Shown: positions 1 to 64,000 of the stretch, piece after piece
How positions within the stretch are numbered: the first letter of the stretch is position 1
Layout: each line of letters starts with the position of its first letter
DNA from: Flavobacterium sp.
GTDB lineage: Bacteria > Bacteroidota > Bacteroidia > Flavobacteriales > Flavobacteriaceae
Length of the DNA stretch: 64,000 nucleotides
NCBI GenBank assembly: GCA_014379405.1
Contig: JACMLU010000028.1
Span: forward strand, 78,854-142,853
Direction of reading: 5' to 3'
Position numbers and translations under genes: made by a program
Notes under the pieces: generated by a model
Told to the model about the DNA's origin: nothing
Seen by the model: the letters and a program-made list of their open reading frames with translations, nothing else
Databases searched by the model: none

Positions 1-509
1 AAATCCTTTGTGGTTACATAATACATACGGTGGTTATTTTTCTCGTCTTCTACTCCTTTTTCGAATCGGAATGGGATTGTGGATGCCCAAATAATGATGT
101 ATTCTTTTTTGACATCGTCATAAAAAATTTCGGGTGCCCATACGTTTACGACTTCGGATTCGTGTTTCATTACGGGAATGTATTCCTGCTTTGACCAATG
201 AATCAAATCGTTAGAACTGGCGTATCCAAAACCGTTTCCGCCTTTCCAGTCGGTTGTCCAAACCATATGGTAGGTTCCGTCAGCACCTTTTGTGATGGAG
301 GGATCACGCATTATTTTGCTGGCTCCGATTTCGGGTTTTAGGAATGATCCTTCCAAACCTTTCCAGTTGTAGCCGTCTTCACTGTATGCTAAATACAAAC
401 CTTCTGTAGCGGGTTCCCTGAAAGAAGTGAAAAGAAAAATTTCCTTTTTTTTCTGGGAATAGCTGACAGCAAAAAGTGAAAGCGTTAGTATGATGAATAT
501 TTTTTTCAT
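1..509 (-). CDS. GH43-like five-bladed beta-propeller glycoside hydrolase (partial; 3' end beyond window edge)
   Basis: Minus-strand reading from the CAT at 507-509 gives MKKIFIILTLSLFAVSYSQ (signal peptide), then ...YSEDGYNWK...RDPSITKGADGTYHMVWTTDW...NVWAPEIFYDD..., typical of GH43/GH117-like propellers. Confidence 0.7.
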   Translation of the reverse strand, partial: MKKIFIILTLSLFAVSYSQKKKEIFLFTSFREPATEGLYLAYSEDGYNWKGLEGSFLKPEIGASKIMRDPSITKGADGTYHMVWTTDWKGGNGFGYASSNDLIHWSKQEYIPVMKHESEVVNVWAPEIFYDDVKKEYIIIWASTIPFRFEKGVEDEKNNHRMYYVTTKD

Positions 510-527
510 TGTACCGTTATTGGTTTA

Positions 528-560
528 ATCTTTGTCAAAGTTTTGAACTTTGACAAAGAT
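528..560. repeat. Perfect palindrome ATCTTTGTCAAAGTT-TTG-AACTTTGACAAAGAT (15-bp arms)
   Basis: Read directly; arms 528-542 and 546-560 are exact reverse complements, between two minus-strand genes. Confidence 0.9.
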
Positions 561-576
561 GCCTAACAATTGTTTT

Positions 577-2151
577 TTATTCTGTAATTGCTTTTTTATC
601 CAGATCTTTCCCTTTTTTCACAACGGTACTTACATTATTAAATACATTGTTTTTCAGGAAAATATTCTTGGTTTCTTTTCCATCGGCTTCGATAAAAACA
701 TCGGTGGTGTTGAATGGAAAATTGTTGTTGATCATAATATTTGATGCGTTGTCGATTTTGATAACCGGAACTCCCTTGATTGGAGTTGAAGAACCTACGT
801 TGTCCAAAATGAGGTTCTTGGCATCCGAAATTTTGAAAGACGAACCCACTGTTGCATTCACTTTTACATCGTGAAATTCAACATCTGTTGCTGTAATCAC
901 CGTAAAACCTTCTTTGCCATCCATATTGATATTCGAAAAAGATATGTTTTGAATTGGCATTTCACTGATTCCGCGAACGAATCCGGCTTTGTTTACGTTT
1001 CCGCCCGTAACATTGCTGATGTGGATGTTTCTGAAAATTGGCGTGCGCTCTGTAACGGGCTCCACCGCATTGTCTTTATCATAGAACAAATCCAGAATAA
1101 TGGCTTCTTCCTTGATGTTTTTCATCACGATATTGTCGACGCGAATGTCTTCGACCACTCCTCCACGACCACGGGCCGATTTGATTCTAATTCCTCTGTC
1201 AGTTCCGTCAAAAACACAGTTCGAAATCGTGATTTTTTTGATTCCGCCCGACATTTCGCTTCCAATGACAACACCTCCGTGACCGCTTAACATTGTACAG
1301 TTTGTAATGGTTACGTTCTCGGTTGCTTTTCCGTATTTACGACCGTCTGCATCGCGACCCGATTTGATGGTGATACAGTCGTCGCCAACGCTGATGTGAC
1401 AGTTTGAAATGTGTACGTTGGTACAGGACGAAGGATTGATTCCGTCAGTATTTGGGGAATGTGGATTGTTAATTGTAATTCCCGTTATGTTTACATTGTC
1501 GCAAAATTCAGGATTTATGGTCCAGAAAGGCGAGTTTTTGAAGGTTACGCCTTCTATTAAAATATTCTTGCAATTATAAGCCTGGAAAAAAGAAGGTCTG
1601 AAAAAGTGTTTGTCAATTGTTCTTTTGTAGTAAGGCTCGTAAACGATTTCTTTGTTTTGCTCGACCCACATTTTTTGGTATTTGGTTTCCGGAATCGGGC
1701 CTTTGGCGGTTTCGATTCTGTAGACTTCGTTCCACCACGCTTTTCCTTGTCCGTCGATTACGCCTCTCCCTTTGATGGTGATATTCTCCACATCTTTGGC
1801 ATAAAATAATGGCGAGAATGACTGCATCACGATTCCTTCGTAACGCATTTCTACATACGGAAGGTAATCATCGAAATTCTCTGAAAATTTTAAAAGCGCA
1901 CCGGAATCTAAATGGATGGTGATGTTGCTTTTTAGTTTTAAAGCTCCGGTTAAATATTCTCCGGCAGGAAAAAATATGGTTCCGCCTCCGTTTTTAGATG
2001 CTTTTTCGATGGCGTTCTGAATGGCTTCGGTGCATTTTATGCCTTTGTTGTTTCCGCCTTCATTTAAGATGTTTAACCAGCCGTCGTTTGCGAAAGCGGT
2101 GTTTAATCCTGTTATGAAGAAGAGTATTATTATGATATTTTTGATTTTCAT
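577..2151 (-). CDS. GH28 polygalacturonase-family protein
   Basis: 524 aa with signal peptide; GH28 signatures NTDGINPSSC, GDDCITIKSG, GHGGVVIGSE, RGIRIKS. Confidence 0.93.
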   Translation of the reverse strand: MKIKNIIIILFFITGLNTAFANDGWLNILNEGGNNKGIKCTEAIQNAIEKASKNGGGTIFFPAGEYLTGALKLKSNITIHLDSGALLKFSENFDDYLPYVEMRYEGIVMQSFSPLFYAKDVENITIKGRGVIDGQGKAWWNEVYRIETAKGPIPETKYQKMWVEQNKEIVYEPYYKRTIDKHFFRPSFFQAYNCKNILIEGVTFKNSPFWTINPEFCDNVNITGITINNPHSPNTDGINPSSCTNVHISNCHISVGDDCITIKSGRDADGRKYGKATENVTITNCTMLSGHGGVVIGSEMSGGIKKITISNCVFDGTDRGIRIKSARGRGGVVEDIRVDNIVMKNIKEEAIILDLFYDKDNAVEPVTERTPIFRNIHISNVTGGNVNKAGFVRGISEMPIQNISFSNINMDGKEGFTVITATDVEFHDVKVNATVGSSFKISDAKNLILDNVGSSTPIKGVPVIKIDNASNIMINNNFPFNTTDVFIEADGKETKNIFLKNNVFNNVSTVVKKGKDLDKKAITE

Positions 2152-2194
2152 ATTGATATTTTTTTAGCACGCAGATTCGGCTGATTTTTGCAGA

Positions 2195-3589
2195 TTATTT
2201 GTTTGACGTTAGAATTAGTACCCAGTCGTTTCCGTCTTCTTTTTTGCCGGAAGGCTGGAATTCTTTAGTTCCTTTGTTATCAAAAATTCCAATCTTTGTT
2301 TTTTCACCGTTTCTTGGGTCGTACCAGGTTGCGGTTACTTTATCTCCTGAAATTTTGCCCATATTTACGGTAATTTTTCTTCCGGTATAGGTATAAATCA
2401 AAGCATAATCATTTCCTCGGGTGGCGACCTGATAATCGTATTTTTTGCCTTGATTGGCCACTAATGTCTGGTCTGGAACTCTTTCTAAATACGGAAATTC
2501 CAACATCAGATTTTTGATGTACACCATTTGTCCGGCTCCCGGCGCATTGATGGCCGATGACCATAATTCTTTGTTTCCGTAGGCCGGATTGTCGCCTTTT
2601 CTGAACATTTGCATTACGGCATTGTGCCCGTATATGTAACCTGCTCCTCCTGCAAAAACGGACCAATATCCATAGCGTCTTACATCATTGGCAGTCCATT
2701 TTGGCTGTAAAGTATCGTGCAGACCGTGTGGAATTCCTTCGTATGATGGTTCTCCGTCAAGGGTTGGTTTGGTTGGTTTTAAATCCCAGTCTCTTTGAAC
2801 AAATTTGAAATTGTCTTCTTTGAAAGAGTTTTTCAAAGTATCCTGATCGTATCTTCTGTGACCTGATTGAAACATATTGAAATCCAGCCAGCTTGCGTTA
2901 TGAAAATTCTCTGATGAATCGGTTCTTCCGAATGGGTGGAACGTTACCAATTGATCTGGGTTACTTGTTTTTAAAATACTTCCGAGTGCGTTCCAAATGT
3001 CTTGAAATTTATCTCCATAGGTATCGCCACCGTTAAGCCAAATCACATTGGTTCTGTTTTTATATCGGTCGGCCAAAAACTTGGCGTATTTAGTTGCCTG
3101 ATCTTTGTTGACTTTATCTCCTTTTGAAACATTGGTTCCCCAAACGGGTACCATCGCTACATAAATTCCGTTTTTTTGGGCCACTTCCAAAGTGTAATCT
3201 ACGTGATCCCAATAATCGTATTCTTCTTTGTTATTGAAATTATTTCCCGGAGTTGTTATCGGTTTCGAAACGTCTTCATTAACTAAAGCTTTATCTCCAT
3301 ACACATTTACCGCATTGATGTTATGCAAAACCATCACCTGAATTACGTTGAATCCTTTTGCTTTTCTGTCCTGAAAATATTTATCAACTCCTGCTCTGTC
3401 TAACTTTCCAAAGGTCAGCCAACCGGTATCACCCAACCAGAAAAACGGTTTTCCATCTTCGGTTACGAAATAATGCTGGTTTTTGGATACTTTAAGTTTT
3501 GGCAATTTTTTGGATTGCGAAAATCCGCTTTGTGCCGTAAACATAAAGCATATACAAAGGGCATATAAATATTTTATTTTCAGATTCAT
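2195..3589 (-). CDS. GH140-like apiosidase (DUF4038 catalytic domain plus collagen-binding-like C-terminal domain)
   Basis: 464 aa; HYFVTEDGKPFFWLGDTGWLTF, FNVIQVMVL, NVIWLNGGDTYGD, DGEPSYEGIPHG, typical of GH140/DUF4038. Confidence 0.82.
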   Translation of the reverse strand: MNLKIKYLYALCICFMFTAQSGFSQSKKLPKLKVSKNQHYFVTEDGKPFFWLGDTGWLTFGKLDRAGVDKYFQDRKAKGFNVIQVMVLHNINAVNVYGDKALVNEDVSKPITTPGNNFNNKEEYDYWDHVDYTLEVAQKNGIYVAMVPVWGTNVSKGDKVNKDQATKYAKFLADRYKNRTNVIWLNGGDTYGDKFQDIWNALGSILKTSNPDQLVTFHPFGRTDSSENFHNASWLDFNMFQSGHRRYDQDTLKNSFKEDNFKFVQRDWDLKPTKPTLDGEPSYEGIPHGLHDTLQPKWTANDVRRYGYWSVFAGGAGYIYGHNAVMQMFRKGDNPAYGNKELWSSAINAPGAGQMVYIKNLMLEFPYLERVPDQTLVANQGKKYDYQVATRGNDYALIYTYTGRKITVNMGKISGDKVTATWYDPRNGEKTKIGIFDNKGTKEFQPSGKKEDGNDWVLILTSNK

Positions 3590-3608
3590 TTTTGAAAGTA
3601 TTTTGAAA

Positions 3609-6600
3609 TTATTTTTTTATTATGAACAGTACTTTTTCCTTCACATCAGAAGCTGGAATTGTAACTTTTTTTCCACCACTAATGTTTGCATTTTCCGATA
3701 CGCTTCCATTGGTTGCATTAATTGAATAGACATCGAAATCCCCTTTATATGCTGAAAGATCTAATGAAATATCTTGAGAATTCTTCGTGTAAAAAAGATA
3801 GGCTTTCCCTTTATTTTCCAATGTCCAAAGATTGTCTGAGAAAGAATTTCCATTAACAAATTTCATACTACTAATCGCCGAATAGAATGCCGGAATTTCT
3901 ATTTTTGGAATATTAGGCAACGACCCACCCGCCATTAAAACCGACCATCCAAAACGAGAAGATCCATCGGTAGAATACAAGACTACTTTCTCCGAATATT
4001 TTTCGCGATATTCACGAACAGCCCTGTATACCTGATCATCTGTTTCTTTGCCTACTCTCAATTTTCGGGCGTGTTGGCGTGGTGCTAAATTCAAACCGCC
4101 TTCAGGAGCATAAGCTGTTCCGTCTTCTTTGTAATACCAATACCGAATATCGATTGCATCTACAGTTTTGGCTCTATTGGCATCATTCAAAATAGCATCT
4201 TGCACATCTTTGGTGGCGCTCAATCCGATGATTCCATTTTTGCCTGTTTCCGTTTTCCATTTTTGGACTTCATCCAACCAAAATTGCATAAAGTGAAGTG
4301 GGCCTGTATATTCGGCACTGGTCAACTGAATGACGTTAGAATTATCTTGAAAATTTTCCAATGATTTTCGGATAAATCCTTGGTGTAATTTTCTTCTTGC
4401 CGGATTCGTAACGTCATAAAATTGTTCCGCCATAAAAATACGCTTGTCTCCAGCATAAGGCGGTGGTTCAGGAAAACCTGTACTGCTGATATTATTAGCC
4501 GAACGCCAAGGAGAACTAGACCAATGCGCACCCGCTTCTATAATATTGTGCTGGAAATACTGTTGGTTGACCAACAATTGTCCGTTCGTTTCCGCTAAAT
4601 TGGCAAAACGAGCCAATCGATTCCAATACCAATCATTGAATTTTGTCAAATCATATTTGCTTAATTGATCCCAAGCCAAATCCTGTCCGCTTCTGGCGAA
4701 TGGTTGCTCGTAAAACGGAGGCCAAACATCCGAATCGAAACGGCGAACGCGCTCGTGATCATCCATTCTTCGTTCGTACCACAAGCCATAATTATGTTCT
4801 AAGGCTATCATATTATTAGTCGCCAAATAATCAACCACTTCGTTGATATTATCCGTTAATCCAGTACCTGTTCTACCTGGAACAAATCGGGTTATATGTG
4901 GCACAGCTTTAGAAACATCACTATCTCTAAGACTACCTCGCCACCAAGGCACGCTTAATCGGTTTCCGGCAATTAATTTATCATCATAAGTAAGCCAACC
5001 ATTTTGGGTCATTACTTTAGATTTATTGTTGGCAATTGTAGAATTTATTTTTAAATCGTTGGCGTTTTTAAGCCCCGAAGCATTTGAATTAATTGGATTG
5101 GATTTAGAAACTTCGGCAATAAATTCTGGTAAACTCTGCTTTACAGCCACTGAATTTTTAGTCAATTCTTGAGCCACTTCAACAGCAGGACTAGAGGAAG
5201 GCTCCGAACCTAAATCATAAATATGGGAATCTACCGGAAGTTTTCCTAGTCTATTTTCTAACTGTGCATAAAACAAACTTCTAGGACTAATATGGCCGTT
5301 TACCTCTTTCCAATGACCGTCCCCAGCCATAATGCCACCCCAAACTCCAAAAGCCCAGTTTTGCGCCGTTGGTGGATTGTAACATTCTATTTTTGAGGCT
5401 GAAGTTTCCCAAATCACACTATTGGCGGCAGTCCAACCAGCACCTCTACCATTTTGCTCTCGGTTGTTAAAGTTCAAAGCATTGCCATCAATATAGGCAA
5501 TATCAAATAATACGCCCGTGGCCCAACTACCAATAGCTCCACTGTTATTAAAAGGCAAATGGGATTCGCATTGTACAAAAACATTGGGTCCCGTAGTTCC
5601 AAATCCGCCAACTGCAAAATCGTGATAGCCGTATTCGGAGTAACAACGTTGAAACAAAGTTTGTTGACCTTCGGTATAAAAAGTGTGTCTTCTGAAACCT
5701 GCAATTTCCGAGATTGGTTCGGTTGCGATACAATCTTCAACAGTAATTTGTTGGGCTGATTTTAGTAGAGAAACCGCTCCACCTGCAAAGTGCTTAAAAT
5801 TGACTTGTTTTACCCAAATATTCTTTGCGTTTTCGATGCTAATTCCTAACCATCTGTGTTCTTCGTCTTTTGGATTCGAAGCATTATAGGTTGATTTCAT
5901 CAAAATATTTTCAATTCCAATTTGTTCGATTCTTCCCGACCAAGTGTATATTGTAACTTTTGAAGTTCCATAAGCATCGTCCAAAGCCATTGTCAAAGGA
6001 GCATTTAATGTCACTTCATTCCCATTTACTTTGGTCACCACTCTATTCCAAGAGATATCCCAATCATTTTTTTTCCAGCCAATCCAAGAAGTTTCGGCTC
6101 CAAAATCATCCATCTTCAATTCCTTGATCCAATTATCGGTCAAAGGTTTGCTAATGATAATTTCGTCGGATGTTTTTAATTTGGAAGCGTTTTTTAATTG
6201 GATTTTTTGTATTCCAAGCGGTGTATAAGAAATCGCAAATTCAAAAGTATCTCCCAACTTTTTATCATCCACTCCCAAAACTCGGATTACAGATTCTCTT
6301 TTTAATCCAGTTCCCAACAATACTGTTCCATTATCATTGTTTCCACTTCCGCGCAAAACAACACCCGAAGTTTTGATGTATAAAGTTCCGCTAACTTTAA
6401 ACGTTCCTTTATCTAAAAGAACTGCGCCACGAAAACCCGATTTGTTTGGTTTTAATGCACTGACATAATCAATTGCTGCTTGGATAATTTGGGTGGCATC
6501 TTGTTCTTGTTTTGGAACAAAAATTTTATTTTCCACATTCGGAATTGCTTTTTCAGAAGCCATATAACCGGCATACGAAAAATCAGGAATTTGCTTCGCC

Positions 6601-6794
6601 AGTTCGCCTTTCAGGCTCGGGTGGTTTCCTAGTTTATCTGAAGTAACAGAAAGTTTTCCTTCTTTGGTTTTTGCAATATCAGGAAATGTGTTTTGTGCAA
6701 CTCCATTGATGATGCAAAAAAGCAAAACAAAACCGGACAAAATCATTTTATCTTTTTGAAGAGCGATTCTATTTTTGAGTTGTATAAAATTCAC
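3609..6794 (-). CDS. Bimodular secreted protein: N-terminal pectate-lyase-like right-handed beta-helix, C-terminal DUF6298-like TIM-barrel-like module
   Basis: 1061 aa; N-terminal half has beta-helix repeats; C-terminal half has WWRGSLRDSDVSKAVPHITRFVPGRTGTG...YGLWYERRMDDHERVRRFDSDVWPPFYEQPFARSG, resembling DUF4955/DUF6298 proteins. Confidence 0.65.
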   Translation of the reverse strand: MNFIQLKNRIALQKDKMILSGFVLLFCIINGVAQNTFPDIAKTKEGKLSVTSDKLGNHPSLKGELAKQIPDFSYAGYMASEKAIPNVENKIFVPKQEQDATQIIQAAIDYVSALKPNKSGFRGAVLLDKGTFKVSGTLYIKTSGVVLRGSGNNDNGTVLLGTGLKRESVIRVLGVDDKKLGDTFEFAISYTPLGIQKIQLKNASKLKTSDEIIISKPLTDNWIKELKMDDFGAETSWIGWKKNDWDISWNRVVTKVNGNEVTLNAPLTMALDDAYGTSKVTIYTWSGRIEQIGIENILMKSTYNASNPKDEEHRWLGISIENAKNIWVKQVNFKHFAGGAVSLLKSAQQITVEDCIATEPISEIAGFRRHTFYTEGQQTLFQRCYSEYGYHDFAVGGFGTTGPNVFVQCESHLPFNNSGAIGSWATGVLFDIAYIDGNALNFNNREQNGRGAGWTAANSVIWETSASKIECYNPPTAQNWAFGVWGGIMAGDGHWKEVNGHISPRSLFYAQLENRLGKLPVDSHIYDLGSEPSSSPAVEVAQELTKNSVAVKQSLPEFIAEVSKSNPINSNASGLKNANDLKINSTIANNKSKVMTQNGWLTYDDKLIAGNRLSVPWWRGSLRDSDVSKAVPHITRFVPGRTGTGLTDNINEVVDYLATNNMIALEHNYGLWYERRMDDHERVRRFDSDVWPPFYEQPFARSGQDLAWDQLSKYDLTKFNDWYWNRLARFANLAETNGQLLVNQQYFQHNIIEAGAHWSSSPWRSANNISSTGFPEPPPYAGDKRIFMAEQFYDVTNPARRKLHQGFIRKSLENFQDNSNVIQLTSAEYTGPLHFMQFWLDEVQKWKTETGKNGIIGLSATKDVQDAILNDANRAKTVDAIDIRYWYYKEDGTAYAPEGGLNLAPRQHARKLRVGKETDDQVYRAVREYREKYSEKVVLYSTDGSSRFGWSVLMAGGSLPNIPKIEIPAFYSAISSMKFVNGNSFSDNLWTLENKGKAYLFYTKNSQDISLDLSAYKGDFDVYSINATNGSVSENANISGGKKVTIPASDVKEKVLFIIKK

Positions 6795-6873
6795 TTTTAA
6801 ACTTTTAAATATTGTTTGGTAAGTTGATTCTTTGATTATACCTAAAAAAATGCACCGAGCCTAAGGCTCTATT

Positions 6874-8580
6874 TTACTGCAATAATCCTTTGGACTTTGC
6901 CAAAGTATCGGTATTGTTTTCGGCTTTCGACCAATCAGTTTTTTGAGTTGGATCGATACCGTTAAAATATTTTTCTAAGTTGGTATATCCATCTCCATTC
7001 AAATCTTTATTAGCATCAGTAGCATCTTTTGGATTCAAACCATATTTCTTCTCCCAGTTGTCCGGAATTCCGTCATTATCCGAGTCTTTATAAGCTTTCC
7101 CTTTGTATTCTGGATAACCGCCCACTTGATTTGGGTTGGTTATAATTCCTTTTTTATACGAATCGGCAGGCAATCTTCTTTTGATAAATTCTTTGCCAAT
7201 GTTGTTTTCTAAACCGTCTTTAACCTCAATTTTTCCTGTTCGAACTTGTTTGATAATTCGTTCGTCAACGGCATCCCTTTTTGGAATTGTTGCCCCAACA
7301 TTGTTCAACACAAACTCATACGCTTCTTCTGCCTTCATTATTTTAAATTGTGGCATTGCGAATGGTTTTGGCTGTTTGATTAATTCTAAATATTCTTTTG
7401 ATTGTTCCAACGAAAGGTCTTCGAGTTGAATTCCACCATTCCAATTGTCGGCAGTAACTTCAGGAGATCCATTTATATAATTTCCAGAAACATAAGCTCT
7501 ACCAAAAGTTTTTGGTTTCATATAACCCGATTCTGGCTTCAAGATTCTGTAACGAATAGGCTCGTCTTTAGGAGTTATTGGTCCCGGCTTGAAATAATTG
7601 TTGATGATATTAAACATGGAACGATAATCTCCGCCATCCAAAGAACGGTTCCACCAATTGAAAATCACGTTATTTACAAAATTGAAGTCGCCATACATCC
7701 CGATAGAAGCATTTCTGGAAATGTTATCGGCCCATAAATTTCGCATAAAGGTACTGTTCAAACCTCCAATAGTACTTCCGAAAGCGTGATTGTAAGTGTC
7801 CATCCCTTCTGAAGAAATCGTGTTTTGAATGGTAATATTTACCGCTGGTAATTTTTCCAATTTGGATTTATCATTTGCCTGAAACTGGTGTCTGTACAAA
7901 GAAATATTTTCGTCTAAACCCCAACTTACCGAGCAGTGATCAATGATGATGTTCCCCATTGGATTTCCTCCCAATGCATCATCTCTTCGAGTTACATCGG
8001 TGGCACCTCTACGAAAACGCATATGTCTTATGATAACATCGTGCGTATCGATTTCCAAAGTTTCGCCTGCGATACAAATACCATCGCCCGGCGCTGTTTG
8101 ACCCGCAATAGTAACATAAGGAGCACGCATACTGATGCGGTTTTTCAATCGGATAATTCCCGAAACATTGAATACGATGGTTCTTGTACCAACTGCTTCG
8201 CAAGCTTCCCTGAAAGTTCCTTTTCCATTATCTTCCAAGCTAGTTATCACAAATATCTTTCCGCCACGACCACCTTGGGTAAAAGCTCCACCACCTTCGG
8301 CTCCAGGAAATGCTGGAATTTCGGAAGGTACAAAATCTTTAGGATACGAAGCCCAAGGTAAATAAGGTCTGCCGTGTTTTGCTTCTTCCTTGAGCACATT
8401 TTCGTTGCTTTTCCAAATTTCACCTAATCGGATTTCTTCTTTTGCCAAAATAGAATCTGTTTTGGCTTGAAGTTCTTTAGGAATTTCTGGATATTGGGCA
8501 AATACCGATGAAAAAGTCAGGCAAAAAGTTATTGCCATCATTACCTTCTTCGAAAAGTTATTTTGAAAAATGTTAAACAT
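6874..8580 (-). CDS. PL1-like pectate lyase with C-terminal Ca-binding (DxDxDG) repeat
   Basis: 568 aa; FPGAEGGGAFTQGGRGGK, YVTIAGQTAPGDGICI, IIRHMRFRRG, IIIDHCSVSWGLDE; C-terminus DSDNDGIPDNWEKKYGLNPKDATDANKDLNGDGYTNLE. Confidence 0.88.
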   Translation of the reverse strand: MFNIFQNNFSKKVMMAITFCLTFSSVFAQYPEIPKELQAKTDSILAKEEIRLGEIWKSNENVLKEEAKHGRPYLPWASYPKDFVPSEIPAFPGAEGGGAFTQGGRGGKIFVITSLEDNGKGTFREACEAVGTRTIVFNVSGIIRLKNRISMRAPYVTIAGQTAPGDGICIAGETLEIDTHDVIIRHMRFRRGATDVTRRDDALGGNPMGNIIIDHCSVSWGLDENISLYRHQFQANDKSKLEKLPAVNITIQNTISSEGMDTYNHAFGSTIGGLNSTFMRNLWADNISRNASIGMYGDFNFVNNVIFNWWNRSLDGGDYRSMFNIINNYFKPGPITPKDEPIRYRILKPESGYMKPKTFGRAYVSGNYINGSPEVTADNWNGGIQLEDLSLEQSKEYLELIKQPKPFAMPQFKIMKAEEAYEFVLNNVGATIPKRDAVDERIIKQVRTGKIEVKDGLENNIGKEFIKRRLPADSYKKGIITNPNQVGGYPEYKGKAYKDSDNDGIPDNWEKKYGLNPKDATDANKDLNGDGYTNLEKYFNGIDPTQKTDWSKAENNTDTLAKSKGLLQ

Positions 8581-8621
8581 TGAAATTGTTTTTAGTAATT
8601 ATACTTTTAAAAAATCAGAAC

Positions 8622-9290
8622 TTATTTACCCGATTTAGCTTTTTCGCGTTCTTCCACACGTTTGTGCCAATCGGTACTTTCTTTGTTCAAATCGTATCCT
8701 TCTTTAGATAAATAATTATTGATTCTTCCTTTGTATTTACCAAACCAAGCGTGTTTTTCTTTGGATGAACCTCCGTCCATTGCGTGTTCTCTGGCTTCAA
8801 CCAAAGCATCGTAAATGTATTTTTTTTGTGCTTCGGTTAAATTAGGTAACATATCGTTATAACCGGCAACCGTAATTGGCAAAACGCCATACGTCATTCC
8901 GTCTTTTACTTCGATAATTTTAGCTTCGTTTAATTGAGTGCCTAATTTTTTCAAATAGGATTTGTGCAATTTATCAATTGCTTTGTCGGCATCGGCTTTC
9001 AGTTTATCAATTGCTGCGTTTTGTTTTTCTTTAGCTAAAGTTCCACTTTTTACTTTAGCGATTTCAGCATCTCTAGCATCCTGAATTTTACTCAAATCAC
9101 GAAATTGTTGCGCAATAATATTAGTTACGGCTACTTCTTTTTTAGTATTTGCCAAAGCTAATTTAGCCACAATTTTGGCTGCTCGTTCATTGGTAACTTT
9201 GATATATTCTGGGTCTGTATTTTGAGCACTGATTTTGCAAAAAGCAAACAGCAGCAACAATAGACTTAGACTTAATTTTTTAATTGACAT
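8622..9290 (-). CDS. DUF3826-family secreted protein
   Basis: 222 aa with signal peptide; helical, Lys/Ala-rich; YGVLPITVAGYNDMLPNLTEAQK and HAWFGKYKGRINNYLSKEGYDL match the DUF3826 family often seen in pectin loci. Confidence 0.75.
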   Translation of the reverse strand: MSIKKLSLSLLLLLFAFCKISAQNTDPEYIKVTNERAAKIVAKLALANTKKEVAVTNIIAQQFRDLSKIQDARDAEIAKVKSGTLAKEKQNAAIDKLKADADKAIDKLHKSYLKKLGTQLNEAKIIEVKDGMTYGVLPITVAGYNDMLPNLTEAQKKYIYDALVEAREHAMDGGSSKEKHAWFGKYKGRINNYLSKEGYDLNKESTDWHKRVEEREKAKSGK

Positions 9291-9307
9291 AATTTTAATT
9301 TTTTAAT

Positions 9308-9359
9308 AAAGTAGCAAGTCAAAGGTCATAAAGTTAAGAAAACTTTGTCTTGCTACTTT
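9308..9359 (-). repeat. Intergenic inverted repeat AAAGTAGCAAG...CTTGCTACTTT with a nested AAAGTT/AACTTT hairpin
   Basis: 11-bp perfect arms 9308-9318 and 9349-9359, between a PL1 gene and the DUF3826 gene. Confidence 0.8.
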
Positions 9360-9364
9360 TGAAT

Positions 9365-11068
9365 TTAATCCAACAAAGGTCTTGTTAAAGTCTCTTTATT
9401 ATTCGCTAAATCTTTCCAATCTACTTTCATCGCTGGATTTACACCATTGATGTAATCTTCGATATTAGCATAACCATCGTTGTTCAAATCGCCTTTAGCA
9501 TCAGATGGATCATTTGGATTAAGACCGTGTTTTTTCTCCCAAATATCAGGAATACCATCTTTATCAGTATCTACATAAGGTTTACCTTTGTATTCTGGAT
9601 AACCACCTACTTGAGAAATATCGGTAATGATACCTTGTTTGTATGAATCAGCAGGTAAACGACGGTGCTGAAATTGATAGAATGTTTTTTTCTCTAATCC
9701 TTTGGCATATTCTGGAACCCCAGTTTTTACTGTTCTAACTATTCTTTCGTCAACTTTGTCTCTGATTGGTAAAGTTGCACCAACATTTTTAAGTACAAAA
9801 TCATACGATTCTTCGGCAGTCATAATTTTATTAAACCAAGGCATTGGAAAAGGTTTGTCGCTTTTCATTTTGTCAAAAAATGGTTTGGCTTCATCATAAG
9901 TCATTAATTCCCCTTTCTTATTTTCGATTTGAATACCGCCATCCCAATTGTTTTTGGTTACTTTTTCGTTATTGTTAATCACATTTCCATTAACGTGAGC
10001 TCTACCATAAACCATATAAGGCAATTTGCTTCTTCCTGATTCTGGTTTTAAAATTCTATAGCTTATAGGCTCCGCTAAATTAGTCACCGGTCCTGGCTTG
10101 TAAAAATTGTTAATGATATTGTAGTTGGCCGTATAATCGCCACCATCAGTCGATCTGTTATACCAGTTAAAAATAACATTGTTAACAAAATTGAAAATAC
10201 CATTCCAACCAATTGAAGGGTTTCTACCGGCATTATTGGCCCACATATTTCTCATAAAAGAACAATTTTCTCCTCCCAATGTACTACCAAAAGCATGGTT
10301 GTAAGTATCCAATGCTTCTCCGAACAAACTGTTTTGAATGGTGATGTTTACAGTACCTTTCTTCTCGTCTGGATAACCAGCACCCGGGCTGTACATATGA
10401 CGGTACATCGACATATTTTCATCTAATCCCCAAGTTGCCGAAACGTGATCTATCATAATATTTCCTACTGGATTTCCTCCGATGGCGTCATCTCTACGAC
10501 CTACAAAAGTTTCTCCCCTACGAAAACGCATGTGTCTTATAACTACATCGTGAGTATTAATCCAAACGGATTCTCCCGCTACACAAATACCATCACCTGG
10601 AGCAGTTTGTCCCGCAATAGTAATATAAGGAGCACGGATAATTAATGGACTAATGATTTTTATAATTCCCGAAACATTAAAAACGATAATTCTGGCTCCA
10701 CCTTTTTCGCAAGCTTCACGCAAGGTTCCAGGACCTCTGTCTTCTAAACTTGTTACAGTGTAAACATTTCCCCCACGACCACCAAATGTGTACATTCCTC
10801 CACCTTCGGCTCCTGGAAAAGCAGGGATTGATGCTTGCGGCAAATCGTTTGGTCTTGATGCCCAAGGAATGAATGGTTTTCCTTGTTTGGCTTCTTGTTC
10901 AATAATTATGCTCGCTTTTTCCCAAGCTTCATCGGAACGTTTCGTAGCATCATCCATAATAACCTTGGATTGCGCTTGGACTTCTGGAGATAGTGAAGGG
11001 TACTGTGCAAAACATTTTGCATTCCCTAAAAATAGCAGGGGTAAAATAAATAAAATGGATTTTTTCAT
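9365..11068 (-). CDS. PL1-like pectate lyase, paralog of the 6874-8580 gene, with C-terminal Ca-binding repeat
   Basis: ORF extends to 11080; start placed at MKKSILFILPLLFLG. FPGAEGGGMYTFGGRGGNVYTVTSLEDRGPGTLREA, YITIAGQTAPGDGICVAGE; C-terminus DTDKDGIPDIWEKKHGLNPNDPSDAKGDLNNDGYANIEDYING. Confidence 0.88.
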   Translation of the reverse strand: MKKSILFILPLLFLGNAKCFAQYPSLSPEVQAQSKVIMDDATKRSDEAWEKASIIIEQEAKQGKPFIPWASRPNDLPQASIPAFPGAEGGGMYTFGGRGGNVYTVTSLEDRGPGTLREACEKGGARIIVFNVSGIIKIISPLIIRAPYITIAGQTAPGDGICVAGESVWINTHDVVIRHMRFRRGETFVGRRDDAIGGNPVGNIMIDHVSATWGLDENMSMYRHMYSPGAGYPDEKKGTVNITIQNSLFGEALDTYNHAFGSTLGGENCSFMRNMWANNAGRNPSIGWNGIFNFVNNVIFNWYNRSTDGGDYTANYNIINNFYKPGPVTNLAEPISYRILKPESGRSKLPYMVYGRAHVNGNVINNNEKVTKNNWDGGIQIENKKGELMTYDEAKPFFDKMKSDKPFPMPWFNKIMTAEESYDFVLKNVGATLPIRDKVDERIVRTVKTGVPEYAKGLEKKTFYQFQHRRLPADSYKQGIITDISQVGGYPEYKGKPYVDTDKDGIPDIWEKKHGLNPNDPSDAKGDLNNDGYANIEDYINGVNPAMKVDWKDLANNKETLTRPLLD

Positions 11069-11100
11069 AATAATTTTCAATTACGGTGATGTCGTATAAC

Positions 11101-11138
11101 TAAATCACCTGTATTCTTGTTGAAATACAGGTGATTTA
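11101..11138 (-). repeat. Perfect 15-bp-arm hairpin downstream of susD (TAAATCACCTGTATT / AATACAGGTGATTTA, 8-nt loop)
   Basis: Arms 11101-11115 and 11124-11138 are exact reverse complements; no T-run follows on the minus strand, so it is not a canonical terminator. Confidence 0.9.
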
Positions 11139-11258
11139 TAATACTAATTTTTAATATTAATTGGATTAATAAACCCTTGTCTTCGTTGGCTTAGATTCAA
11201 ATATGATGCCACAAACATTAATAATTGTATAATTAACATTTATTAATTATAATCAATA

Positions 11259-13256
11259 TTAATTTTGATAATCATAAGTCCCTGAATTACCAGAAGCATC
11301 ATTCCACCCTTTAGTTTGTGATAACCATGGATTTTGAGACAAAACAGTAAGATTAAGTCCCATAATATAATAATTCGATTTCCAATCAATATTAGTTGCC
11401 ACATTATTCACAGCATCCATAGGTGTTGGAGGAGAACGTAATACAAAGTTACTTGTGTAGAAAGTAGCTAAAGCTGTAATTTGAGCTGCAAAATTACTAG
11501 CATCCGGATCAACTGATATAGCTGCTCTGGCAGTAGCCAATGGATCTGTATTTGTAGCACTAGTACCATTTTTGTAATGTAAATAATTACCTATTCTTTG
11601 TGTTCCGTTTAATGTAGCAATACCAAGTTTAGCATTGGTGTTGTCATTTAAACTTGCATCATCGCTATACAGCAACCAACGTTGAATATCATAAAAACGT
11701 TTACCTTCATAAGCTAATTCCACTCTACGCTCATACAAACATGCTTCTAAAGCAGCATATTTCGTAGTTAAAGTTCCAATACCATAATTGTTAGCTGAAG
11801 AAATTCCTACACGGTTTCTAACTTTACTCAAATACGTTATAGTATTTGAAATATCATTTTTAGCCGCATAACATTCAGCGATATTCAACAATAATTCAGC
11901 ATAACGATATTCCATAATATCAGTCCCTGAAAACTGGAAATTTGACGCATTACTAACTGTAGGACTCGACATTTTACGAACAAAAGCTGGACTGGAAACA
12001 TCATTCCCCATACTATAAGCTACACCTGTAGTTGCATTAGTTGACCAACGATATGCCCACACTGTTGGTTGAGTAGTTGTAGTAGTAATGGTATTATTGT
12101 AAGGCCAATAAGATCCTGAAAAACCAAAAGTTCTGTAAAAACGAGGATCACGATCTTTAAAGAAAAGAAATGGATCATAATTAGTACCAGCAACTGGTCT
12201 GGCTCCAGTATTTGTTGGAAATAAATCAATCATACTTTTTGGTACATCAACACCTCCACTACCTTGACCACCTTGACTAGCCAAACGAATTGTTCTTTCC
12301 CAAGAATTATTTGAAAATAATGAACCTGTATTACCATCTGATAAAAGTTTAATAGTAATTGCTTCTTTATTAAAGGCATTATTATTAATATAAAACATTT
12401 CAGCCCATTGTTTAGCAGTTGTTCCATATAAGCCATAGCCATCTTGAGTTAACTGAGTTTCAGCTGCCAAACCCGCTGCCAAAGCAGCATCCCAACGACT
12501 GTTATCTGTATCCCAGTTTTTATTAAACAAAGGACTAGCATATGTTAATAATACACGAGATTTTTGAGCAATTGCTGCACCTTTGGTATAACGTCCATAA
12601 TTTGCAGCATCCCAATTTGGAGGCAATAAAGTAGCCGCCTTATCTAAGTCAGCAACTATCTGATTCACTACTTGTGCTACTGTAGCCCTAGGCAATTTGA
12701 TAGATTCGTCAGTATTAGTAGCAACCTGAACTGTTGTGACAATCGGAACTCCACCAAACGTACGCATTAAATCATAATACTGAAGTGCACGCAAATAATA
12801 TAATTGCCCTTTTATTCTATCACGAAATTGTTGTGCCAAATTAGCACCTAACACATCTAGATTTTCTAACATGGCATTACAATCTCTAATTCGATTGTAC
12901 GGTACATTATCAAAAGCATCTCTTAGAGCTGGTCCATAGTAACCTGAACCATCTTGTGCATTTACTAAAGTAATATTAGGATTAATAAAATTAGAAATCC
13001 CCCCTATTTCTTCTGTATATGAAGTTTCAGTTGTAGTAAAAGAACCTACTCTAATTGCAGTAGGGGTTTTATAACCATCAAAAAAATCATAATACAAATT
13101 ATTCACGTATTGATTTACACGCTCTTCACCTTGATAAAACTCCTCGTCATAGTATTTAAATTGTTTTTTTTCTTCTAAAAAATCATCACTACAGGAAGAA
13201 GCTCCTAAAACCAGAAAAAGTGATACTACTATATATTTATTAATTTTTGTTTTCAT
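11259..13256 (-). CDS. SusD/RagB-family nutrient-binding lipoprotein
   Basis: 665 aa; lipobox-like LVLGASSCSDDFL; RIRDCNAMLENL, LRALQYYDLMRTFGGVPIVT, YRYAELLLNIAECYA, CLYERRVELAYEGKRFYDIQRW. Confidence 0.96.
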   Translation of the reverse strand: MKTKINKYIVVSLFLVLGASSCSDDFLEEKKQFKYYDEEFYQGEERVNQYVNNLYYDFFDGYKTPTAIRVGSFTTTETSYTEEIGGISNFINPNITLVNAQDGSGYYGPALRDAFDNVPYNRIRDCNAMLENLDVLGANLAQQFRDRIKGQLYYLRALQYYDLMRTFGGVPIVTTVQVATNTDESIKLPRATVAQVVNQIVADLDKAATLLPPNWDAANYGRYTKGAAIAQKSRVLLTYASPLFNKNWDTDNSRWDAALAAGLAAETQLTQDGYGLYGTTAKQWAEMFYINNNAFNKEAITIKLLSDGNTGSLFSNNSWERTIRLASQGGQGSGGVDVPKSMIDLFPTNTGARPVAGTNYDPFLFFKDRDPRFYRTFGFSGSYWPYNNTITTTTTQPTVWAYRWSTNATTGVAYSMGNDVSSPAFVRKMSSPTVSNASNFQFSGTDIMEYRYAELLLNIAECYAAKNDISNTITYLSKVRNRVGISSANNYGIGTLTTKYAALEACLYERRVELAYEGKRFYDIQRWLLYSDDASLNDNTNAKLGIATLNGTQRIGNYLHYKNGTSATNTDPLATARAAISVDPDASNFAAQITALATFYTSNFVLRSPPTPMDAVNNVATNIDWKSNYYIMGLNLTVLSQNPWLSQTKGWNDASGNSGTYDYQN

Positions 13257-13274
13257 AATTGCAATTAAATTAAA

Positions 13275-16200
13275 TTAGAATGACACATTCATACTAAGCG
13301 ACCAAGTTCTAAGCGTGGGATATTTTGTAGATGAATCATCATACATATTACGGTATTTATCTGGGTATGGATTGTATAAGTCCCATAAATTTTGACCCGT
13401 TATACCAAAATTAAGACCATCAATTTTTATAGATTTTAGCGCCTCTTTAGGAAGTGCAAAACCTACTGTCAAGTTTCTAACCACACATCTGAAAGTATTT
13501 AGTTGCCAAAAATCGGATGGAGCAAAAATATAATCTTGTTGCCCCATGTTAGGGTATTTTCCATTAGGATTATCCGTAGCATCATACATATCATTCCAGA
13601 AACTTTCATGACCCCAATCATTATGTGCAGAAGAAGTTCCTTGTTTAACCATATCAAGTGTATTGTAACCACCCCAAGAAGTAGAAATTTGTGTTCTTAA
13701 AGAAAAACTTTTGTATTTCATTCCTAAATTAGTAGTAAAACCATAAGTTCTATTTTGGTTAACCAATTTTTGATAATCGTCGTTTCTGGTAATTTTTCCA
13801 TCAGCAGGACGTCTCTCACCAGTAGCAACATCAAAAGCTCCTCCAACATCTTCATAAGCAAGCATCCCTTTTCTCATATTTGTTACACTTGTTATATTCA
13901 TATAATTTGGAGTTCCTCCTACTGCTGTAGCACGCTCTGTTAAGTATTGCCAATAGTTAGTGACATCCTGATCCGTACGCAAAATACCATCTCCTGTTGA
14001 AGTATCTTTCCAAGTTTTGAATCCCCAAACAGGAGTTATTAATGAGCTACCTGCAACCCTAGGATTAAATGACGGATCAGTCAAAGCTGCTTCAGGATAT
14101 TTTTTAATCTCATTATTAGAAAAACCAAAGTTAACCCCTACATTATAACTGAAATTATTTTTTATATTGTCTCTCCAATTTAAACTGAACTCAGTTCCCC
14201 AAGTATTCATTGCTGCATAATTTGACTCAGCAGTTGCACCACCTACAGAAATTGGAGTACCAGCTTGACTAGCTAAAGTAACCAACATATCTGTTTTTTT
14301 ATCAAAATAATAATCTGCCGTAATTTGCAATCTATTATTTAATAAGGCTAAATCAATACCAAAGTTATTTTTCAAAGTAGAATCCCATCTTATATCTCTA
14401 TTGGGAGTAACTCTAGGAGTTATACCTGAACCTAAAGTACCTCCTGCGCCTCCAAATTGAGCTCCTTTATCAACAATTGGCTCCCATAGTTGCAACCAAC
14501 GCCATGTCTGAAGATTATCATTTCCTGTTTTACCAATAGAATAACGCAATTTCAAATTATCTACCCATGATACATTTTCAGAAAACCAATTCTCCTTAGA
14601 TACAACCCAACCCACTTGTGCACCTGGGAAAAATCCCCAATAATTTTCAGGAGCGAATTTAGTAGAAGCATCCGAACGGAAAAGTGCTTCTATTAAATAT
14701 TTATCTTTATAACTATAATTCAAACGTCCTAAGTAAGAAAGCGTTCCTGCCTCTCCCTTGTCAGCAAGAGAATTTGAACTAATTGGTCCCGCAGAAGTAC
14801 TAGAACCTAAATAATCTTTACCTGTTCCCTCATAAGCCAAACGTACTGTTTTATAATCTGATTCAGAACGCTCCATACCTACCATACCAGCTACAGAATG
14901 GTCTCCAAAAGTTCTTGAATAATTGGCAAAAATATTCGCTTGAACCAAATTAGTCAAATCAGTATTATAATATACTCTTGAACCACGAATATTGGTTTCT
15001 GGTAAACCATTATTTGCATATGTAGAATTAGGATTCAAAAGATGATTATCTTCAAGATGATGATTAGTAATTCTAAGTAAGTCATAAGGCAACTGAACTT
15101 GTTCAGTATTAGCACTAGATTGACTTCTGGCATAACTTCCTTTAACAGACATTCCCTCTATAAAAGGAACTTTATATGTTAAATTTAAATTCACATTGTA
15201 TGTAAATTCTTGATCGATTTGTTTCCCAGCATCTTGAGCTGCAAAATAATTCCATCCTGCAATAGTAGTATTCGCATTAGCACTTCCTAAGTTACGATCA
15301 GTACGAGGGAATGGTGACATCCAATAATCTACTCCATTACGATTCGTTTGCCAAGGCACATATTTAGGCATATGCAATAAATACATATAGTCAGCCTGCT
15401 CTCCAGCACCTAGTGAACCAAAACTACTGTCATTCAAATTTGCTGAAGCTTTTGAAAATGATTTTTCTAAATCGTATGTACTAACTGCAATAGAAGCAGA
15501 AAAATCCAAACTATTACTGACTTTCACATTAGTACCTGTACGGAAATTCCATTTATCATAATCTTGTGATCCTAAGTTAGCTCCTTGAGTAAAGTAAGTT
15601 AATCCAGCAAAATAGGTTGCTTTATCAGTTCCTCCACTCACATTAAAAACGTGTCTTTGTTGTGTCGCTGGTTTCCAAGCTTCTTTTAACCAATCATAAT
15701 CTAATCCTTTCATTTGCTCTAATTCAGCTGCAGAAAAATAATTGGCAGGAGTAGCGTTTAGATTAGAATTTAAGAATCTATTTTTCCAAATTCCATGTTC
15801 ATTAGCACTCATTGTTTTCACATGACTTATGGCATCATTCACAGCAAATTGGCTATAGTATGTAAACTTCGCCTTACCCTCTTTACCCCTTTTTGTTTTT
15901 ACAATAATTGCCCCTTGAGAAGCACGAGAACCATAAATAGCCGCAGAACCATCTTTCAAAATAGTAATACTTTCAATTTCTGAAGGATCTAATCTATTGA
16001 AAGTTTCTTGTGTAGGCTTTCCTGTTTCTGGATCCACCTGAACCATATCATCAATCACAATCAATGGAACTGTGGAATGACCATCTTTAGAAAAACCATA
16101 ACTTTGACGAATTTGAATATCTGCAGCTCCTCCAGGACGACTAGATCCATTACCATTGCTTACTGATAAACCTGGAGTCAATCCTCTTAAAGCCTCTGCT

Positions 16201-16631
16201 AAATTAGAAACAGGTAAATCTTGAATATTTTCTGGATTTATAGTTGCAACAGCACCAGTAATCTTATTTCTTTTCTGTGTACCATACCCCACAACAACAA
16301 CTTCATCCAGAGTCGTTGTATCATCCTTCAACGATACATTAATAACAGTTTGATTTCCGACTGTTTTCTCTACCCTGTCCATTCCAATAAAAGCAAATAA
16401 AAGAATCGCCCCTTTATTCACAGAAATTTTATAATTTCCATCCACATCGGTAGTTGTACTACTTTTTGTTCCCTTTTCAACAACGTTTGCACCAGGTAAG
16501 CCCAAACCTGTGTTATCGATTACCTTCCCAGTGATAATTATTTTATCTCCATTAGTTGTTTGAGCAAAGCCCGACAAACTCAACAGAGCAAATAACAGTA
16601 CACCACATACCTGTTTAATAGTTTGTTTCAT
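13275..16631 (-). CDS. SusC/RagA-family TonB-linked outer membrane protein
   Basis: 1118 aa; carboxypeptidase-D-like plug (ITGKVIDNTGLGLPGANVVEKGTKSSTTTDVDGNYKI), DEVVVVGYGTQKRNKITGAVATI, SIEILKDGSAAIYGSRASQG-type plug, C-terminal barrel ending in F. Confidence 0.97.
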   Translation of the reverse strand: MKQTIKQVCGVLLFALLSLSGFAQTTNGDKIIITGKVIDNTGLGLPGANVVEKGTKSSTTTDVDGNYKISVNKGAILLFAFIGMDRVEKTVGNQTVINVSLKDDTTTLDEVVVVGYGTQKRNKITGAVATINPENIQDLPVSNLAEALRGLTPGLSVSNGNGSSRPGGAADIQIRQSYGFSKDGHSTVPLIVIDDMVQVDPETGKPTQETFNRLDPSEIESITILKDGSAAIYGSRASQGAIIVKTKRGKEGKAKFTYYSQFAVNDAISHVKTMSANEHGIWKNRFLNSNLNATPANYFSAAELEQMKGLDYDWLKEAWKPATQQRHVFNVSGGTDKATYFAGLTYFTQGANLGSQDYDKWNFRTGTNVKVSNSLDFSASIAVSTYDLEKSFSKASANLNDSSFGSLGAGEQADYMYLLHMPKYVPWQTNRNGVDYWMSPFPRTDRNLGSANANTTIAGWNYFAAQDAGKQIDQEFTYNVNLNLTYKVPFIEGMSVKGSYARSQSSANTEQVQLPYDLLRITNHHLEDNHLLNPNSTYANNGLPETNIRGSRVYYNTDLTNLVQANIFANYSRTFGDHSVAGMVGMERSESDYKTVRLAYEGTGKDYLGSSTSAGPISSNSLADKGEAGTLSYLGRLNYSYKDKYLIEALFRSDASTKFAPENYWGFFPGAQVGWVVSKENWFSENVSWVDNLKLRYSIGKTGNDNLQTWRWLQLWEPIVDKGAQFGGAGGTLGSGITPRVTPNRDIRWDSTLKNNFGIDLALLNNRLQITADYYFDKKTDMLVTLASQAGTPISVGGATAESNYAAMNTWGTEFSLNWRDNIKNNFSYNVGVNFGFSNNEIKKYPEAALTDPSFNPRVAGSSLITPVWGFKTWKDTSTGDGILRTDQDVTNYWQYLTERATAVGGTPNYMNITSVTNMRKGMLAYEDVGGAFDVATGERRPADGKITRNDDYQKLVNQNRTYGFTTNLGMKYKSFSLRTQISTSWGGYNTLDMVKQGTSSAHNDWGHESFWNDMYDATDNPNGKYPNMGQQDYIFAPSDFWQLNTFRCVVRNLTVGFALPKEALKSIKIDGLNFGITGQNLWDLYNPYPDKYRNMYDDSSTKYPTLRTWSLSMNVSF

Positions 16632-17523
16632 AAGTGTTTTTCAATTAAATTAAAATTAGTTTAGTTAGTTGAATAAAAAAATTGGTTTCAAAACATTGAT
16701 TGAAGTTTACTTCAAAAAAATAAATGTGGAAAATACAATTATCATATTTGAGTCAAATTTATTGGGTCAAATAATCGAAACTATCCTGCACTATGCTGGT
16801 TCAGTCTTTTTATCAAATAAAAGTAGCAAAAAATAAATCATATTAATAAAAAAACGGCTCAAAAATAAAATTAACAAAAAAAAGAGAAGAAATACTAATT
16901 ATAATTAATTTAAAGCTTGCATTTGCAAGTTTTGTTAAAGGAAACACATAAAAATCATAACAGAACAGATAATAAATGATATTTAAGATTCATTTTTAGA
17001 AACGATAAATGCCAAATCCACTTCTTAAAAGCAAATCCTAAAAATTGGTGTTTTATAGTATTATTATATAAAACATCACTGTAAAAAATCATAAATAATA
17101 AACGTAATTATTTAATTTTCAATACTTTAAAAAAAATAAAACAAAAAAATATTTTTATTTTTTTAATTTTAAAAAGGACAAAAATATCTTTTTAATTTGT
17201 AGCTGAAACAACGTATTAACTGATTTATTTAAAAGTGTTAAAATTCACATTCAATGAAGATTTTTTGGCAAAAAAAGTAAATTCCTACAGTTTTGCTTTA
17301 ACGATTAAGCATCGTTTTTAATCTATGATTTAAAGGATGAGCAATTAGTTCTAAAAATTAATATTTCTTCATAACATCAAATGATAACCATATAATATCT
17401 TTTATTAATAAACTTGAAAATGGGTGTTGAATTTTACCTAATGGAATATCTCAGATAAAAACTCGCTATGAAAACCTAAAATAATTAATAGCTCCCTAAT
17501 AATAATAATGGGAAAAAAATGGG

Positions 17524-18516
17524 TTAGATTTTAGGATTCCACCCGTTCAATACTTTATACAAAGTATATTTTTTAATATCTGATTTTTTTAATTGGTGTG
17601 ACCAAGAAACTCTTTTTGAAATGTTTTTTGCTCCTACTCCTTTGCTACCGTATTCAGCATAAAAAACAGTTCTTTCTTTGTCAGGAAAATTCTTGTCACC
17701 TTTCCATGGATTCCAACCTTCTGGAACAATATGCGAACCCATTTCAGTATTGATAAATACCGTTTGAGCAAAAGGTCGCCAAGGTCTCCCTAGAAAAACT
17801 TTGGTAACAGCATCATCCGTTGCCGTAAGTATGCAATCCACGAATACAAAACCATAGACATCTTGCTGGGTTGTTGATGCTGCAGTAACATAAGAATTAC
17901 TTAAACTTTCGATAGTGCAATTGTAAAAATAGGCTGTTGCTGCACCGAAAATAAAATCAGTTGTACCATTGATATAACAGTTTTCAAAATAATTTCTTGT
18001 TCCTCCTTTTGCTAAATACAACGTATCTTGATTTCCTAAAATCGAGCAGTTTTTAAAAACCAATCGATCTCCTTCAGTATGTAACGCCACGGCCTGACCT
18101 ACTTTGCCTGCTTTGTTTTCTATTGTCAAATTTTCTATTGAACAATCATTCCCCTGAACCAATAAAGTATAAGAAGTGTAGGTGCTGAATTTTGTATCTC
18201 CTGTAACATCAATCCCTCGGAATGGTTTACCAGAATAATCATTGTATGAAATAACGGTTTTTTCTTTGTCTAATCCTTTCAAAGTGATATTTCTTTTGAA
18301 TGAAGGAATGACCACTTTTTCATTGTAAACTCCAGGTTTGATCAAAATAGTCACGCGCATTTCTGCGTGATCTCTAACATTGTTTATGGCTTCTTGTATG
18401 GTTTTAAAATTCCCTGAACCATCTTGAGCAACAGCTAGTTCGAACAAATTATCCATAGTTTGTGCTGACGACAAGATAGAACTTAATGACAGCAATAGGA
18501 TTAAAATACGTTTCAT
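17524..18516 (-). CDS. CE8 pectinesterase (pectin methylesterase)
   Basis: 330 aa with signal peptide; GNQDTLYL, TTDFIFGAATAYF, VFLGRPWRPFAQTVFINTEMG. Confidence 0.95.
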   Translation of the reverse strand: MKRILILLLSLSSILSSAQTMDNLFELAVAQDGSGNFKTIQEAINNVRDHAEMRVTILIKPGVYNEKVVIPSFKRNITLKGLDKEKTVISYNDYSGKPFRGIDVTGDTKFSTYTSYTLLVQGNDCSIENLTIENKAGKVGQAVALHTEGDRLVFKNCSILGNQDTLYLAKGGTRNYFENCYINGTTDFIFGAATAYFYNCTIESLSNSYVTAASTTQQDVYGFVFVDCILTATDDAVTKVFLGRPWRPFAQTVFINTEMGSHIVPEGWNPWKGDKNFPDKERTVFYAEYGSKGVGAKNISKRVSWSHQLKKSDIKKYTLYKVLNGWNPKI

Positions 18517-18555
18517 AAATTTTTAAAATGATGGTTAGTGGTTAGTTATTTAAAA

Positions 18556-19464
18556 TTATTTTTTTAGGATATTTATTTCCGCCAGCCACTCTTCACAAAT
18601 ATCAGTCCATATATTCGTTGATCCTGGATTATTTCTCAATGCAATGGCGTGACCTCCTTGATTAAAAATGTGCAAACTCGAAGGAATTTTATTAGTTAAC
18701 AAAGCATCGTAAAACAACAAACTGTTTTTGGGTGAAACGGTTTTATCGTTAAAAGCGTGAGCCATAAAAGTGGGCGGCGTGTAATCGCTTACCTGAAATT
18801 GCAACGAATATTTTTTGAGCAATTCTGCTGATGGATTGGGTCCAAGTAGATTTTCCGTGCTTGCCTTATGTCCCAAAATCCCCATATCGATTACCGGAGA
18901 TATCAAAATCATAAAATCGGGTTTAAATGAAAAAGTATCCAAATCATCGCCAATTTTAGCAAAATCATCTTTGATTGTTCCTAGGCTTGCCGCCAAATGT
19001 CCTCCTGCCGAACAGCCCATTACTCCAATTTTATTCGTGTCAATTTTCCAAGCGGCGGCATTCTTGCGAATAATTCGCATCGCTCTTTCGGCATCTTGCA
19101 AAGGTGCTTTTTCTCTTTCTTTGATATCGGCTGAAATCGGCAATCGATGCGTCAATACGAAAGCATTAATTCCCATTGTATTGAACCATTTTGCCAATTG
19201 AAATCCACTGATATTATACGACAAATGATGATAACCTCCACCTGGAATTATCAAAACTGTCGCACCTTTATTTTCTTGAATGGAAGTGAAAAAAGCGTGA
19301 ACGCCAGGCATTCCCACCTGCATTACACGCTCATTATTGATGCTGTCTTTCACAACCAGTCCTTTGGAATTCGGCATTTTTCCCTTTGTCCAAAGCGGAA
19401 TAAATTCTTGTGCTTGAGATTCAACAATTGCAAACAGCAATAGAAACGGTATTATTTTTTTCAT
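18556..19464 (-). CDS. Secreted alpha/beta-hydrolase, acetyl-esterase-like
   Basis: 302 aa; VLIIPGGGYHHLSYNISGFQLAKWF, GVMGCSAGGHLAASLG (GxSxGG nucleophile elbow), HAFNDKTVSP, GGHAI. Confidence 0.85.
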   Translation of the reverse strand: MKKIIPFLLLFAIVESQAQEFIPLWTKGKMPNSKGLVVKDSINNERVMQVGMPGVHAFFTSIQENKGATVLIIPGGGYHHLSYNISGFQLAKWFNTMGINAFVLTHRLPISADIKEREKAPLQDAERAMRIIRKNAAAWKIDTNKIGVMGCSAGGHLAASLGTIKDDFAKIGDDLDTFSFKPDFMILISPVIDMGILGHKASTENLLGPNPSAELLKKYSLQFQVSDYTPPTFMAHAFNDKTVSPKNSLLFYDALLTNKIPSSLHIFNQGGHAIALRNNPGSTNIWTDICEEWLAEINILKK

Positions 19465-19482
19465 AGAGTTTTTTAAATTGTA

Positions 19483-21504
19483 TTAATGCGACAACCAAAC
19501 TGACATTTCGCCTTTGCCTTGATTCCCCCATGCAAAATAAGGAATTAATTTTATGGAATATGTTTTACCTTCGTTTTTAGGAATGGGTTGGTATAACTTT
19601 TTATCCCAAGAATTATCTGGAGTAATGGACGAACTGGCATTAATACTGAGTAAATTTCGATTGTCAATTTTAATAAAATCAGTGGTAAATGTAGAATTTA
19701 GATTCAACAAAACATCATTCACTTTAGTGTTCGCCGGAAGTTGATTGGATTCCAAACAATACACTATTGGCCCACGTTTTACAGCCACTTGATTCTTGAT
19801 TTCTTCTACTAGCGGATTGGCTTGCATCAATTCAACCGGCATTGGGATATTCAATTCTATGACCTCCCCTTTTTTCCATTTTTGCACTATTTTTTGGTAC
19901 GAACCTGAAACAATAGCATCATCAATATTTCTACCATTGATTGAAATTGTAGTTCCTTGACTCCAACCCGGAATTCTCAAGAAAAAAGCTTGTTCGTCTT
20001 TGGGAGCTTTCACAATTTTCAAAGTGATTTTTCCATCCCAAGGATAATTGGTTTGTTGTTCAATTTCGATTTTTTCTCCTGTAAGCGTAGTTGAATTCAA
20101 ACTGTTGCTGCCGTACAAATTCACATACAATCCTTCTTTCGAAAAATTATAAGCGTAATTGCTGATCTCGGCTATGGTTCTCGTCACGTTTGGCGCACAG
20201 CAATTCGACAAGGCAATATAACCTTCACGTTCTTTGCTCCATCTTTGTTTGAAAGGTAAATCTTTGGAAACATTCAACGGATTGTTGTAAAAAAATTCGG
20301 TTCCTTCCAAACTGATTCCAGACAACACACTATTATAAAGCGCCAATTCCACAATATCGGCATATTTTGCATCGGCAGTAATTTGAAGCATTCTCCAATT
20401 CCACAAAACATTCCCGATATTGGCACAGGTTTCTGTATGAGCCGTGGCATTTGGCAATTGAAACGGTCTTCCGTAAGCTTGATGAATTTTTTGTACATCG
20501 GCAGGATTATACGAAGTTCCGTCTGGCGAAACGCCGTCATACAAAGAACCGCAAGCTCCGGTAATGTACATTTTTCGATAAGCAACGTCATTCCAAATGG
20601 ATTCCAAATTACCCAATAATTTCTTCTCTCCCGTTTCGGCATATAAATCGGCAACACCAGCATACAAATAATTGGCTCTAACCGCGTGACCCATTGCCGT
20701 AGTCTGTTGCCTGAACGGAATTCTGTCTTGATTATCGTCTGTTCCGTCATTGGTTGCTCCTCTAATATCAATTAGATTATTGGCCAATTCTAAATATTTT
20801 GGATTTTTCGTGGTGCGATACATTTCGACAATTCCCATATAATGAGAAGGGCAAATAGCATTTCGAGCTAAATCTGGCGATGCTTTTTTATAGAAATCAT
20901 ACAGATAATCAGCAACACCTTTGGCGATATTCAAGAAATTGGTTTTTCCGGTGGCACGATAATGCACGCAAGCGGCAGTCATCAAATGTCCCATATTGTA
21001 TTTCTCGAAACCCAACTGTTTTTTTACTTCTTCCGGCCCTAAAGTTCCCCAACGTTCGTCTATTAAAACGAGAGTATGCAAATAGCCGTCTTTGCGTTGT
21101 GTTTTTGCAAAAAGCGCAATGGCTTTGTCCATTTCCGCATCCAATTTCTTGTCTTTCGTAACGGCATAAGTAGCAGCCATTCCTTCAAAAATCTTGTAAA
21201 AATCTCCGTCGTGAAAAGAGGGTCCTTTAAAAGTTCCTTTACTTTCACCAGCCGCGATTTCGAAATTTTTATAGGCGTGCGAAATCGAATCGTTATGATA
21301 CAAATTCCACATATACGGCAAGGTATTTTTGGTTTCCACATCAAATTGTTCTTTCCAAAAACCATTTGTCCATTGTACGTCCTGCAAATTCAGACTTTGC
21401 AATTTAGAATAAGGACTTTCCGAATTGGCAACCAGGCCTTTATTCTGCGCCACAAAGGCTGTAGAAAAAAGTATCGTTGATAATAGAATGATTTGCTTTT
21501 TCAT
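19483..21504 (-). CDS. GH127 (DUF1680) beta-L-arabinofuranosidase-like protein
   Basis: ORF extends to 21534; start placed at MKKQIILLSTILFSTAFVAQ; FKGPSFHDGDFYKIFEGMAATYAVTKD, TETCANIGNVLWNWRMLQ, NCCAPNVTRTIAEI. Confidence 0.9.
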   Translation of the reverse strand: MKKQIILLSTILFSTAFVAQNKGLVANSESPYSKLQSLNLQDVQWTNGFWKEQFDVETKNTLPYMWNLYHNDSISHAYKNFEIAAGESKGTFKGPSFHDGDFYKIFEGMAATYAVTKDKKLDAEMDKAIALFAKTQRKDGYLHTLVLIDERWGTLGPEEVKKQLGFEKYNMGHLMTAACVHYRATGKTNFLNIAKGVADYLYDFYKKASPDLARNAICPSHYMGIVEMYRTTKNPKYLELANNLIDIRGATNDGTDDNQDRIPFRQQTTAMGHAVRANYLYAGVADLYAETGEKKLLGNLESIWNDVAYRKMYITGACGSLYDGVSPDGTSYNPADVQKIHQAYGRPFQLPNATAHTETCANIGNVLWNWRMLQITADAKYADIVELALYNSVLSGISLEGTEFFYNNPLNVSKDLPFKQRWSKEREGYIALSNCCAPNVTRTIAEISNYAYNFSKEGLYVNLYGSNSLNSTTLTGEKIEIEQQTNYPWDGKITLKIVKAPKDEQAFFLRIPGWSQGTTISINGRNIDDAIVSGSYQKIVQKWKKGEVIELNIPMPVELMQANPLVEEIKNQVAVKRGPIVYCLESNQLPANTKVNDVLLNLNSTFTTDFIKIDNRNLLSINASSSITPDNSWDKKLYQPIPKNEGKTYSIKLIPYFAWGNQGKGEMSVWLSH

Positions 21505-21554
21505 TTTATAATTATATTTTAAATATTTTGCCACAGATTAAAAAGTAAAATTCC

Positions 21555-21612
21555 ACCGCAGATTCGCAGATTATTTTTTAAAAATTCAATAAAAAATCAG
21601 TGAATCTGCGGT
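21555..21612 (-). repeat. Inverted repeat ACCGCAGATTC...GAATCTGCGGT (CAGATT-type repeat)
   Basis: 11-bp perfect arms 21555-21565 and 21602-21612. Confidence 0.8.
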
Positions 21613-21629
21613 AAAAAATTAGACCTGTT

Positions 21630-24086
21630 TTATTTTACAAAAACGTTGATAACACGAGTCATCGTGTCCCCATCTTTGTCGGTTACGGTTATTTTTAACG
21701 AAGCCAATCCTTTTTGGACAGCTGTAAATTCAATCGTTGAACCTTTTACTATAACTTTTCCGTTGGTAACATCAGAGAAAGAATATGCTAGTTTTTTCTC
21801 GTATCCTTTGAAATAATCTTTGGCATCCAAAGTCAATTTTCCACCTGAATTGATAAAAAAGTGTGGTTTTGCCATCCAATCTAAATAGTCGTCCAATTGG
21901 GTAAAACCGTCTTTGTCTTTATCCGAATTAGCATCTGAAAAATCTCCTACTTTCGTATTCACATTTGATCCTTTGGCTTCTTCCCACCAGTTTGGCAATC
22001 CATCGTGATCTGTATCCCAATCGGCTGTTCGTTTTTCATTGGCGAAATTTGGAAATCCTCCAGCGTCGGCTTCATTGTCTATAAGTCCTCCCAAACCACT
22101 TTTGCTTCCTTTGAAAGTATAAGTTCCTTTCAAAGTTTCCTCAACAATACGAATATCGTGTTTGTCGAAGAAAGGCTGAGTGGCACCAACATCAGAAAGC
22201 ACATCCTTGTAAGCTGCTTCTGCAGTCTGATTAGCTACAAAAGATTCGAAAAATGGTTTTGGCAAAAACACATCATAATCCACAATTGCTTTATTAGATA
22301 TTGTAAACTTTCTCCCTTTATCCTGATTCTTTTCATTGAAATAACCCGGCATCACGTTTCCATCAAAATAATATTGCTGTTTCCCTTTTCCAACACCCTC
22401 AATTTGTGCATTAAGCGCCACGAATATTTTAGTTGAAACTCCCGGTTTATAAAAATTATTGACAAAATTCACTTCACTCGCACCGCCGTCTGTAGTTCGG
22501 TGTCCCCAATTGTACACCACATTATTACGAATATCCACTCGTCCTCCATAAAAACCATCACCATTCAAACCACCGCCAATACTCCAATTTCTGCCTTCAT
22601 TGTGTGCCAATAAATTGTGGTGAAAACTTCCGATATCACCACCAATAGTCGCCGCATATCCGTGCATTTTTCCTGCTGGATATTTATCGTGACCCGCCAC
22701 ATTCAAGGCTTCTGAAATCAAAGTGCGTTGCATAGTAATATTGTGTGAACCTCGAGAACTAAAAGACTCATCAATCGTCCAGCTGATAGAACAGTGGTCT
22801 ATAATACTATGGTTGGCGCCCGTAAGTCCCATTCCGTCGTAAGTAGTTCCGCCGCCAATTCGAACTTTCAAAAATCGGATTACTCCATCATTTCCTGTCA
22901 GTCCAACAGGTGCCCTACTAATAGTGATCCCTTCACCCGGAGCGGTTTGCCCAGCAATTGTTATGTAAGGTTGATTCACCACTAATCTTGAAGCCAATTT
23001 TATATTTCCCGAAACATTAAACACAATGGTTCGCGGACCAATAGGCTGATCAACGGCATCACGCAAACTGCCTGATCCATTGTCATTCAAGTTGTTCACT
23101 TCGACCACTTTTCCGCCTCTTCCACCCAAGGCAAAACGACCATATCCTTCGGCTCCCGGGAACGCCAATTGTGCTGGCCTGAATGACCAAACTGTTCCCA
23201 AAGTTGCATTTCCTTTGGCATCCAATTCATCCACACGCCAGTAATAAGTTGTTCCACTGTATAATTTTCCAAGTTCAAATTTGTTCGAGGTTAATTTTCC
23301 TTTAAATTCAGGAGATTTTTCGGTGGCATTTGAAACGGCTTTTTTGTCGGTTCCATAATAGATTTGGTGGGCAACTGCATCTTTTGCCGATTCCCAATTC
23401 AATATCAATTTTTTATCAATCATCACATGTTCATTCGCGTTTTCAGGCTTTGGCGTATGCGATTGCTTTTTCAAATTTGGAGTGTCAATTTCAAATCCGT
23501 TAATGACCATTTGTTGGATAAAATCCGGGGATTTTGCATCTAATTCAAAACGAATCACCACATCCTTGTTGGCCTCGGCATTAAACAGGATATAAGCTGT
23601 TGCCGTTTCTATTTTGGAATTGGAACGATTACTTGGCGTTACTGTTTCCACCAATTTATTGTTCACATAAATTTTTACTGGTGCAAATGTTTTGCCTTCG
23701 ATTTTGTCGAAAGTGTTGTGAAACGTAAGCAAAGAATGTTCTCCCGCTTTCAGACCGCTAATTGTTAATTCCAAGTTTTCGGCTGTAGCCAAACCATCAC
23801 TTGCCAATTTACTGTAAAAAGGCGCATTCATCCCCACTTTATACCATTTTGCATTAAAGTTTCCTTTCAACTTGAAGGTTAGGTTTTTGAAAGATTTCTC
23901 GGCTTGCTTTTGTTCGCTTATCGGCCAAGAATTATAATTGGTGTCATTTACTTCTTCCACTCTCCTTTGCGAAAAATCAAAATCTACTTTCACGATTTGT
24001 TTCTCCGTCCCACTTTTTAATGATTGCGCTTGCGTATTTACAGCCAAAATAGCCGACAAAGCCAAACAACTTACTAATCTTTTCAT
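21630..24086 (-). CDS. Multidomain PL1-like pectate lyase (N-terminal beta-sandwich and FnIII-like region, PL1 domain, Ca-binding repeat, C-terminal Ig-like/cadherin-like domain)
   Basis: 818 aa; FPGAEGYGRFALGGRGGKVVEVNNLNDNGSGSLRDAV, YITIAGQTAPGEGITI, IIDHCSISWTIDE; DTDHDGLPNWWEEAKGSN...DANSDKDKDGFTQLDDYLDW. Confidence 0.85.
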   Translation of the reverse strand: MKRLVSCLALSAILAVNTQAQSLKSGTEKQIVKVDFDFSQRRVEEVNDTNYNSWPISEQKQAEKSFKNLTFKLKGNFNAKWYKVGMNAPFYSKLASDGLATAENLELTISGLKAGEHSLLTFHNTFDKIEGKTFAPVKIYVNNKLVETVTPSNRSNSKIETATAYILFNAEANKDVVIRFELDAKSPDFIQQMVINGFEIDTPNLKKQSHTPKPENANEHVMIDKKLILNWESAKDAVAHQIYYGTDKKAVSNATEKSPEFKGKLTSNKFELGKLYSGTTYYWRVDELDAKGNATLGTVWSFRPAQLAFPGAEGYGRFALGGRGGKVVEVNNLNDNGSGSLRDAVDQPIGPRTIVFNVSGNIKLASRLVVNQPYITIAGQTAPGEGITISRAPVGLTGNDGVIRFLKVRIGGGTTYDGMGLTGANHSIIDHCSISWTIDESFSSRGSHNITMQRTLISEALNVAGHDKYPAGKMHGYAATIGGDIGSFHHNLLAHNEGRNWSIGGGLNGDGFYGGRVDIRNNVVYNWGHRTTDGGASEVNFVNNFYKPGVSTKIFVALNAQIEGVGKGKQQYYFDGNVMPGYFNEKNQDKGRKFTISNKAIVDYDVFLPKPFFESFVANQTAEAAYKDVLSDVGATQPFFDKHDIRIVEETLKGTYTFKGSKSGLGGLIDNEADAGGFPNFANEKRTADWDTDHDGLPNWWEEAKGSNVNTKVGDFSDANSDKDKDGFTQLDDYLDWMAKPHFFINSGGKLTLDAKDYFKGYEKKLAYSFSDVTNGKVIVKGSTIEFTAVQKGLASLKITVTDKDGDTMTRVINVFVK

Positions 24087-24092
24087 CTTCTT

Positions 24093-26420
24093 TTAATTTA
24101 ATTTGATTTTTTCTACCTCTGATTTACCTAGCAGATTGATTATATCTTTTTTCCTTTCTTCAGGAATTACCTTTAAAACTTTCAATTCACCATTTACGAG
24201 TTCCACTTCAACAGTAGTGTTTTTTGGTGCGTGCAATTTGAAATGCACATTCCAGTCTTTTGGCCAAGCTGGAAAAAGATAAATTTTCCCATCGGCTTCT
24301 TGCAAAAGCATTTCTTGCATTCCAATCATTCCGCTTCCTCCCCAATTATGATCCGGAACCCAATCATATCCTGGGCCCCAAAAGGCAGGAAATCTTCGGT
24401 CTGAATTGGCCATTTTCAACAAATTGTATTTGGCCGCATCGTTGGTCAAACCCAAACGAGCCGCAAAAATATTATCCTGTTTCCAGCCGATATGACTTCT
24501 GAATTTAATCGCATCCGTATCGTATTTAAAAGTATTTAAGGCCGTTTTTAAATCGGGTTTTCCAATTCCATAGATTCCCCATGGAAAAACGGAATACAAT
24601 TGTGGCACTTCAGAATTATTGATTCTTTCCCAAGATTTTGCTGGAACCAATACTTTATGATTATCTACTTGTCCAAAATTCAATGGAGGAATTCGGGTTT
24701 GAAAACCTTTCAAATATTCTAAATCTTCTTTTGACAGTTCTTTTTCCGAAAGAGTTAAAATCTTTTCCGTAATTACTTGCAAAGCGGAAATAGTGCTATT
24801 GGAATTATACGCCATTTTGTAAGTTTCGGCACCCGAACCTGGATATAGAATCAAATGACTATTGCCATCCAAAGGTTTTCTGCCTCTTTGTTTGGCCAAA
24901 TATTGGTAATGTTCATCAAAAAACCGAACACAACTCACGATAAACTGATTGTATTTTTGAATATTTTCATTGGCATATTCTTTCTGTTGCAACATCATTT
25001 GACAAAACTCAAAAACCGTGTCCCATTCATATTCCAACCAAGCATTGTACTCCATTCCTGGATCATAATCGGCTGGTCGTTTCCACTCGTATTCGGCAGG
25101 ATTAGGTAAACCAAAATTTTCCAATTGCTCTGTAAAAGCTGCTCCGCCGTGTTTCCAATAGACTTGCGAACGCAATTCGGCATTTTTTTGCAAACTCAAA
25201 TAATAATCCAATTGCGATTTCATCATATCAAAATCACCGCTTTTCACCATCGGAAAATAAACCAATCGCTGGTTTTGAGCCGTCATTGTTCCGCCTCCCC
25301 AATTTCTGAAATCGGGTGTAAAGTTCAAATCGGGATTAGTAAAAACAGGATCGACTGTAAATAATCCGCCGTTGAATTTAGTTGGATATTTTCCGTGAGC
25401 ATTGCAGCCCAGCATATAGCGAAACAACTGATAATTTTGCCCGATTTGATAAACGGAATCTTTTTCAGTCGAATGCTTTTTTTGTGTATAAATAAAAGAA
25501 CGATTCCAGAAATTATTCCACCATTTTACAGTATTTTTTTCGGCTTGCTTGGCTGTTCTTTTATTTAAAGAAATCAAACTTTTCAAACCGTTATTCCAAG
25601 TATTATAATCAAATTGGCTGGTATTCAGATAAATCTCCAGTGACTGTTTTTTCGAAGATTCTATGCTCGTTACATTAAAACCTTTAAAATCTGTATCTTG
25701 GTATTTACCAAAGTAAGTTCCGTCCGGTTTTAAATTATCACCTTTCATCAATCCGCCGAACGTCAAATCCATAATTGGGTTCATCATTTGATCCTTAACC
25801 GATTCCATTTTTTGCTGCTTTACGGCAACATCAAATACGGTTTCTTCACGGTTTCGGTGGTAAAATTTGATTCCGTTATTTTCAAAAGTGATTGAATCTT
25901 TGTAAGTAACAATATCTCCTTGCGGTGCCCATTTATAGGAATTGGCATTATTGGCTTTCCCTTTGGAATCTCGGTTTTTGTAACGCCAACTTTCGTAGGA
26001 AGCCGTCATTTTCAGTGGATTTTCACTTTCTAAATCCAAATGAATTATCGGCTTGAAAACATCGACCCAAAGTTTGATTTTGGTATCCCTTTGAGCAATC
26101 AAAATATAACCGTCTTTCAAAACCAATTCCTGATGAAAGCCTTCATTATCGACAAAAGGATTAGGCGTTAACGTAACTTTTACACGGCCTAGTTTCAGCA
26201 ACTTATTGTGCTCGTCAAAAGTGCCACTTCTAGAAAAATAAAAATACAAATCGCCTTTTTCTACCCAAACATTCAACCCAACATCTCCACCGCCCATAGG
26301 CATTGATTCTGATGAATTGTTGCTTTGTGTGATCCAAATTTGATTGTAATTCTCAAGCACAGGAATCTGCGCCTTTACTAAAAGCGTAAAAAAAAGAAAT
26401 ATGTAAATTATATGTTTCAT
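24093..26420 (-). CDS. DUF5703-like secreted putative glycoside hydrolase (alpha/alpha-toroid-like)
   Basis: ORF extends to 26450; start placed at MKHIIYIFLFFTLLVKAQ; SESMPMGGGDVGLNVWVEKGDLYFYFSRSGTFDEHNKLLKLGRVKVTL resembles DUF5703/GH95-like N-terminal domains; C-terminal toroid-type helices. Confidence 0.7.
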   Translation of the reverse strand: MKHIIYIFLFFTLLVKAQIPVLENYNQIWITQSNNSSESMPMGGGDVGLNVWVEKGDLYFYFSRSGTFDEHNKLLKLGRVKVTLTPNPFVDNEGFHQELVLKDGYILIAQRDTKIKLWVDVFKPIIHLDLESENPLKMTASYESWRYKNRDSKGKANNANSYKWAPQGDIVTYKDSITFENNGIKFYHRNREETVFDVAVKQQKMESVKDQMMNPIMDLTFGGLMKGDNLKPDGTYFGKYQDTDFKGFNVTSIESSKKQSLEIYLNTSQFDYNTWNNGLKSLISLNKRTAKQAEKNTVKWWNNFWNRSFIYTQKKHSTEKDSVYQIGQNYQLFRYMLGCNAHGKYPTKFNGGLFTVDPVFTNPDLNFTPDFRNWGGGTMTAQNQRLVYFPMVKSGDFDMMKSQLDYYLSLQKNAELRSQVYWKHGGAAFTEQLENFGLPNPAEYEWKRPADYDPGMEYNAWLEYEWDTVFEFCQMMLQQKEYANENIQKYNQFIVSCVRFFDEHYQYLAKQRGRKPLDGNSHLILYPGSGAETYKMAYNSNSTISALQVITEKILTLSEKELSKEDLEYLKGFQTRIPPLNFGQVDNHKVLVPAKSWERINNSEVPQLYSVFPWGIYGIGKPDLKTALNTFKYDTDAIKFRSHIGWKQDNIFAARLGLTNDAAKYNLLKMANSDRRFPAFWGPGYDWVPDHNWGGSGMIGMQEMLLQEADGKIYLFPAWPKDWNVHFKLHAPKNTTVEVELVNGELKVLKVIPEERKKDIINLLGKSEVEKIKLN

Positions 26421-26453
26421 CTCAATGATTTTCCTTGTTTTGATTCTCAACGC

Positions 26454-26486
26454 AGACCTGACAGGTTTTAAAAACCTGTCAGGTCT
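26454..26486. repeat. Palindrome family A, copy 1: AGACCTGACAGGTTTT-A-AAAACCTGTCAGGTCT
   Basis: Perfect 16-bp arms, 1-nt centre. Confidence 0.95.
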
Positions 26487-26495
26487 ATTAAGAAA

Positions 26496-27929
26496 CTACC
26501 ACTCATCCGTACGGAACGACGAAACTGGTAAACCTCCCGTACTGAACAATTCCGCTTTGGCAAAATCCTTGAATAAATATCGAACCGCCGCTGGTTTTGC
26601 AACTTTATCCGAAGTAAGTACGACCGATTTTCGGCGAACTTCGGCTTTGGCAGGATAAAAAACCTTGTCCTCTCCAGCAATTTCAAAACCTGTTACTTCT
26701 TTTCCGTAAGCTGTAATTCCGTTGGGCGCATCGTCAAAAGACACCGTTGCTTTCGCATCCACAATTTCCATACCTTTAAATTTTGGACTCTCAAATTCAA
26801 AGCCTTCTATTCCGTAGGTTTTGGCCAAAGCCAAATATCCCAAGCGATTTCCTCCCTTTTCTTTATCTACTGGATGGATATTATTTTCTTCGCCAATATC
26901 CATCAAAACGACCATTCCTGAATTCGGAATTCCCTTTGAAGCTTTCAATTGTGCTTCTCTCAAATAAGCCGAATTGTATTTTTCTAAATTATCTTTTGGA
27001 TGAAATTGTGCATAATTAAACGGGGCGATTTGAGCATAATAAAAAGGGAAATCGCCTTGTTTCCACAACTCTCTCCAACTGCCGACCATCTTTTTCATCA
27101 AAGCGGTATATTCTGATGCCCGTTCGTAATTTGATTCGCCTTGATACCAGATACAACCTTTGATTCCGTAACCTATAACAGGTGAAAGCATTCCGTTGAA
27201 CAAAGTCGTCGGCACACGGTTTGGGTCTTTTGCCAATTCCTCTTTCGTGGTTGGAATTTTGGCGCTTGCAAAATCTTTCAGCATTTCCTGATTCATCCAA
27301 GCTTCCATACTGGATCCGCCGTAAGAAACGTGAATCAACCCAACCGGAACTTGTAAAACTTCCTGCAAAAGCGAACCGAAGTACCAAGCCGTCGCACTAA
27401 AATTACCAACAGATCTTGGTGAAGCCGTTTCCCATTTTCCTTCAAAATTATCCAAAGGTTCCAAAACAGTAGCACGCGGAATCGTAATCAAACGAATGTT
27501 TTTATTGGTTGATCTAACGATGATTTCGTTGCCATTTTTAACGGGTTGTCCCGGAAAACCTTTCAAAGGCATTTCCATATTCGACTGACCAGAACACAGC
27601 CAAACTTCGCCAATTAATACATTTTTTACGACTACTTTTTCGCTTCCTTCCGAAACTTCAATCGTAAATGGTCCACCAAAAGATGGTGTTTGTAATTCTG
27701 CTTTCCATTTTCCAGAATTGTCTGCTTTCAGCTTGTAGGTTTTAGAATCCCAAGAGGTTTTTATTACAACATTGGCGTTCTTGTCTGCCCAGCCCCACAT
27801 TGGTGCATTTGCCTTTTGCTGTAGCATCATATTGTCCGAAAACAAAGCCGGTAATTTTATTTTGGCATTAATTTGAAAACTTCCTAAAATCAAAAAAATT
27901 GCAATAATATAGTTTCTAAAATGTGTCAT
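26496..27929 (-). CDS. Sialate-O-acetylesterase-like SGNH carbohydrate esterase
   Basis: 477 aa; LPALFSDNMMLQQKANAPMWGWA, GEVWLCSGQSNMEMPL, KGCIWYQGESNYERA, typical of the family. Confidence 0.9.
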   Translation of the reverse strand: MTHFRNYIIAIFLILGSFQINAKIKLPALFSDNMMLQQKANAPMWGWADKNANVVIKTSWDSKTYKLKADNSGKWKAELQTPSFGGPFTIEVSEGSEKVVVKNVLIGEVWLCSGQSNMEMPLKGFPGQPVKNGNEIIVRSTNKNIRLITIPRATVLEPLDNFEGKWETASPRSVGNFSATAWYFGSLLQEVLQVPVGLIHVSYGGSSMEAWMNQEMLKDFASAKIPTTKEELAKDPNRVPTTLFNGMLSPVIGYGIKGCIWYQGESNYERASEYTALMKKMVGSWRELWKQGDFPFYYAQIAPFNYAQFHPKDNLEKYNSAYLREAQLKASKGIPNSGMVVLMDIGEENNIHPVDKEKGGNRLGYLALAKTYGIEGFEFESPKFKGMEIVDAKATVSFDDAPNGITAYGKEVTGFEIAGEDKVFYPAKAEVRRKSVVLTSDKVAKPAAVRYLFKDFAKAELFSTGGLPVSSFRTDEW

Positions 27930-30900
27930 TTCTTTTCTGTTTTTTCTTTTACAATGGTAACTGGCCCCAATAATCCTGCTTTAAGCAATGGCTCTCCTTC
28001 CAATCTAAAAGGAGCCGTTGTCCAGGTTAATCTTTCTTCTTTTGGTAACTTTTGGTCACCAATTAATCGGTTGGCCCAAGTATTCGTGATTTTTATGACT
28101 ATTGTATTTTTTCCTTTTTTCAATGCTTCCGAAATGTCCACTTTATAAGGAAAAGTCCAAAGTGTTCCGCAGTCTTTTCCGTTGATGCTCACCTCAGCAA
28201 TGTTGGCAATGATACCCAAATCCAACCAAATTTTATCATCGGTTTTCCCTTTCCAAACCAATTCTTTTTGATAGGTTGCCGTTCCTGAATAATATTTGAT
28301 ATTGTCGTTCTCCGAAGTGCTCCAATCGAAAAGCTTGTTGATTTTTACGATGTCTTTTGGCCCTTTAAATGCATGGTCGAATTGCAGTTCCCAGTTTTCG
28401 TCCAATGTTTGAACGGTTTCAAATTCAGATTCATTTCCTTTCGCGAAAAGCTCTTTGGTTTCTTCTTTAAAAATCACAAAACCGGATTCATTTGCATCTA
28501 ATATTATTTGGACGATTGTACGCACATTTTCTATTTTCCAATTGGTTAATGCTTTGCTTTTGTCGGTCACAGGATTGTACCAAACGGGAATTTTTCCTGC
28601 TATTCTAAATGATGCTTCAAATTGTCTCTTTTGTTCTTTCTGATTCGAAAGAAAATAAATTTCCTCGTTGTCAGATTTACGATGTGTCCAAGCGATTGTT
28701 TCGGATTCGGCTCTGTTTAAATTTGGAAAATAAACATCCTGTGTAATTCCAATTTCTGCAAAATCGTTTCCTAAATATGGCAATTTAATTATAGTTCCTT
28801 TTCCGATTTTCCAAGTTGATGAATTTGAATTATTCCAAATTTCATCAACCACATTCTTCCATTTTTTTTGATCAGCTTCTGATCGTATTCCGGGTTGTAA
28901 ATTCGGTTTTTCGTCAATAAAAACAGTTGCTCCTTCATTTACCAATTGTAATATTTTTTCGGCTACAGCCAAAGAAATCATTTTATTCGGCGCCATTTTA
29001 TGACTTCCAGGAAACAACAAAGCTCCATACTCGATACTGTTACTCAAGATTACTTTTCCGTTTACGACTTTCGCATTATTCAATAATACATCGGCATTGA
29101 AAGAATCGTATTGATAACCATTCATTGCGTTTATCCATTGTGACAAATCGGTTGAATTTTTAGTCGAGGTCACTTCTTTCGGTATTTTTATGCTTGGCTG
29201 ACCTTCGTTTTTCAATCGAATGGCTTCACTTTCCAGACGCTCTTTTCCAAAAACATTCGGAATGAACGGCACCAATCGATCCGGAAGTACCGAACGCGAC
29301 GGAAAATCTTCGCCAATGAAAACCGCCAAATCGATTACCGGTTTCCCTTTTTGCAATTGAAATTGTACTCTCTGACAATAATCCACCCAAGCTTTTCCGG
29401 GTTTCCACCAGGTTTGATCTCGCTGAAAATAAGACCCAACGCCGTCCAATGTCATTCCGGGTTTTCTGTCCGTCCAAGGATTATGAACAAAAACGTGATA
29501 GAAAAATCGGTTGATTCCGAGGGCATAATTTCTATCGGCCAACGTCTTCAAATTCCCAGGATGTTCGTCCCAATCCATTTTTAACTCCGTAAAAGCTTCC
29601 GCTTGAATAATGTCTTTTCCGTAAATATGCCCTCCTGAAATGGCATCAAGCATATCATTTGGTTTGTCGTGTGTTGGGCTTTTCAGCCAAAATTCGCCAC
29701 TCGGATAATCGATATGTTTAAAATGTAAAAGTCCGTCACTCATCATCGTTGGCGCTACATTTTCGGAACTGAATTTCACTCCTGCTTTTTTGGCTTCATC
29801 TGCCATCGTGCCAAAGAAATTATCGACAATTAATTCCGAAATCGTTTTGCGAACATCATACAATACTTTCTCCGAAGTTTCAATGTCATTTATTGGTATA
29901 CCCGCCATAACCGGCAAATAATCTACAATATTGTAGCCTCTGCGCTTTTTAAATTCTGCATGAAAAACAGGCGACCAGTTTTGACTGCCACATTCCCAGC
30001 TGTCCATATGCAAAATCTTGACCACTTTGGTTGCTAGTTCAGGACCTGCAGTTCGTAGCATTTCGCCAAACCAATGATCCAGTTGAAAACGAACCGCTTC
30101 GGCATTGAATTTATCGACTTCCAATCCTCGTCCTGCGCCTGCAGTGGCATTTTCGTGTCCTGTGGAAGTATGTCCAAAACGGATAATGCGCCAATTCCCT
30201 TTTAAAGGAGCTTTCCAATTTAGAAAGCCTTTTTCGTCAACAAACTTCGAAATGTTAATCATTTTTGATTGATCAACACAATCATTTTTTCCAATTTGTT
30301 CCACAGAAGTTTGCGGACTCAAACGCCAAATGGCTCCTGATTTTCCTTGATAATTGTCAATCAGCGGTTCATTGGACAAATAAATTTTGGCAACTTTCAA
30401 TCCTTGATTCCATTTGGCAGGATCCAAATCTTCCGCGCCGGGTTCTGTTCCTTCGGGATCATAAACAAATCTGAAAAACTTGGCTTTTGTTGGAACGATA
30501 CTGTGGATGTAAAACGCATCAGTGTCTTGCCACCCTTGACGTGGTGTTGTCAATCGACCCAGACTTTTAAAATTTACGCCATCATCACTCACTTCAATTA
30601 GTAAACGATGCGCCTGATAATTATTTCCTTTGGTTTCGATTTGAATGGATTTACACAAAAACGGCTGATCAAATTCGTATTGAATCCAGCCTTTTTCCTT
30701 TAATCGAAACTGATCGCCTTTTTTTGAATCACTCAAAAATGAAGCGTCAAAATCGCCAAGAGTAGAAGTGATTTTTGGACGATTCTGATTGGATGTGATA
30801 TAACTTTCGGTAACGGGAATGGCAAACACAGCGATATCTTTGTAATACTCTTTGTAATGATTTGGAACTGGTAATTGCAGATTTTTAAAGCTATTCCCAT

Positions 30901-31336
30901 TCACCGTAACATCCGCCCAAACCACTTTTTGCATCGACATTTCAGGCGTTATCCAAGGCCCTCCCGCAACAGCAAAACCATCGGCAGGGTGAAAAGCAAT
31001 TTTTACGCCCAATCGGTTGGCTTCGGTCAATGCCCAATGTACCAACTCCCAAAATTCCTTGCTTAACTGCAAAACGGGAGGATCCATCAACGGTGGATTT
31101 GCTGGACCTTTTATGGTCATCAAATAAGCACCTCCAATTCCGGCTTGTTTCATCGCTTCCAAATCGGCTGTGATGCTGGGTTTTGAATAAGCGCTTTGCA
31201 TCCAATACCAATACACCCAAGGTCTTGAGGATTCGATTGTAGGCTGAAACAAGGTGTTTTCTTTTTTAGGAACTTCCTGTGCGGAAACGAATCCCGCAAG
31301 AAGTAAAATAAAAAAGAGGTGTTTTTTTTGAAACAT
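27926..31336 (-). CDS. GH106-like alpha-L-rhamnosidase
   Basis: 1136 aa with signal peptide; SSRPWVYWYWMQSAYSKPSITADLEAMKQAGIGGAYLMTIKG, HMDSWECGSQNWSPVFHAEFKKRRGYNIVDYLPV, FSSENVAPTMMSDG; overlaps the next gene by 4 nt. Confidence 0.88.
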   Translation of the reverse strand: MFQKKHLFFILLLAGFVSAQEVPKKENTLFQPTIESSRPWVYWYWMQSAYSKPSITADLEAMKQAGIGGAYLMTIKGPANPPLMDPPVLQLSKEFWELVHWALTEANRLGVKIAFHPADGFAVAGGPWITPEMSMQKVVWADVTVNGNSFKNLQLPVPNHYKEYYKDIAVFAIPVTESYITSNQNRPKITSTLGDFDASFLSDSKKGDQFRLKEKGWIQYEFDQPFLCKSIQIETKGNNYQAHRLLIEVSDDGVNFKSLGRLTTPRQGWQDTDAFYIHSIVPTKAKFFRFVYDPEGTEPGAEDLDPAKWNQGLKVAKIYLSNEPLIDNYQGKSGAIWRLSPQTSVEQIGKNDCVDQSKMINISKFVDEKGFLNWKAPLKGNWRIIRFGHTSTGHENATAGAGRGLEVDKFNAEAVRFQLDHWFGEMLRTAGPELATKVVKILHMDSWECGSQNWSPVFHAEFKKRRGYNIVDYLPVMAGIPINDIETSEKVLYDVRKTISELIVDNFFGTMADEAKKAGVKFSSENVAPTMMSDGLLHFKHIDYPSGEFWLKSPTHDKPNDMLDAISGGHIYGKDIIQAEAFTELKMDWDEHPGNLKTLADRNYALGINRFFYHVFVHNPWTDRKPGMTLDGVGSYFQRDQTWWKPGKAWVDYCQRVQFQLQKGKPVIDLAVFIGEDFPSRSVLPDRLVPFIPNVFGKERLESEAIRLKNEGQPSIKIPKEVTSTKNSTDLSQWINAMNGYQYDSFNADVLLNNAKVVNGKVILSNSIEYGALLFPGSHKMAPNKMISLAVAEKILQLVNEGATVFIDEKPNLQPGIRSEADQKKWKNVVDEIWNNSNSSTWKIGKGTIIKLPYLGNDFAEIGITQDVYFPNLNRAESETIAWTHRKSDNEEIYFLSNQKEQKRQFEASFRIAGKIPVWYNPVTDKSKALTNWKIENVRTIVQIILDANESGFVIFKEETKELFAKGNESEFETVQTLDENWELQFDHAFKGPKDIVKINKLFDWSTSENDNIKYYSGTATYQKELVWKGKTDDKIWLDLGIIANIAEVSINGKDCGTLWTFPYKVDISEALKKGKNTIVIKITNTWANRLIGDQKLPKEERLTWTTAPFRLEGEPLLKAGLLGPVTIVKEKTEKK

Positions 31337-31355
31337 TATTGTTGTTTTTAATCAT

Positions 31356-31390
31356 TAAACCTGACAGGTTTTAAAAACCTGTCAGGTTTA
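31356..31390. repeat. Palindrome family A, copy 2: TAAACCTGACAGGTTTT-A-AAAACCTGTCAGGTTTA
   Basis: Perfect 17-bp arms, 1-nt centre. Confidence 0.95.
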
Positions 31391-31398
31391 AATTCTAA

Positions 31399-35804
<4,406 letters not shown>

Positions 35805-35882
35805 TTCAAATTTAATTTGCTTCAATGGAACGCAGATGACACGGATCGAACTGATTTTCGCGGATTTCTTTATTTTTTAATC

Positions 35883-35961
35883 TTGCCACAGATTTCACAG
35901 ATTTTCACAGATTTTTTTAAACTAACTTATAATCTGTGTGAATCTGTGAAATCTGTGGCAA
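35883..35961. repeat. Long inverted repeat TTGCCACAGATTTCACAGATTTTCACAGATT / AATCTGTGTGAATCTGTGAAATCTGTGGCAA
   Basis: 31-nt arms 35883-35913 and 35931-35961 with 2 mismatches; each arm contains tandem CACAGATT units. Confidence 0.9.
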
Positions 35962-35978
35962 AAAATCTGTTTCCATTT

Positions 35979-37640
35979 TTATTTCAATTCCTTCAATCTG
36001 GATTCCATTACGTCTTTGTTCAGTTTTACTTTTACCATTCCTGTGGGATGAAATCTTCTTTTCAGATCGATGGCGTTGTACACGATTGTATAAACATCAT
36101 TTCCTTCAGGAATCAAACAAAGCGGTGTTCTCATAATATCCCACCATTTATCGACTTTGGTTTCTATGGGTAAATATCTTGCTTCTCCCCAATTGATTCC
36201 ATCTTTTGAAAGTGAATATCCAATCATATTTGGTAAGTGATGTCCCCAGCCTTCAGGGCCTCCATCAAAAATGGCGATGTACAAACCGTTTGGCAACTGA
36301 CTCACAATCGGATTTTCGACAAATTGCGGATGGATCGTTTTTATTGGTTCCAAACCTTTGTTTAATCGTTTCCATGGGCCTTCCAAACTGTTCGATTCTG
36401 CCAAAGCCACGAACCAACCTTTTCCTGATTTCTTCGGATAATCTGCCCAAGAGGCAAATGGATAAGCTCCGCTGTAAAAACCGAAATATTTATCGCCGAC
36501 TTTGTACGGAAAAAAAGAAGCGACTCCCTGACGTCCTTCCCAAGGCTGTGAATCCAAGCCCGGTTCCATAATGATGCCCATGTCTTTGTACGGACCACCG
36601 ATTCCGTGGATTCCATCGACCGTGGATTCACAACGCCAAATACGACCAAAAGAATGATTGGGTTGAATTTCTTTGTGAACGGTGTATGCCAAATAATAGC
36701 CGTACCATTTGTTTGCTTTTTCGTTAAAAACCGGCATGTACGACCAAATCGCCGAACGACGGTCGTTCATTGGATTGTCATCTTCGGTAACGGCATACAC
36801 TCCGCTGGCCTGGTAAATGGTGGATTCTCTTTTCCAGTGAATGGCATCTTTACTTGTCCAATGTCCGATTTTGGTTTTTACACGGTCGTAATACATTTCA
36901 ATTCCTTTTTCACCTGCTCTTTCCGTTGGAAACATATGATAGGTATCGCCTACTTTTACAACGCGACCGCCTTCAAAACCTCCCTGAATATCTTCGGTTC
37001 CGGGCATTCCTTCACCAATCACGGCTTTATTTTCTCCACCGATGATTTCAAAAAGCGGTTTTTCATCGGAGAATCCTTCAACTATATAAGTTGGATTCCA
37101 AAGTTTTCCGTCTGGAAGTTCAGCATTGCGGGAAACAATTTGAGGATTATTTTTGATTACACCCAAAACTGCAAACAAACCTTTCCCTTCGGGATTGATG
37201 ATGTGTGTTCCTTTTGAAAAAGAAACGGCGTACACATTTACGGGAGACAAACCTGTTATGGTTACACCATTTTCAAGCACCAATTTGGCATTTGGATTAT
37301 AATTTAATTGAAAATATTCCGCATTATCTTTTTCCTGAAAAACTCCTATCAGCACTTGAACCTTCTCTTTGAATTTTAGTTTTAATGGAGCATTCGTTCC
37401 ATTTTTATACGCATTTAATGGTAATTCAACTCCTGTTAATCCTTGCAATTCTGGAGCCAAACCTACAATATTGTGTTTGCTACCCGAAAAAACGTGAGCG
37501 TATTGTGTGGTTTTGAAAGTTTTGTAATTGGATTTTACCACTTCAAAAGAAGCGGGTTGCCAAGATGAGTTTTGAGCTGAAACTTGAAAGCTCAAAAAAA
37601 CCAAGAATAACCAATAAATATGTTTACTTTTTTGAATCAT
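35979..37640 (-). CDS. Secreted beta-propeller glycoside hydrolase-like protein with N-terminal beta-sandwich domain
   Basis: 553 aa; GGFEGGRVVKVGDTYHMFPTERAGEKGIEMYYDRVKTKIGHWTSKDAIHWKRESTIY, WSYMPVFNEKANKWYGYYLAYTV. Confidence 0.7.
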   Translation of the reverse strand: MIQKSKHIYWLFLVFLSFQVSAQNSSWQPASFEVVKSNYKTFKTTQYAHVFSGSKHNIVGLAPELQGLTGVELPLNAYKNGTNAPLKLKFKEKVQVLIGVFQEKDNAEYFQLNYNPNAKLVLENGVTITGLSPVNVYAVSFSKGTHIINPEGKGLFAVLGVIKNNPQIVSRNAELPDGKLWNPTYIVEGFSDEKPLFEIIGGENKAVIGEGMPGTEDIQGGFEGGRVVKVGDTYHMFPTERAGEKGIEMYYDRVKTKIGHWTSKDAIHWKRESTIYQASGVYAVTEDDNPMNDRRSAIWSYMPVFNEKANKWYGYYLAYTVHKEIQPNHSFGRIWRCESTVDGIHGIGGPYKDMGIIMEPGLDSQPWEGRQGVASFFPYKVGDKYFGFYSGAYPFASWADYPKKSGKGWFVALAESNSLEGPWKRLNKGLEPIKTIHPQFVENPIVSQLPNGLYIAIFDGGPEGWGHHLPNMIGYSLSKDGINWGEARYLPIETKVDKWWDIMRTPLCLIPEGNDVYTIVYNAIDLKRRFHPTGMVKVKLNKDVMESRLKELK

Positions 37641-39823
37641 TATTTAACTGCTTTATAACTTACTTTGTATTCCACATTCAGTTTTACGATCAATTGGTAT
37701 TTGTTTTTTGCCAATTCTGTAATCGTTCCTGAACTTGCTTTTGGCTTGCTTGAACTTTCGAAAATCAATTTTCCTTCGCCTTCAGAGGCTTTTACTTTGA
37801 TTTCTTTGGTACTACAATATACGGCAACTTCTCCGTTTGGAGTTGGCACTTTTCCTTCCATCCATTCCAAACCACCAAGATTTGGTTTGATTTCATATTC
37901 GGAATAGCCCGGAGCAGTTGGTTTTACACCTAAATAATATTTTCCCAGCAAATAAATTGGACTAGAACCCCAGGCGTGGCAAAGACTTTTTCCATAAGGA
38001 CGTCCATACATCGCTAAATGTTCTGTTCCTTTTTTCGTTGGATTGTATTCTTCCCAGAAAGAAGTAGCGCCTTCTTTTAACATTCCTCCCCAATAGTCTT
38101 TCATTTCTTTCAAAACATAGTCTTGTTCACCCATCGCACACAAAGCTTCCAACTCATAAAAACGCATGTATGGTGTAGTGATTTGAAGAATTTTATCATT
38201 GAGCAACACCTTCTTTTTGATGCTTTGTTTTTGTTCTTCATCAAAATAATTGAAAAAAATACCGAACATATTGGCGTATCTGGTTACAATATCCTGCATT
38301 TTACCATCTATGCGCTGGTGCTTCATCACGTTTTCCTTTTTGTCCCAAAACACGTCAAACAATTTTGTTTTTAAATCAACAGCTAATTTTTGATACTGTT
38401 TTTGGTCATCCTTTTCACCTGCAATTTCAGCACTAACAGCCATGGCTTCCAAGCTTCTCGCCAAAAGCATTTGCTCAAAACTAACCTCCCCAGTTTTTGG
38501 CAATCCGTTTGCCCAATCAATGAAAACCCAATCGCCTTCCAATGGTTCTAGGAATCCGTTTTTGTTTCTTCTTTCCAAGCAGAATTCCATCAATGATTTC
38601 ATTCGTGGATAAAAAGTTTTGATGAATTTCGTGTCGCCCGTGTGTAAATAGTAATCGTAAACTCCCACAAACCAATACAGCGAATAATCCATTATGATAT
38701 TTACATGAGCCGTCACAGGTTCTTTGCCACGAAGAGCCAACAGCGTTCGTTCCACGGAAGCCGAATCAAAGAATAAATAATAATTCATTAAATAACTTTG
38801 ATAAGCATCGCCAGACCAAACCCACCGGTCGCGTTTGATCCCGTCTATAAAAAATTCGCGGGATGTCAAATGCATCGTGTAAGCCGACACGTCCCAAATT
38901 TTATTCAATTCTTGGTCTGAAGATTTGAATGAACCGCGATGCTCCAATGGCAAGTATTCATAAAGCATCGAAATGGAATCATATTTTACCGATGCATCTG
39001 CTTGTACTTGAACATAGCGGAATGCTTTGGAACCATCATGTGTGTATGTTTGAGGCTGGTTTCCATCAAAAGATAAATGGTCCAGTGTTTCGCATTTGGC
39101 AGTATCCAGAGCTTCCTCGCGAGATTCACCATAATAAAGTGCCACTTTACCTTTTCCTTTTAAGCCGTGAATTTTAATGTAACCAAAAGTTTCTTTACCA
39201 AAATCCACCAACTGACCAGCTCCTATTTTTTCTGTTTTTTTGGCGTTCCAAGGTGTGGTTGTTAGTTTAAACCCGGAAGGTTTACTCTCTGGTGAATCAA
39301 AATTCCAAGAACCAACAGGAACCCAAGGTGTGCCTGATTGTTGTGCTTTTCCCGTTTCATCAATCCAAAGTTTATCTTCGTTGGTCACCTTCCAAGACGC
39401 ATCAGATTTAACATGCTTACCGGCAATGTAAATAGCTGGCAACACTTCCTGATTGTATACTTTAAAGGAAATTTTGTGTTTCCCGGCAGGAATTTTTAAT
39501 GATTTTGGCTGCCCGTAAACTTGAGCACCATCTAAAAGTAATTGAAAAGATCCTTCCGAATAGATTTTTATCTCGTCTGGTTCTGGAATATCCACTTCTG
39601 TTTGAAAAGTTACCAAAGCATAAGGACTGTAATATTGCCAAAGCGGTGGAAATACCGCTTCGCGTTCCGTACGTCTTACTTGCATTTTATTGCTTAACCA
39701 AACTTCGAAATCGCCCGGATACCAAATCCAAGTTTGTGCCGAAGCGGCTTCTGACAACAATAATAATGCACCAACGCAAAGAATCGTTTTTAAACTTTGG
39801 CGTAAAGAAGACAATGTGTTCAT
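37640..39823 (-). CDS. GH78-like alpha-L-rhamnosidase
   Basis: 727 aa with signal peptide; FFIDGIKRDRWVWSGDAYQSYLMNYYLF, GATSFWEEYNPTKKGTEHLAMYGRPYGKSLCHAWGSSPIYLLGKYYLGVKP. Confidence 0.88.
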   Translation of the reverse strand: MNTLSSLRQSLKTILCVGALLLLSEAASAQTWIWYPGDFEVWLSNKMQVRRTEREAVFPPLWQYYSPYALVTFQTEVDIPEPDEIKIYSEGSFQLLLDGAQVYGQPKSLKIPAGKHKISFKVYNQEVLPAIYIAGKHVKSDASWKVTNEDKLWIDETGKAQQSGTPWVPVGSWNFDSPESKPSGFKLTTTPWNAKKTEKIGAGQLVDFGKETFGYIKIHGLKGKGKVALYYGESREEALDTAKCETLDHLSFDGNQPQTYTHDGSKAFRYVQVQADASVKYDSISMLYEYLPLEHRGSFKSSDQELNKIWDVSAYTMHLTSREFFIDGIKRDRWVWSGDAYQSYLMNYYLFFDSASVERTLLALRGKEPVTAHVNIIMDYSLYWFVGVYDYYLHTGDTKFIKTFYPRMKSLMEFCLERRNKNGFLEPLEGDWVFIDWANGLPKTGEVSFEQMLLARSLEAMAVSAEIAGEKDDQKQYQKLAVDLKTKLFDVFWDKKENVMKHQRIDGKMQDIVTRYANMFGIFFNYFDEEQKQSIKKKVLLNDKILQITTPYMRFYELEALCAMGEQDYVLKEMKDYWGGMLKEGATSFWEEYNPTKKGTEHLAMYGRPYGKSLCHAWGSSPIYLLGKYYLGVKPTAPGYSEYEIKPNLGGLEWMEGKVPTPNGEVAVYCSTKEIKVKASEGEGKLIFESSSKPKASSGTITELAKNKYQLIVKLNVEYKVSYKAVK

Positions 39824-39824
39824 A

Positions 39825-41408
39825 TTAATTGAAATTAAAAATGAGGTATAAACTTAAAATGGCTAGTCCCAACAAGGCGAACAATATTTTTACTTTCTTG
39901 CTGGTTTTTGGAACATCGGTTTCGCTCACGAAATTCGTTTCCGGACTTTTATCCACCAATGAAATGACAATCGCCGAAACCATTAAAACTGCAAAAATGT
40001 AAAAGGAAATCAACAAGAAATGTGGCCAAGCCGTGTAAACATCGGCTGGGAAAATCCATAAATACAATACTCCAACAAATAAACTAAAGGCTGAACCCCA
40101 GGATAAAGTAGCATTCACGGCTTTTTTGGTCGTTCTTTTCCAAAAAATACTCAACAAAAACACTACCGACAAAGAGGGTGCCAAAAAGCCCAAAACTGCC
40201 TGAAAGATGTTGAATAAATTTTGTCCTTTTATATTGTCAATCGCAATCGCGATAAGGATTGCAAACACGCATCCTGCCGCAACGGTGATACGTCCCATTT
40301 TTATTTGCTCTTTAATCGTCGCCGCTGGATTGATTTTTTTCACATAAATATCATTGGTGTAAACCGTACTCAAGGCATTCAACGATGATCCAATTGTTGC
40401 TACCAATACAGCAATCATCACGCAAATAACCAAACCATTCATTCCGCTTGGGAATAAATTGGTCACCATAGTCATATAAGCCAAATCCGAATTTTTGCCT
40501 AACTCTGGATACAAAACGGAACACAGAATTCCTGGTAAAATAAACAATGGCAAAGCCAACACTTTTAGCCAACCTATGAAGTTCACTCCCAATTGTCCTT
40601 GCTCTAAATTTTTGGCTCCCAATACGCTTTGCACCATCGATTGGTCTGTACAAAAGAAAGCTACTGCGGCCACGGGATAACCCAATAAAATAGCTGGCCA
40701 AGGATAATTGGGATCGTTTGCCGGCTGAACCAAGTTCCAAAAATTAGAAGGTGTTTTGGCAATTAATGCGCTGATTCCACCCACTTTTTCCAAACCTAAA
40801 TAGGACAATGTAAGCGACACTACAATCAATAAAATCATTTGGAATACGTTCACTTTGGCAATGGCTTTCAAACCTCCTGCGAAAGTAAAAATTCCCGAAA
40901 AAATTACTAATACCGTCACACTTTGCCACATCGGGATTCCTAAAATCTGGCGTACCAAAATTCCTCCGCTGAACAATCCCAACGACAACCAACTCACTAA
41001 AATTTTCACCATTGCATACCAAGCCAAAATGGTTTGAGTACTGTCGCCATAGCGTTTTCCCATATATTCGGGCATCGTGCTGACTTTACTAGCAATATAT
41101 TTTGGAGCAAAAACCATTGCCAAAAGCAATAAGAAAACAAAAGCGTACCATTCGAAATTTCCGGCAACAATTCCCGTCGCATAACCAATACTGGCAAAAG
41201 CCAACAAGGACGAAGGTCCAACATTAGTTCCCCACATATTGAACCCGATATTGTACCAATTCAAGGAATTTCCCGCCATAAAAAGCGTTTCGTTCTTTTT
41301 GCTTTGCTTCACGCTCACCACATAACCAATGACCAATAATATCACCAAATAAATGGCGACAATTATAAAATCTAATGCAGTTAACTTGTCGTAAATGGTA
41401 TTATTCAT
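39825..41408 (-). CDS. Sodium:solute symporter (SSS/SLC5 family)
   Basis: 527 aa, many TM segments; GYVVSVKQSKKNETLFMAGNSLNWYNIGFNMWGTNVGPSSLLAFASIGYATG. Confidence 0.93.
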   Translation of the reverse strand: MNNTIYDKLTALDFIIVAIYLVILLVIGYVVSVKQSKKNETLFMAGNSLNWYNIGFNMWGTNVGPSSLLAFASIGYATGIVAGNFEWYAFVFLLLLAMVFAPKYIASKVSTMPEYMGKRYGDSTQTILAWYAMVKILVSWLSLGLFSGGILVRQILGIPMWQSVTVLVIFSGIFTFAGGLKAIAKVNVFQMILLIVVSLTLSYLGLEKVGGISALIAKTPSNFWNLVQPANDPNYPWPAILLGYPVAAVAFFCTDQSMVQSVLGAKNLEQGQLGVNFIGWLKVLALPLFILPGILCSVLYPELGKNSDLAYMTMVTNLFPSGMNGLVICVMIAVLVATIGSSLNALSTVYTNDIYVKKINPAATIKEQIKMGRITVAAGCVFAILIAIAIDNIKGQNLFNIFQAVLGFLAPSLSVVFLLSIFWKRTTKKAVNATLSWGSAFSLFVGVLYLWIFPADVYTAWPHFLLISFYIFAVLMVSAIVISLVDKSPETNFVSETDVPKTSKKVKILFALLGLAILSLYLIFNFN

Positions 41409-42469
41409 AAGTTATATTCTTTTAAAACATCAGCAATTTTTACTGGCATTCCGATTTGTAAACTTTTATCCATTGCCTGCAATAATGCCACGGTTGCGAT
41501 GCCTTCTTCCATATTTGGATAAGCCACAAAATCCTGCTCGATGCTATCCACGAAATACTCCAAATAATTTTGGTATTCTCCAGCGTGATGGCTTTGCCCT
41601 TCAAAACGGAAATAATGTTTTAAGGTAGCATCGCCCCAAGTTACGGCTTTTTCTTCGCCTGTTTTGTCCGTAATTGCATAACGTAATTCGTGATAATCTG
41701 CTTGACTGGCGCCTTCAGTAGCTCTTAAAATTACGCTCATTCCACTGTCTCTTTGTGTCGGTTGGGTTGGCGAAGTATAAACACCGCTAACACGAGCAAT
41801 TCTTCCGTCAGTAGCCTTAAAAATAAAATGCATCGTGTCTTCGTTTTTCAAACCTGCCACACTTCCGTTGCTGCTGATCATTCCGTACCCCATTACTTCT
41901 TCTATGTTCGGCAAATACCATCTGATGAAATCCACGGGATGACTCAAACCACCATACAACCATTTGAAAGATTGCAATAGCGACCATTCTTTTTCCAAAA
42001 ACCATCTGTGATCGGCGTGATAATGCGATTCAATCGTAATTAAATCTCCTATTAAACCCGCTTCAAAATCGGCTCTTTGTCTTTTTGCCGGTTCGAAAAA
42101 TCTCGAACTTTGACCAATGAACACTTTTTTACCTGTTTTCTCGCTCAGTTCCAATAATGCTTTGGCATCCGAAAGATCATCGATAAAAGGTTTGGTGCAA
42201 ACCACGTGTTTTCCGTGCAACAAAGCTTGTTTTACGTGCTCAGCGTGCAAATGGTCTGGTGTATAAATAGCGATGATATCGATTGCGCTGTCATTCAATA
42301 AATCATCGTAATTTGTTGTGTAAGAATGAAAATCAAATTCCTGTGCTCTTTGTTGGCACAATTCCTCATTCCTGTCGCATATTTTTACCAACTCTAATTT
42401 GCTGCTTTTTAAAGCGGCCGACATTGTACTTCGTCCCTCACCGAGACCTAAAATGGCTATTTTTAACAT
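41405..42469 (-). CDS. Gfo/Idh/MocA-family oxidoreductase
   Basis: 354 aa; N-terminal Rossmann LKIAILGLGEGRSTM, IIAIYTPDHLHAEHVKQALLHGKHVVCTKPFIDDLSDAKAL. Confidence 0.93.
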   Translation of the reverse strand: MLKIAILGLGEGRSTMSAALKSSKLELVKICDRNEELCQQRAQEFDFHSYTTNYDDLLNDSAIDIIAIYTPDHLHAEHVKQALLHGKHVVCTKPFIDDLSDAKALLELSEKTGKKVFIGQSSRFFEPAKRQRADFEAGLIGDLITIESHYHADHRWFLEKEWSLLQSFKWLYGGLSHPVDFIRWYLPNIEEVMGYGMISSNGSVAGLKNEDTMHFIFKATDGRIARVSGVYTSPTQPTQRDSGMSVILRATEGASQADYHELRYAITDKTGEEKAVTWGDATLKHYFRFEGQSHHAGEYQNYLEYFVDSIEQDFVAYPNMEEGIATVALLQAMDKSLQIGMPVKIADVLKEYNL

Positions 42470-42488
42470 CTTTATTTGGTTTTCAAAA

Positions 42489-42521
42489 CAGACCCGACAG
42501 GTTTTGAAAACCTGTCGGGTC
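42489..42521. repeat. Palindrome family A, copy 3: AGACCCGACAGGTTTT-G-AAAACCTGTCGGGTCT
   Basis: Perfect 16-bp arms; a T-to-C change in one arm is matched by A-to-G in the other relative to copies 1 and 2. Confidence 0.95.
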
Positions 42522-42535
42522 TAAACGTGAATAAA

Positions 42536-45049
42536 TTATTTTGTATTTACTTTCTTCAAAAACATCCAGGTTTCTCCCGGTTTTGTTCTTTCGATTCCTG
42601 TTTGGTATTTCTTCATTAAGGCATTCCAATCGTCCACACGTGGATTGTTTTCGGTTGTTTTTGGATTCAGTTTATCCAGGCTCTCTCCTTTTGGAATACT
42701 AATCACCAACATTAATTGTCTTCCGTTTTTGAAAACCTGCAATTGCTGAAAATCGGCATTGCAGAAGCCTTTGGCTATTTCTGGCCACTTTTCGAATTGG
42801 GTGGTGTGATAATCAACATATTCTTTTTGCATTTTGGCATCATCAACTAAATTGGCAGTCAAAATGATATTTTCCCATTCGGATGTTACTTTTACATCTT
42901 TGCATCTTTCGAAATTTTGGAAATCATAAATTGGTTTTTCATAGATTTTGATTTCCAATGCTGGAAAAGCCAAAGCCAGTTTTCTTTTCGTTCTTTCAGG
43001 TTGATTCATCAAACCGTAAATCACCAAATGATTTTCCCATTGGTACAATTCTTCGCCCACAATTCGGAAACCTTTTATGGTTGATTTGATTTTTTCCATA
43101 TCAAAATCCTTCCCGATTAATTCGATGACTACCGATTTTGGCATTTCCTGCAATCCCCAGGCTTCGTCAATGACAACTTCTTTCGTTAATACATTGCTGT
43201 ATGGTTCGCGAATACCTGCGTTTTTCTTGATTTCAGGATTCACGAAAGGATAATTGTCCTGCCAAACATTTCCCGAAGGGCCATTGTGGTTTTTCAATGT
43301 TTTTTGAATCGGAATCCAGTTGTTTTTGATGGTAAAACCCTGCGTTCCTTCGTCGGTGTACAAATACAACCACAAAAACGGATCGTGCGTAAATGGACTA
43401 TTGTAAACCTTGTCAATATAATTCTCTTCTATTCTGCTGTCAGGTTGGGAAGAAAGTGTATAAATTCCGGCTACATCGTGTAAATGTTTGGCATAATGAT
43501 GGATTTTGTTAGCTAGAATTTTGTTGTTGCGCATCACGTTTTCGGTAGATGTCCAACCCCAACCCATTGAAATTCCGCTGTAGGCTACATCCGAAATTTC
43601 ATTGTGCTCGATAGTCAAATTCTTTATGAAACCAGCTGCGATTCCTAAACATCCCCAATCTTCGTTGGCGACATTGGTAATCAAATTATCCGCAATTAAT
43701 TCATCCGAACAAATTTCTCTTTCATCTTTTACTTGTAATGGCAAATGGGCTTCAAAAGCTTCGTCAGAGAAAACACCTAAATTAATTCCGTTGCCGCCAA
43801 TGTCTTTGAATAAATTTCCTTTAACAATATTATGATTCGTTCCTCTATGAAAATCCAATCCCGTGGAAGACAAATGCTCAAAACTGCAACTTTCGAATAG
43901 TGTATTGTTGGCATAATTTACCTCAACGGCGGCTCTTGGTCTTCCAACCCAACCTTGATTTTCTAAATTCGCTTGATTTGGAGTTCCTGGCGTTTTCAAT
44001 TTATAGGCATCCAATAAATACATTCCTGCCTGCAACGGAACGTGACCTTGCTGCGAAGGACGAAGCCAATTACTGTACTGAAACGAAATTCCCTTGAAAT
44101 TAAAATGATGTACGGGCGAATCTAAAGTTCCTTTAACTTCGACTAAATTTTCCAAAACAGGAATCGTTACTTTTGCGGAACTCATATTCTCGCCTGCTCT
44201 TGGAATATAATAAACCTTGGCTTTTTTTCTGTCCAAATACCATTCTCCCGCTTCGTTCAACATTGAAAATCCGTTGTTTAAATAGAATGCCGAGTTTCCG
44301 TTGTTTTTTGAAATCCAAGGCGCAGGCCAAGGATGTTCGCTTTGGATGCGGCTTTCCGGCTGTTCGAATGAAAGTCTGGCACTGTCTTTTTTTACTTCTA
44401 TGTTTTTGATACGCAGATTGGCAATCGCCCACCATTGGACAATAAACATTTCCATTCCGGGTTCAAACTTGACGGATTTGTCTTTGAAAGGAATCCAGCA
44501 ATTCTCGGTTGCCGCATCCCAAGACAAAATACGATCCATTTTGTTTCCAGTCGTGCTTTTGGCTCTAACGGCTTTTTTTTCGTTGACCCACAATTGTCGG
44601 TAATTGATGATTTCACCTGCTTTTGCTGGAGCGTCGGCTTCCCAAACCGTTCCTGCTTTTAATCCATTTATAGAAACAGTCGATTTTTTCCAGTTTTTGA
44701 TTTCAAATCCACCGCTTAGGATTGGTTTTGCGTTTGCATCGGCTTCAATTGTAGTTGGACTTTCGGCCGTTCCTGAATCTTCGGGTCTTATGAATAAGGG
44801 TTCGTTTAAATAATACGTTCCGTTCATTACTACAATATGGATTCCGTCTTTGATGGAAGCATCTTTCAGGCGACGTAATTCTCTGGCTTTTCTGACTGCA
44901 ATTTGAACGGTTGCCAACGGACTTGATTTTGTACCTATGTTGGTATCATTTCCTTGAACAGAAACCCAAATTTCAGCAGCATTTGCCGAAAACAGCATTC
45001 CTATTAGAAGAAAAACCAAAAATAGTTTACGTTGTTGCTTTAAATTCAT
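42536..45049 (-). CDS. Secreted right-handed beta-helix protein with C-terminal L-rhamnose-mutarotase-like (RhaM) domain
   Basis: 837 aa with signal peptide; beta-helix repeats (IVKGNLFKDIGGNGINLGVF, IEHNEISDVAYSGISMGWGW); last ~117 aa (42536-42889) VDYHTTQFEKWPEIAKGF...LMLVISIPKG...LDKLNPKTTENNPRVDDWNALMKKYQTGI...GETWMFLKKV resemble RhaM. Confidence 0.82.
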   Translation of the reverse strand: MNLKQQRKLFLVFLLIGMLFSANAAEIWVSVQGNDTNIGTKSSPLATVQIAVRKARELRRLKDASIKDGIHIVVMNGTYYLNEPLFIRPEDSGTAESPTTIEADANAKPILSGGFEIKNWKKSTVSINGLKAGTVWEADAPAKAGEIINYRQLWVNEKKAVRAKSTTGNKMDRILSWDAATENCWIPFKDKSVKFEPGMEMFIVQWWAIANLRIKNIEVKKDSARLSFEQPESRIQSEHPWPAPWISKNNGNSAFYLNNGFSMLNEAGEWYLDRKKAKVYYIPRAGENMSSAKVTIPVLENLVEVKGTLDSPVHHFNFKGISFQYSNWLRPSQQGHVPLQAGMYLLDAYKLKTPGTPNQANLENQGWVGRPRAAVEVNYANNTLFESCSFEHLSSTGLDFHRGTNHNIVKGNLFKDIGGNGINLGVFSDEAFEAHLPLQVKDEREICSDELIADNLITNVANEDWGCLGIAAGFIKNLTIEHNEISDVAYSGISMGWGWTSTENVMRNNKILANKIHHYAKHLHDVAGIYTLSSQPDSRIEENYIDKVYNSPFTHDPFLWLYLYTDEGTQGFTIKNNWIPIQKTLKNHNGPSGNVWQDNYPFVNPEIKKNAGIREPYSNVLTKEVVIDEAWGLQEMPKSVVIELIGKDFDMEKIKSTIKGFRIVGEELYQWENHLVIYGLMNQPERTKRKLALAFPALEIKIYEKPIYDFQNFERCKDVKVTSEWENIILTANLVDDAKMQKEYVDYHTTQFEKWPEIAKGFCNADFQQLQVFKNGRQLMLVISIPKGESLDKLNPKTTENNPRVDDWNALMKKYQTGIERTKPGETWMFLKKVNTK

Positions 45050-45105
45050 ATTAAATAGTAATTATTAATTGACAAAATATGTTTTCCACATCCGGAAAGT
45101 GTCAA

Positions 45106-45113
45106 TATATTTG
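45106..45113 (+). promoter_or_regulatory. Candidate Bacteroidetes -7 element TATATTTG upstream of the AraC-family gene
   Basis: Matches TAnnTTTG; lies next to an inverted repeat TTGACA...TGTCAA (45069-45105); no clear -33 TTG at the expected spacing. Confidence 0.45.
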
Positions 45114-45306
45114 CATCTTTTATTTATTAATCCCAATTATAGTAATCTATTTCCGAGAATATTGCATTTAATCCAAGCAATAATTATTTAAAAGATAAAA
45201 GTAGTATTTATATAATTATTCCGTGCTATTTTTAAACAACGAACAATTCTATAATTATTTTGTAATTTAACCCCTTGAAAAGCAACTTCACAACTTCTTT
45301 ATAATT

Positions 45307-46254
45307 ATGGACAGTATAAATTCTAATGGCGTATCAAAAAGCAATACTGGAAATTCAGGTGTTTGGTGGCACGAAAATAATCCTGGTCCATTGGCCAACC
45401 TCCCTTTCATCAAGCAATTTGGAAGTATGCGTTTTACCAAAGTGCAAATGGACGAAAATATGCGACCCCATTTAAATGACGGCATTGAAATTCATTTCGT
45501 GACCAGCGGAAAGTACGATTGGGTTGTCGAAGGAAACCAAATTGAATTATTACCCGGCAATTTATCGGTTACAGCGCCTTGGCATTGGAACGGAAGTCCA
45601 AATGGCAAAATGGACATTGGATACATTGATTGGATTATACTAAAACCGCAAGAATACGGTCAAAAAAAGAAATTAAATCTAGGTAACTGGACCAAATTAT
45701 CAAAAAGCATTCAAGAAAACCTAGGTAATTTGATTGCCGACAACAGCAATGTAGTCTTGGAAAAAGCTAAAACTTTTGAAAAATATTTTATAGAAATTAG
45801 AAAAGAATTAGCCAATCAAGAGGAAGGTTATGAAATAATGGTTGGAAACATTTTAGAAAACCTATTAATAGATTTATACCGGCAACTTTCGGGCAAAGGT
45901 CTAAAAACGGTAGAGGAAACCAATTTTATCGATAAATTTACCAAAATCATTTCAGAAGATATCAGTAAAAAGTGGAACATTGACGACTTGGCACATCGCT
46001 TTGGAATGGGGAAAACAAAATTCACCTATGAAGTAAAAAGACTTACTGGATACCCGCCCAATAGCTACATCATTAATCTAAAAATAGAAAAAGCCATTGC
46101 ACTAATTTTAAATCCTAAAAACAAGTCGATGTCGGACATTGCCTATTCTTGTGGGTTTTCATCGATACAACATTTTACTTCCTCCTTTTTGCAAAGAACA
46201 GGAACTACACCTGGGAAATTTAGAACAAATGAAACCAAGGATAAAAATAAATAA
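45307..46254 (+). CDS. AraC-family transcriptional regulator
   Basis: 315 aa; N-terminal cupin-like sensor domain; C-terminal HTH WNIDDLAHRFGMGKTKFTYEVKRLTGYPPNSYIINLKIEKAIALILNPKNKSMSDIAYSCGFSSIQHFTSSFLQRTGTTPGKFR. Confidence 0.96.
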   Translation: MDSINSNGVSKSNTGNSGVWWHENNPGPLANLPFIKQFGSMRFTKVQMDENMRPHLNDGIEIHFVTSGKYDWVVEGNQIELLPGNLSVTAPWHWNGSPNGKMDIGYIDWIILKPQEYGQKKKLNLGNWTKLSKSIQENLGNLIADNSNVVLEKAKTFEKYFIEIRKELANQEEGYEIMVGNILENLLIDLYRQLSGKGLKTVEETNFIDKFTKIISEDISKKWNIDDLAHRFGMGKTKFTYEVKRLTGYPPNSYIINLKIEKAIALILNPKNKSMSDIAYSCGFSSIQHFTSSFLQRTGTTPGKFRTNETKDKNK

Positions 46255-46289
46255 AGCTGCCAACTAACATTCAATGAAACGCTTATTAG

Positions 46290-47468
46290 TTATTTAAAAG
46301 CAGAAATCCCGGTAATATCCATTCCCGTAATCAACAGATGAATGTCATGAGTTCCTTCATAAGTGATGACCGATTCTAAATTCATCATATGACGCATAAT
46401 CGAATATTCGCCAGTGATTCCCATTCCGCCTAGCATTTGTCGGGCTTCACGAGCAATGTGAATCGCCATATCTACATTATTTCTTTTGGCCATTGAGATT
46501 TGTGCCGTCGTTGCTTTTCCTTCATTTCTCAAAACACCCAATCGCCAAGTCAGCAATTGTGCTTTGGTGATTTCGGTAATCATTTCAGCCAATTTTTTCT
46601 GTTGCAATTGTGTTCCAGCAATGGGTTTGTCAAATTGGATTCTTTCCTTGGCATAGCGCAAAGCGGTGTCGTAACAATCCATTGCAGCGCCAATGGCTCC
46701 CCAAGCAATTCCATAACGAGCCGAATCCAAACAACCAAGAGGCGCGCCCAATCCCGATTTGTTAGGCAAAATATTTTCTTTTGGCACTTTCACGTTGCCA
46801 AAAATCAATTCTCCAGTTGCCGATGCACGGAGTGACCATTTGTTATGTGTTTCGGGAGTTGTAAAACCCGCCATTCCACGTTCAACAATCAATCCGTGTA
46901 TTCTTCCTGTTTCGTCTTTTGCCCAAACGATGGCAATATCAGCAAAAGGCGCATTCGAAATCCACATTTTGGCACCATTCAATAAATAATGGTCACCTTT
47001 ATCCTTGAAATTAGTAATCATACTTCCTGGATCGGAACCATAATTGGGTTCGGTCAAGCCAAAGCAACCCATCCATTCTCCAGAAGCCAGTTTGGGTAAA
47101 TATTTCAAGCGTTGTTCCTCGTTTCCATATTTCCAAATGGGATACATCACCAACGAAGATTGAACCGAAGCCGTTGATCTAACGCCAGAATCGCCTCTTT
47201 CGATTTCCTGCATAATCAATCCATAGGAAATTTGATCCAATCCAGCTCCGCCATATTCTTCAGGAATATAAGGTCCAAAAGCACCAATTTCAGCCAAACC
47301 TTTGATGATTTGTTTTGGGAATTCTGCTTTTTGAGCATATTCTTCGATGATGGGAGAAACTTCGCGTTTTACCCATTCTCGAGCGGCTTGACGCACCAAT
47401 TTATGTTCGTCCGTCAATAATTCGTCAAGGTTGTAATAATCTGGAGCTTGGAATAAGTCTGGTTTCAT
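46290..47468 (-). CDS. Acyl-CoA dehydrogenase (glutaryl-CoA-dehydrogenase-like)
   Basis: 392 aa; GCFGLTEPNYGSDPGSMITNFKDKGDHYLLNGAKMWISNAPFADIAIVWAK, RQMLGGMGITGEYSIMRHMMNLESVITYEGTHDIHLLI. Confidence 0.93.
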   Translation of the reverse strand: MKPDLFQAPDYYNLDELLTDEHKLVRQAAREWVKREVSPIIEEYAQKAEFPKQIIKGLAEIGAFGPYIPEEYGGAGLDQISYGLIMQEIERGDSGVRSTASVQSSLVMYPIWKYGNEEQRLKYLPKLASGEWMGCFGLTEPNYGSDPGSMITNFKDKGDHYLLNGAKMWISNAPFADIAIVWAKDETGRIHGLIVERGMAGFTTPETHNKWSLRASATGELIFGNVKVPKENILPNKSGLGAPLGCLDSARYGIAWGAIGAAMDCYDTALRYAKERIQFDKPIAGTQLQQKKLAEMITEITKAQLLTWRLGVLRNEGKATTAQISMAKRNNVDMAIHIAREARQMLGGMGITGEYSIMRHMMNLESVITYEGTHDIHLLITGMDITGISAFK

Positions 47469-47617
47469 AGTTTGGAAATTGAAGGTCTAACAAAGCTACG
47501 GAAAGAAAGGGAAGGAAACGACAATGAAATGTTGTATTTTTAAACTAAACTTTTGTTAAAAGATAAATATTGTAAGTAAAGCTCTTATATATTTGGCATT
47601 TTAACACAGTGTTTATT

Positions 47618-49285
47618 ATGAAAAAAATATTATTTTGTTTTCTAATTCTATCGTCGGTACAGTTATTTTCACAGACAATCCTTCCAGTGGCTCAGAAATA
47701 TAAGCAAATTGGTCTAGTATGGGGTTTGCTAAAATACCATCATCCTGATATTAGTAATGGCAAATATGATTGGGATTCAGAGTTTATCAAATTATCTGAT
47801 AAAGTAGATGCTGTGAACAATCAAGAAGAAATGAATGATTTGTTGTTAAGTTTTGTTTCAAAATATAGAACGGACAAGTTGAAAGCAAAGAAAATTGATT
47901 CTGAAAAGTTGTTTACAAAAAACTTAGATTACGACTGGATAGATTCATCTGTTTTTGGTAATCAACTGACAAAAACTCTTGTAGAAATCAAAGAAAATGG
48001 AAACATAAATAACTATTATGCTTCAACTAGTAAGATGTCGAGAATGCTGTCTTTTGAAAACGAAAAGGGTTTTAAAGATTTCGATTATGCTATCAAAAGT
48101 CATAGAATGCTCTTGTTGTATAATTTCTGGAATGCCATACAATATTGGGGTGTGAATAAATATTTAATGGATACCAAATGGTCTGATAATTTAGAGGTAA
48201 TGACAAAAGAGTTCTTGGACTGTAAAACAGATTTAGAATTTGAAATTGCTAAATCAAAATTGATTACTAAGTTAAATGATACTCATTCCTATCATTATCC
48301 TCCAATTATTTTTAGGGATCTATATAAACACTACTCTGTTTTCGGTATAAAAGCAGTAAATGATTCATTAGTAATAGAATCAGTTTATAATAAAACTTTA
48401 GCCCAGAAGGATGATATAGAATTGGGTGATATTATTGTCAAAATAAACAACAAAAGTATTTTTTCTTGCTTAAATGAAAAAGTTGCCCCTATATTGTCAG
48501 TTTCAAATTCAACTATTTTAAAAAGATATAGTTATTGGTTGTTTTTTAATTACAAGGATTCTATTAATGTAGACATAATAAAGAAAAACGGCACTCAAAT
48601 AAATAAATATATCCATCTGTACAAAACTTATAAGAGAGAAAATCCTGTTTTTTTGGTTGTTCCAAAAAAAGAGAAATGGTTTTATCTACAACCTAATATT
48701 GCCTATGTGAAATTAGATCAAATTACCAAAAATGAACTAGATGTTATTTTTAAACAAATAGAGAATACCAAAGGATTGATTTTAGATTTAAGAAATTATC
48801 CTAAAAATATTTCGCCTAATGATTTGGCTAAATATCTTTACCCTGAGAGAAAAGAATTTGTAAAAGTTCTTTTTCCAATTGAAAATAATCCTTCTTATGG
48901 AGATTATGATGGCGAAGCTCCTTTGAAATTGATAATGAATCCTTTTAATGCAGGAAGCAGTAATTCAAATTATTATAAAGGCAAAGTTGTTTTGCTTGTG
49001 GATAGAACAACACAGAGTAAAGCAGAATATATTGGAATGGCAATTCAGCAAGCTCCAGACTGTACAACTTTAGGGGAACAAACCGCTGGTTCGCCACTTA
49101 ATATAGTTAATTATATGATGTCTGACAAGACTAATGTTAATTTTACAGGTCTTGGAGGTTTTTATCCTAACGGGGAAGGTGTGCAAAGAAATGGTTTGCA
49201 TATAGATCATTATGTTAAAGAGAGTGCTAAAAATTATGATCCAGAATTGTATATAAAAGAGGCTGTGCGTTTGATTGAGAAATAA
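47618..49285 (+). CDS. S41-family peptidase (C-terminal-processing-protease-like), secreted
   Basis: Start placed at MKKILFCFLILSSVQLFSQ (ORF opens at 47609); PDZ-like region; GKVVLLVDRTTQSKAEYIGMAIQQAPDCTTLGEQTAGSP. Confidence 0.85.
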   Translation: MKKILFCFLILSSVQLFSQTILPVAQKYKQIGLVWGLLKYHHPDISNGKYDWDSEFIKLSDKVDAVNNQEEMNDLLLSFVSKYRTDKLKAKKIDSEKLFTKNLDYDWIDSSVFGNQLTKTLVEIKENGNINNYYASTSKMSRMLSFENEKGFKDFDYAIKSHRMLLLYNFWNAIQYWGVNKYLMDTKWSDNLEVMTKEFLDCKTDLEFEIAKSKLITKLNDTHSYHYPPIIFRDLYKHYSVFGIKAVNDSLVIESVYNKTLAQKDDIELGDIIVKINNKSIFSCLNEKVAPILSVSNSTILKRYSYWLFFNYKDSINVDIIKKNGTQINKYIHLYKTYKRENPVFLVVPKKEKWFYLQPNIAYVKLDQITKNELDVIFKQIENTKGLILDLRNYPKNISPNDLAKYLYPERKEFVKVLFPIENNPSYGDYDGEAPLKLIMNPFNAGSSNSNYYKGKVVLLVDRTTQSKAEYIGMAIQQAPDCTTLGEQTAGSPLNIVNYMMSDKTNVNFTGLGGFYPNGEGVQRNGLHIDHYVKESAKNYDPELYIKEAVRLIEK

Positions 49286-49290
49286 AGAGA

Positions 49291-49998
49291 TTACATCTTC
49301 AAATAAAAATCCTTTGTCAATTCGATGTATTCTGGAGTGTAAATATGTCGTGCGGTTTCGATGATTAATTCATCAATAGGAAAATTGGAGATTTCATTTC
49401 GGCCAAAAGCCAAAAGACTGCGTTTGATTTCGGTGGTTGGAGTTCCTTTTACGCGGGTAATTTTTAGGGGAAATAATTCGTATGCTGCGGCAAGAGCTAA
49501 GAAATTTTCTTCTTCTTTGAAAGGAATGATAACTGAGAAGATTCCGTTTTCGGAAAGTAACAAAGCAGCAGCTTCAATCAAATCCTCGAAAGGCATTGCA
49601 TCTTGAAAACGCGCCAAATCGCGTTGGTCGTTACTGGATTTAAAATCTTCGCTATAAAAAGGAGGATTGGAAACTATTAAATCGTACTCGTCTTCAGGTT
49701 CTTCGACAAATTCGTCCAAGCCGGCATGAAAACAAAACAAGCGGTCATTCCAAGGGGAATTTTCGAAATTATCGGTTGCTTGTTCGTAGGCATCTTCGTC
49801 AATCTCTAAAGCATCGATTTGCTGTGCAGCACTTCTTTGAGCCAACATTAAAGCAATGATTCCAGTTCCGGTTCCAATGTCTAAAATACTGAAAGGATTG
49901 TTTTCAATAGGAGTCCAAGCACCAAGCAAAACTCCATCTGTGCCAATTTTCATAGCTGTTCGATCTTGTTGAACAGAAAATTGTTTGAATTGGAACAT
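49291..49998 (-). CDS. trmN6: tRNA1(Val) (adenine(37)-N6)-methyltransferase
   Basis: 235 aa; ILDIGTGTGIIALMLAQRS (SAM motif I), DLIVSNPPFYSEDFKSSNDQRDLARF (NPPF motif). Confidence 0.88.
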   Translation of the reverse strand: MFQFKQFSVQQDRTAMKIGTDGVLLGAWTPIENNPFSILDIGTGTGIIALMLAQRSAAQQIDALEIDEDAYEQATDNFENSPWNDRLFCFHAGLDEFVEEPEDEYDLIVSNPPFYSEDFKSSNDQRDLARFQDAMPFEDLIEAAALLLSENGIFSVIIPFKEEENFLALAAAYELFPLKITRVKGTPTTEIKRSLLAFGRNEISNFPIDELIIETARHIYTPEYIELTKDFYLKM

Positions 49999-50081
49999 AA
50001 GATTTTTGATTGTAGATTAACGAATGCTGATTTCTGATTTTTGAGCAACTGAACACCAAAAACTGAATACTGAACACTTTT

Positions 50082-50606
50082 TTAAAGGTACATTTCAATC
50101 AAGCCTTCGGGTAAATCCATGATGACTTTTTTGTTTTCACGGTCAATTTTAACCAAGAAATGATCAATCATTGGAATAAGAATTTCTGCTCCGTCTTTGA
50201 GGACTTCAAAAAGCGGTTGAGCCGTGGTGTCGTTGATGGATTGAATTTCTCCAACATATCCCAGACGTTTGTCTTCTACTTCAAAACCAATTACTTCGTG
50301 GAAGTAGAATTTGTTGCCCGTAAGTTTGGGCAACATTTTTAAAGGAAGGTATAAATCATTTCCGAGTAAAGCATCGGCTTCTTCTTCGGTGTTTACATCT
50401 TCGAAACGAATTCTGAGGAAATCGTTTTTGTGCAGTGAGCTGCTTTCAATAAAAAAAGGAACCAAGTGTTTGTTGCATTCAACAAACACTGATTCCAAGT
50501 TTTGATATAACTCAGGTTCGTCCGTGTCTAAATAGGCTAGAACTTCCCCTTTGAAACTAAATTTTTTGGCTATTTTACCTAAATAGAAACAATCCTCTTT
50601 ACGCAT
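50082..50606 (-). CDS. rimM: 16S rRNA processing protein RimM
   Basis: 174 aa; YLGKIAKKFSFKGEVLAYLDTDEPELY, EVIGFEVEDKRLGYVGEIQSINDTTAQPLFEV, LIPMIDHFLVKID; lies downstream of rpsP. Confidence 0.95.
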   Translation of the reverse strand: MRKEDCFYLGKIAKKFSFKGEVLAYLDTDEPELYQNLESVFVECNKHLVPFFIESSSLHKNDFLRIRFEDVNTEEEADALLGNDLYLPLKMLPKLTGNKFYFHEVIGFEVEDKRLGYVGEIQSINDTTAQPLFEVLKDGAEILIPMIDHFLVKIDRENKKVIMDLPEGLIEMYL

Positions 50607-50621
50607 TTTCGCCTTCTAAAA

Positions 50622-51200
50622 TTATGCTTCAGTTGTTTCGTTATTTTCTTCTGCAGCAGGAGCTTCTTCAGCTTCAACTTCAGCAACTACTTCTTCAACA
50701 GCAGCTTCTTCTTCAACAGCAGGAGTTGCAGCAGCAATAGCATCAGCTTCAGCTTGAGCAGCAGCAGCTAAACGTTTTGCATTTACTTCTTGTTCTGCTT
50801 TGAACGCTTTTGCTTTATCAGCAGCTTGAGCTTTAGTCAAACCTTCTTTTTTAGCATCTACTTTTCCAGCTTTAGCCTCTAACCAAGCAGCTAATTTTGC
50901 ATCAGCTTGTTCTTGAGTCAAAGCTCCTTTACGAATACCTCCATCAAGGTGGTGTTTCAATAAAGCTCCTTTGTAAGAAAGAATCGCTTTTGCTGTATCA
51001 GTTGGTTGAGCACCATTGTGCAACCATTTTACTGCGCTATCCAAGTTCAATTCGATAGTTGCAGGATTTGTGTTAGGATTGTAAGTACCAATTTTTTCTA
51101 GGTATTTACCATCTCTTTTTGAGCGAGCATCTGCTGCTACAACCCAGTAAAACGGTTTTTGTTTTTTACCGTGTCTTTGTAATCTAATTTTTACTGACAT
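50622..51200 (-). CDS. rpsP: 30S ribosomal protein bS16 with long Ala/Glu-rich C-terminal extension
   Basis: 192 aa; MSVKIRLQRHGKKQKPFYWVVAADARSKRDGKYLEKIGTYNP...; C-terminal tail ...AVEEVVAEVEAEEAPAAEENNETTEA. Confidence 0.96.
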   Translation of the reverse strand: MSVKIRLQRHGKKQKPFYWVVAADARSKRDGKYLEKIGTYNPNTNPATIELNLDSAVKWLHNGAQPTDTAKAILSYKGALLKHHLDGGIRKGALTQEQADAKLAAWLEAKAGKVDAKKEGLTKAQAADKAKAFKAEQEVNAKRLAAAAQAEADAIAAATPAVEEEAAVEEVVAEVEAEEAPAAEENNETTEA

Positions 51201-51249
51201 AATCGTATGATTAAATTTTGAGGTACTCGACCTCGATTAATTAAGGGTG

Positions 51250-51257
51250 CAAAGATA
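51250..51257 (-). promoter_or_regulatory. Candidate -7 element (TATCTTTG on minus strand) for rpsP-rimM
   Basis: CAAAGATA on plus strand about 50 nt upstream of the rpsP start; matches TAnnTTTG. Confidence 0.5.
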
Positions 51258-51494
51258 CATCTTTTATCGATAAATACTAATTCCAATTGTATTTTAATGA
51301 TTGACACTTCATTAGGGTGATTTTATGTGTGAATTTTTGTTTGCATTTCAGTTATTAAATGAAAATAATATACTTTTGTATGTATAAATACCTCTTATTA
51401 TGAAATCGCCACTAAAAACGAGTTTGTTGCAAACAAACATCAATAAATAAAAGCGATACCATAAATGACCATTGAAAAATCAAAATTTACATTT

Positions 51495-52001
51495 ATGAAA
51501 AAACAGTTACTATACCTATTCTTGTTCTTCGCTTTTATTTCATGTCAAGATGATGTAAAGTTCAATAATCCTTCATTCGAAGGTCAGAAAGACAATGTGT
51601 TTTGGAGAGCTATTGATTATAAAGCCATACTTGCAGCAGATGGTTCATTGAGCATCGAAGGTTATACCAGAAACGAAAAGCTGACATTAAAAACTACTTC
51701 TACAACGGCTCAAACTTATCCTTTGGGAACCAGTACTTCCAAAACGGCTACTTATGTTTTGACGGATGCCACCGGTACAATTACTTTTGCGACAGGATTT
51801 GGAATAGGTGAAGGTCAAATCGTAATAGAACAATATGATGCCGTAAACGGAACAGTTTCAGGCACTTTTAAATTTAATGCGGAGAACATATACAATAATC
51901 CATTGGCTGGACCGGTTTTAAATTTTCAATACGGTAACTTTTATAAAATACCTGTTTCCACCACCTCATCTTTAGTCACTTCGCTACCAGGAACTCCCTG
52001 A
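51495..52001 (+). CDS. DUF6252-like lipoprotein
   Basis: Start placed at MKKQLLYLFLFFAFISCQDD (lipobox); small beta-rich protein ...NVFWRAIDYKAIL...GTFKFNAEN. Confidence 0.6.
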   Translation: MKKQLLYLFLFFAFISCQDDVKFNNPSFEGQKDNVFWRAIDYKAILAADGSLSIEGYTRNEKLTLKTTSTTAQTYPLGTSTSKTATYVLTDATGTITFATGFGIGEGQIVIEQYDAVNGTVSGTFKFNAENIYNNPLAGPVLNFQYGNFYKIPVSTTSSLVTSLPGTP

Positions 52002-52091
52002 TTTTTAAATAAAAAAATCATAAATAAGCTAATGTGTAGTAGATTAGAGAAAAATAAGACTACATTTGTCACATATTATAAATAAGTACAT

Positions 52092-52457
52092 ATGAATATT
52101 TTTGTTGGAAGCCTTCCATTCAGTATTGAGGAAGCAGATTTAAGAGAGTCTTTCGAGGCTTACGGAGCAGTTGATTCTGTAAAAATTATTACTGATAAAT
52201 TTACTGGAAGAAGTAAAGGATTCGGTTTTGTTGAAATGCCAAATGATGACGAGGCTCAAAAAGCAATTGATGAGTTAAACGGAGCGACTGTTCAAGGTCG
52301 TGCTATCGTAGTAAATAAATCTGAGCCAAAACCAGAAGGCGAAAGAAGAAGTTTTAACAGCAACAGCCGTGGTGGAGATTCACGCGGAGGTTATGGTGGT
52401 GGAAACAGCCGTGGTGGAGACAACCGTGGAGGTGGAGACAGAGGAGGAAGATATTAA
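52092..52457 (+). CDS. RRM-domain RNA-binding protein with Gly/Arg-rich tail
   Basis: 121 aa; RNP2 MNIFVGSLPF, RNP1 RSKGFGFVEM; RGG-rich C-terminus RGGDSRGGYGGGNSRGGDNRGGGDRGGRY. Confidence 0.95.
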   Translation: MNIFVGSLPFSIEEADLRESFEAYGAVDSVKIITDKFTGRSKGFGFVEMPNDDEAQKAIDELNGATVQGRAIVVNKSEPKPEGERRSFNSNSRGGDSRGGYGGGNSRGGDNRGGGDRGGRY

Positions 52458-52478
52458 TATTTTCTTTTAAAAACATAA

Positions 52479-52512
52479 AAAAAAGGTGTCAATGAAAATT
52501 GACACCTTTTTT
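52479..52512. terminator. Bidirectional rho-independent terminator (AAAAAAGGTGTCAAT-GAAA-ATTGACACCTTTTTT)
   Basis: Perfect arms with A-run and T-run, between convergent RRM gene and leuB. Confidence 0.9.
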
Positions 52513-52530
52513 GTTTGCTCTCACTTCAAA

Positions 52531-52548
52531 CCCTCTCCGAAGAGAGGG
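52531..52548 (-). terminator. Hairpin CCCTCTC-TTCG-GAGAGGG (minus strand), cUUCGg tetraloop, just after leuB
   Basis: 7-bp perfect stem with outer TCACTT/AAGTGA pairing (52521-52526 and 52555-52560). Confidence 0.65.
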
Positions 52549-52569
52549 AACTGAAAGTGAATTTTATTT

Positions 52570-53625
52570 TTAGATATTAGCTGCTAACCAATCTCCAACT
52601 TCTTTTGTCCCATAAGCTTTACCACCATCTGCTAAATCTTCTGTAACAATTCCTGCCTCTAAAGCTTTGTTAACTGCATCTCTCATTGCTTTCCCTTCTT
52701 CCATTAAACCAAAGTTTTCAAACATCATAGCAGCAGATAAAACAGTAGCCATTGGGTTAGCGATATTCAAACCAGTTGCTTGTGGATACGAACCGTGAAT
52801 TGGCTCAAACAAAGAAACCTCAGCTCCCATAGATGCAGATGGCATTAATCCCATAGATCCAGAAATTACAGAAGCCTCATCTGTTAAGATATCTCCAAAT
52901 AAGTTTTCAGTAATCAATACATCATAAGAGTTTGGCCATTGAACCAAACGCATAGCAACAGCATCAACAAATTCGTAAGAAACAGTAACTTCTGGATAAT
53001 CTTTTTCCATCGCTTGAACGGTTTCTCTCCACAAACGGGATGTTTCTAAAACGTTAGCTTTATCTACACAACACAATTTTTTAGAACGTGTCATAGCTAA
53101 TTCAAAACCTTTTTTTGCTAAACGTTGTACCTCATGTCTTGTGTAAACACAGTTATCAAAAGCAGTATCTCCGTTGTCTCTTCTTCCTTTTTCTCCAAAA
53201 TAAATTCCTCCAGTCAATTCTCTTAAGAAAACTAAATCAGTTCCTTCGATTCTTTCTCTTTTCAAAGGTGATTTATCCAATAAAGATGGGAATGTAAATG
53301 TAGGTCTTACGTTTGCGAACAAACCTAAGGCTTTACGCATTTTTAACAAACCTTGCTCTGGACGTACTGGCGCAGAAGGATCGTTATCATATTTTGGGTG
53401 ACCAATAGCACCAAATAAAACAGCATCAGCGTTTTTACAAATTTCATGTGTAGCATCTGGATAAGGCTCCCCTACTGCATCAATTGCTGCAGCTCCAGTT
53501 AAAGCTGGTTTCCAAGTAATTTCATGTCCAAATTTTTGTGCAATTGCATCTGATACTTTTACTGCTTGATCAATTACTTCTGGTCCGATTCCGTCTCCGG
53601 CTAAAAGGGCGATGTTAAATTTCAT
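52570..53625 (-). CDS. leuB: 3-isopropylmalate dehydrogenase
   Basis: 351 aa; [78 protein letters not shown]. Confidence 0.96.
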
Positions 53626-53667
53626 TATTTTTAGATTGAATTTTATATTATTTTAATTTTATATGAA

Positions 53668-55191
53668 TTATGCAGATACTACATTCAGCATTTTTTGGGT
53701 TGCCTTGATTGCTGCTACCGTTTGGTCTGAATCGAGTCCTCTAGTTTTGAATTCTTTTCCGTTGTTGGTCCAGGTGATAATGGTTTCGCACAACGCATCG
53801 GAACTACTTCCAGGCGGAATTCGCACTGCATAATCAATTAGTTTTGGCAAAGTGAGTTTCCTACTCTTGTATATTTTAGTCAAAGCATTCATAAAAGCAT
53901 CAAATTGACCATCGCCTTGAGCGTGCTCTTCGATGATTTCGCCGTCTATTTTCAATTGTAAGGATGTCGATGGCTGAAATCCTTTGGAGTGAACCAAAAC
54001 ATAGGATTCAATAACAATTTTATCTTCATAAGTATGACTGTCCAAAACATCGGAAATGATGTAAGGCAAGTCTTCTTTGGTAACTGTTTCTTTTTTGTCT
54101 CCCAATTCAATGATGCGTTGGGTTACCAATTTCAAATCTTCTTGATTGAGTTGCAATCCTAGTTCTTGAAGGTTTTTTTCAATATTGGCTTTGCCCGAAG
54201 TTTTTCCTAAAGCATATTTTCGTTTTCTTCCGAAACGCTCTGGAAGCAAATCGTTGAAATATAAATTGTTTTTGTTGTCACCATCGGCGTGGATTCCTGC
54301 GGTTTGAGTAAACACGTTGTCTCCAACGATAGGCTTGTTTGCTGGAATTCTGTAACCTGTAAAAGTTTCGACCAATTTACTAACCGAATACAATGAAGAT
54401 TCCTTGATGTTGATTTTCACCTCAGGCATAAAATCGTTAATCACGGCCACGGTACTTTCGAGAGGAGCATTTCCAGCACGTTCTCCCATTCCGTTTACCG
54501 TTACGTGCAAACCGTTGATGCCTGCTTTCACTGCTTCCATCACATTGGCAATACTTAAATCGTAATCGTTATGTGCATGAAAATCGAAATGAATGTTTGG
54601 ATACTTTGCGGTAATCTTGGAAATAAATGCAAAAGTATCCGAAGGAATAAGAACTCCTAAAGTATCAGGTAATAATATTCTTTTAACGGGTTGAGTTGCC
54701 AAGAAATCTAAATATTGGAAAACATATTCTGGAGAATTACGCATACCATTACTCCAATCTTCCAAATAAACATTAGTTGCAATTCCGTTTTCATTGGCCA
54801 ATGCAATAGCCTGTGCTATTTCGGAAAAATGCTGTTCTGGCGTTTTTTTTAATTGATGGGTCAAATGGTTTAATGAACCTTTGGTCAATAAATTTTGAAC
54901 TTTAGCGCCCGTTTTTTTCATCCATTCTATAGAAAGTCCGCCGTCTACAAAGGTCAAGACTTCAACACGGTCGTTATAACCTTTTGCTGATGCCCATGCC
55001 ATAATGCCTTTTACACCTTGAAATTCGCCTTCGCTAACACGAGCTGAGGCAATTTCGATACGGTCAATATTTAATTCTTCTAGCAATAATTGCGCAATGG
55101 TTAATTTTTCTGCGGCAGAAAAAGATACTCCTGAGGTTTGTTCACCATCACGGAGCGTCGTATCCATTATTTCAATTTTTCTTTTTTTCAT
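53668..55191 (-). CDS. 2-isopropylmalate synthase-like protein (HMGL-like domain plus LeuA regulatory domain; citramalate synthase not excluded)
   Basis: ORF extends to 55257; start placed at MKKRKIEIMDTTLRDGEQTSGVSF; HFDFHAHNDYDLSIANVMEAVKAGINGLHVTVNGMGERAGN; C-terminal regulatory-type domain. Confidence 0.85.
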   Translation of the reverse strand: MKKRKIEIMDTTLRDGEQTSGVSFSAAEKLTIAQLLLEELNIDRIEIASARVSEGEFQGVKGIMAWASAKGYNDRVEVLTFVDGGLSIEWMKKTGAKVQNLLTKGSLNHLTHQLKKTPEQHFSEIAQAIALANENGIATNVYLEDWSNGMRNSPEYVFQYLDFLATQPVKRILLPDTLGVLIPSDTFAFISKITAKYPNIHFDFHAHNDYDLSIANVMEAVKAGINGLHVTVNGMGERAGNAPLESTVAVINDFMPEVKINIKESSLYSVSKLVETFTGYRIPANKPIVGDNVFTQTAGIHADGDNKNNLYFNDLLPERFGRKRKYALGKTSGKANIEKNLQELGLQLNQEDLKLVTQRIIELGDKKETVTKEDLPYIISDVLDSHTYEDKIVIESYVLVHSKGFQPSTSLQLKIDGEIIEEHAQGDGQFDAFMNALTKIYKSRKLTLPKLIDYAVRIPPGSSSDALCETIITWTNNGKEFKTRGLDSDQTVAAIKATQKMLNVVSA

Positions 55192-55262
55192 ATTAAATCT
55201 GATGCTAGGTGATTTCTCTAATTTGAAATCGGAATTTTGTATTTTATATAAAAACACTAAAA

Positions 55263-55305
55263 GCAGTTACTTCGGCAAACCCATAGGGAATGCTTCAGTA
55301 ACTGC
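55263..55305 (-). promoter_or_regulatory. Intergenic hairpin between leuD and the leuA-like gene (GCAGTTACT...AGTAACTGC)
   Basis: 9-bp perfect arms 55263-55271 and 55297-55305; on minus strand followed by TTTTAGTGTTTTTA. Confidence 0.6.
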
Positions 55306-55324
55306 ATTTTTTTAGGTTTTTTTA

Positions 55325-55921
55325 TTAGAAAGGAAGCTTGTCAGCAAATGCTACAATATCTCCTTTGATGTTTTGCAAATAATCGATATCGTCAAAACCG
55401 TTAATCATATTGTTCTTTTTGTATCCGTTGATATCAAAAGATTCTTTTTGTCCAGTTGCCAATAAAGTAATGGTTTGTTCCGGCAAATTGATTTCCAATT
55501 GCGTGTTTGGATCTGCTTCGATAGCTTTGAAAATAGTATCGGCAAATTCAGGACTGATTTGTACTGGCAAAACACCAATATTCAAACAGTTTCCTTTGAA
55601 GATATCAGCAAAGAAACTAGAAACAACCGCACGGAAACCGTAATCGTAAACTGCCCAAGCAGCGTGTTCACGAGAAGAACCTGAACCGAAGTTTTTTCCT
55701 CCAACAAGGATTTTTCCACTGTAAGTTTTGTCGTTTAACACGAAATCAGCTTTTGGAGTATCGTCTCCACTGTATCTCCAGTCTCTGAAAAGGTTGTCTC
55801 CAAAAGCTTCACGTTTTGTTGCTTTCAAGAAACGAGCTGGGATGATTTGATCGGTATCTACGTTTTCTATTGGTAACGGCACTGCGCTACTCGTAAGGAT
55901 ATTAAATTTATCGTATGCCAT
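55325..55921 (-). CDS. leuD: 3-isopropylmalate dehydratase small subunit
   Basis: 198 aa; VPLPIENVDTDQIIPARFLK, LVGGKNFGSGSSREHAAWAVYDYGFRAVVSSFFADIFKGNCLNIGVLPV. Confidence 0.96.
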   Translation of the reverse strand: MAYDKFNILTSSAVPLPIENVDTDQIIPARFLKATKREAFGDNLFRDWRYSGDDTPKADFVLNDKTYSGKILVGGKNFGSGSSREHAAWAVYDYGFRAVVSSFFADIFKGNCLNIGVLPVQISPEFADTIFKAIEADPNTQLEINLPEQTITLLATGQKESFDINGYKKNNMINGFDDIDYLQNIKGDIVAFADKLPF

Positions 55922-56128
55922 TTGATTTTTGATTTTTGATTAACGATTTCTGATTTTAGATTTACCGTAGTAAAATGTAATCGTAAACGCTAATGTTATT
56001 TTGTGTAATCTAAATATTGTATTGTAAACTGAATGTTTTTAAAAGAATTTAAAGATTAACGAAATCTGACTCGAGCGACAGCGAATAGGCGAAGCAATTC
56101 AGAAATCGTTAATCTTCAATCTGAAATA

Positions 56129-57523
56129 TTAAAACAAATCTCTAGGGTCAGTTAATTTTCCAGTAACTGCTGCTGCTGCTGCCATAATTGGAGAAGCTAA
56201 CAACGTTCTTGAACCTGGACCCTGACGACCTTCGAAGTTTCTGTTGGATGTACTTACTGCATATTTTCCAGCAGGAACTTTATCATCGTTCATTGCCAAA
56301 CAAGCCGAACAACCTGGCTGACGCAATACAAAACCAGCTTCAGTAAGAATGTCCAAAAGACCTTCTTCTTTGATTTGTGCTTCTACAACGTGTGAACCTG
56401 GAACTAACCAAGCGGTAACGTTGTCTGCTTTTTTTCTTCCTTTTACGATTTCTGTAAAAGCTCTAAAATCTTCAATACGACCATTGGTACAACTTCCTAA
56501 GAAAACATAATCAATTGGTTTTCCAATCATCACATCATCTTCTTCAAAGCCCATATAAGCTAAAGATTTCTTGTAAGTTTCCTCGCCGCCTTCTACTTGA
56601 TTGGCGTTTGGAATATGTTTAGAGATACCAATTCCCATTCCAGGATTGGTTCCATAAGTAATCATTGGTTCAATATCTGCTGCATCGATATTCAATTCAG
56701 TATCGAAAATAGCATCAGCATCTGTTTTTAAAGTTTTCCAATATTCAACAGCTTTTGTCCAAGCTTCTCCTTTTGGAGCGAATAATCTTCCTTCCAAGAA
56801 ATCGAAAGTTTTTTGGTCAGGAGCAATCATACCACCACGAGCACCCATTTCGATAGAAAGGTTACACACAGTCATTCGACCTTCCATAGACATTTCTTCA
56901 AAAACATTTCCGGCGTATTCAGCAAAATATCCAGTTCCTCCAGAAGTAGTCAATTTTGAAATGATGTACAAAGCCACATCTTTTGGCCCAACACCTTTAC
57001 TCAAAGCTCCGTTTACATTGATACGCATTTTCTTTGGTTTTGGCTGCATAATACATTGAGTAGCCATAACCATTTCCACTTCAGAAGTTCCGATACCAAA
57101 AGCAATAGCTCCAAAAGCACCGTGAGTAGATGTATGTGAATCTCCACAAACGATAGTTGCACCTGGCAAAGTAATTCCGTTTTCAGGTCCTACTACGTGT
57201 ACAATTCCATTTTTTATGTGACCTAATCCCCAGTGAGAAATACCATATTCTGCAGCGTTATCTTCTAATGCTTTCAATTGATTAGCAGATAATGCATCAG
57301 CAACAGGTAAGTGTTGGTTTATAGTTGGTGTGTTGTGATCGGCAGTTGCAAAAGTACGCTCTGGGTATAAAACCTTGACACCTCTACCTTTTAAACCTAA
57401 AAAAGCAACAGGACTTGTAACTTCGTGAATGAAATGACGGTCAATAAAAAACACGTCTGGTCCATCTTCAATTTTACGTACTACGTGCGCATCCCATACT
57501 TTGTCAAATAATGTCTTACTCAT
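56129..57523 (-). CDS. leuC: 3-isopropylmalate dehydratase large subunit
   Basis: 464 aa; [80 protein letters not shown]. Confidence 0.97.
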
Positions 57524-57593
57524 TTTAATTTTTTTTAAGTGTATTTCTTTTTTTACAATTTTGGCAATTGTCCATAATTATAACAATGGCAGC

Positions 57594-57623
57594 AAATTTA
57601 TAAAAAGAATTAAAAGTGTCAAT
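57594..57623 (-). promoter_or_regulatory. Candidate leuC promoter: TTGACA, 19 nt between TTG-end and TAAATTTG (minus strand)
   Basis: TGTCAA at 57618-57623 and CAAATTTA at 57594-57601 on the plus strand; matches the Bacteroidetes -33 TTG / -7 TAnnTTTG consensus. Confidence 0.7.
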
Positions 57624-58165
57624 TATACTATTTCATTATATACGATACCCAAAAGTATTTTACAATGCTGAACTACTTCAAATATTTATTGGTAGCTAAG
57701 ATGTGGCTTTTTAATTTTGACTTTAATTCTCTTTTTAACATTGCTTTCAATGTAAAAAAAATGTTTTTAATTTTTTGCAAATTTACCTCTATTTTGGTGT
57801 AAATAAGTGAGTTTGTAGCTGTAAAATGTAACAAAACGAATAAAAATAGTAATAATTTGCAAAGTTTACGACTTGATGATATTGCCAAATAAAACTCGTT
57901 TTTTGCATTTTTGGTCTTTAAAAAAGAATAGCTTTGGCTGTCGCAAACGATATTTTTTTGATAAAATACTACGACATCCAAAAAATAGATTTTTGGATTT
58001 TTTTGTAAATTATGGAATGAATATTTACTAAAAACAATAATCGGGGTTCCGAGTTTAAAGTCACTTTTTTGTTGATAACTTAGATACTTTTTTCGGCTAA
58101 AAAATTCTAAATTTGGAAACTGCTAAAAACAATTTCAGTCAATTGCAAAGCATTAAAATCCAACT

Positions 58166-61100
58166 ATGTACTTAATATTCGATACCGAAACCACAGGTTT
58201 ACCAAAGCGTTGGGGCGCTCCCATTTCAGACACGGACAACTGGCCAAGATGTATTCAAATTGCTTGGCAGCTCCACGATGATATGGGAAAAGTCATCGAA
58301 CATCAAGACTATTTGGTCAAGCCGGAAGGATTCAATATTCCGTATGATGCCGAGAGAATTCACGGAATTTCAACTGAATTGGCCGAAGCCGAAGGTATTC
58401 CTTTGGCCGAAGTTTTAGAGAAATTCAATATCGCTTTATCGAAAACCAAATTTATTGTGGGTCAAAATCTAGGTTTTGACATCAATATTATGGGTTGCGA
58501 ATTTTATAGATTGGGCATTGAAAGTCCAATGGGTTCGATGCCAATTTTGGATACTTGTACTGAAGTTACAGCTTCATTATTGAAATTGCCTGGAGGTCGC
58601 GGAGGAAAATTCAAATTGCCTACATTAACCGAATTGCACCAATATCTTTTCAACAAACCTTTTTCTGAAGCACACAACGCCACTGCCGATGTCGAGGCAA
58701 CCACGCGTTGCTTTTTCGAATTGATCCGTACCAAAGTTTTTACCAAACAAGAACTGGAAGTTGAACAGGAATATTTCGAGGATTTCCAATTAAAAAATCC
58801 GAAGGAAATTCAACTCATTGGTTTAAAACACATTAATTTAAAAGAAGCGTCTGATAAAATTCGCCAGCAACTGGGAGCCAAACAAGAAACACCCATTTCT
58901 AAACAGGAACTTTCGGATAACAAACAAATATTAATTGATACTGATTTTGTGCATTTGCACAATCACACTCAATTTTCGGTCTTGCAATCTACCATAAGTA
59001 TTGCGGCTTTAGTTAAAGCGGCTTCACAACAAAAAATGCCAGCGGTTGCAATGACTGACAACGCTAATTTGATGGGAGCTTTTCACTTTGTTCGCGATAT
59101 TTTATACCATAACAAAGCGGCCGAAGCCAAAAATAAGGAAGCCACAGAAAAAGGTGAAGAACCGACAGAAGTTCCAATGAAACCTATCGTTGGTTGTGAA
59201 TTTTTTGTTTGCGAAGATCATCATAACAAGTCGGTAAAAGACAATGGTTACCAAGTCGTTCTTTTGGCGAAGACCAAAAAAGGCTATCATAATTTGGCTA
59301 AAATGTCTTCCATTGGATACACCGAAGGATTTTATTATGTGCCAAGAATAGACCGAAAAGTCATTCAACAATACAAAGAAGACATCATTGTTTTGTCGGG
59401 AAATCTCTATGGGGAAATTCCAAGCAAGATTTTAAATTTAGGTGAAAATCAAGCCGAAGAAGCCTTGCTTTGGTGGAAAGAAGAATTTGGCGAAGACTTC
59501 TATATTGAGGTAATGCGCCACAATCAAGAAGATGAAAACCGCGTGAACGAAGCCTTGATTTCATTGGCTAGAAAGCACGATGTGAAAATTGTTGCTACAA
59601 ATAACACTTTCTACATTGAGAAAGACAATGCCAATGCGCACGATATTTTGCTTTGTGTTCGTGACGGAGAAAAACAAACCACACCAATAGGACGTGGACG
59701 TGGTTACCGTTATGGTTTACCGAACCAGGAATATTATTTCAAGTCGGGTGATGAGATGAAAAAACTCTTCAACAATTTGCCGGAAGCGATTTCGAACATT
59801 TCCGAAATTGTCGATAAGATAGAAATATACAATTTGGCACGTGAAGTTTTGCTTCCAAAATTCGAAATTCCAGTAGAATTTAATATCCCAGAAGATGCCA
59901 TAGATGGAGGTGTACGAGGTGAAAATGCCTATTTAAAACATCTTACTTTTGAAGGAGCCAGACGAAGATACAAGGAAATCACGCCTGAAATTCAGGAGAG
60001 ACTGGATTTTGAATTGCTGACCATAGAAAATTCAGGTTATCCGGGTTATTTCTTGATTGTGCAGGATTTCATCGCCGAAGCTCGGAATATGGGTGTTTCT
60101 GTCGGACCCGGCAGGGGTTCAGCGGCAGGTTCGGTGGTGGCGTATTGTTTGAAAATTACCAATATTGACCCCTTGCTATACAACCTGCTTTTTGAGCGTT
60201 TCCTGAATCCGGATCGTGTGTCATTACCCGATATTGATATCGATTTTGATGACGAAGGACGAAGCAGCGTAATGGATTATGTGATTCGAAAATACGGTTC
60301 CAAACAAGTGGCGCAAATTATCACTTATGGTAAAATGGCAACCAAATCGGCGATTCGTGATACGGCTCGTGTGCTTGATTTGCCTTTGTTCGAAGCAGAT
60401 AAAATAGCCAAATTAATTCCGGGAATGATGCCGTCCAAATGGAATTTAGCGCGTTTTTTAAATGAAAAGGAAGATGCAATAAAGAAAGCGGTTCGTCCTG
60501 AAGAATACGATAAAATCAAGGAATTAATTGGTTTGGCAGGTGAAGATGATTTGGGTGGAGAAACCATTCAGCAAGCCAAAGTATTGGAAGGAAACCTAAG
60601 AAATACAGGGATTCACGCTTGTGGGGTGATTATTACGCCAAGCGATATTACCGATTTCGTTCCTGTGGCAACCGCCAAAGATTCGGATTTGTATGTCACT
60701 CAGTTTGACAACTCGGTCGTGGAAAGTGCCGGTTTGCTGAAGATGGACTTCTTAGGTTTGAAGACCCTAACCTTGATAAAAGATACCGTTAAACTGGTAA
60801 AATATAGAACGGGAATTGAACTCAATCCCGATGAATTCCCTATTGATGATTTAAAGACATACGAACTTTTTCAACGCGGGGAAACAGTGGGGATTTTTCA
60901 GTACGAAAGTGCCGGAATGCAAAAATATATGAAGGAATTGAAGCCTACGGTTTTTCCGGATTTGATTGCCATGAATGCCTTGTATCGTCCGGGTCCAATT
61001 GCTTATATCCCGAGTTTTATTAAACGTAAAAACGGAGAAGAACCTATCGAATACGATTTGGATGACTGCGAAGAATTACTGAAAGACACCTATGGAATTA

Positions 61101-62692
61101 CCGTTTACCAAGAACAGGTAATGCTTTTGTCTCAAAAACTGGCAGATTTCTCCAAAGGTGACGCCGACGTTTTGCGTAAAGCGATGGGAAAAAAGATGAT
61201 TGATGTTTTGGCGAAAATGGAGCCAAAATTTATCTCGCAAGCGATGGCAAAAGGACACGCCAAAGACAAGTTGGAGAAAATCTGGAACGACTGGAAAGCC
61301 TTTGCGGAATATGCTTTTAATAAATCACACTCTACTTGTTATGCTTGGATTGCTTACCAGACGGCTTATTTGAAAGCGAATTATCCTGCCGAATACATGG
61401 CGGCGGTTTTGTCCAATAATATGAGCGATATCAAGCAGGTTTCCTTTTTTATGGAAGAATGTAAACGTATGGGATTGCAGGTTTTGGGTCCCGATGTGAA
61501 TGAGTCATTTTATAAATTTACGGTAAACGATGATTATGCAGTTCGTTTCGGAATGGGAGCGATAAAAGGTGTTGGGCAAAGTGCTGTAGAGGCTATTGTT
61601 GAGAAAAGAAAAGATGGCAAATACAAATCGATTTTTGATTTGACAAAGCGGATTGATTTGCGTGCAGCCAATAAAAAAGCGATTGAAAACCTAGCTTTGG
61701 CAGGTGGTTTTGATTCGTTTGGCGGGACAACCCGAGCCCAATATTTTCACAATGATGGCGACGGAATTACGTTCTACGAAAAAGCCATTCGTTATGGTGC
61801 GAAGTTTCAGGAAAACGAAAATTCATCGCAGGTAAGTTTGTTTGGCGAAAGCAGCGACGTCCAGATTGCAGAACCTATTGTGCCGCCTTGCGAGGACTGG
61901 AGCACGATGGAAAAATTGGCCAAGGAAAAAGAAGTGGTCGGGATTTATATTTCGGGACATCCATTGGATGATTTTAGATTTGAAATGAATTATTTCTGCA
62001 ATTCTAAATTAGAGATGCTTAAGAATTTAGACCTTTATGTTGGGAAAACGCTTGCTTTTGGCGGAATTGTTTCCAACGTTCAAAGACGAATTGCCAAGAA
62101 TGGCAAGGAATGGGCGATTTTTAACTTAGAAGGCTATGATGAAAGTTTTGAATTTAAAATTTTCAATGAAGACTATTTGAATTTTCATCGCTACCTGCTT
62201 CCTAATAATTTTGTTTATTTTAAAATTCTCATCAAAGAAGGTTGGGTTAATAAAGACACGGGCAAAAAATCGGATCCAAGAATTCAGTTTACTGACGCAA
62301 AACAATTGCAAGATATCTTGGGTATTTTTGCCAAAAAACTAATCATTCACCTGAACATAAAAGACTTGCAAACGGATTTAATTCACAAACTGAATACTGT
62401 TTTTCAAGCCAATAAAGGAGATAATCAAGTCACGTTTGAAGTAATGGAATTGGAAACCGTCAAAAAACAAGTGGAGTTGGCACCAATAGAAATTGATGTT
62501 GACGAAATCATTATGGACGAAGATGGGAACATTTTAGAAAACGGAAATGCGGCAACTATTGTCGCAAATGAAGTGGACGAAATTAAAGTGATTACCAAAT
62601 TATCTATGCCAAGTCGAAAATTGAAAATCAAGATTTCTAATGAGCTGTTGGTGGAATTGGAGAAAATGCAGATAAATTTTAAGTTGAATTAG
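58166..62692 (+). CDS. dnaE: DNA polymerase III alpha subunit with N-terminal DEDD-type exonuclease domain
   Basis: 1508 aa; N-terminal FDTETTGLPKRWG and HNATADVEATTR exonuclease motifs; PHP FVHLHNHTQFSVL; PGRGSAAGSVVAYCL; LPDIDIDFDDEGR. Confidence 0.97.
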   Translation: MYLIFDTETTGLPKRWGAPISDTDNWPRCIQIAWQLHDDMGKVIEHQDYLVKPEGFNIPYDAERIHGISTELAEAEGIPLAEVLEKFNIALSKTKFIVGQNLGFDINIMGCEFYRLGIESPMGSMPILDTCTEVTASLLKLPGGRGGKFKLPTLTELHQYLFNKPFSEAHNATADVEATTRCFFELIRTKVFTKQELEVEQEYFEDFQLKNPKEIQLIGLKHINLKEASDKIRQQLGAKQETPISKQELSDNKQILIDTDFVHLHNHTQFSVLQSTISIAALVKAASQQKMPAVAMTDNANLMGAFHFVRDILYHNKAAEAKNKEATEKGEEPTEVPMKPIVGCEFFVCEDHHNKSVKDNGYQVVLLAKTKKGYHNLAKMSSIGYTEGFYYVPRIDRKVIQQYKEDIIVLSGNLYGEIPSKILNLGENQAEEALLWWKEEFGEDFYIEVMRHNQEDENRVNEALISLARKHDVKIVATNNTFYIEKDNANAHDILLCVRDGEKQTTPIGRGRGYRYGLPNQEYYFKSGDEMKKLFNNLPEAISNISEIVDKIEIYNLAREVLLPKFEIPVEFNIPEDAIDGGVRGENAYLKHLTFEGARRRYKEITPEIQERLDFELLTIENSGYPGYFLIVQDFIAEARNMGVSVGPGRGSAAGSVVAYCLKITNIDPLLYNLLFERFLNPDRVSLPDIDIDFDDEGRSSVMDYVIRKYGSKQVAQIITYGKMATKSAIRDTARVLDLPLFEADKIAKLIPGMMPSKWNLARFLNEKEDAIKKAVRPEEYDKIKELIGLAGEDDLGGETIQQAKVLEGNLRNTGIHACGVIITPSDITDFVPVATAKDSDLYVTQFDNSVVESAGLLKMDFLGLKTLTLIKDTVKLVKYRTGIELNPDEFPIDDLKTYELFQRGETVGIFQYESAGMQKYMKELKPTVFPDLIAMNALYRPGPIAYIPSFIKRKNGEEPIEYDLDDCEELLKDTYGITVYQEQVMLLSQKLADFSKGDADVLRKAMGKKMIDVLAKMEPKFISQAMAKGHAKDKLEKIWNDWKAFAEYAFNKSHSTCYAWIAYQTAYLKANYPAEYMAAVLSNNMSDIKQVSFFMEECKRMGLQVLGPDVNESFYKFTVNDDYAVRFGMGAIKGVGQSAVEAIVEKRKDGKYKSIFDLTKRIDLRAANKKAIENLALAGGFDSFGGTTRAQYFHNDGDGITFYEKAIRYGAKFQENENSSQVSLFGESSDVQIAEPIVPPCEDWSTMEKLAKEKEVVGIYISGHPLDDFRFEMNYFCNSKLEMLKNLDLYVGKTLAFGGIVSNVQRRIAKNGKEWAIFNLEGYDESFEFKIFNEDYLNFHRYLLPNNFVYFKILIKEGWVNKDTGKKSDPRIQFTDAKQLQDILGIFAKKLIIHLNIKDLQTDLIHKLNTVFQANKGDNQVTFEVMELETVKKQVELAPIEIDVDEIIMDEDGNILENGNAATIVANEVDEIKVITKLSMPSRKLKIKISNELLVELEKMQINFKLN

Positions 62693-62693
62693 T

Positions 62694-63374
62694 ATGGATA
62701 AAAAGAAAGTATATTTGTTTATCGACGAAAGTGGCGATGCGTCTTTTTATGCCAAAAAGAACAAATTACTTGTAGGAACTGATGGTTTCCAACCATTATT
62801 GTTGCTCGGCTTGATAGTTTTAGAAGACAAAAAACAAATACACAATACAATTAAAAGCCTTCAAGAAGACATAAAAAATGACACATTATACAACTCTTTA
62901 AAATGTGTTTCAAATCCTAAAGGGTGGTATTTTCATGCTAGAAATGATCAACCAGAAATTAGAACAAAATTTATCGAGTTGATTAGAAAAATGGAAGGTT
63001 TTAAATCTTATATCGTTATTGGAAGAAAACGTTTAGATTTATTTCATAAAAAGCATAACAAATCTGAAAGTGAATTTTATTTTGACATAGTTTATCATTT
63101 GTTAAAGGATAGATTAAATGATTCATCTGTTTTTTATCAAATATTGTTATCTACGAGAGCTGGAAATTCAGGAGAAAAATTAAAGGAAGCAATTGAAAAA
63201 GCAATTGAAAGAGACAATAAAAAAAGAAAAAAACCAATAACCATTCATTATGACTGCAGAACAATTCCAAGCGATATTACTCCTGAGTTAAGTATTATTG
63301 ATTATTTGATGTGGGCTTTACAACGCTACATTCTTCTTAAAGACAGTAGATTTTATAATGCTTTAGTAAAATAA
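62694..63374 (+). CDS. DUF3800-family protein
   Basis: 226 aa; KVYLFIDESGDASFYAKK opening motif and SIIDYLMWALQRYI ending, typical of DUF3800; starts 1 nt after the dnaE stop. Confidence 0.88.
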   Translation: MDKKKVYLFIDESGDASFYAKKNKLLVGTDGFQPLLLLGLIVLEDKKQIHNTIKSLQEDIKNDTLYNSLKCVSNPKGWYFHARNDQPEIRTKFIELIRKMEGFKSYIVIGRKRLDLFHKKHNKSESEFYFDIVYHLLKDRLNDSSVFYQILLSTRAGNSGEKLKEAIEKAIERDNKKRKKPITIHYDCRTIPSDITPELSIIDYLMWALQRYILLKDSRFYNALVK

Positions 63375-63520
63375 TGAATTTGATAATTGATTTATACGAT
63401 TTTGAAAAATTTGGAAGTAAAAGCAGTAATTATTACCATCCTGTAAAGAATAAATTTGAGATAGAAAAAGCTAGCGAATTTAAAACTGATGGCTATATAA
63501 ACAAAAAAAGCAATCTTTGA
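63374..63520 (+). CDS. Small ORF (48 aa) overlapping the DUF3800 stop (TAATG)
   Basis: Translated by hand: MNLIIDLYDFEKFGSKSSNYYHPVKNKFEIEKASEFKTDGYINKKSNL*; no family recognised. Confidence 0.4.
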   Translation: MNLIIDLYDFEKFGSKSSNYYHPVKNKFEIEKASEFKTDGYINKKSNL

Positions 63521-63730
63521 TTAGCCGTACCAATACTGGTAACCTCTGCAAGTGCAGATTGTGCTATATCAAAATTGCCTATGCAAATATAGTCACAAAT
63601 ACATTAAACGTGTTAGAAACAGAAAATATTTAACATATTTGTTAACTGATAACCTTTGTCAAAGTTTAAATTTTACTGAAACTAAGTAGAATCTACAAAC
63701 CGAAAACACAGTAGTTATTGAAAAAAAATA

Positions 63731-63850
63731 GTTGAAGAAACCAAAATTGTTACTTTCCTATCTATGCCAAGCCGAAAATTGAAAATCATGATTTCGAATG
63801 AGCTGTTGGTGGAATTGGAGAAAATGCAGATTAACTTTAAGTTGAATTAA
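63731..63850 (+). pseudogene. Duplicated, diverged fragment of the dnaE 3' end (last ~39 codons plus stop)
   Basis: VEETKIVTFLSMPSRKLKIMISNELLVELEKMQINFKLN* versus dnaE VDEIKVITKLSMPSRKLKIKISNELLVELEKMQINFKLN*: 33 of 39 residues identical by eye; no start, stop codon just upstream in frame. Confidence 0.92.
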
Positions 63851-63918
63851 AGAATTATATTGTCTAGTCCTGAAAAACCGATACAGGATTAATAAAAAAT
63901 AAAAGTACAATTTTTAGA

Positions 63919-63955
63919 CAGTAGTAAGCAATAGTTTACTACTGTTTTTTGTTTT
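63919..63955 (+). terminator. Rho-independent terminator CAGTAGTAA-N8-TTACTACTG followed by TTTTTTGTTTT
   Basis: 9-bp perfect arms 63919-63927 and 63936-63944, then T-run. Confidence 0.85.
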
Positions 63956-64000
63956 ATAGGTTCTCATTTTAATTTGGTTTTGGAGATGCATTTGATCAGG

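Follow-up and report, generated by a model that had tools for sequence, protein, structure and literature searches.

A RhaM-family domain joined to a GH141 hydrolase in Flavobacterium: a candidate periplasmic fucosidase and fucose mutarotase

Introduction

Mutarotases are usually seen as small cytosolic helper enzymes. What, then, is a domain of the RhaM mutarotase family doing at the end of a predicted exported polysaccharide hydrolase, and on which sugar, if any, would it act? The question is raised by a gene in a stretch of Flavobacterium sp. DNA (64,000 nucleotides of contig JACMLU010000028.1, positions 78,854 to 142,853; hereafter the window), whose product a sequence-only reading had described as a beta-helix enzyme of the polysaccharide-lyase or GH28 kind carrying a rhamnose mutarotase-like domain, in a locus with GH78 and GH106 rhamnosidases.

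Results

A GH141 enzyme with an added C-terminus

The N-terminus of the protein (MNLKQQRKLFLVFLLIGMLFSANA-AEIW) resembles a Sec signal peptide by eye, and Pfam places a GH141 insertion domain and a Beta_helix upstream of a PF05336 (rhaM) match at aa 738-834 (E 1.7e-10, 41.4 bits, cut-off 23.4), so that the description of an exported beta-helix enzyme joined to a RhaM-family domain is borne out. The protein is probably periplasmic. Chance, a frameshift and a chimeric assembly join are ruled out, since the same uninterrupted fusion recurs in 20 distinct homologues, spread over three families, as well as in 80/80 Flavobacterium loci. Between the two named parts, aa 623-716 received no name in the Pfam search; the protein had no match in PHROGs, and the C-terminal region had no direct match among PDB sequences with either a single-sequence or a profile query.

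The identity first given to the beta-helix does not hold. The domain aligns at full length with BT_1002 of Bacteroides thetaiotaomicron (PDB 5MQP; phmmer E 1.4e-196) and matches GH141_M (E 8e-63, 211 bits), and the Pfam GH141 assignment and the 5MQP alignment rule out a polysaccharide lyase or GH28 enzyme. In BT1002, D523 and D564 are critical for activity (PMC10154630); both are kept, as D525 and D566, with Asp in 81/81 sequences. By alignment, the domain is thus a GH141 enzyme orthologous to BT1002, the RG-II alpha-L-fucosidase that frees the disaccharide 2-O-methyl-D-xylosyl-alpha-1,3-L-fucose (PMC10154630). The GH141 family also includes a xylanase and endo-fucanases; we infer alpha-L-fucosidase activity on RG-II from BT1002 orthology and locus content. 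BT1002 (624 aa) stops after the beta-helix and functions without a RhaM-family domain, whereas the Flavobacterium protein adds ~220 residues that form two ferredoxin-like domains. A tree of GH141 sequences puts the fused proteins in one clade (96/100) beside BT1002-type enzymes that lack the fusion, a pattern suggesting that the fusion arose once.

The surrounding locus

The features of the gene and its surroundings are collected in Table 1. Besides the GH141 enzyme, the locus encodes a GH140-type apiosidase (3KZS/5MSY, E 2e-133), a GH106 enzyme (5MQM, E 0) and a GH137-like protein; several of the matched PDB entries are B. thetaiotaomicron RG-II enzymes, and these together with GH141 point to RG-II. 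A GH78-like gene and the GH106 gene do lie in the same gene run, as had been read. The fusion gene is the locus member nearest the AraC-family gene, which adjoins the fusion in another locus (L116) too, and it is followed by a Gfo/Idh gene and an SSF gene that overlap by 4 bp, unlike the gene for BT1002. Among solved structures the nearest relative of the Gfo/Idh protein is DgpA1, a member of a group (DgpA) that oxidises sugars at C3; the SSF protein most resembles SGLT1 (E 1e-59) and vSGLT (E 2e-50).

Table 1. Features of the fusion gene and its locus, in window positions
Feature	Position	Strand	Basis or size
RG-II-type polysaccharide utilisation locus (GH28, GH140, SusC/D, pectinesterase, GH127, GH106, GH2, GH137, GH78-like, GH141)	577..45049	minus	
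GH78-like putative alpha-L-rhamnosidase	37640..39823	minus	3CIH, E 6e-284
SSF symporter, SGLT/vSGLT-like	39825..41408	minus	PF00474
Gfo/Idh/MocA oxidoreductase, no signal peptide	41405..42469	minus	
GH141-RhaM-family fusion gene	42536..45049	minus	837 aa
Signal peptide, aa 1-24 (ANA/AEIW)	44978..45049	minus	by-eye reading; similar hydrophobic N-terminus in homologues
GH141 beta-helix catalytic domain, aa 25-612	43214..44977	minus	phmmer to 5MQP; GH141_M
Asp525 (BT1002 D523), putative nucleophile	43475..43477	minus	alignment; D in 81/81
Asp566 (BT1002 D564), putative acid/base	43352..43354	minus	alignment; D in 81/81
Degenerate ferredoxin-like domain, aa 623-716, possible RhaM-like partner half	42902..43183	minus	AF2 and weak profile similarity
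RhaM-family (fucose-type) mutarotase domain, aa 726-834	42548..42874	minus	PF05336; profile comparisons
Y744-x3-H748, family-invariant pair	42806..42820	minus	alignment
Trp808, family-invariant	42626..42628	minus	alignment
Trp828, common to fucose-type and FucM; gap in rhamnose-type	42566..42568	minus	alignment
AraC-family regulator, divergent	45307..46254	plus	

The locus also holds candidate uncharacterised RG-II enzymes, namely large DUF6298 (3609-6794) and DUF5703 (24093-26450) proteins; a DUF5703 and SASA pair is likewise found near an unfused GH141 gene (L112). At 35979-37640 lies a 553-aa protein that has no Pfam match and partially matches the C-terminal part of the alpha-D-galacturonidase model NF049878 (positions 727-889).

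Spread, selection and linked genes

How widespread is the fusion? When an evenly drawn sample of 396 Bacteroidota genomes was searched for PF05336 frames, 15 carried PF05336 in a frame of more than 800 aa, and all 15 frames were full-length matches to the window protein; these span three families, with 79-88% identity within its own genus and 49-56% in the two others. Apart from those 15, no PF05336 frame in the sample exceeded 322 aa. Two PF05336-bearing open frames, 322 and 272 aa long (G385:C4:78479-78787 and G257:C118:4954-5274), may represent further fusions or long frames that run from stop to stop. From a scan across 85,000 species genomes the best 80 loci were kept; their names are all Flavobacterium, Flavobacteriaceae/-ales or [Flexibacter]. 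The fused frame was intact in every one, so that the fusion extends across the best Flavobacterium loci and into two other families of its class. Median pairwise dN/dS was 0.063 in the RhaM-family domain, 0.073 in the GH141 domain and 0.077 in the domain between them; by this measure the RhaM-family domain and the fusion are under purifying selection, and the low ratios together with residue conservation rule out a decaying remnant.

The neighbouring genes travel with the fusion. At a threshold of E 1e-60, a Gfo/Idh match was found in 16 of the 396 genomes, 15 of them with the fusion (at least 597 bits) and one a distant match (256 bits); an orthologue is thus present in exactly the 15 fusion-bearing genomes. 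The order GH141-RhaM, Gfo/Idh, SSF held in 7/7 fused loci inspected, while at three unfused GH141 loci neither Gfo/Idh nor SSF adjoined and a GH78-like gene lay directly next. Among the best 80 Flavobacterium loci, Gfo/Idh came next in 77 and SSF then in 76 of those (the other being near a contig end), counts that are not counts of independent events since these genomes share ancestry. Two of the remaining loci were cut off and one (L122, 6704-10874) is a real exception, in which three genes replace Gfo/Idh between GH141-RhaM and SSF: one for a GH31 alpha-xylosidase-like protein that lacks a signal peptide, one for a PhyH-type dioxygenase, possibly an O-demethylase, and one for a 289-aa protein without Pfam match. 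This set would fit cytosolic cleavage and demethylation of imported 2-O-methyl-xylosyl-fucose. Additionally, L-fucose dehydrogenase (NF052481, above cut-off) and/or lactonase-like genes lie within ~4 kb in ~35/87 fused loci; in the window's genome the two stand side by side on another contig.

A possible single-chain pseudo-dimer with conserved active-site residues

Besides the fusion, the window's genome carries PF05336 in two stand-alone genes, one (L024) between GH29 and GH95 fucosidases and the other (L025) sharing its locus with a GH106 rhamnosidase gene. Used as seeds, these paralogues sorted the PF05336 genes of the phylum into a fucose type, a rhamnose type and a few intermediates; L026, L027 and L039, which score near-equally with both seeds, may be a third subfamily.

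What do the added ~220 residues look like? An AlphaFold2 model from a single sequence was poor (pLDDT 47) and was superseded by one from 69 sequences (mean pLDDT 78.9, pTM 0.75), which has two ferredoxin-like domains in tandem in one chain, though confidence is low (~53-57) in places near the active site. In this model aa 623-716 is folded beta-alpha-beta-beta-alpha-beta (core pLDDT ~84-95), and the same segment has weak similarity to the fucose-type RhaM profile (P 2e-4, probability 47%). In Foldseek the top matches are proteins of the antibiotic-monooxygenase/heme-degrading kind, aligned over ~200 columns, that is, both domains of one chain; among single-domain PF05336 mutarotases, the L-fucose mutarotase 7byu has a higher target TM (0.71) than RhaU (0.61), with E-values near 0.01. 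Known PF05336 mutarotases are dimers. With a degenerate ferredoxin-like domain preceding the RhaM-family domain, the C-terminal part resembles a pseudo-dimer within one chain, and the model makes it plausible that aa 623-716 is a duplicated, degenerate RhaM-like half.

The Tyr, His and Trp expected of a mutarotase are in place. Y744-x3-H748 is found in 20/20 fused, 28/28 fucose-type and 10/10 rhamnose-type sequences, in 4/4 solved structures and in 81/81 Flavobacterium sequences; Trp755 and Trp808 are, like Tyr744 and His748, invariant or nearly so across the family, and alignment of the 81 Flavobacterium sequences finds Y744, H748 and W808 kept in all.

Might the fold nevertheless have been repurposed as a non-catalytic module for sugar binding or assembly, holding the released saccharide or fixing the quaternary structure of the hydrolase? 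Such a module would suit a domain that is highly divergent from all mutarotases, that has lost an Arg present in 28/28 fucose-type sequences (here Gln778) and that follows a clearly degenerate domain, and unfused GH141 enzymes manage without it; however, the Tyr/His/Trp set is invariant in 20 diverse and 81 Flavobacterium sequences, dN/dS is no higher than in the hydrolase domain, and the co-occurring transporter and cytosolic oxidoreductase suggest product metabolism. The strongly conserved active-site residues are evidence against a binding-only role, short of excluding it, and we judge that role unlikely; from the alignments, the domain is probably catalytic.

Fucose or rhamnose?

Around fucose-type genes in other genomes lie GH29, SDR, FAA hydrolase, amidohydrolase and MFS genes, and around rhamnose-type genes lie GH88, GH106, RGL11, RhaT and RhaA. 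The former neighbours fit the non-phosphorylating L-fucose route (PMC11199699). The fused domain scores 53-72 bits with the fucose-type RhaM profile versus at most 18 with the rhamnose-type, and in profile-profile comparison P is 1e-18 over 107 columns versus 0.004. FucM (PDB 7BYU/7BYW), the L-fucose mutarotase of the non-phosphorylating pathway, has in common with it the PF05336 fold, the Tyr/His/Trp set and the equivalents of Gln816 and Trp828, residues (seen in 7byw) that fucose-type sequences have and rhamnose-type sequences do not; unlike the fused domain, FucM is a separate small protein. RhaM/RhaU (1X8D, 2QLW/2QLX, 6HHN) likewise has the PF05336 family and the Tyr/His/Trp set in common, but its WW pair (here W808-N809) and NPDNSP motif are absent from the fused domain in the alignment, and the profile similarity is weak.

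The tree calls for caution. It places the fused clade with the fucose type at only 85/78 support and on a long branch (length ~4), and FucM, on a very long branch, falls with the rhamnose type; the label 'fucose-type' therefore rests on gene neighbourhood and not on FucM homology, and the placement of FucM failed as proof of fucose specificity. With mean identity of only 25% to fucose-type sequences and ~15% to FucM over the domain, specificity is a matter of profile, motif and gene neighbourhood. By these criteria we hold, with good confidence, that the substrate is fucose rather than rhamnose.

The choice of rhamnose as the sugar is accordingly probably wrong, given that the domain groups with a Bacteroidota subfamily beside fucosidases and L-fucose catabolic genes and that its host enzyme is orthologous to an RG-II alpha-L-fucosidase. 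A true rhamnose mutarotase, equilibrating the L-rhamnose that the GH78-like and GH106 enzymes release, would agree with the name of the family and with the two rhamnosidase genes in the same gene run, but the far lower rhamnose-type similarity, the missing motifs beside a fucose-type Trp828, the join to a fucosidase, the fucose genes near many loci and the GH78-like gene that adjoins GH141 even where the RhaM-family domain is absent make it distinctly improbable. A mutarotase for another reducing-end sugar of RG-II (e.g. 2-O-methyl-xylose), with the hydrolase as mere carrier, is very improbable: RG-II has 13 different sugars (PMC12282258) and a divergent pocket could mean a new substrate, but for a domain that is joined to a fucose-releasing hydrolase and lies near the fucose-type branch, fucose is the more economical assumption.

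Discussion

Why would a putative fucose mutarotase be attached to a probable fucosidase? On balance, we lean toward a periplasmic bifunctional alpha-L-fucosidase/fucose mutarotase that would feed a symporter, and coupled release and mutarotation outside the cytosol is the best reading of these sequences. The GH141 domain would cut the alpha-L-fucosyl unit from chain A of RG-II and, whether inverting or retaining, should yield a single anomer first; the RhaM-family domain, a degenerate and a catalytic half in one chain, would then interconvert the anomers of the freshly released reducing-end fucose, providing the anomer that is accepted by the SGLT-type Na+ symporter, whose gene lies two places downstream. 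A mutarotase carried on the hydrolase would remove the equilibration delay before transport; for methyl-fucose released by GH139, the unaided anomeric equilibrium is complete only by 3 h (PMC12282258). After import, the cytosolic steps would fall to the Gfo/Idh enzyme encoded beside the fusion and to the pathway of L-fucose dehydrogenase. The sequences themselves show how the domains are arranged, which residues are conserved, that selection is purifying, that the fusion falls in one clade and that it is linked to the symporter and Gfo/Idh genes; the periplasmic site, and the transporter as the reason for the fusion, are what we infer.

Is the sugar at the reducing end free or substituted? That the substrate is a disaccharide rather than free fucose we regard as evenly balanced, and that the divergent pocket reflects a 3-O-substituted fucose is speculation. 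A complete release-and-flip route, in which 2-O-methyl-D-xylosyl-alpha-1,3-L-fucose would be freed in the periplasm, mutarotated at its reducing end by the pseudo-dimer, imported intact by the SGLT-type symporter and cleaved inside by Gfo/Idh or (in one strain) the GH31 alpha-xylosidase-like enzyme, is tentative and somewhat doubtful.

An analogous logic, an exported mutarotase beside a sugar transporter, is found in sialic acid scavenging, where periplasmic NanM turns the alpha form into the beta form carried by SiaPQM (PMC4646407). NanM differs from the putative periplasmic fucosidase/mutarotase in being a separate protein, with no hydrolase fusion, and in its sugar. Its family is, to our knowledge, unrelated to the PF05336 mutarotases. 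No description of the fusion, its conservation or its link to the symporter and oxidoreductase was found in the literature searchable without subscription; the parts are known, but their combination, its conservation and the tight link are undescribed in the papers covered.

If the reading is true, a hydrolase with its own exported mutarotase would mean that, in polysaccharide use, selection acts on the choice of anomer at the inner membrane. The fusion would also mark a route for RG-II chain A fragments different from that of Bacteroides, and it assigns testable roles to the SSF transporter and the Gfo/Idh enzyme.
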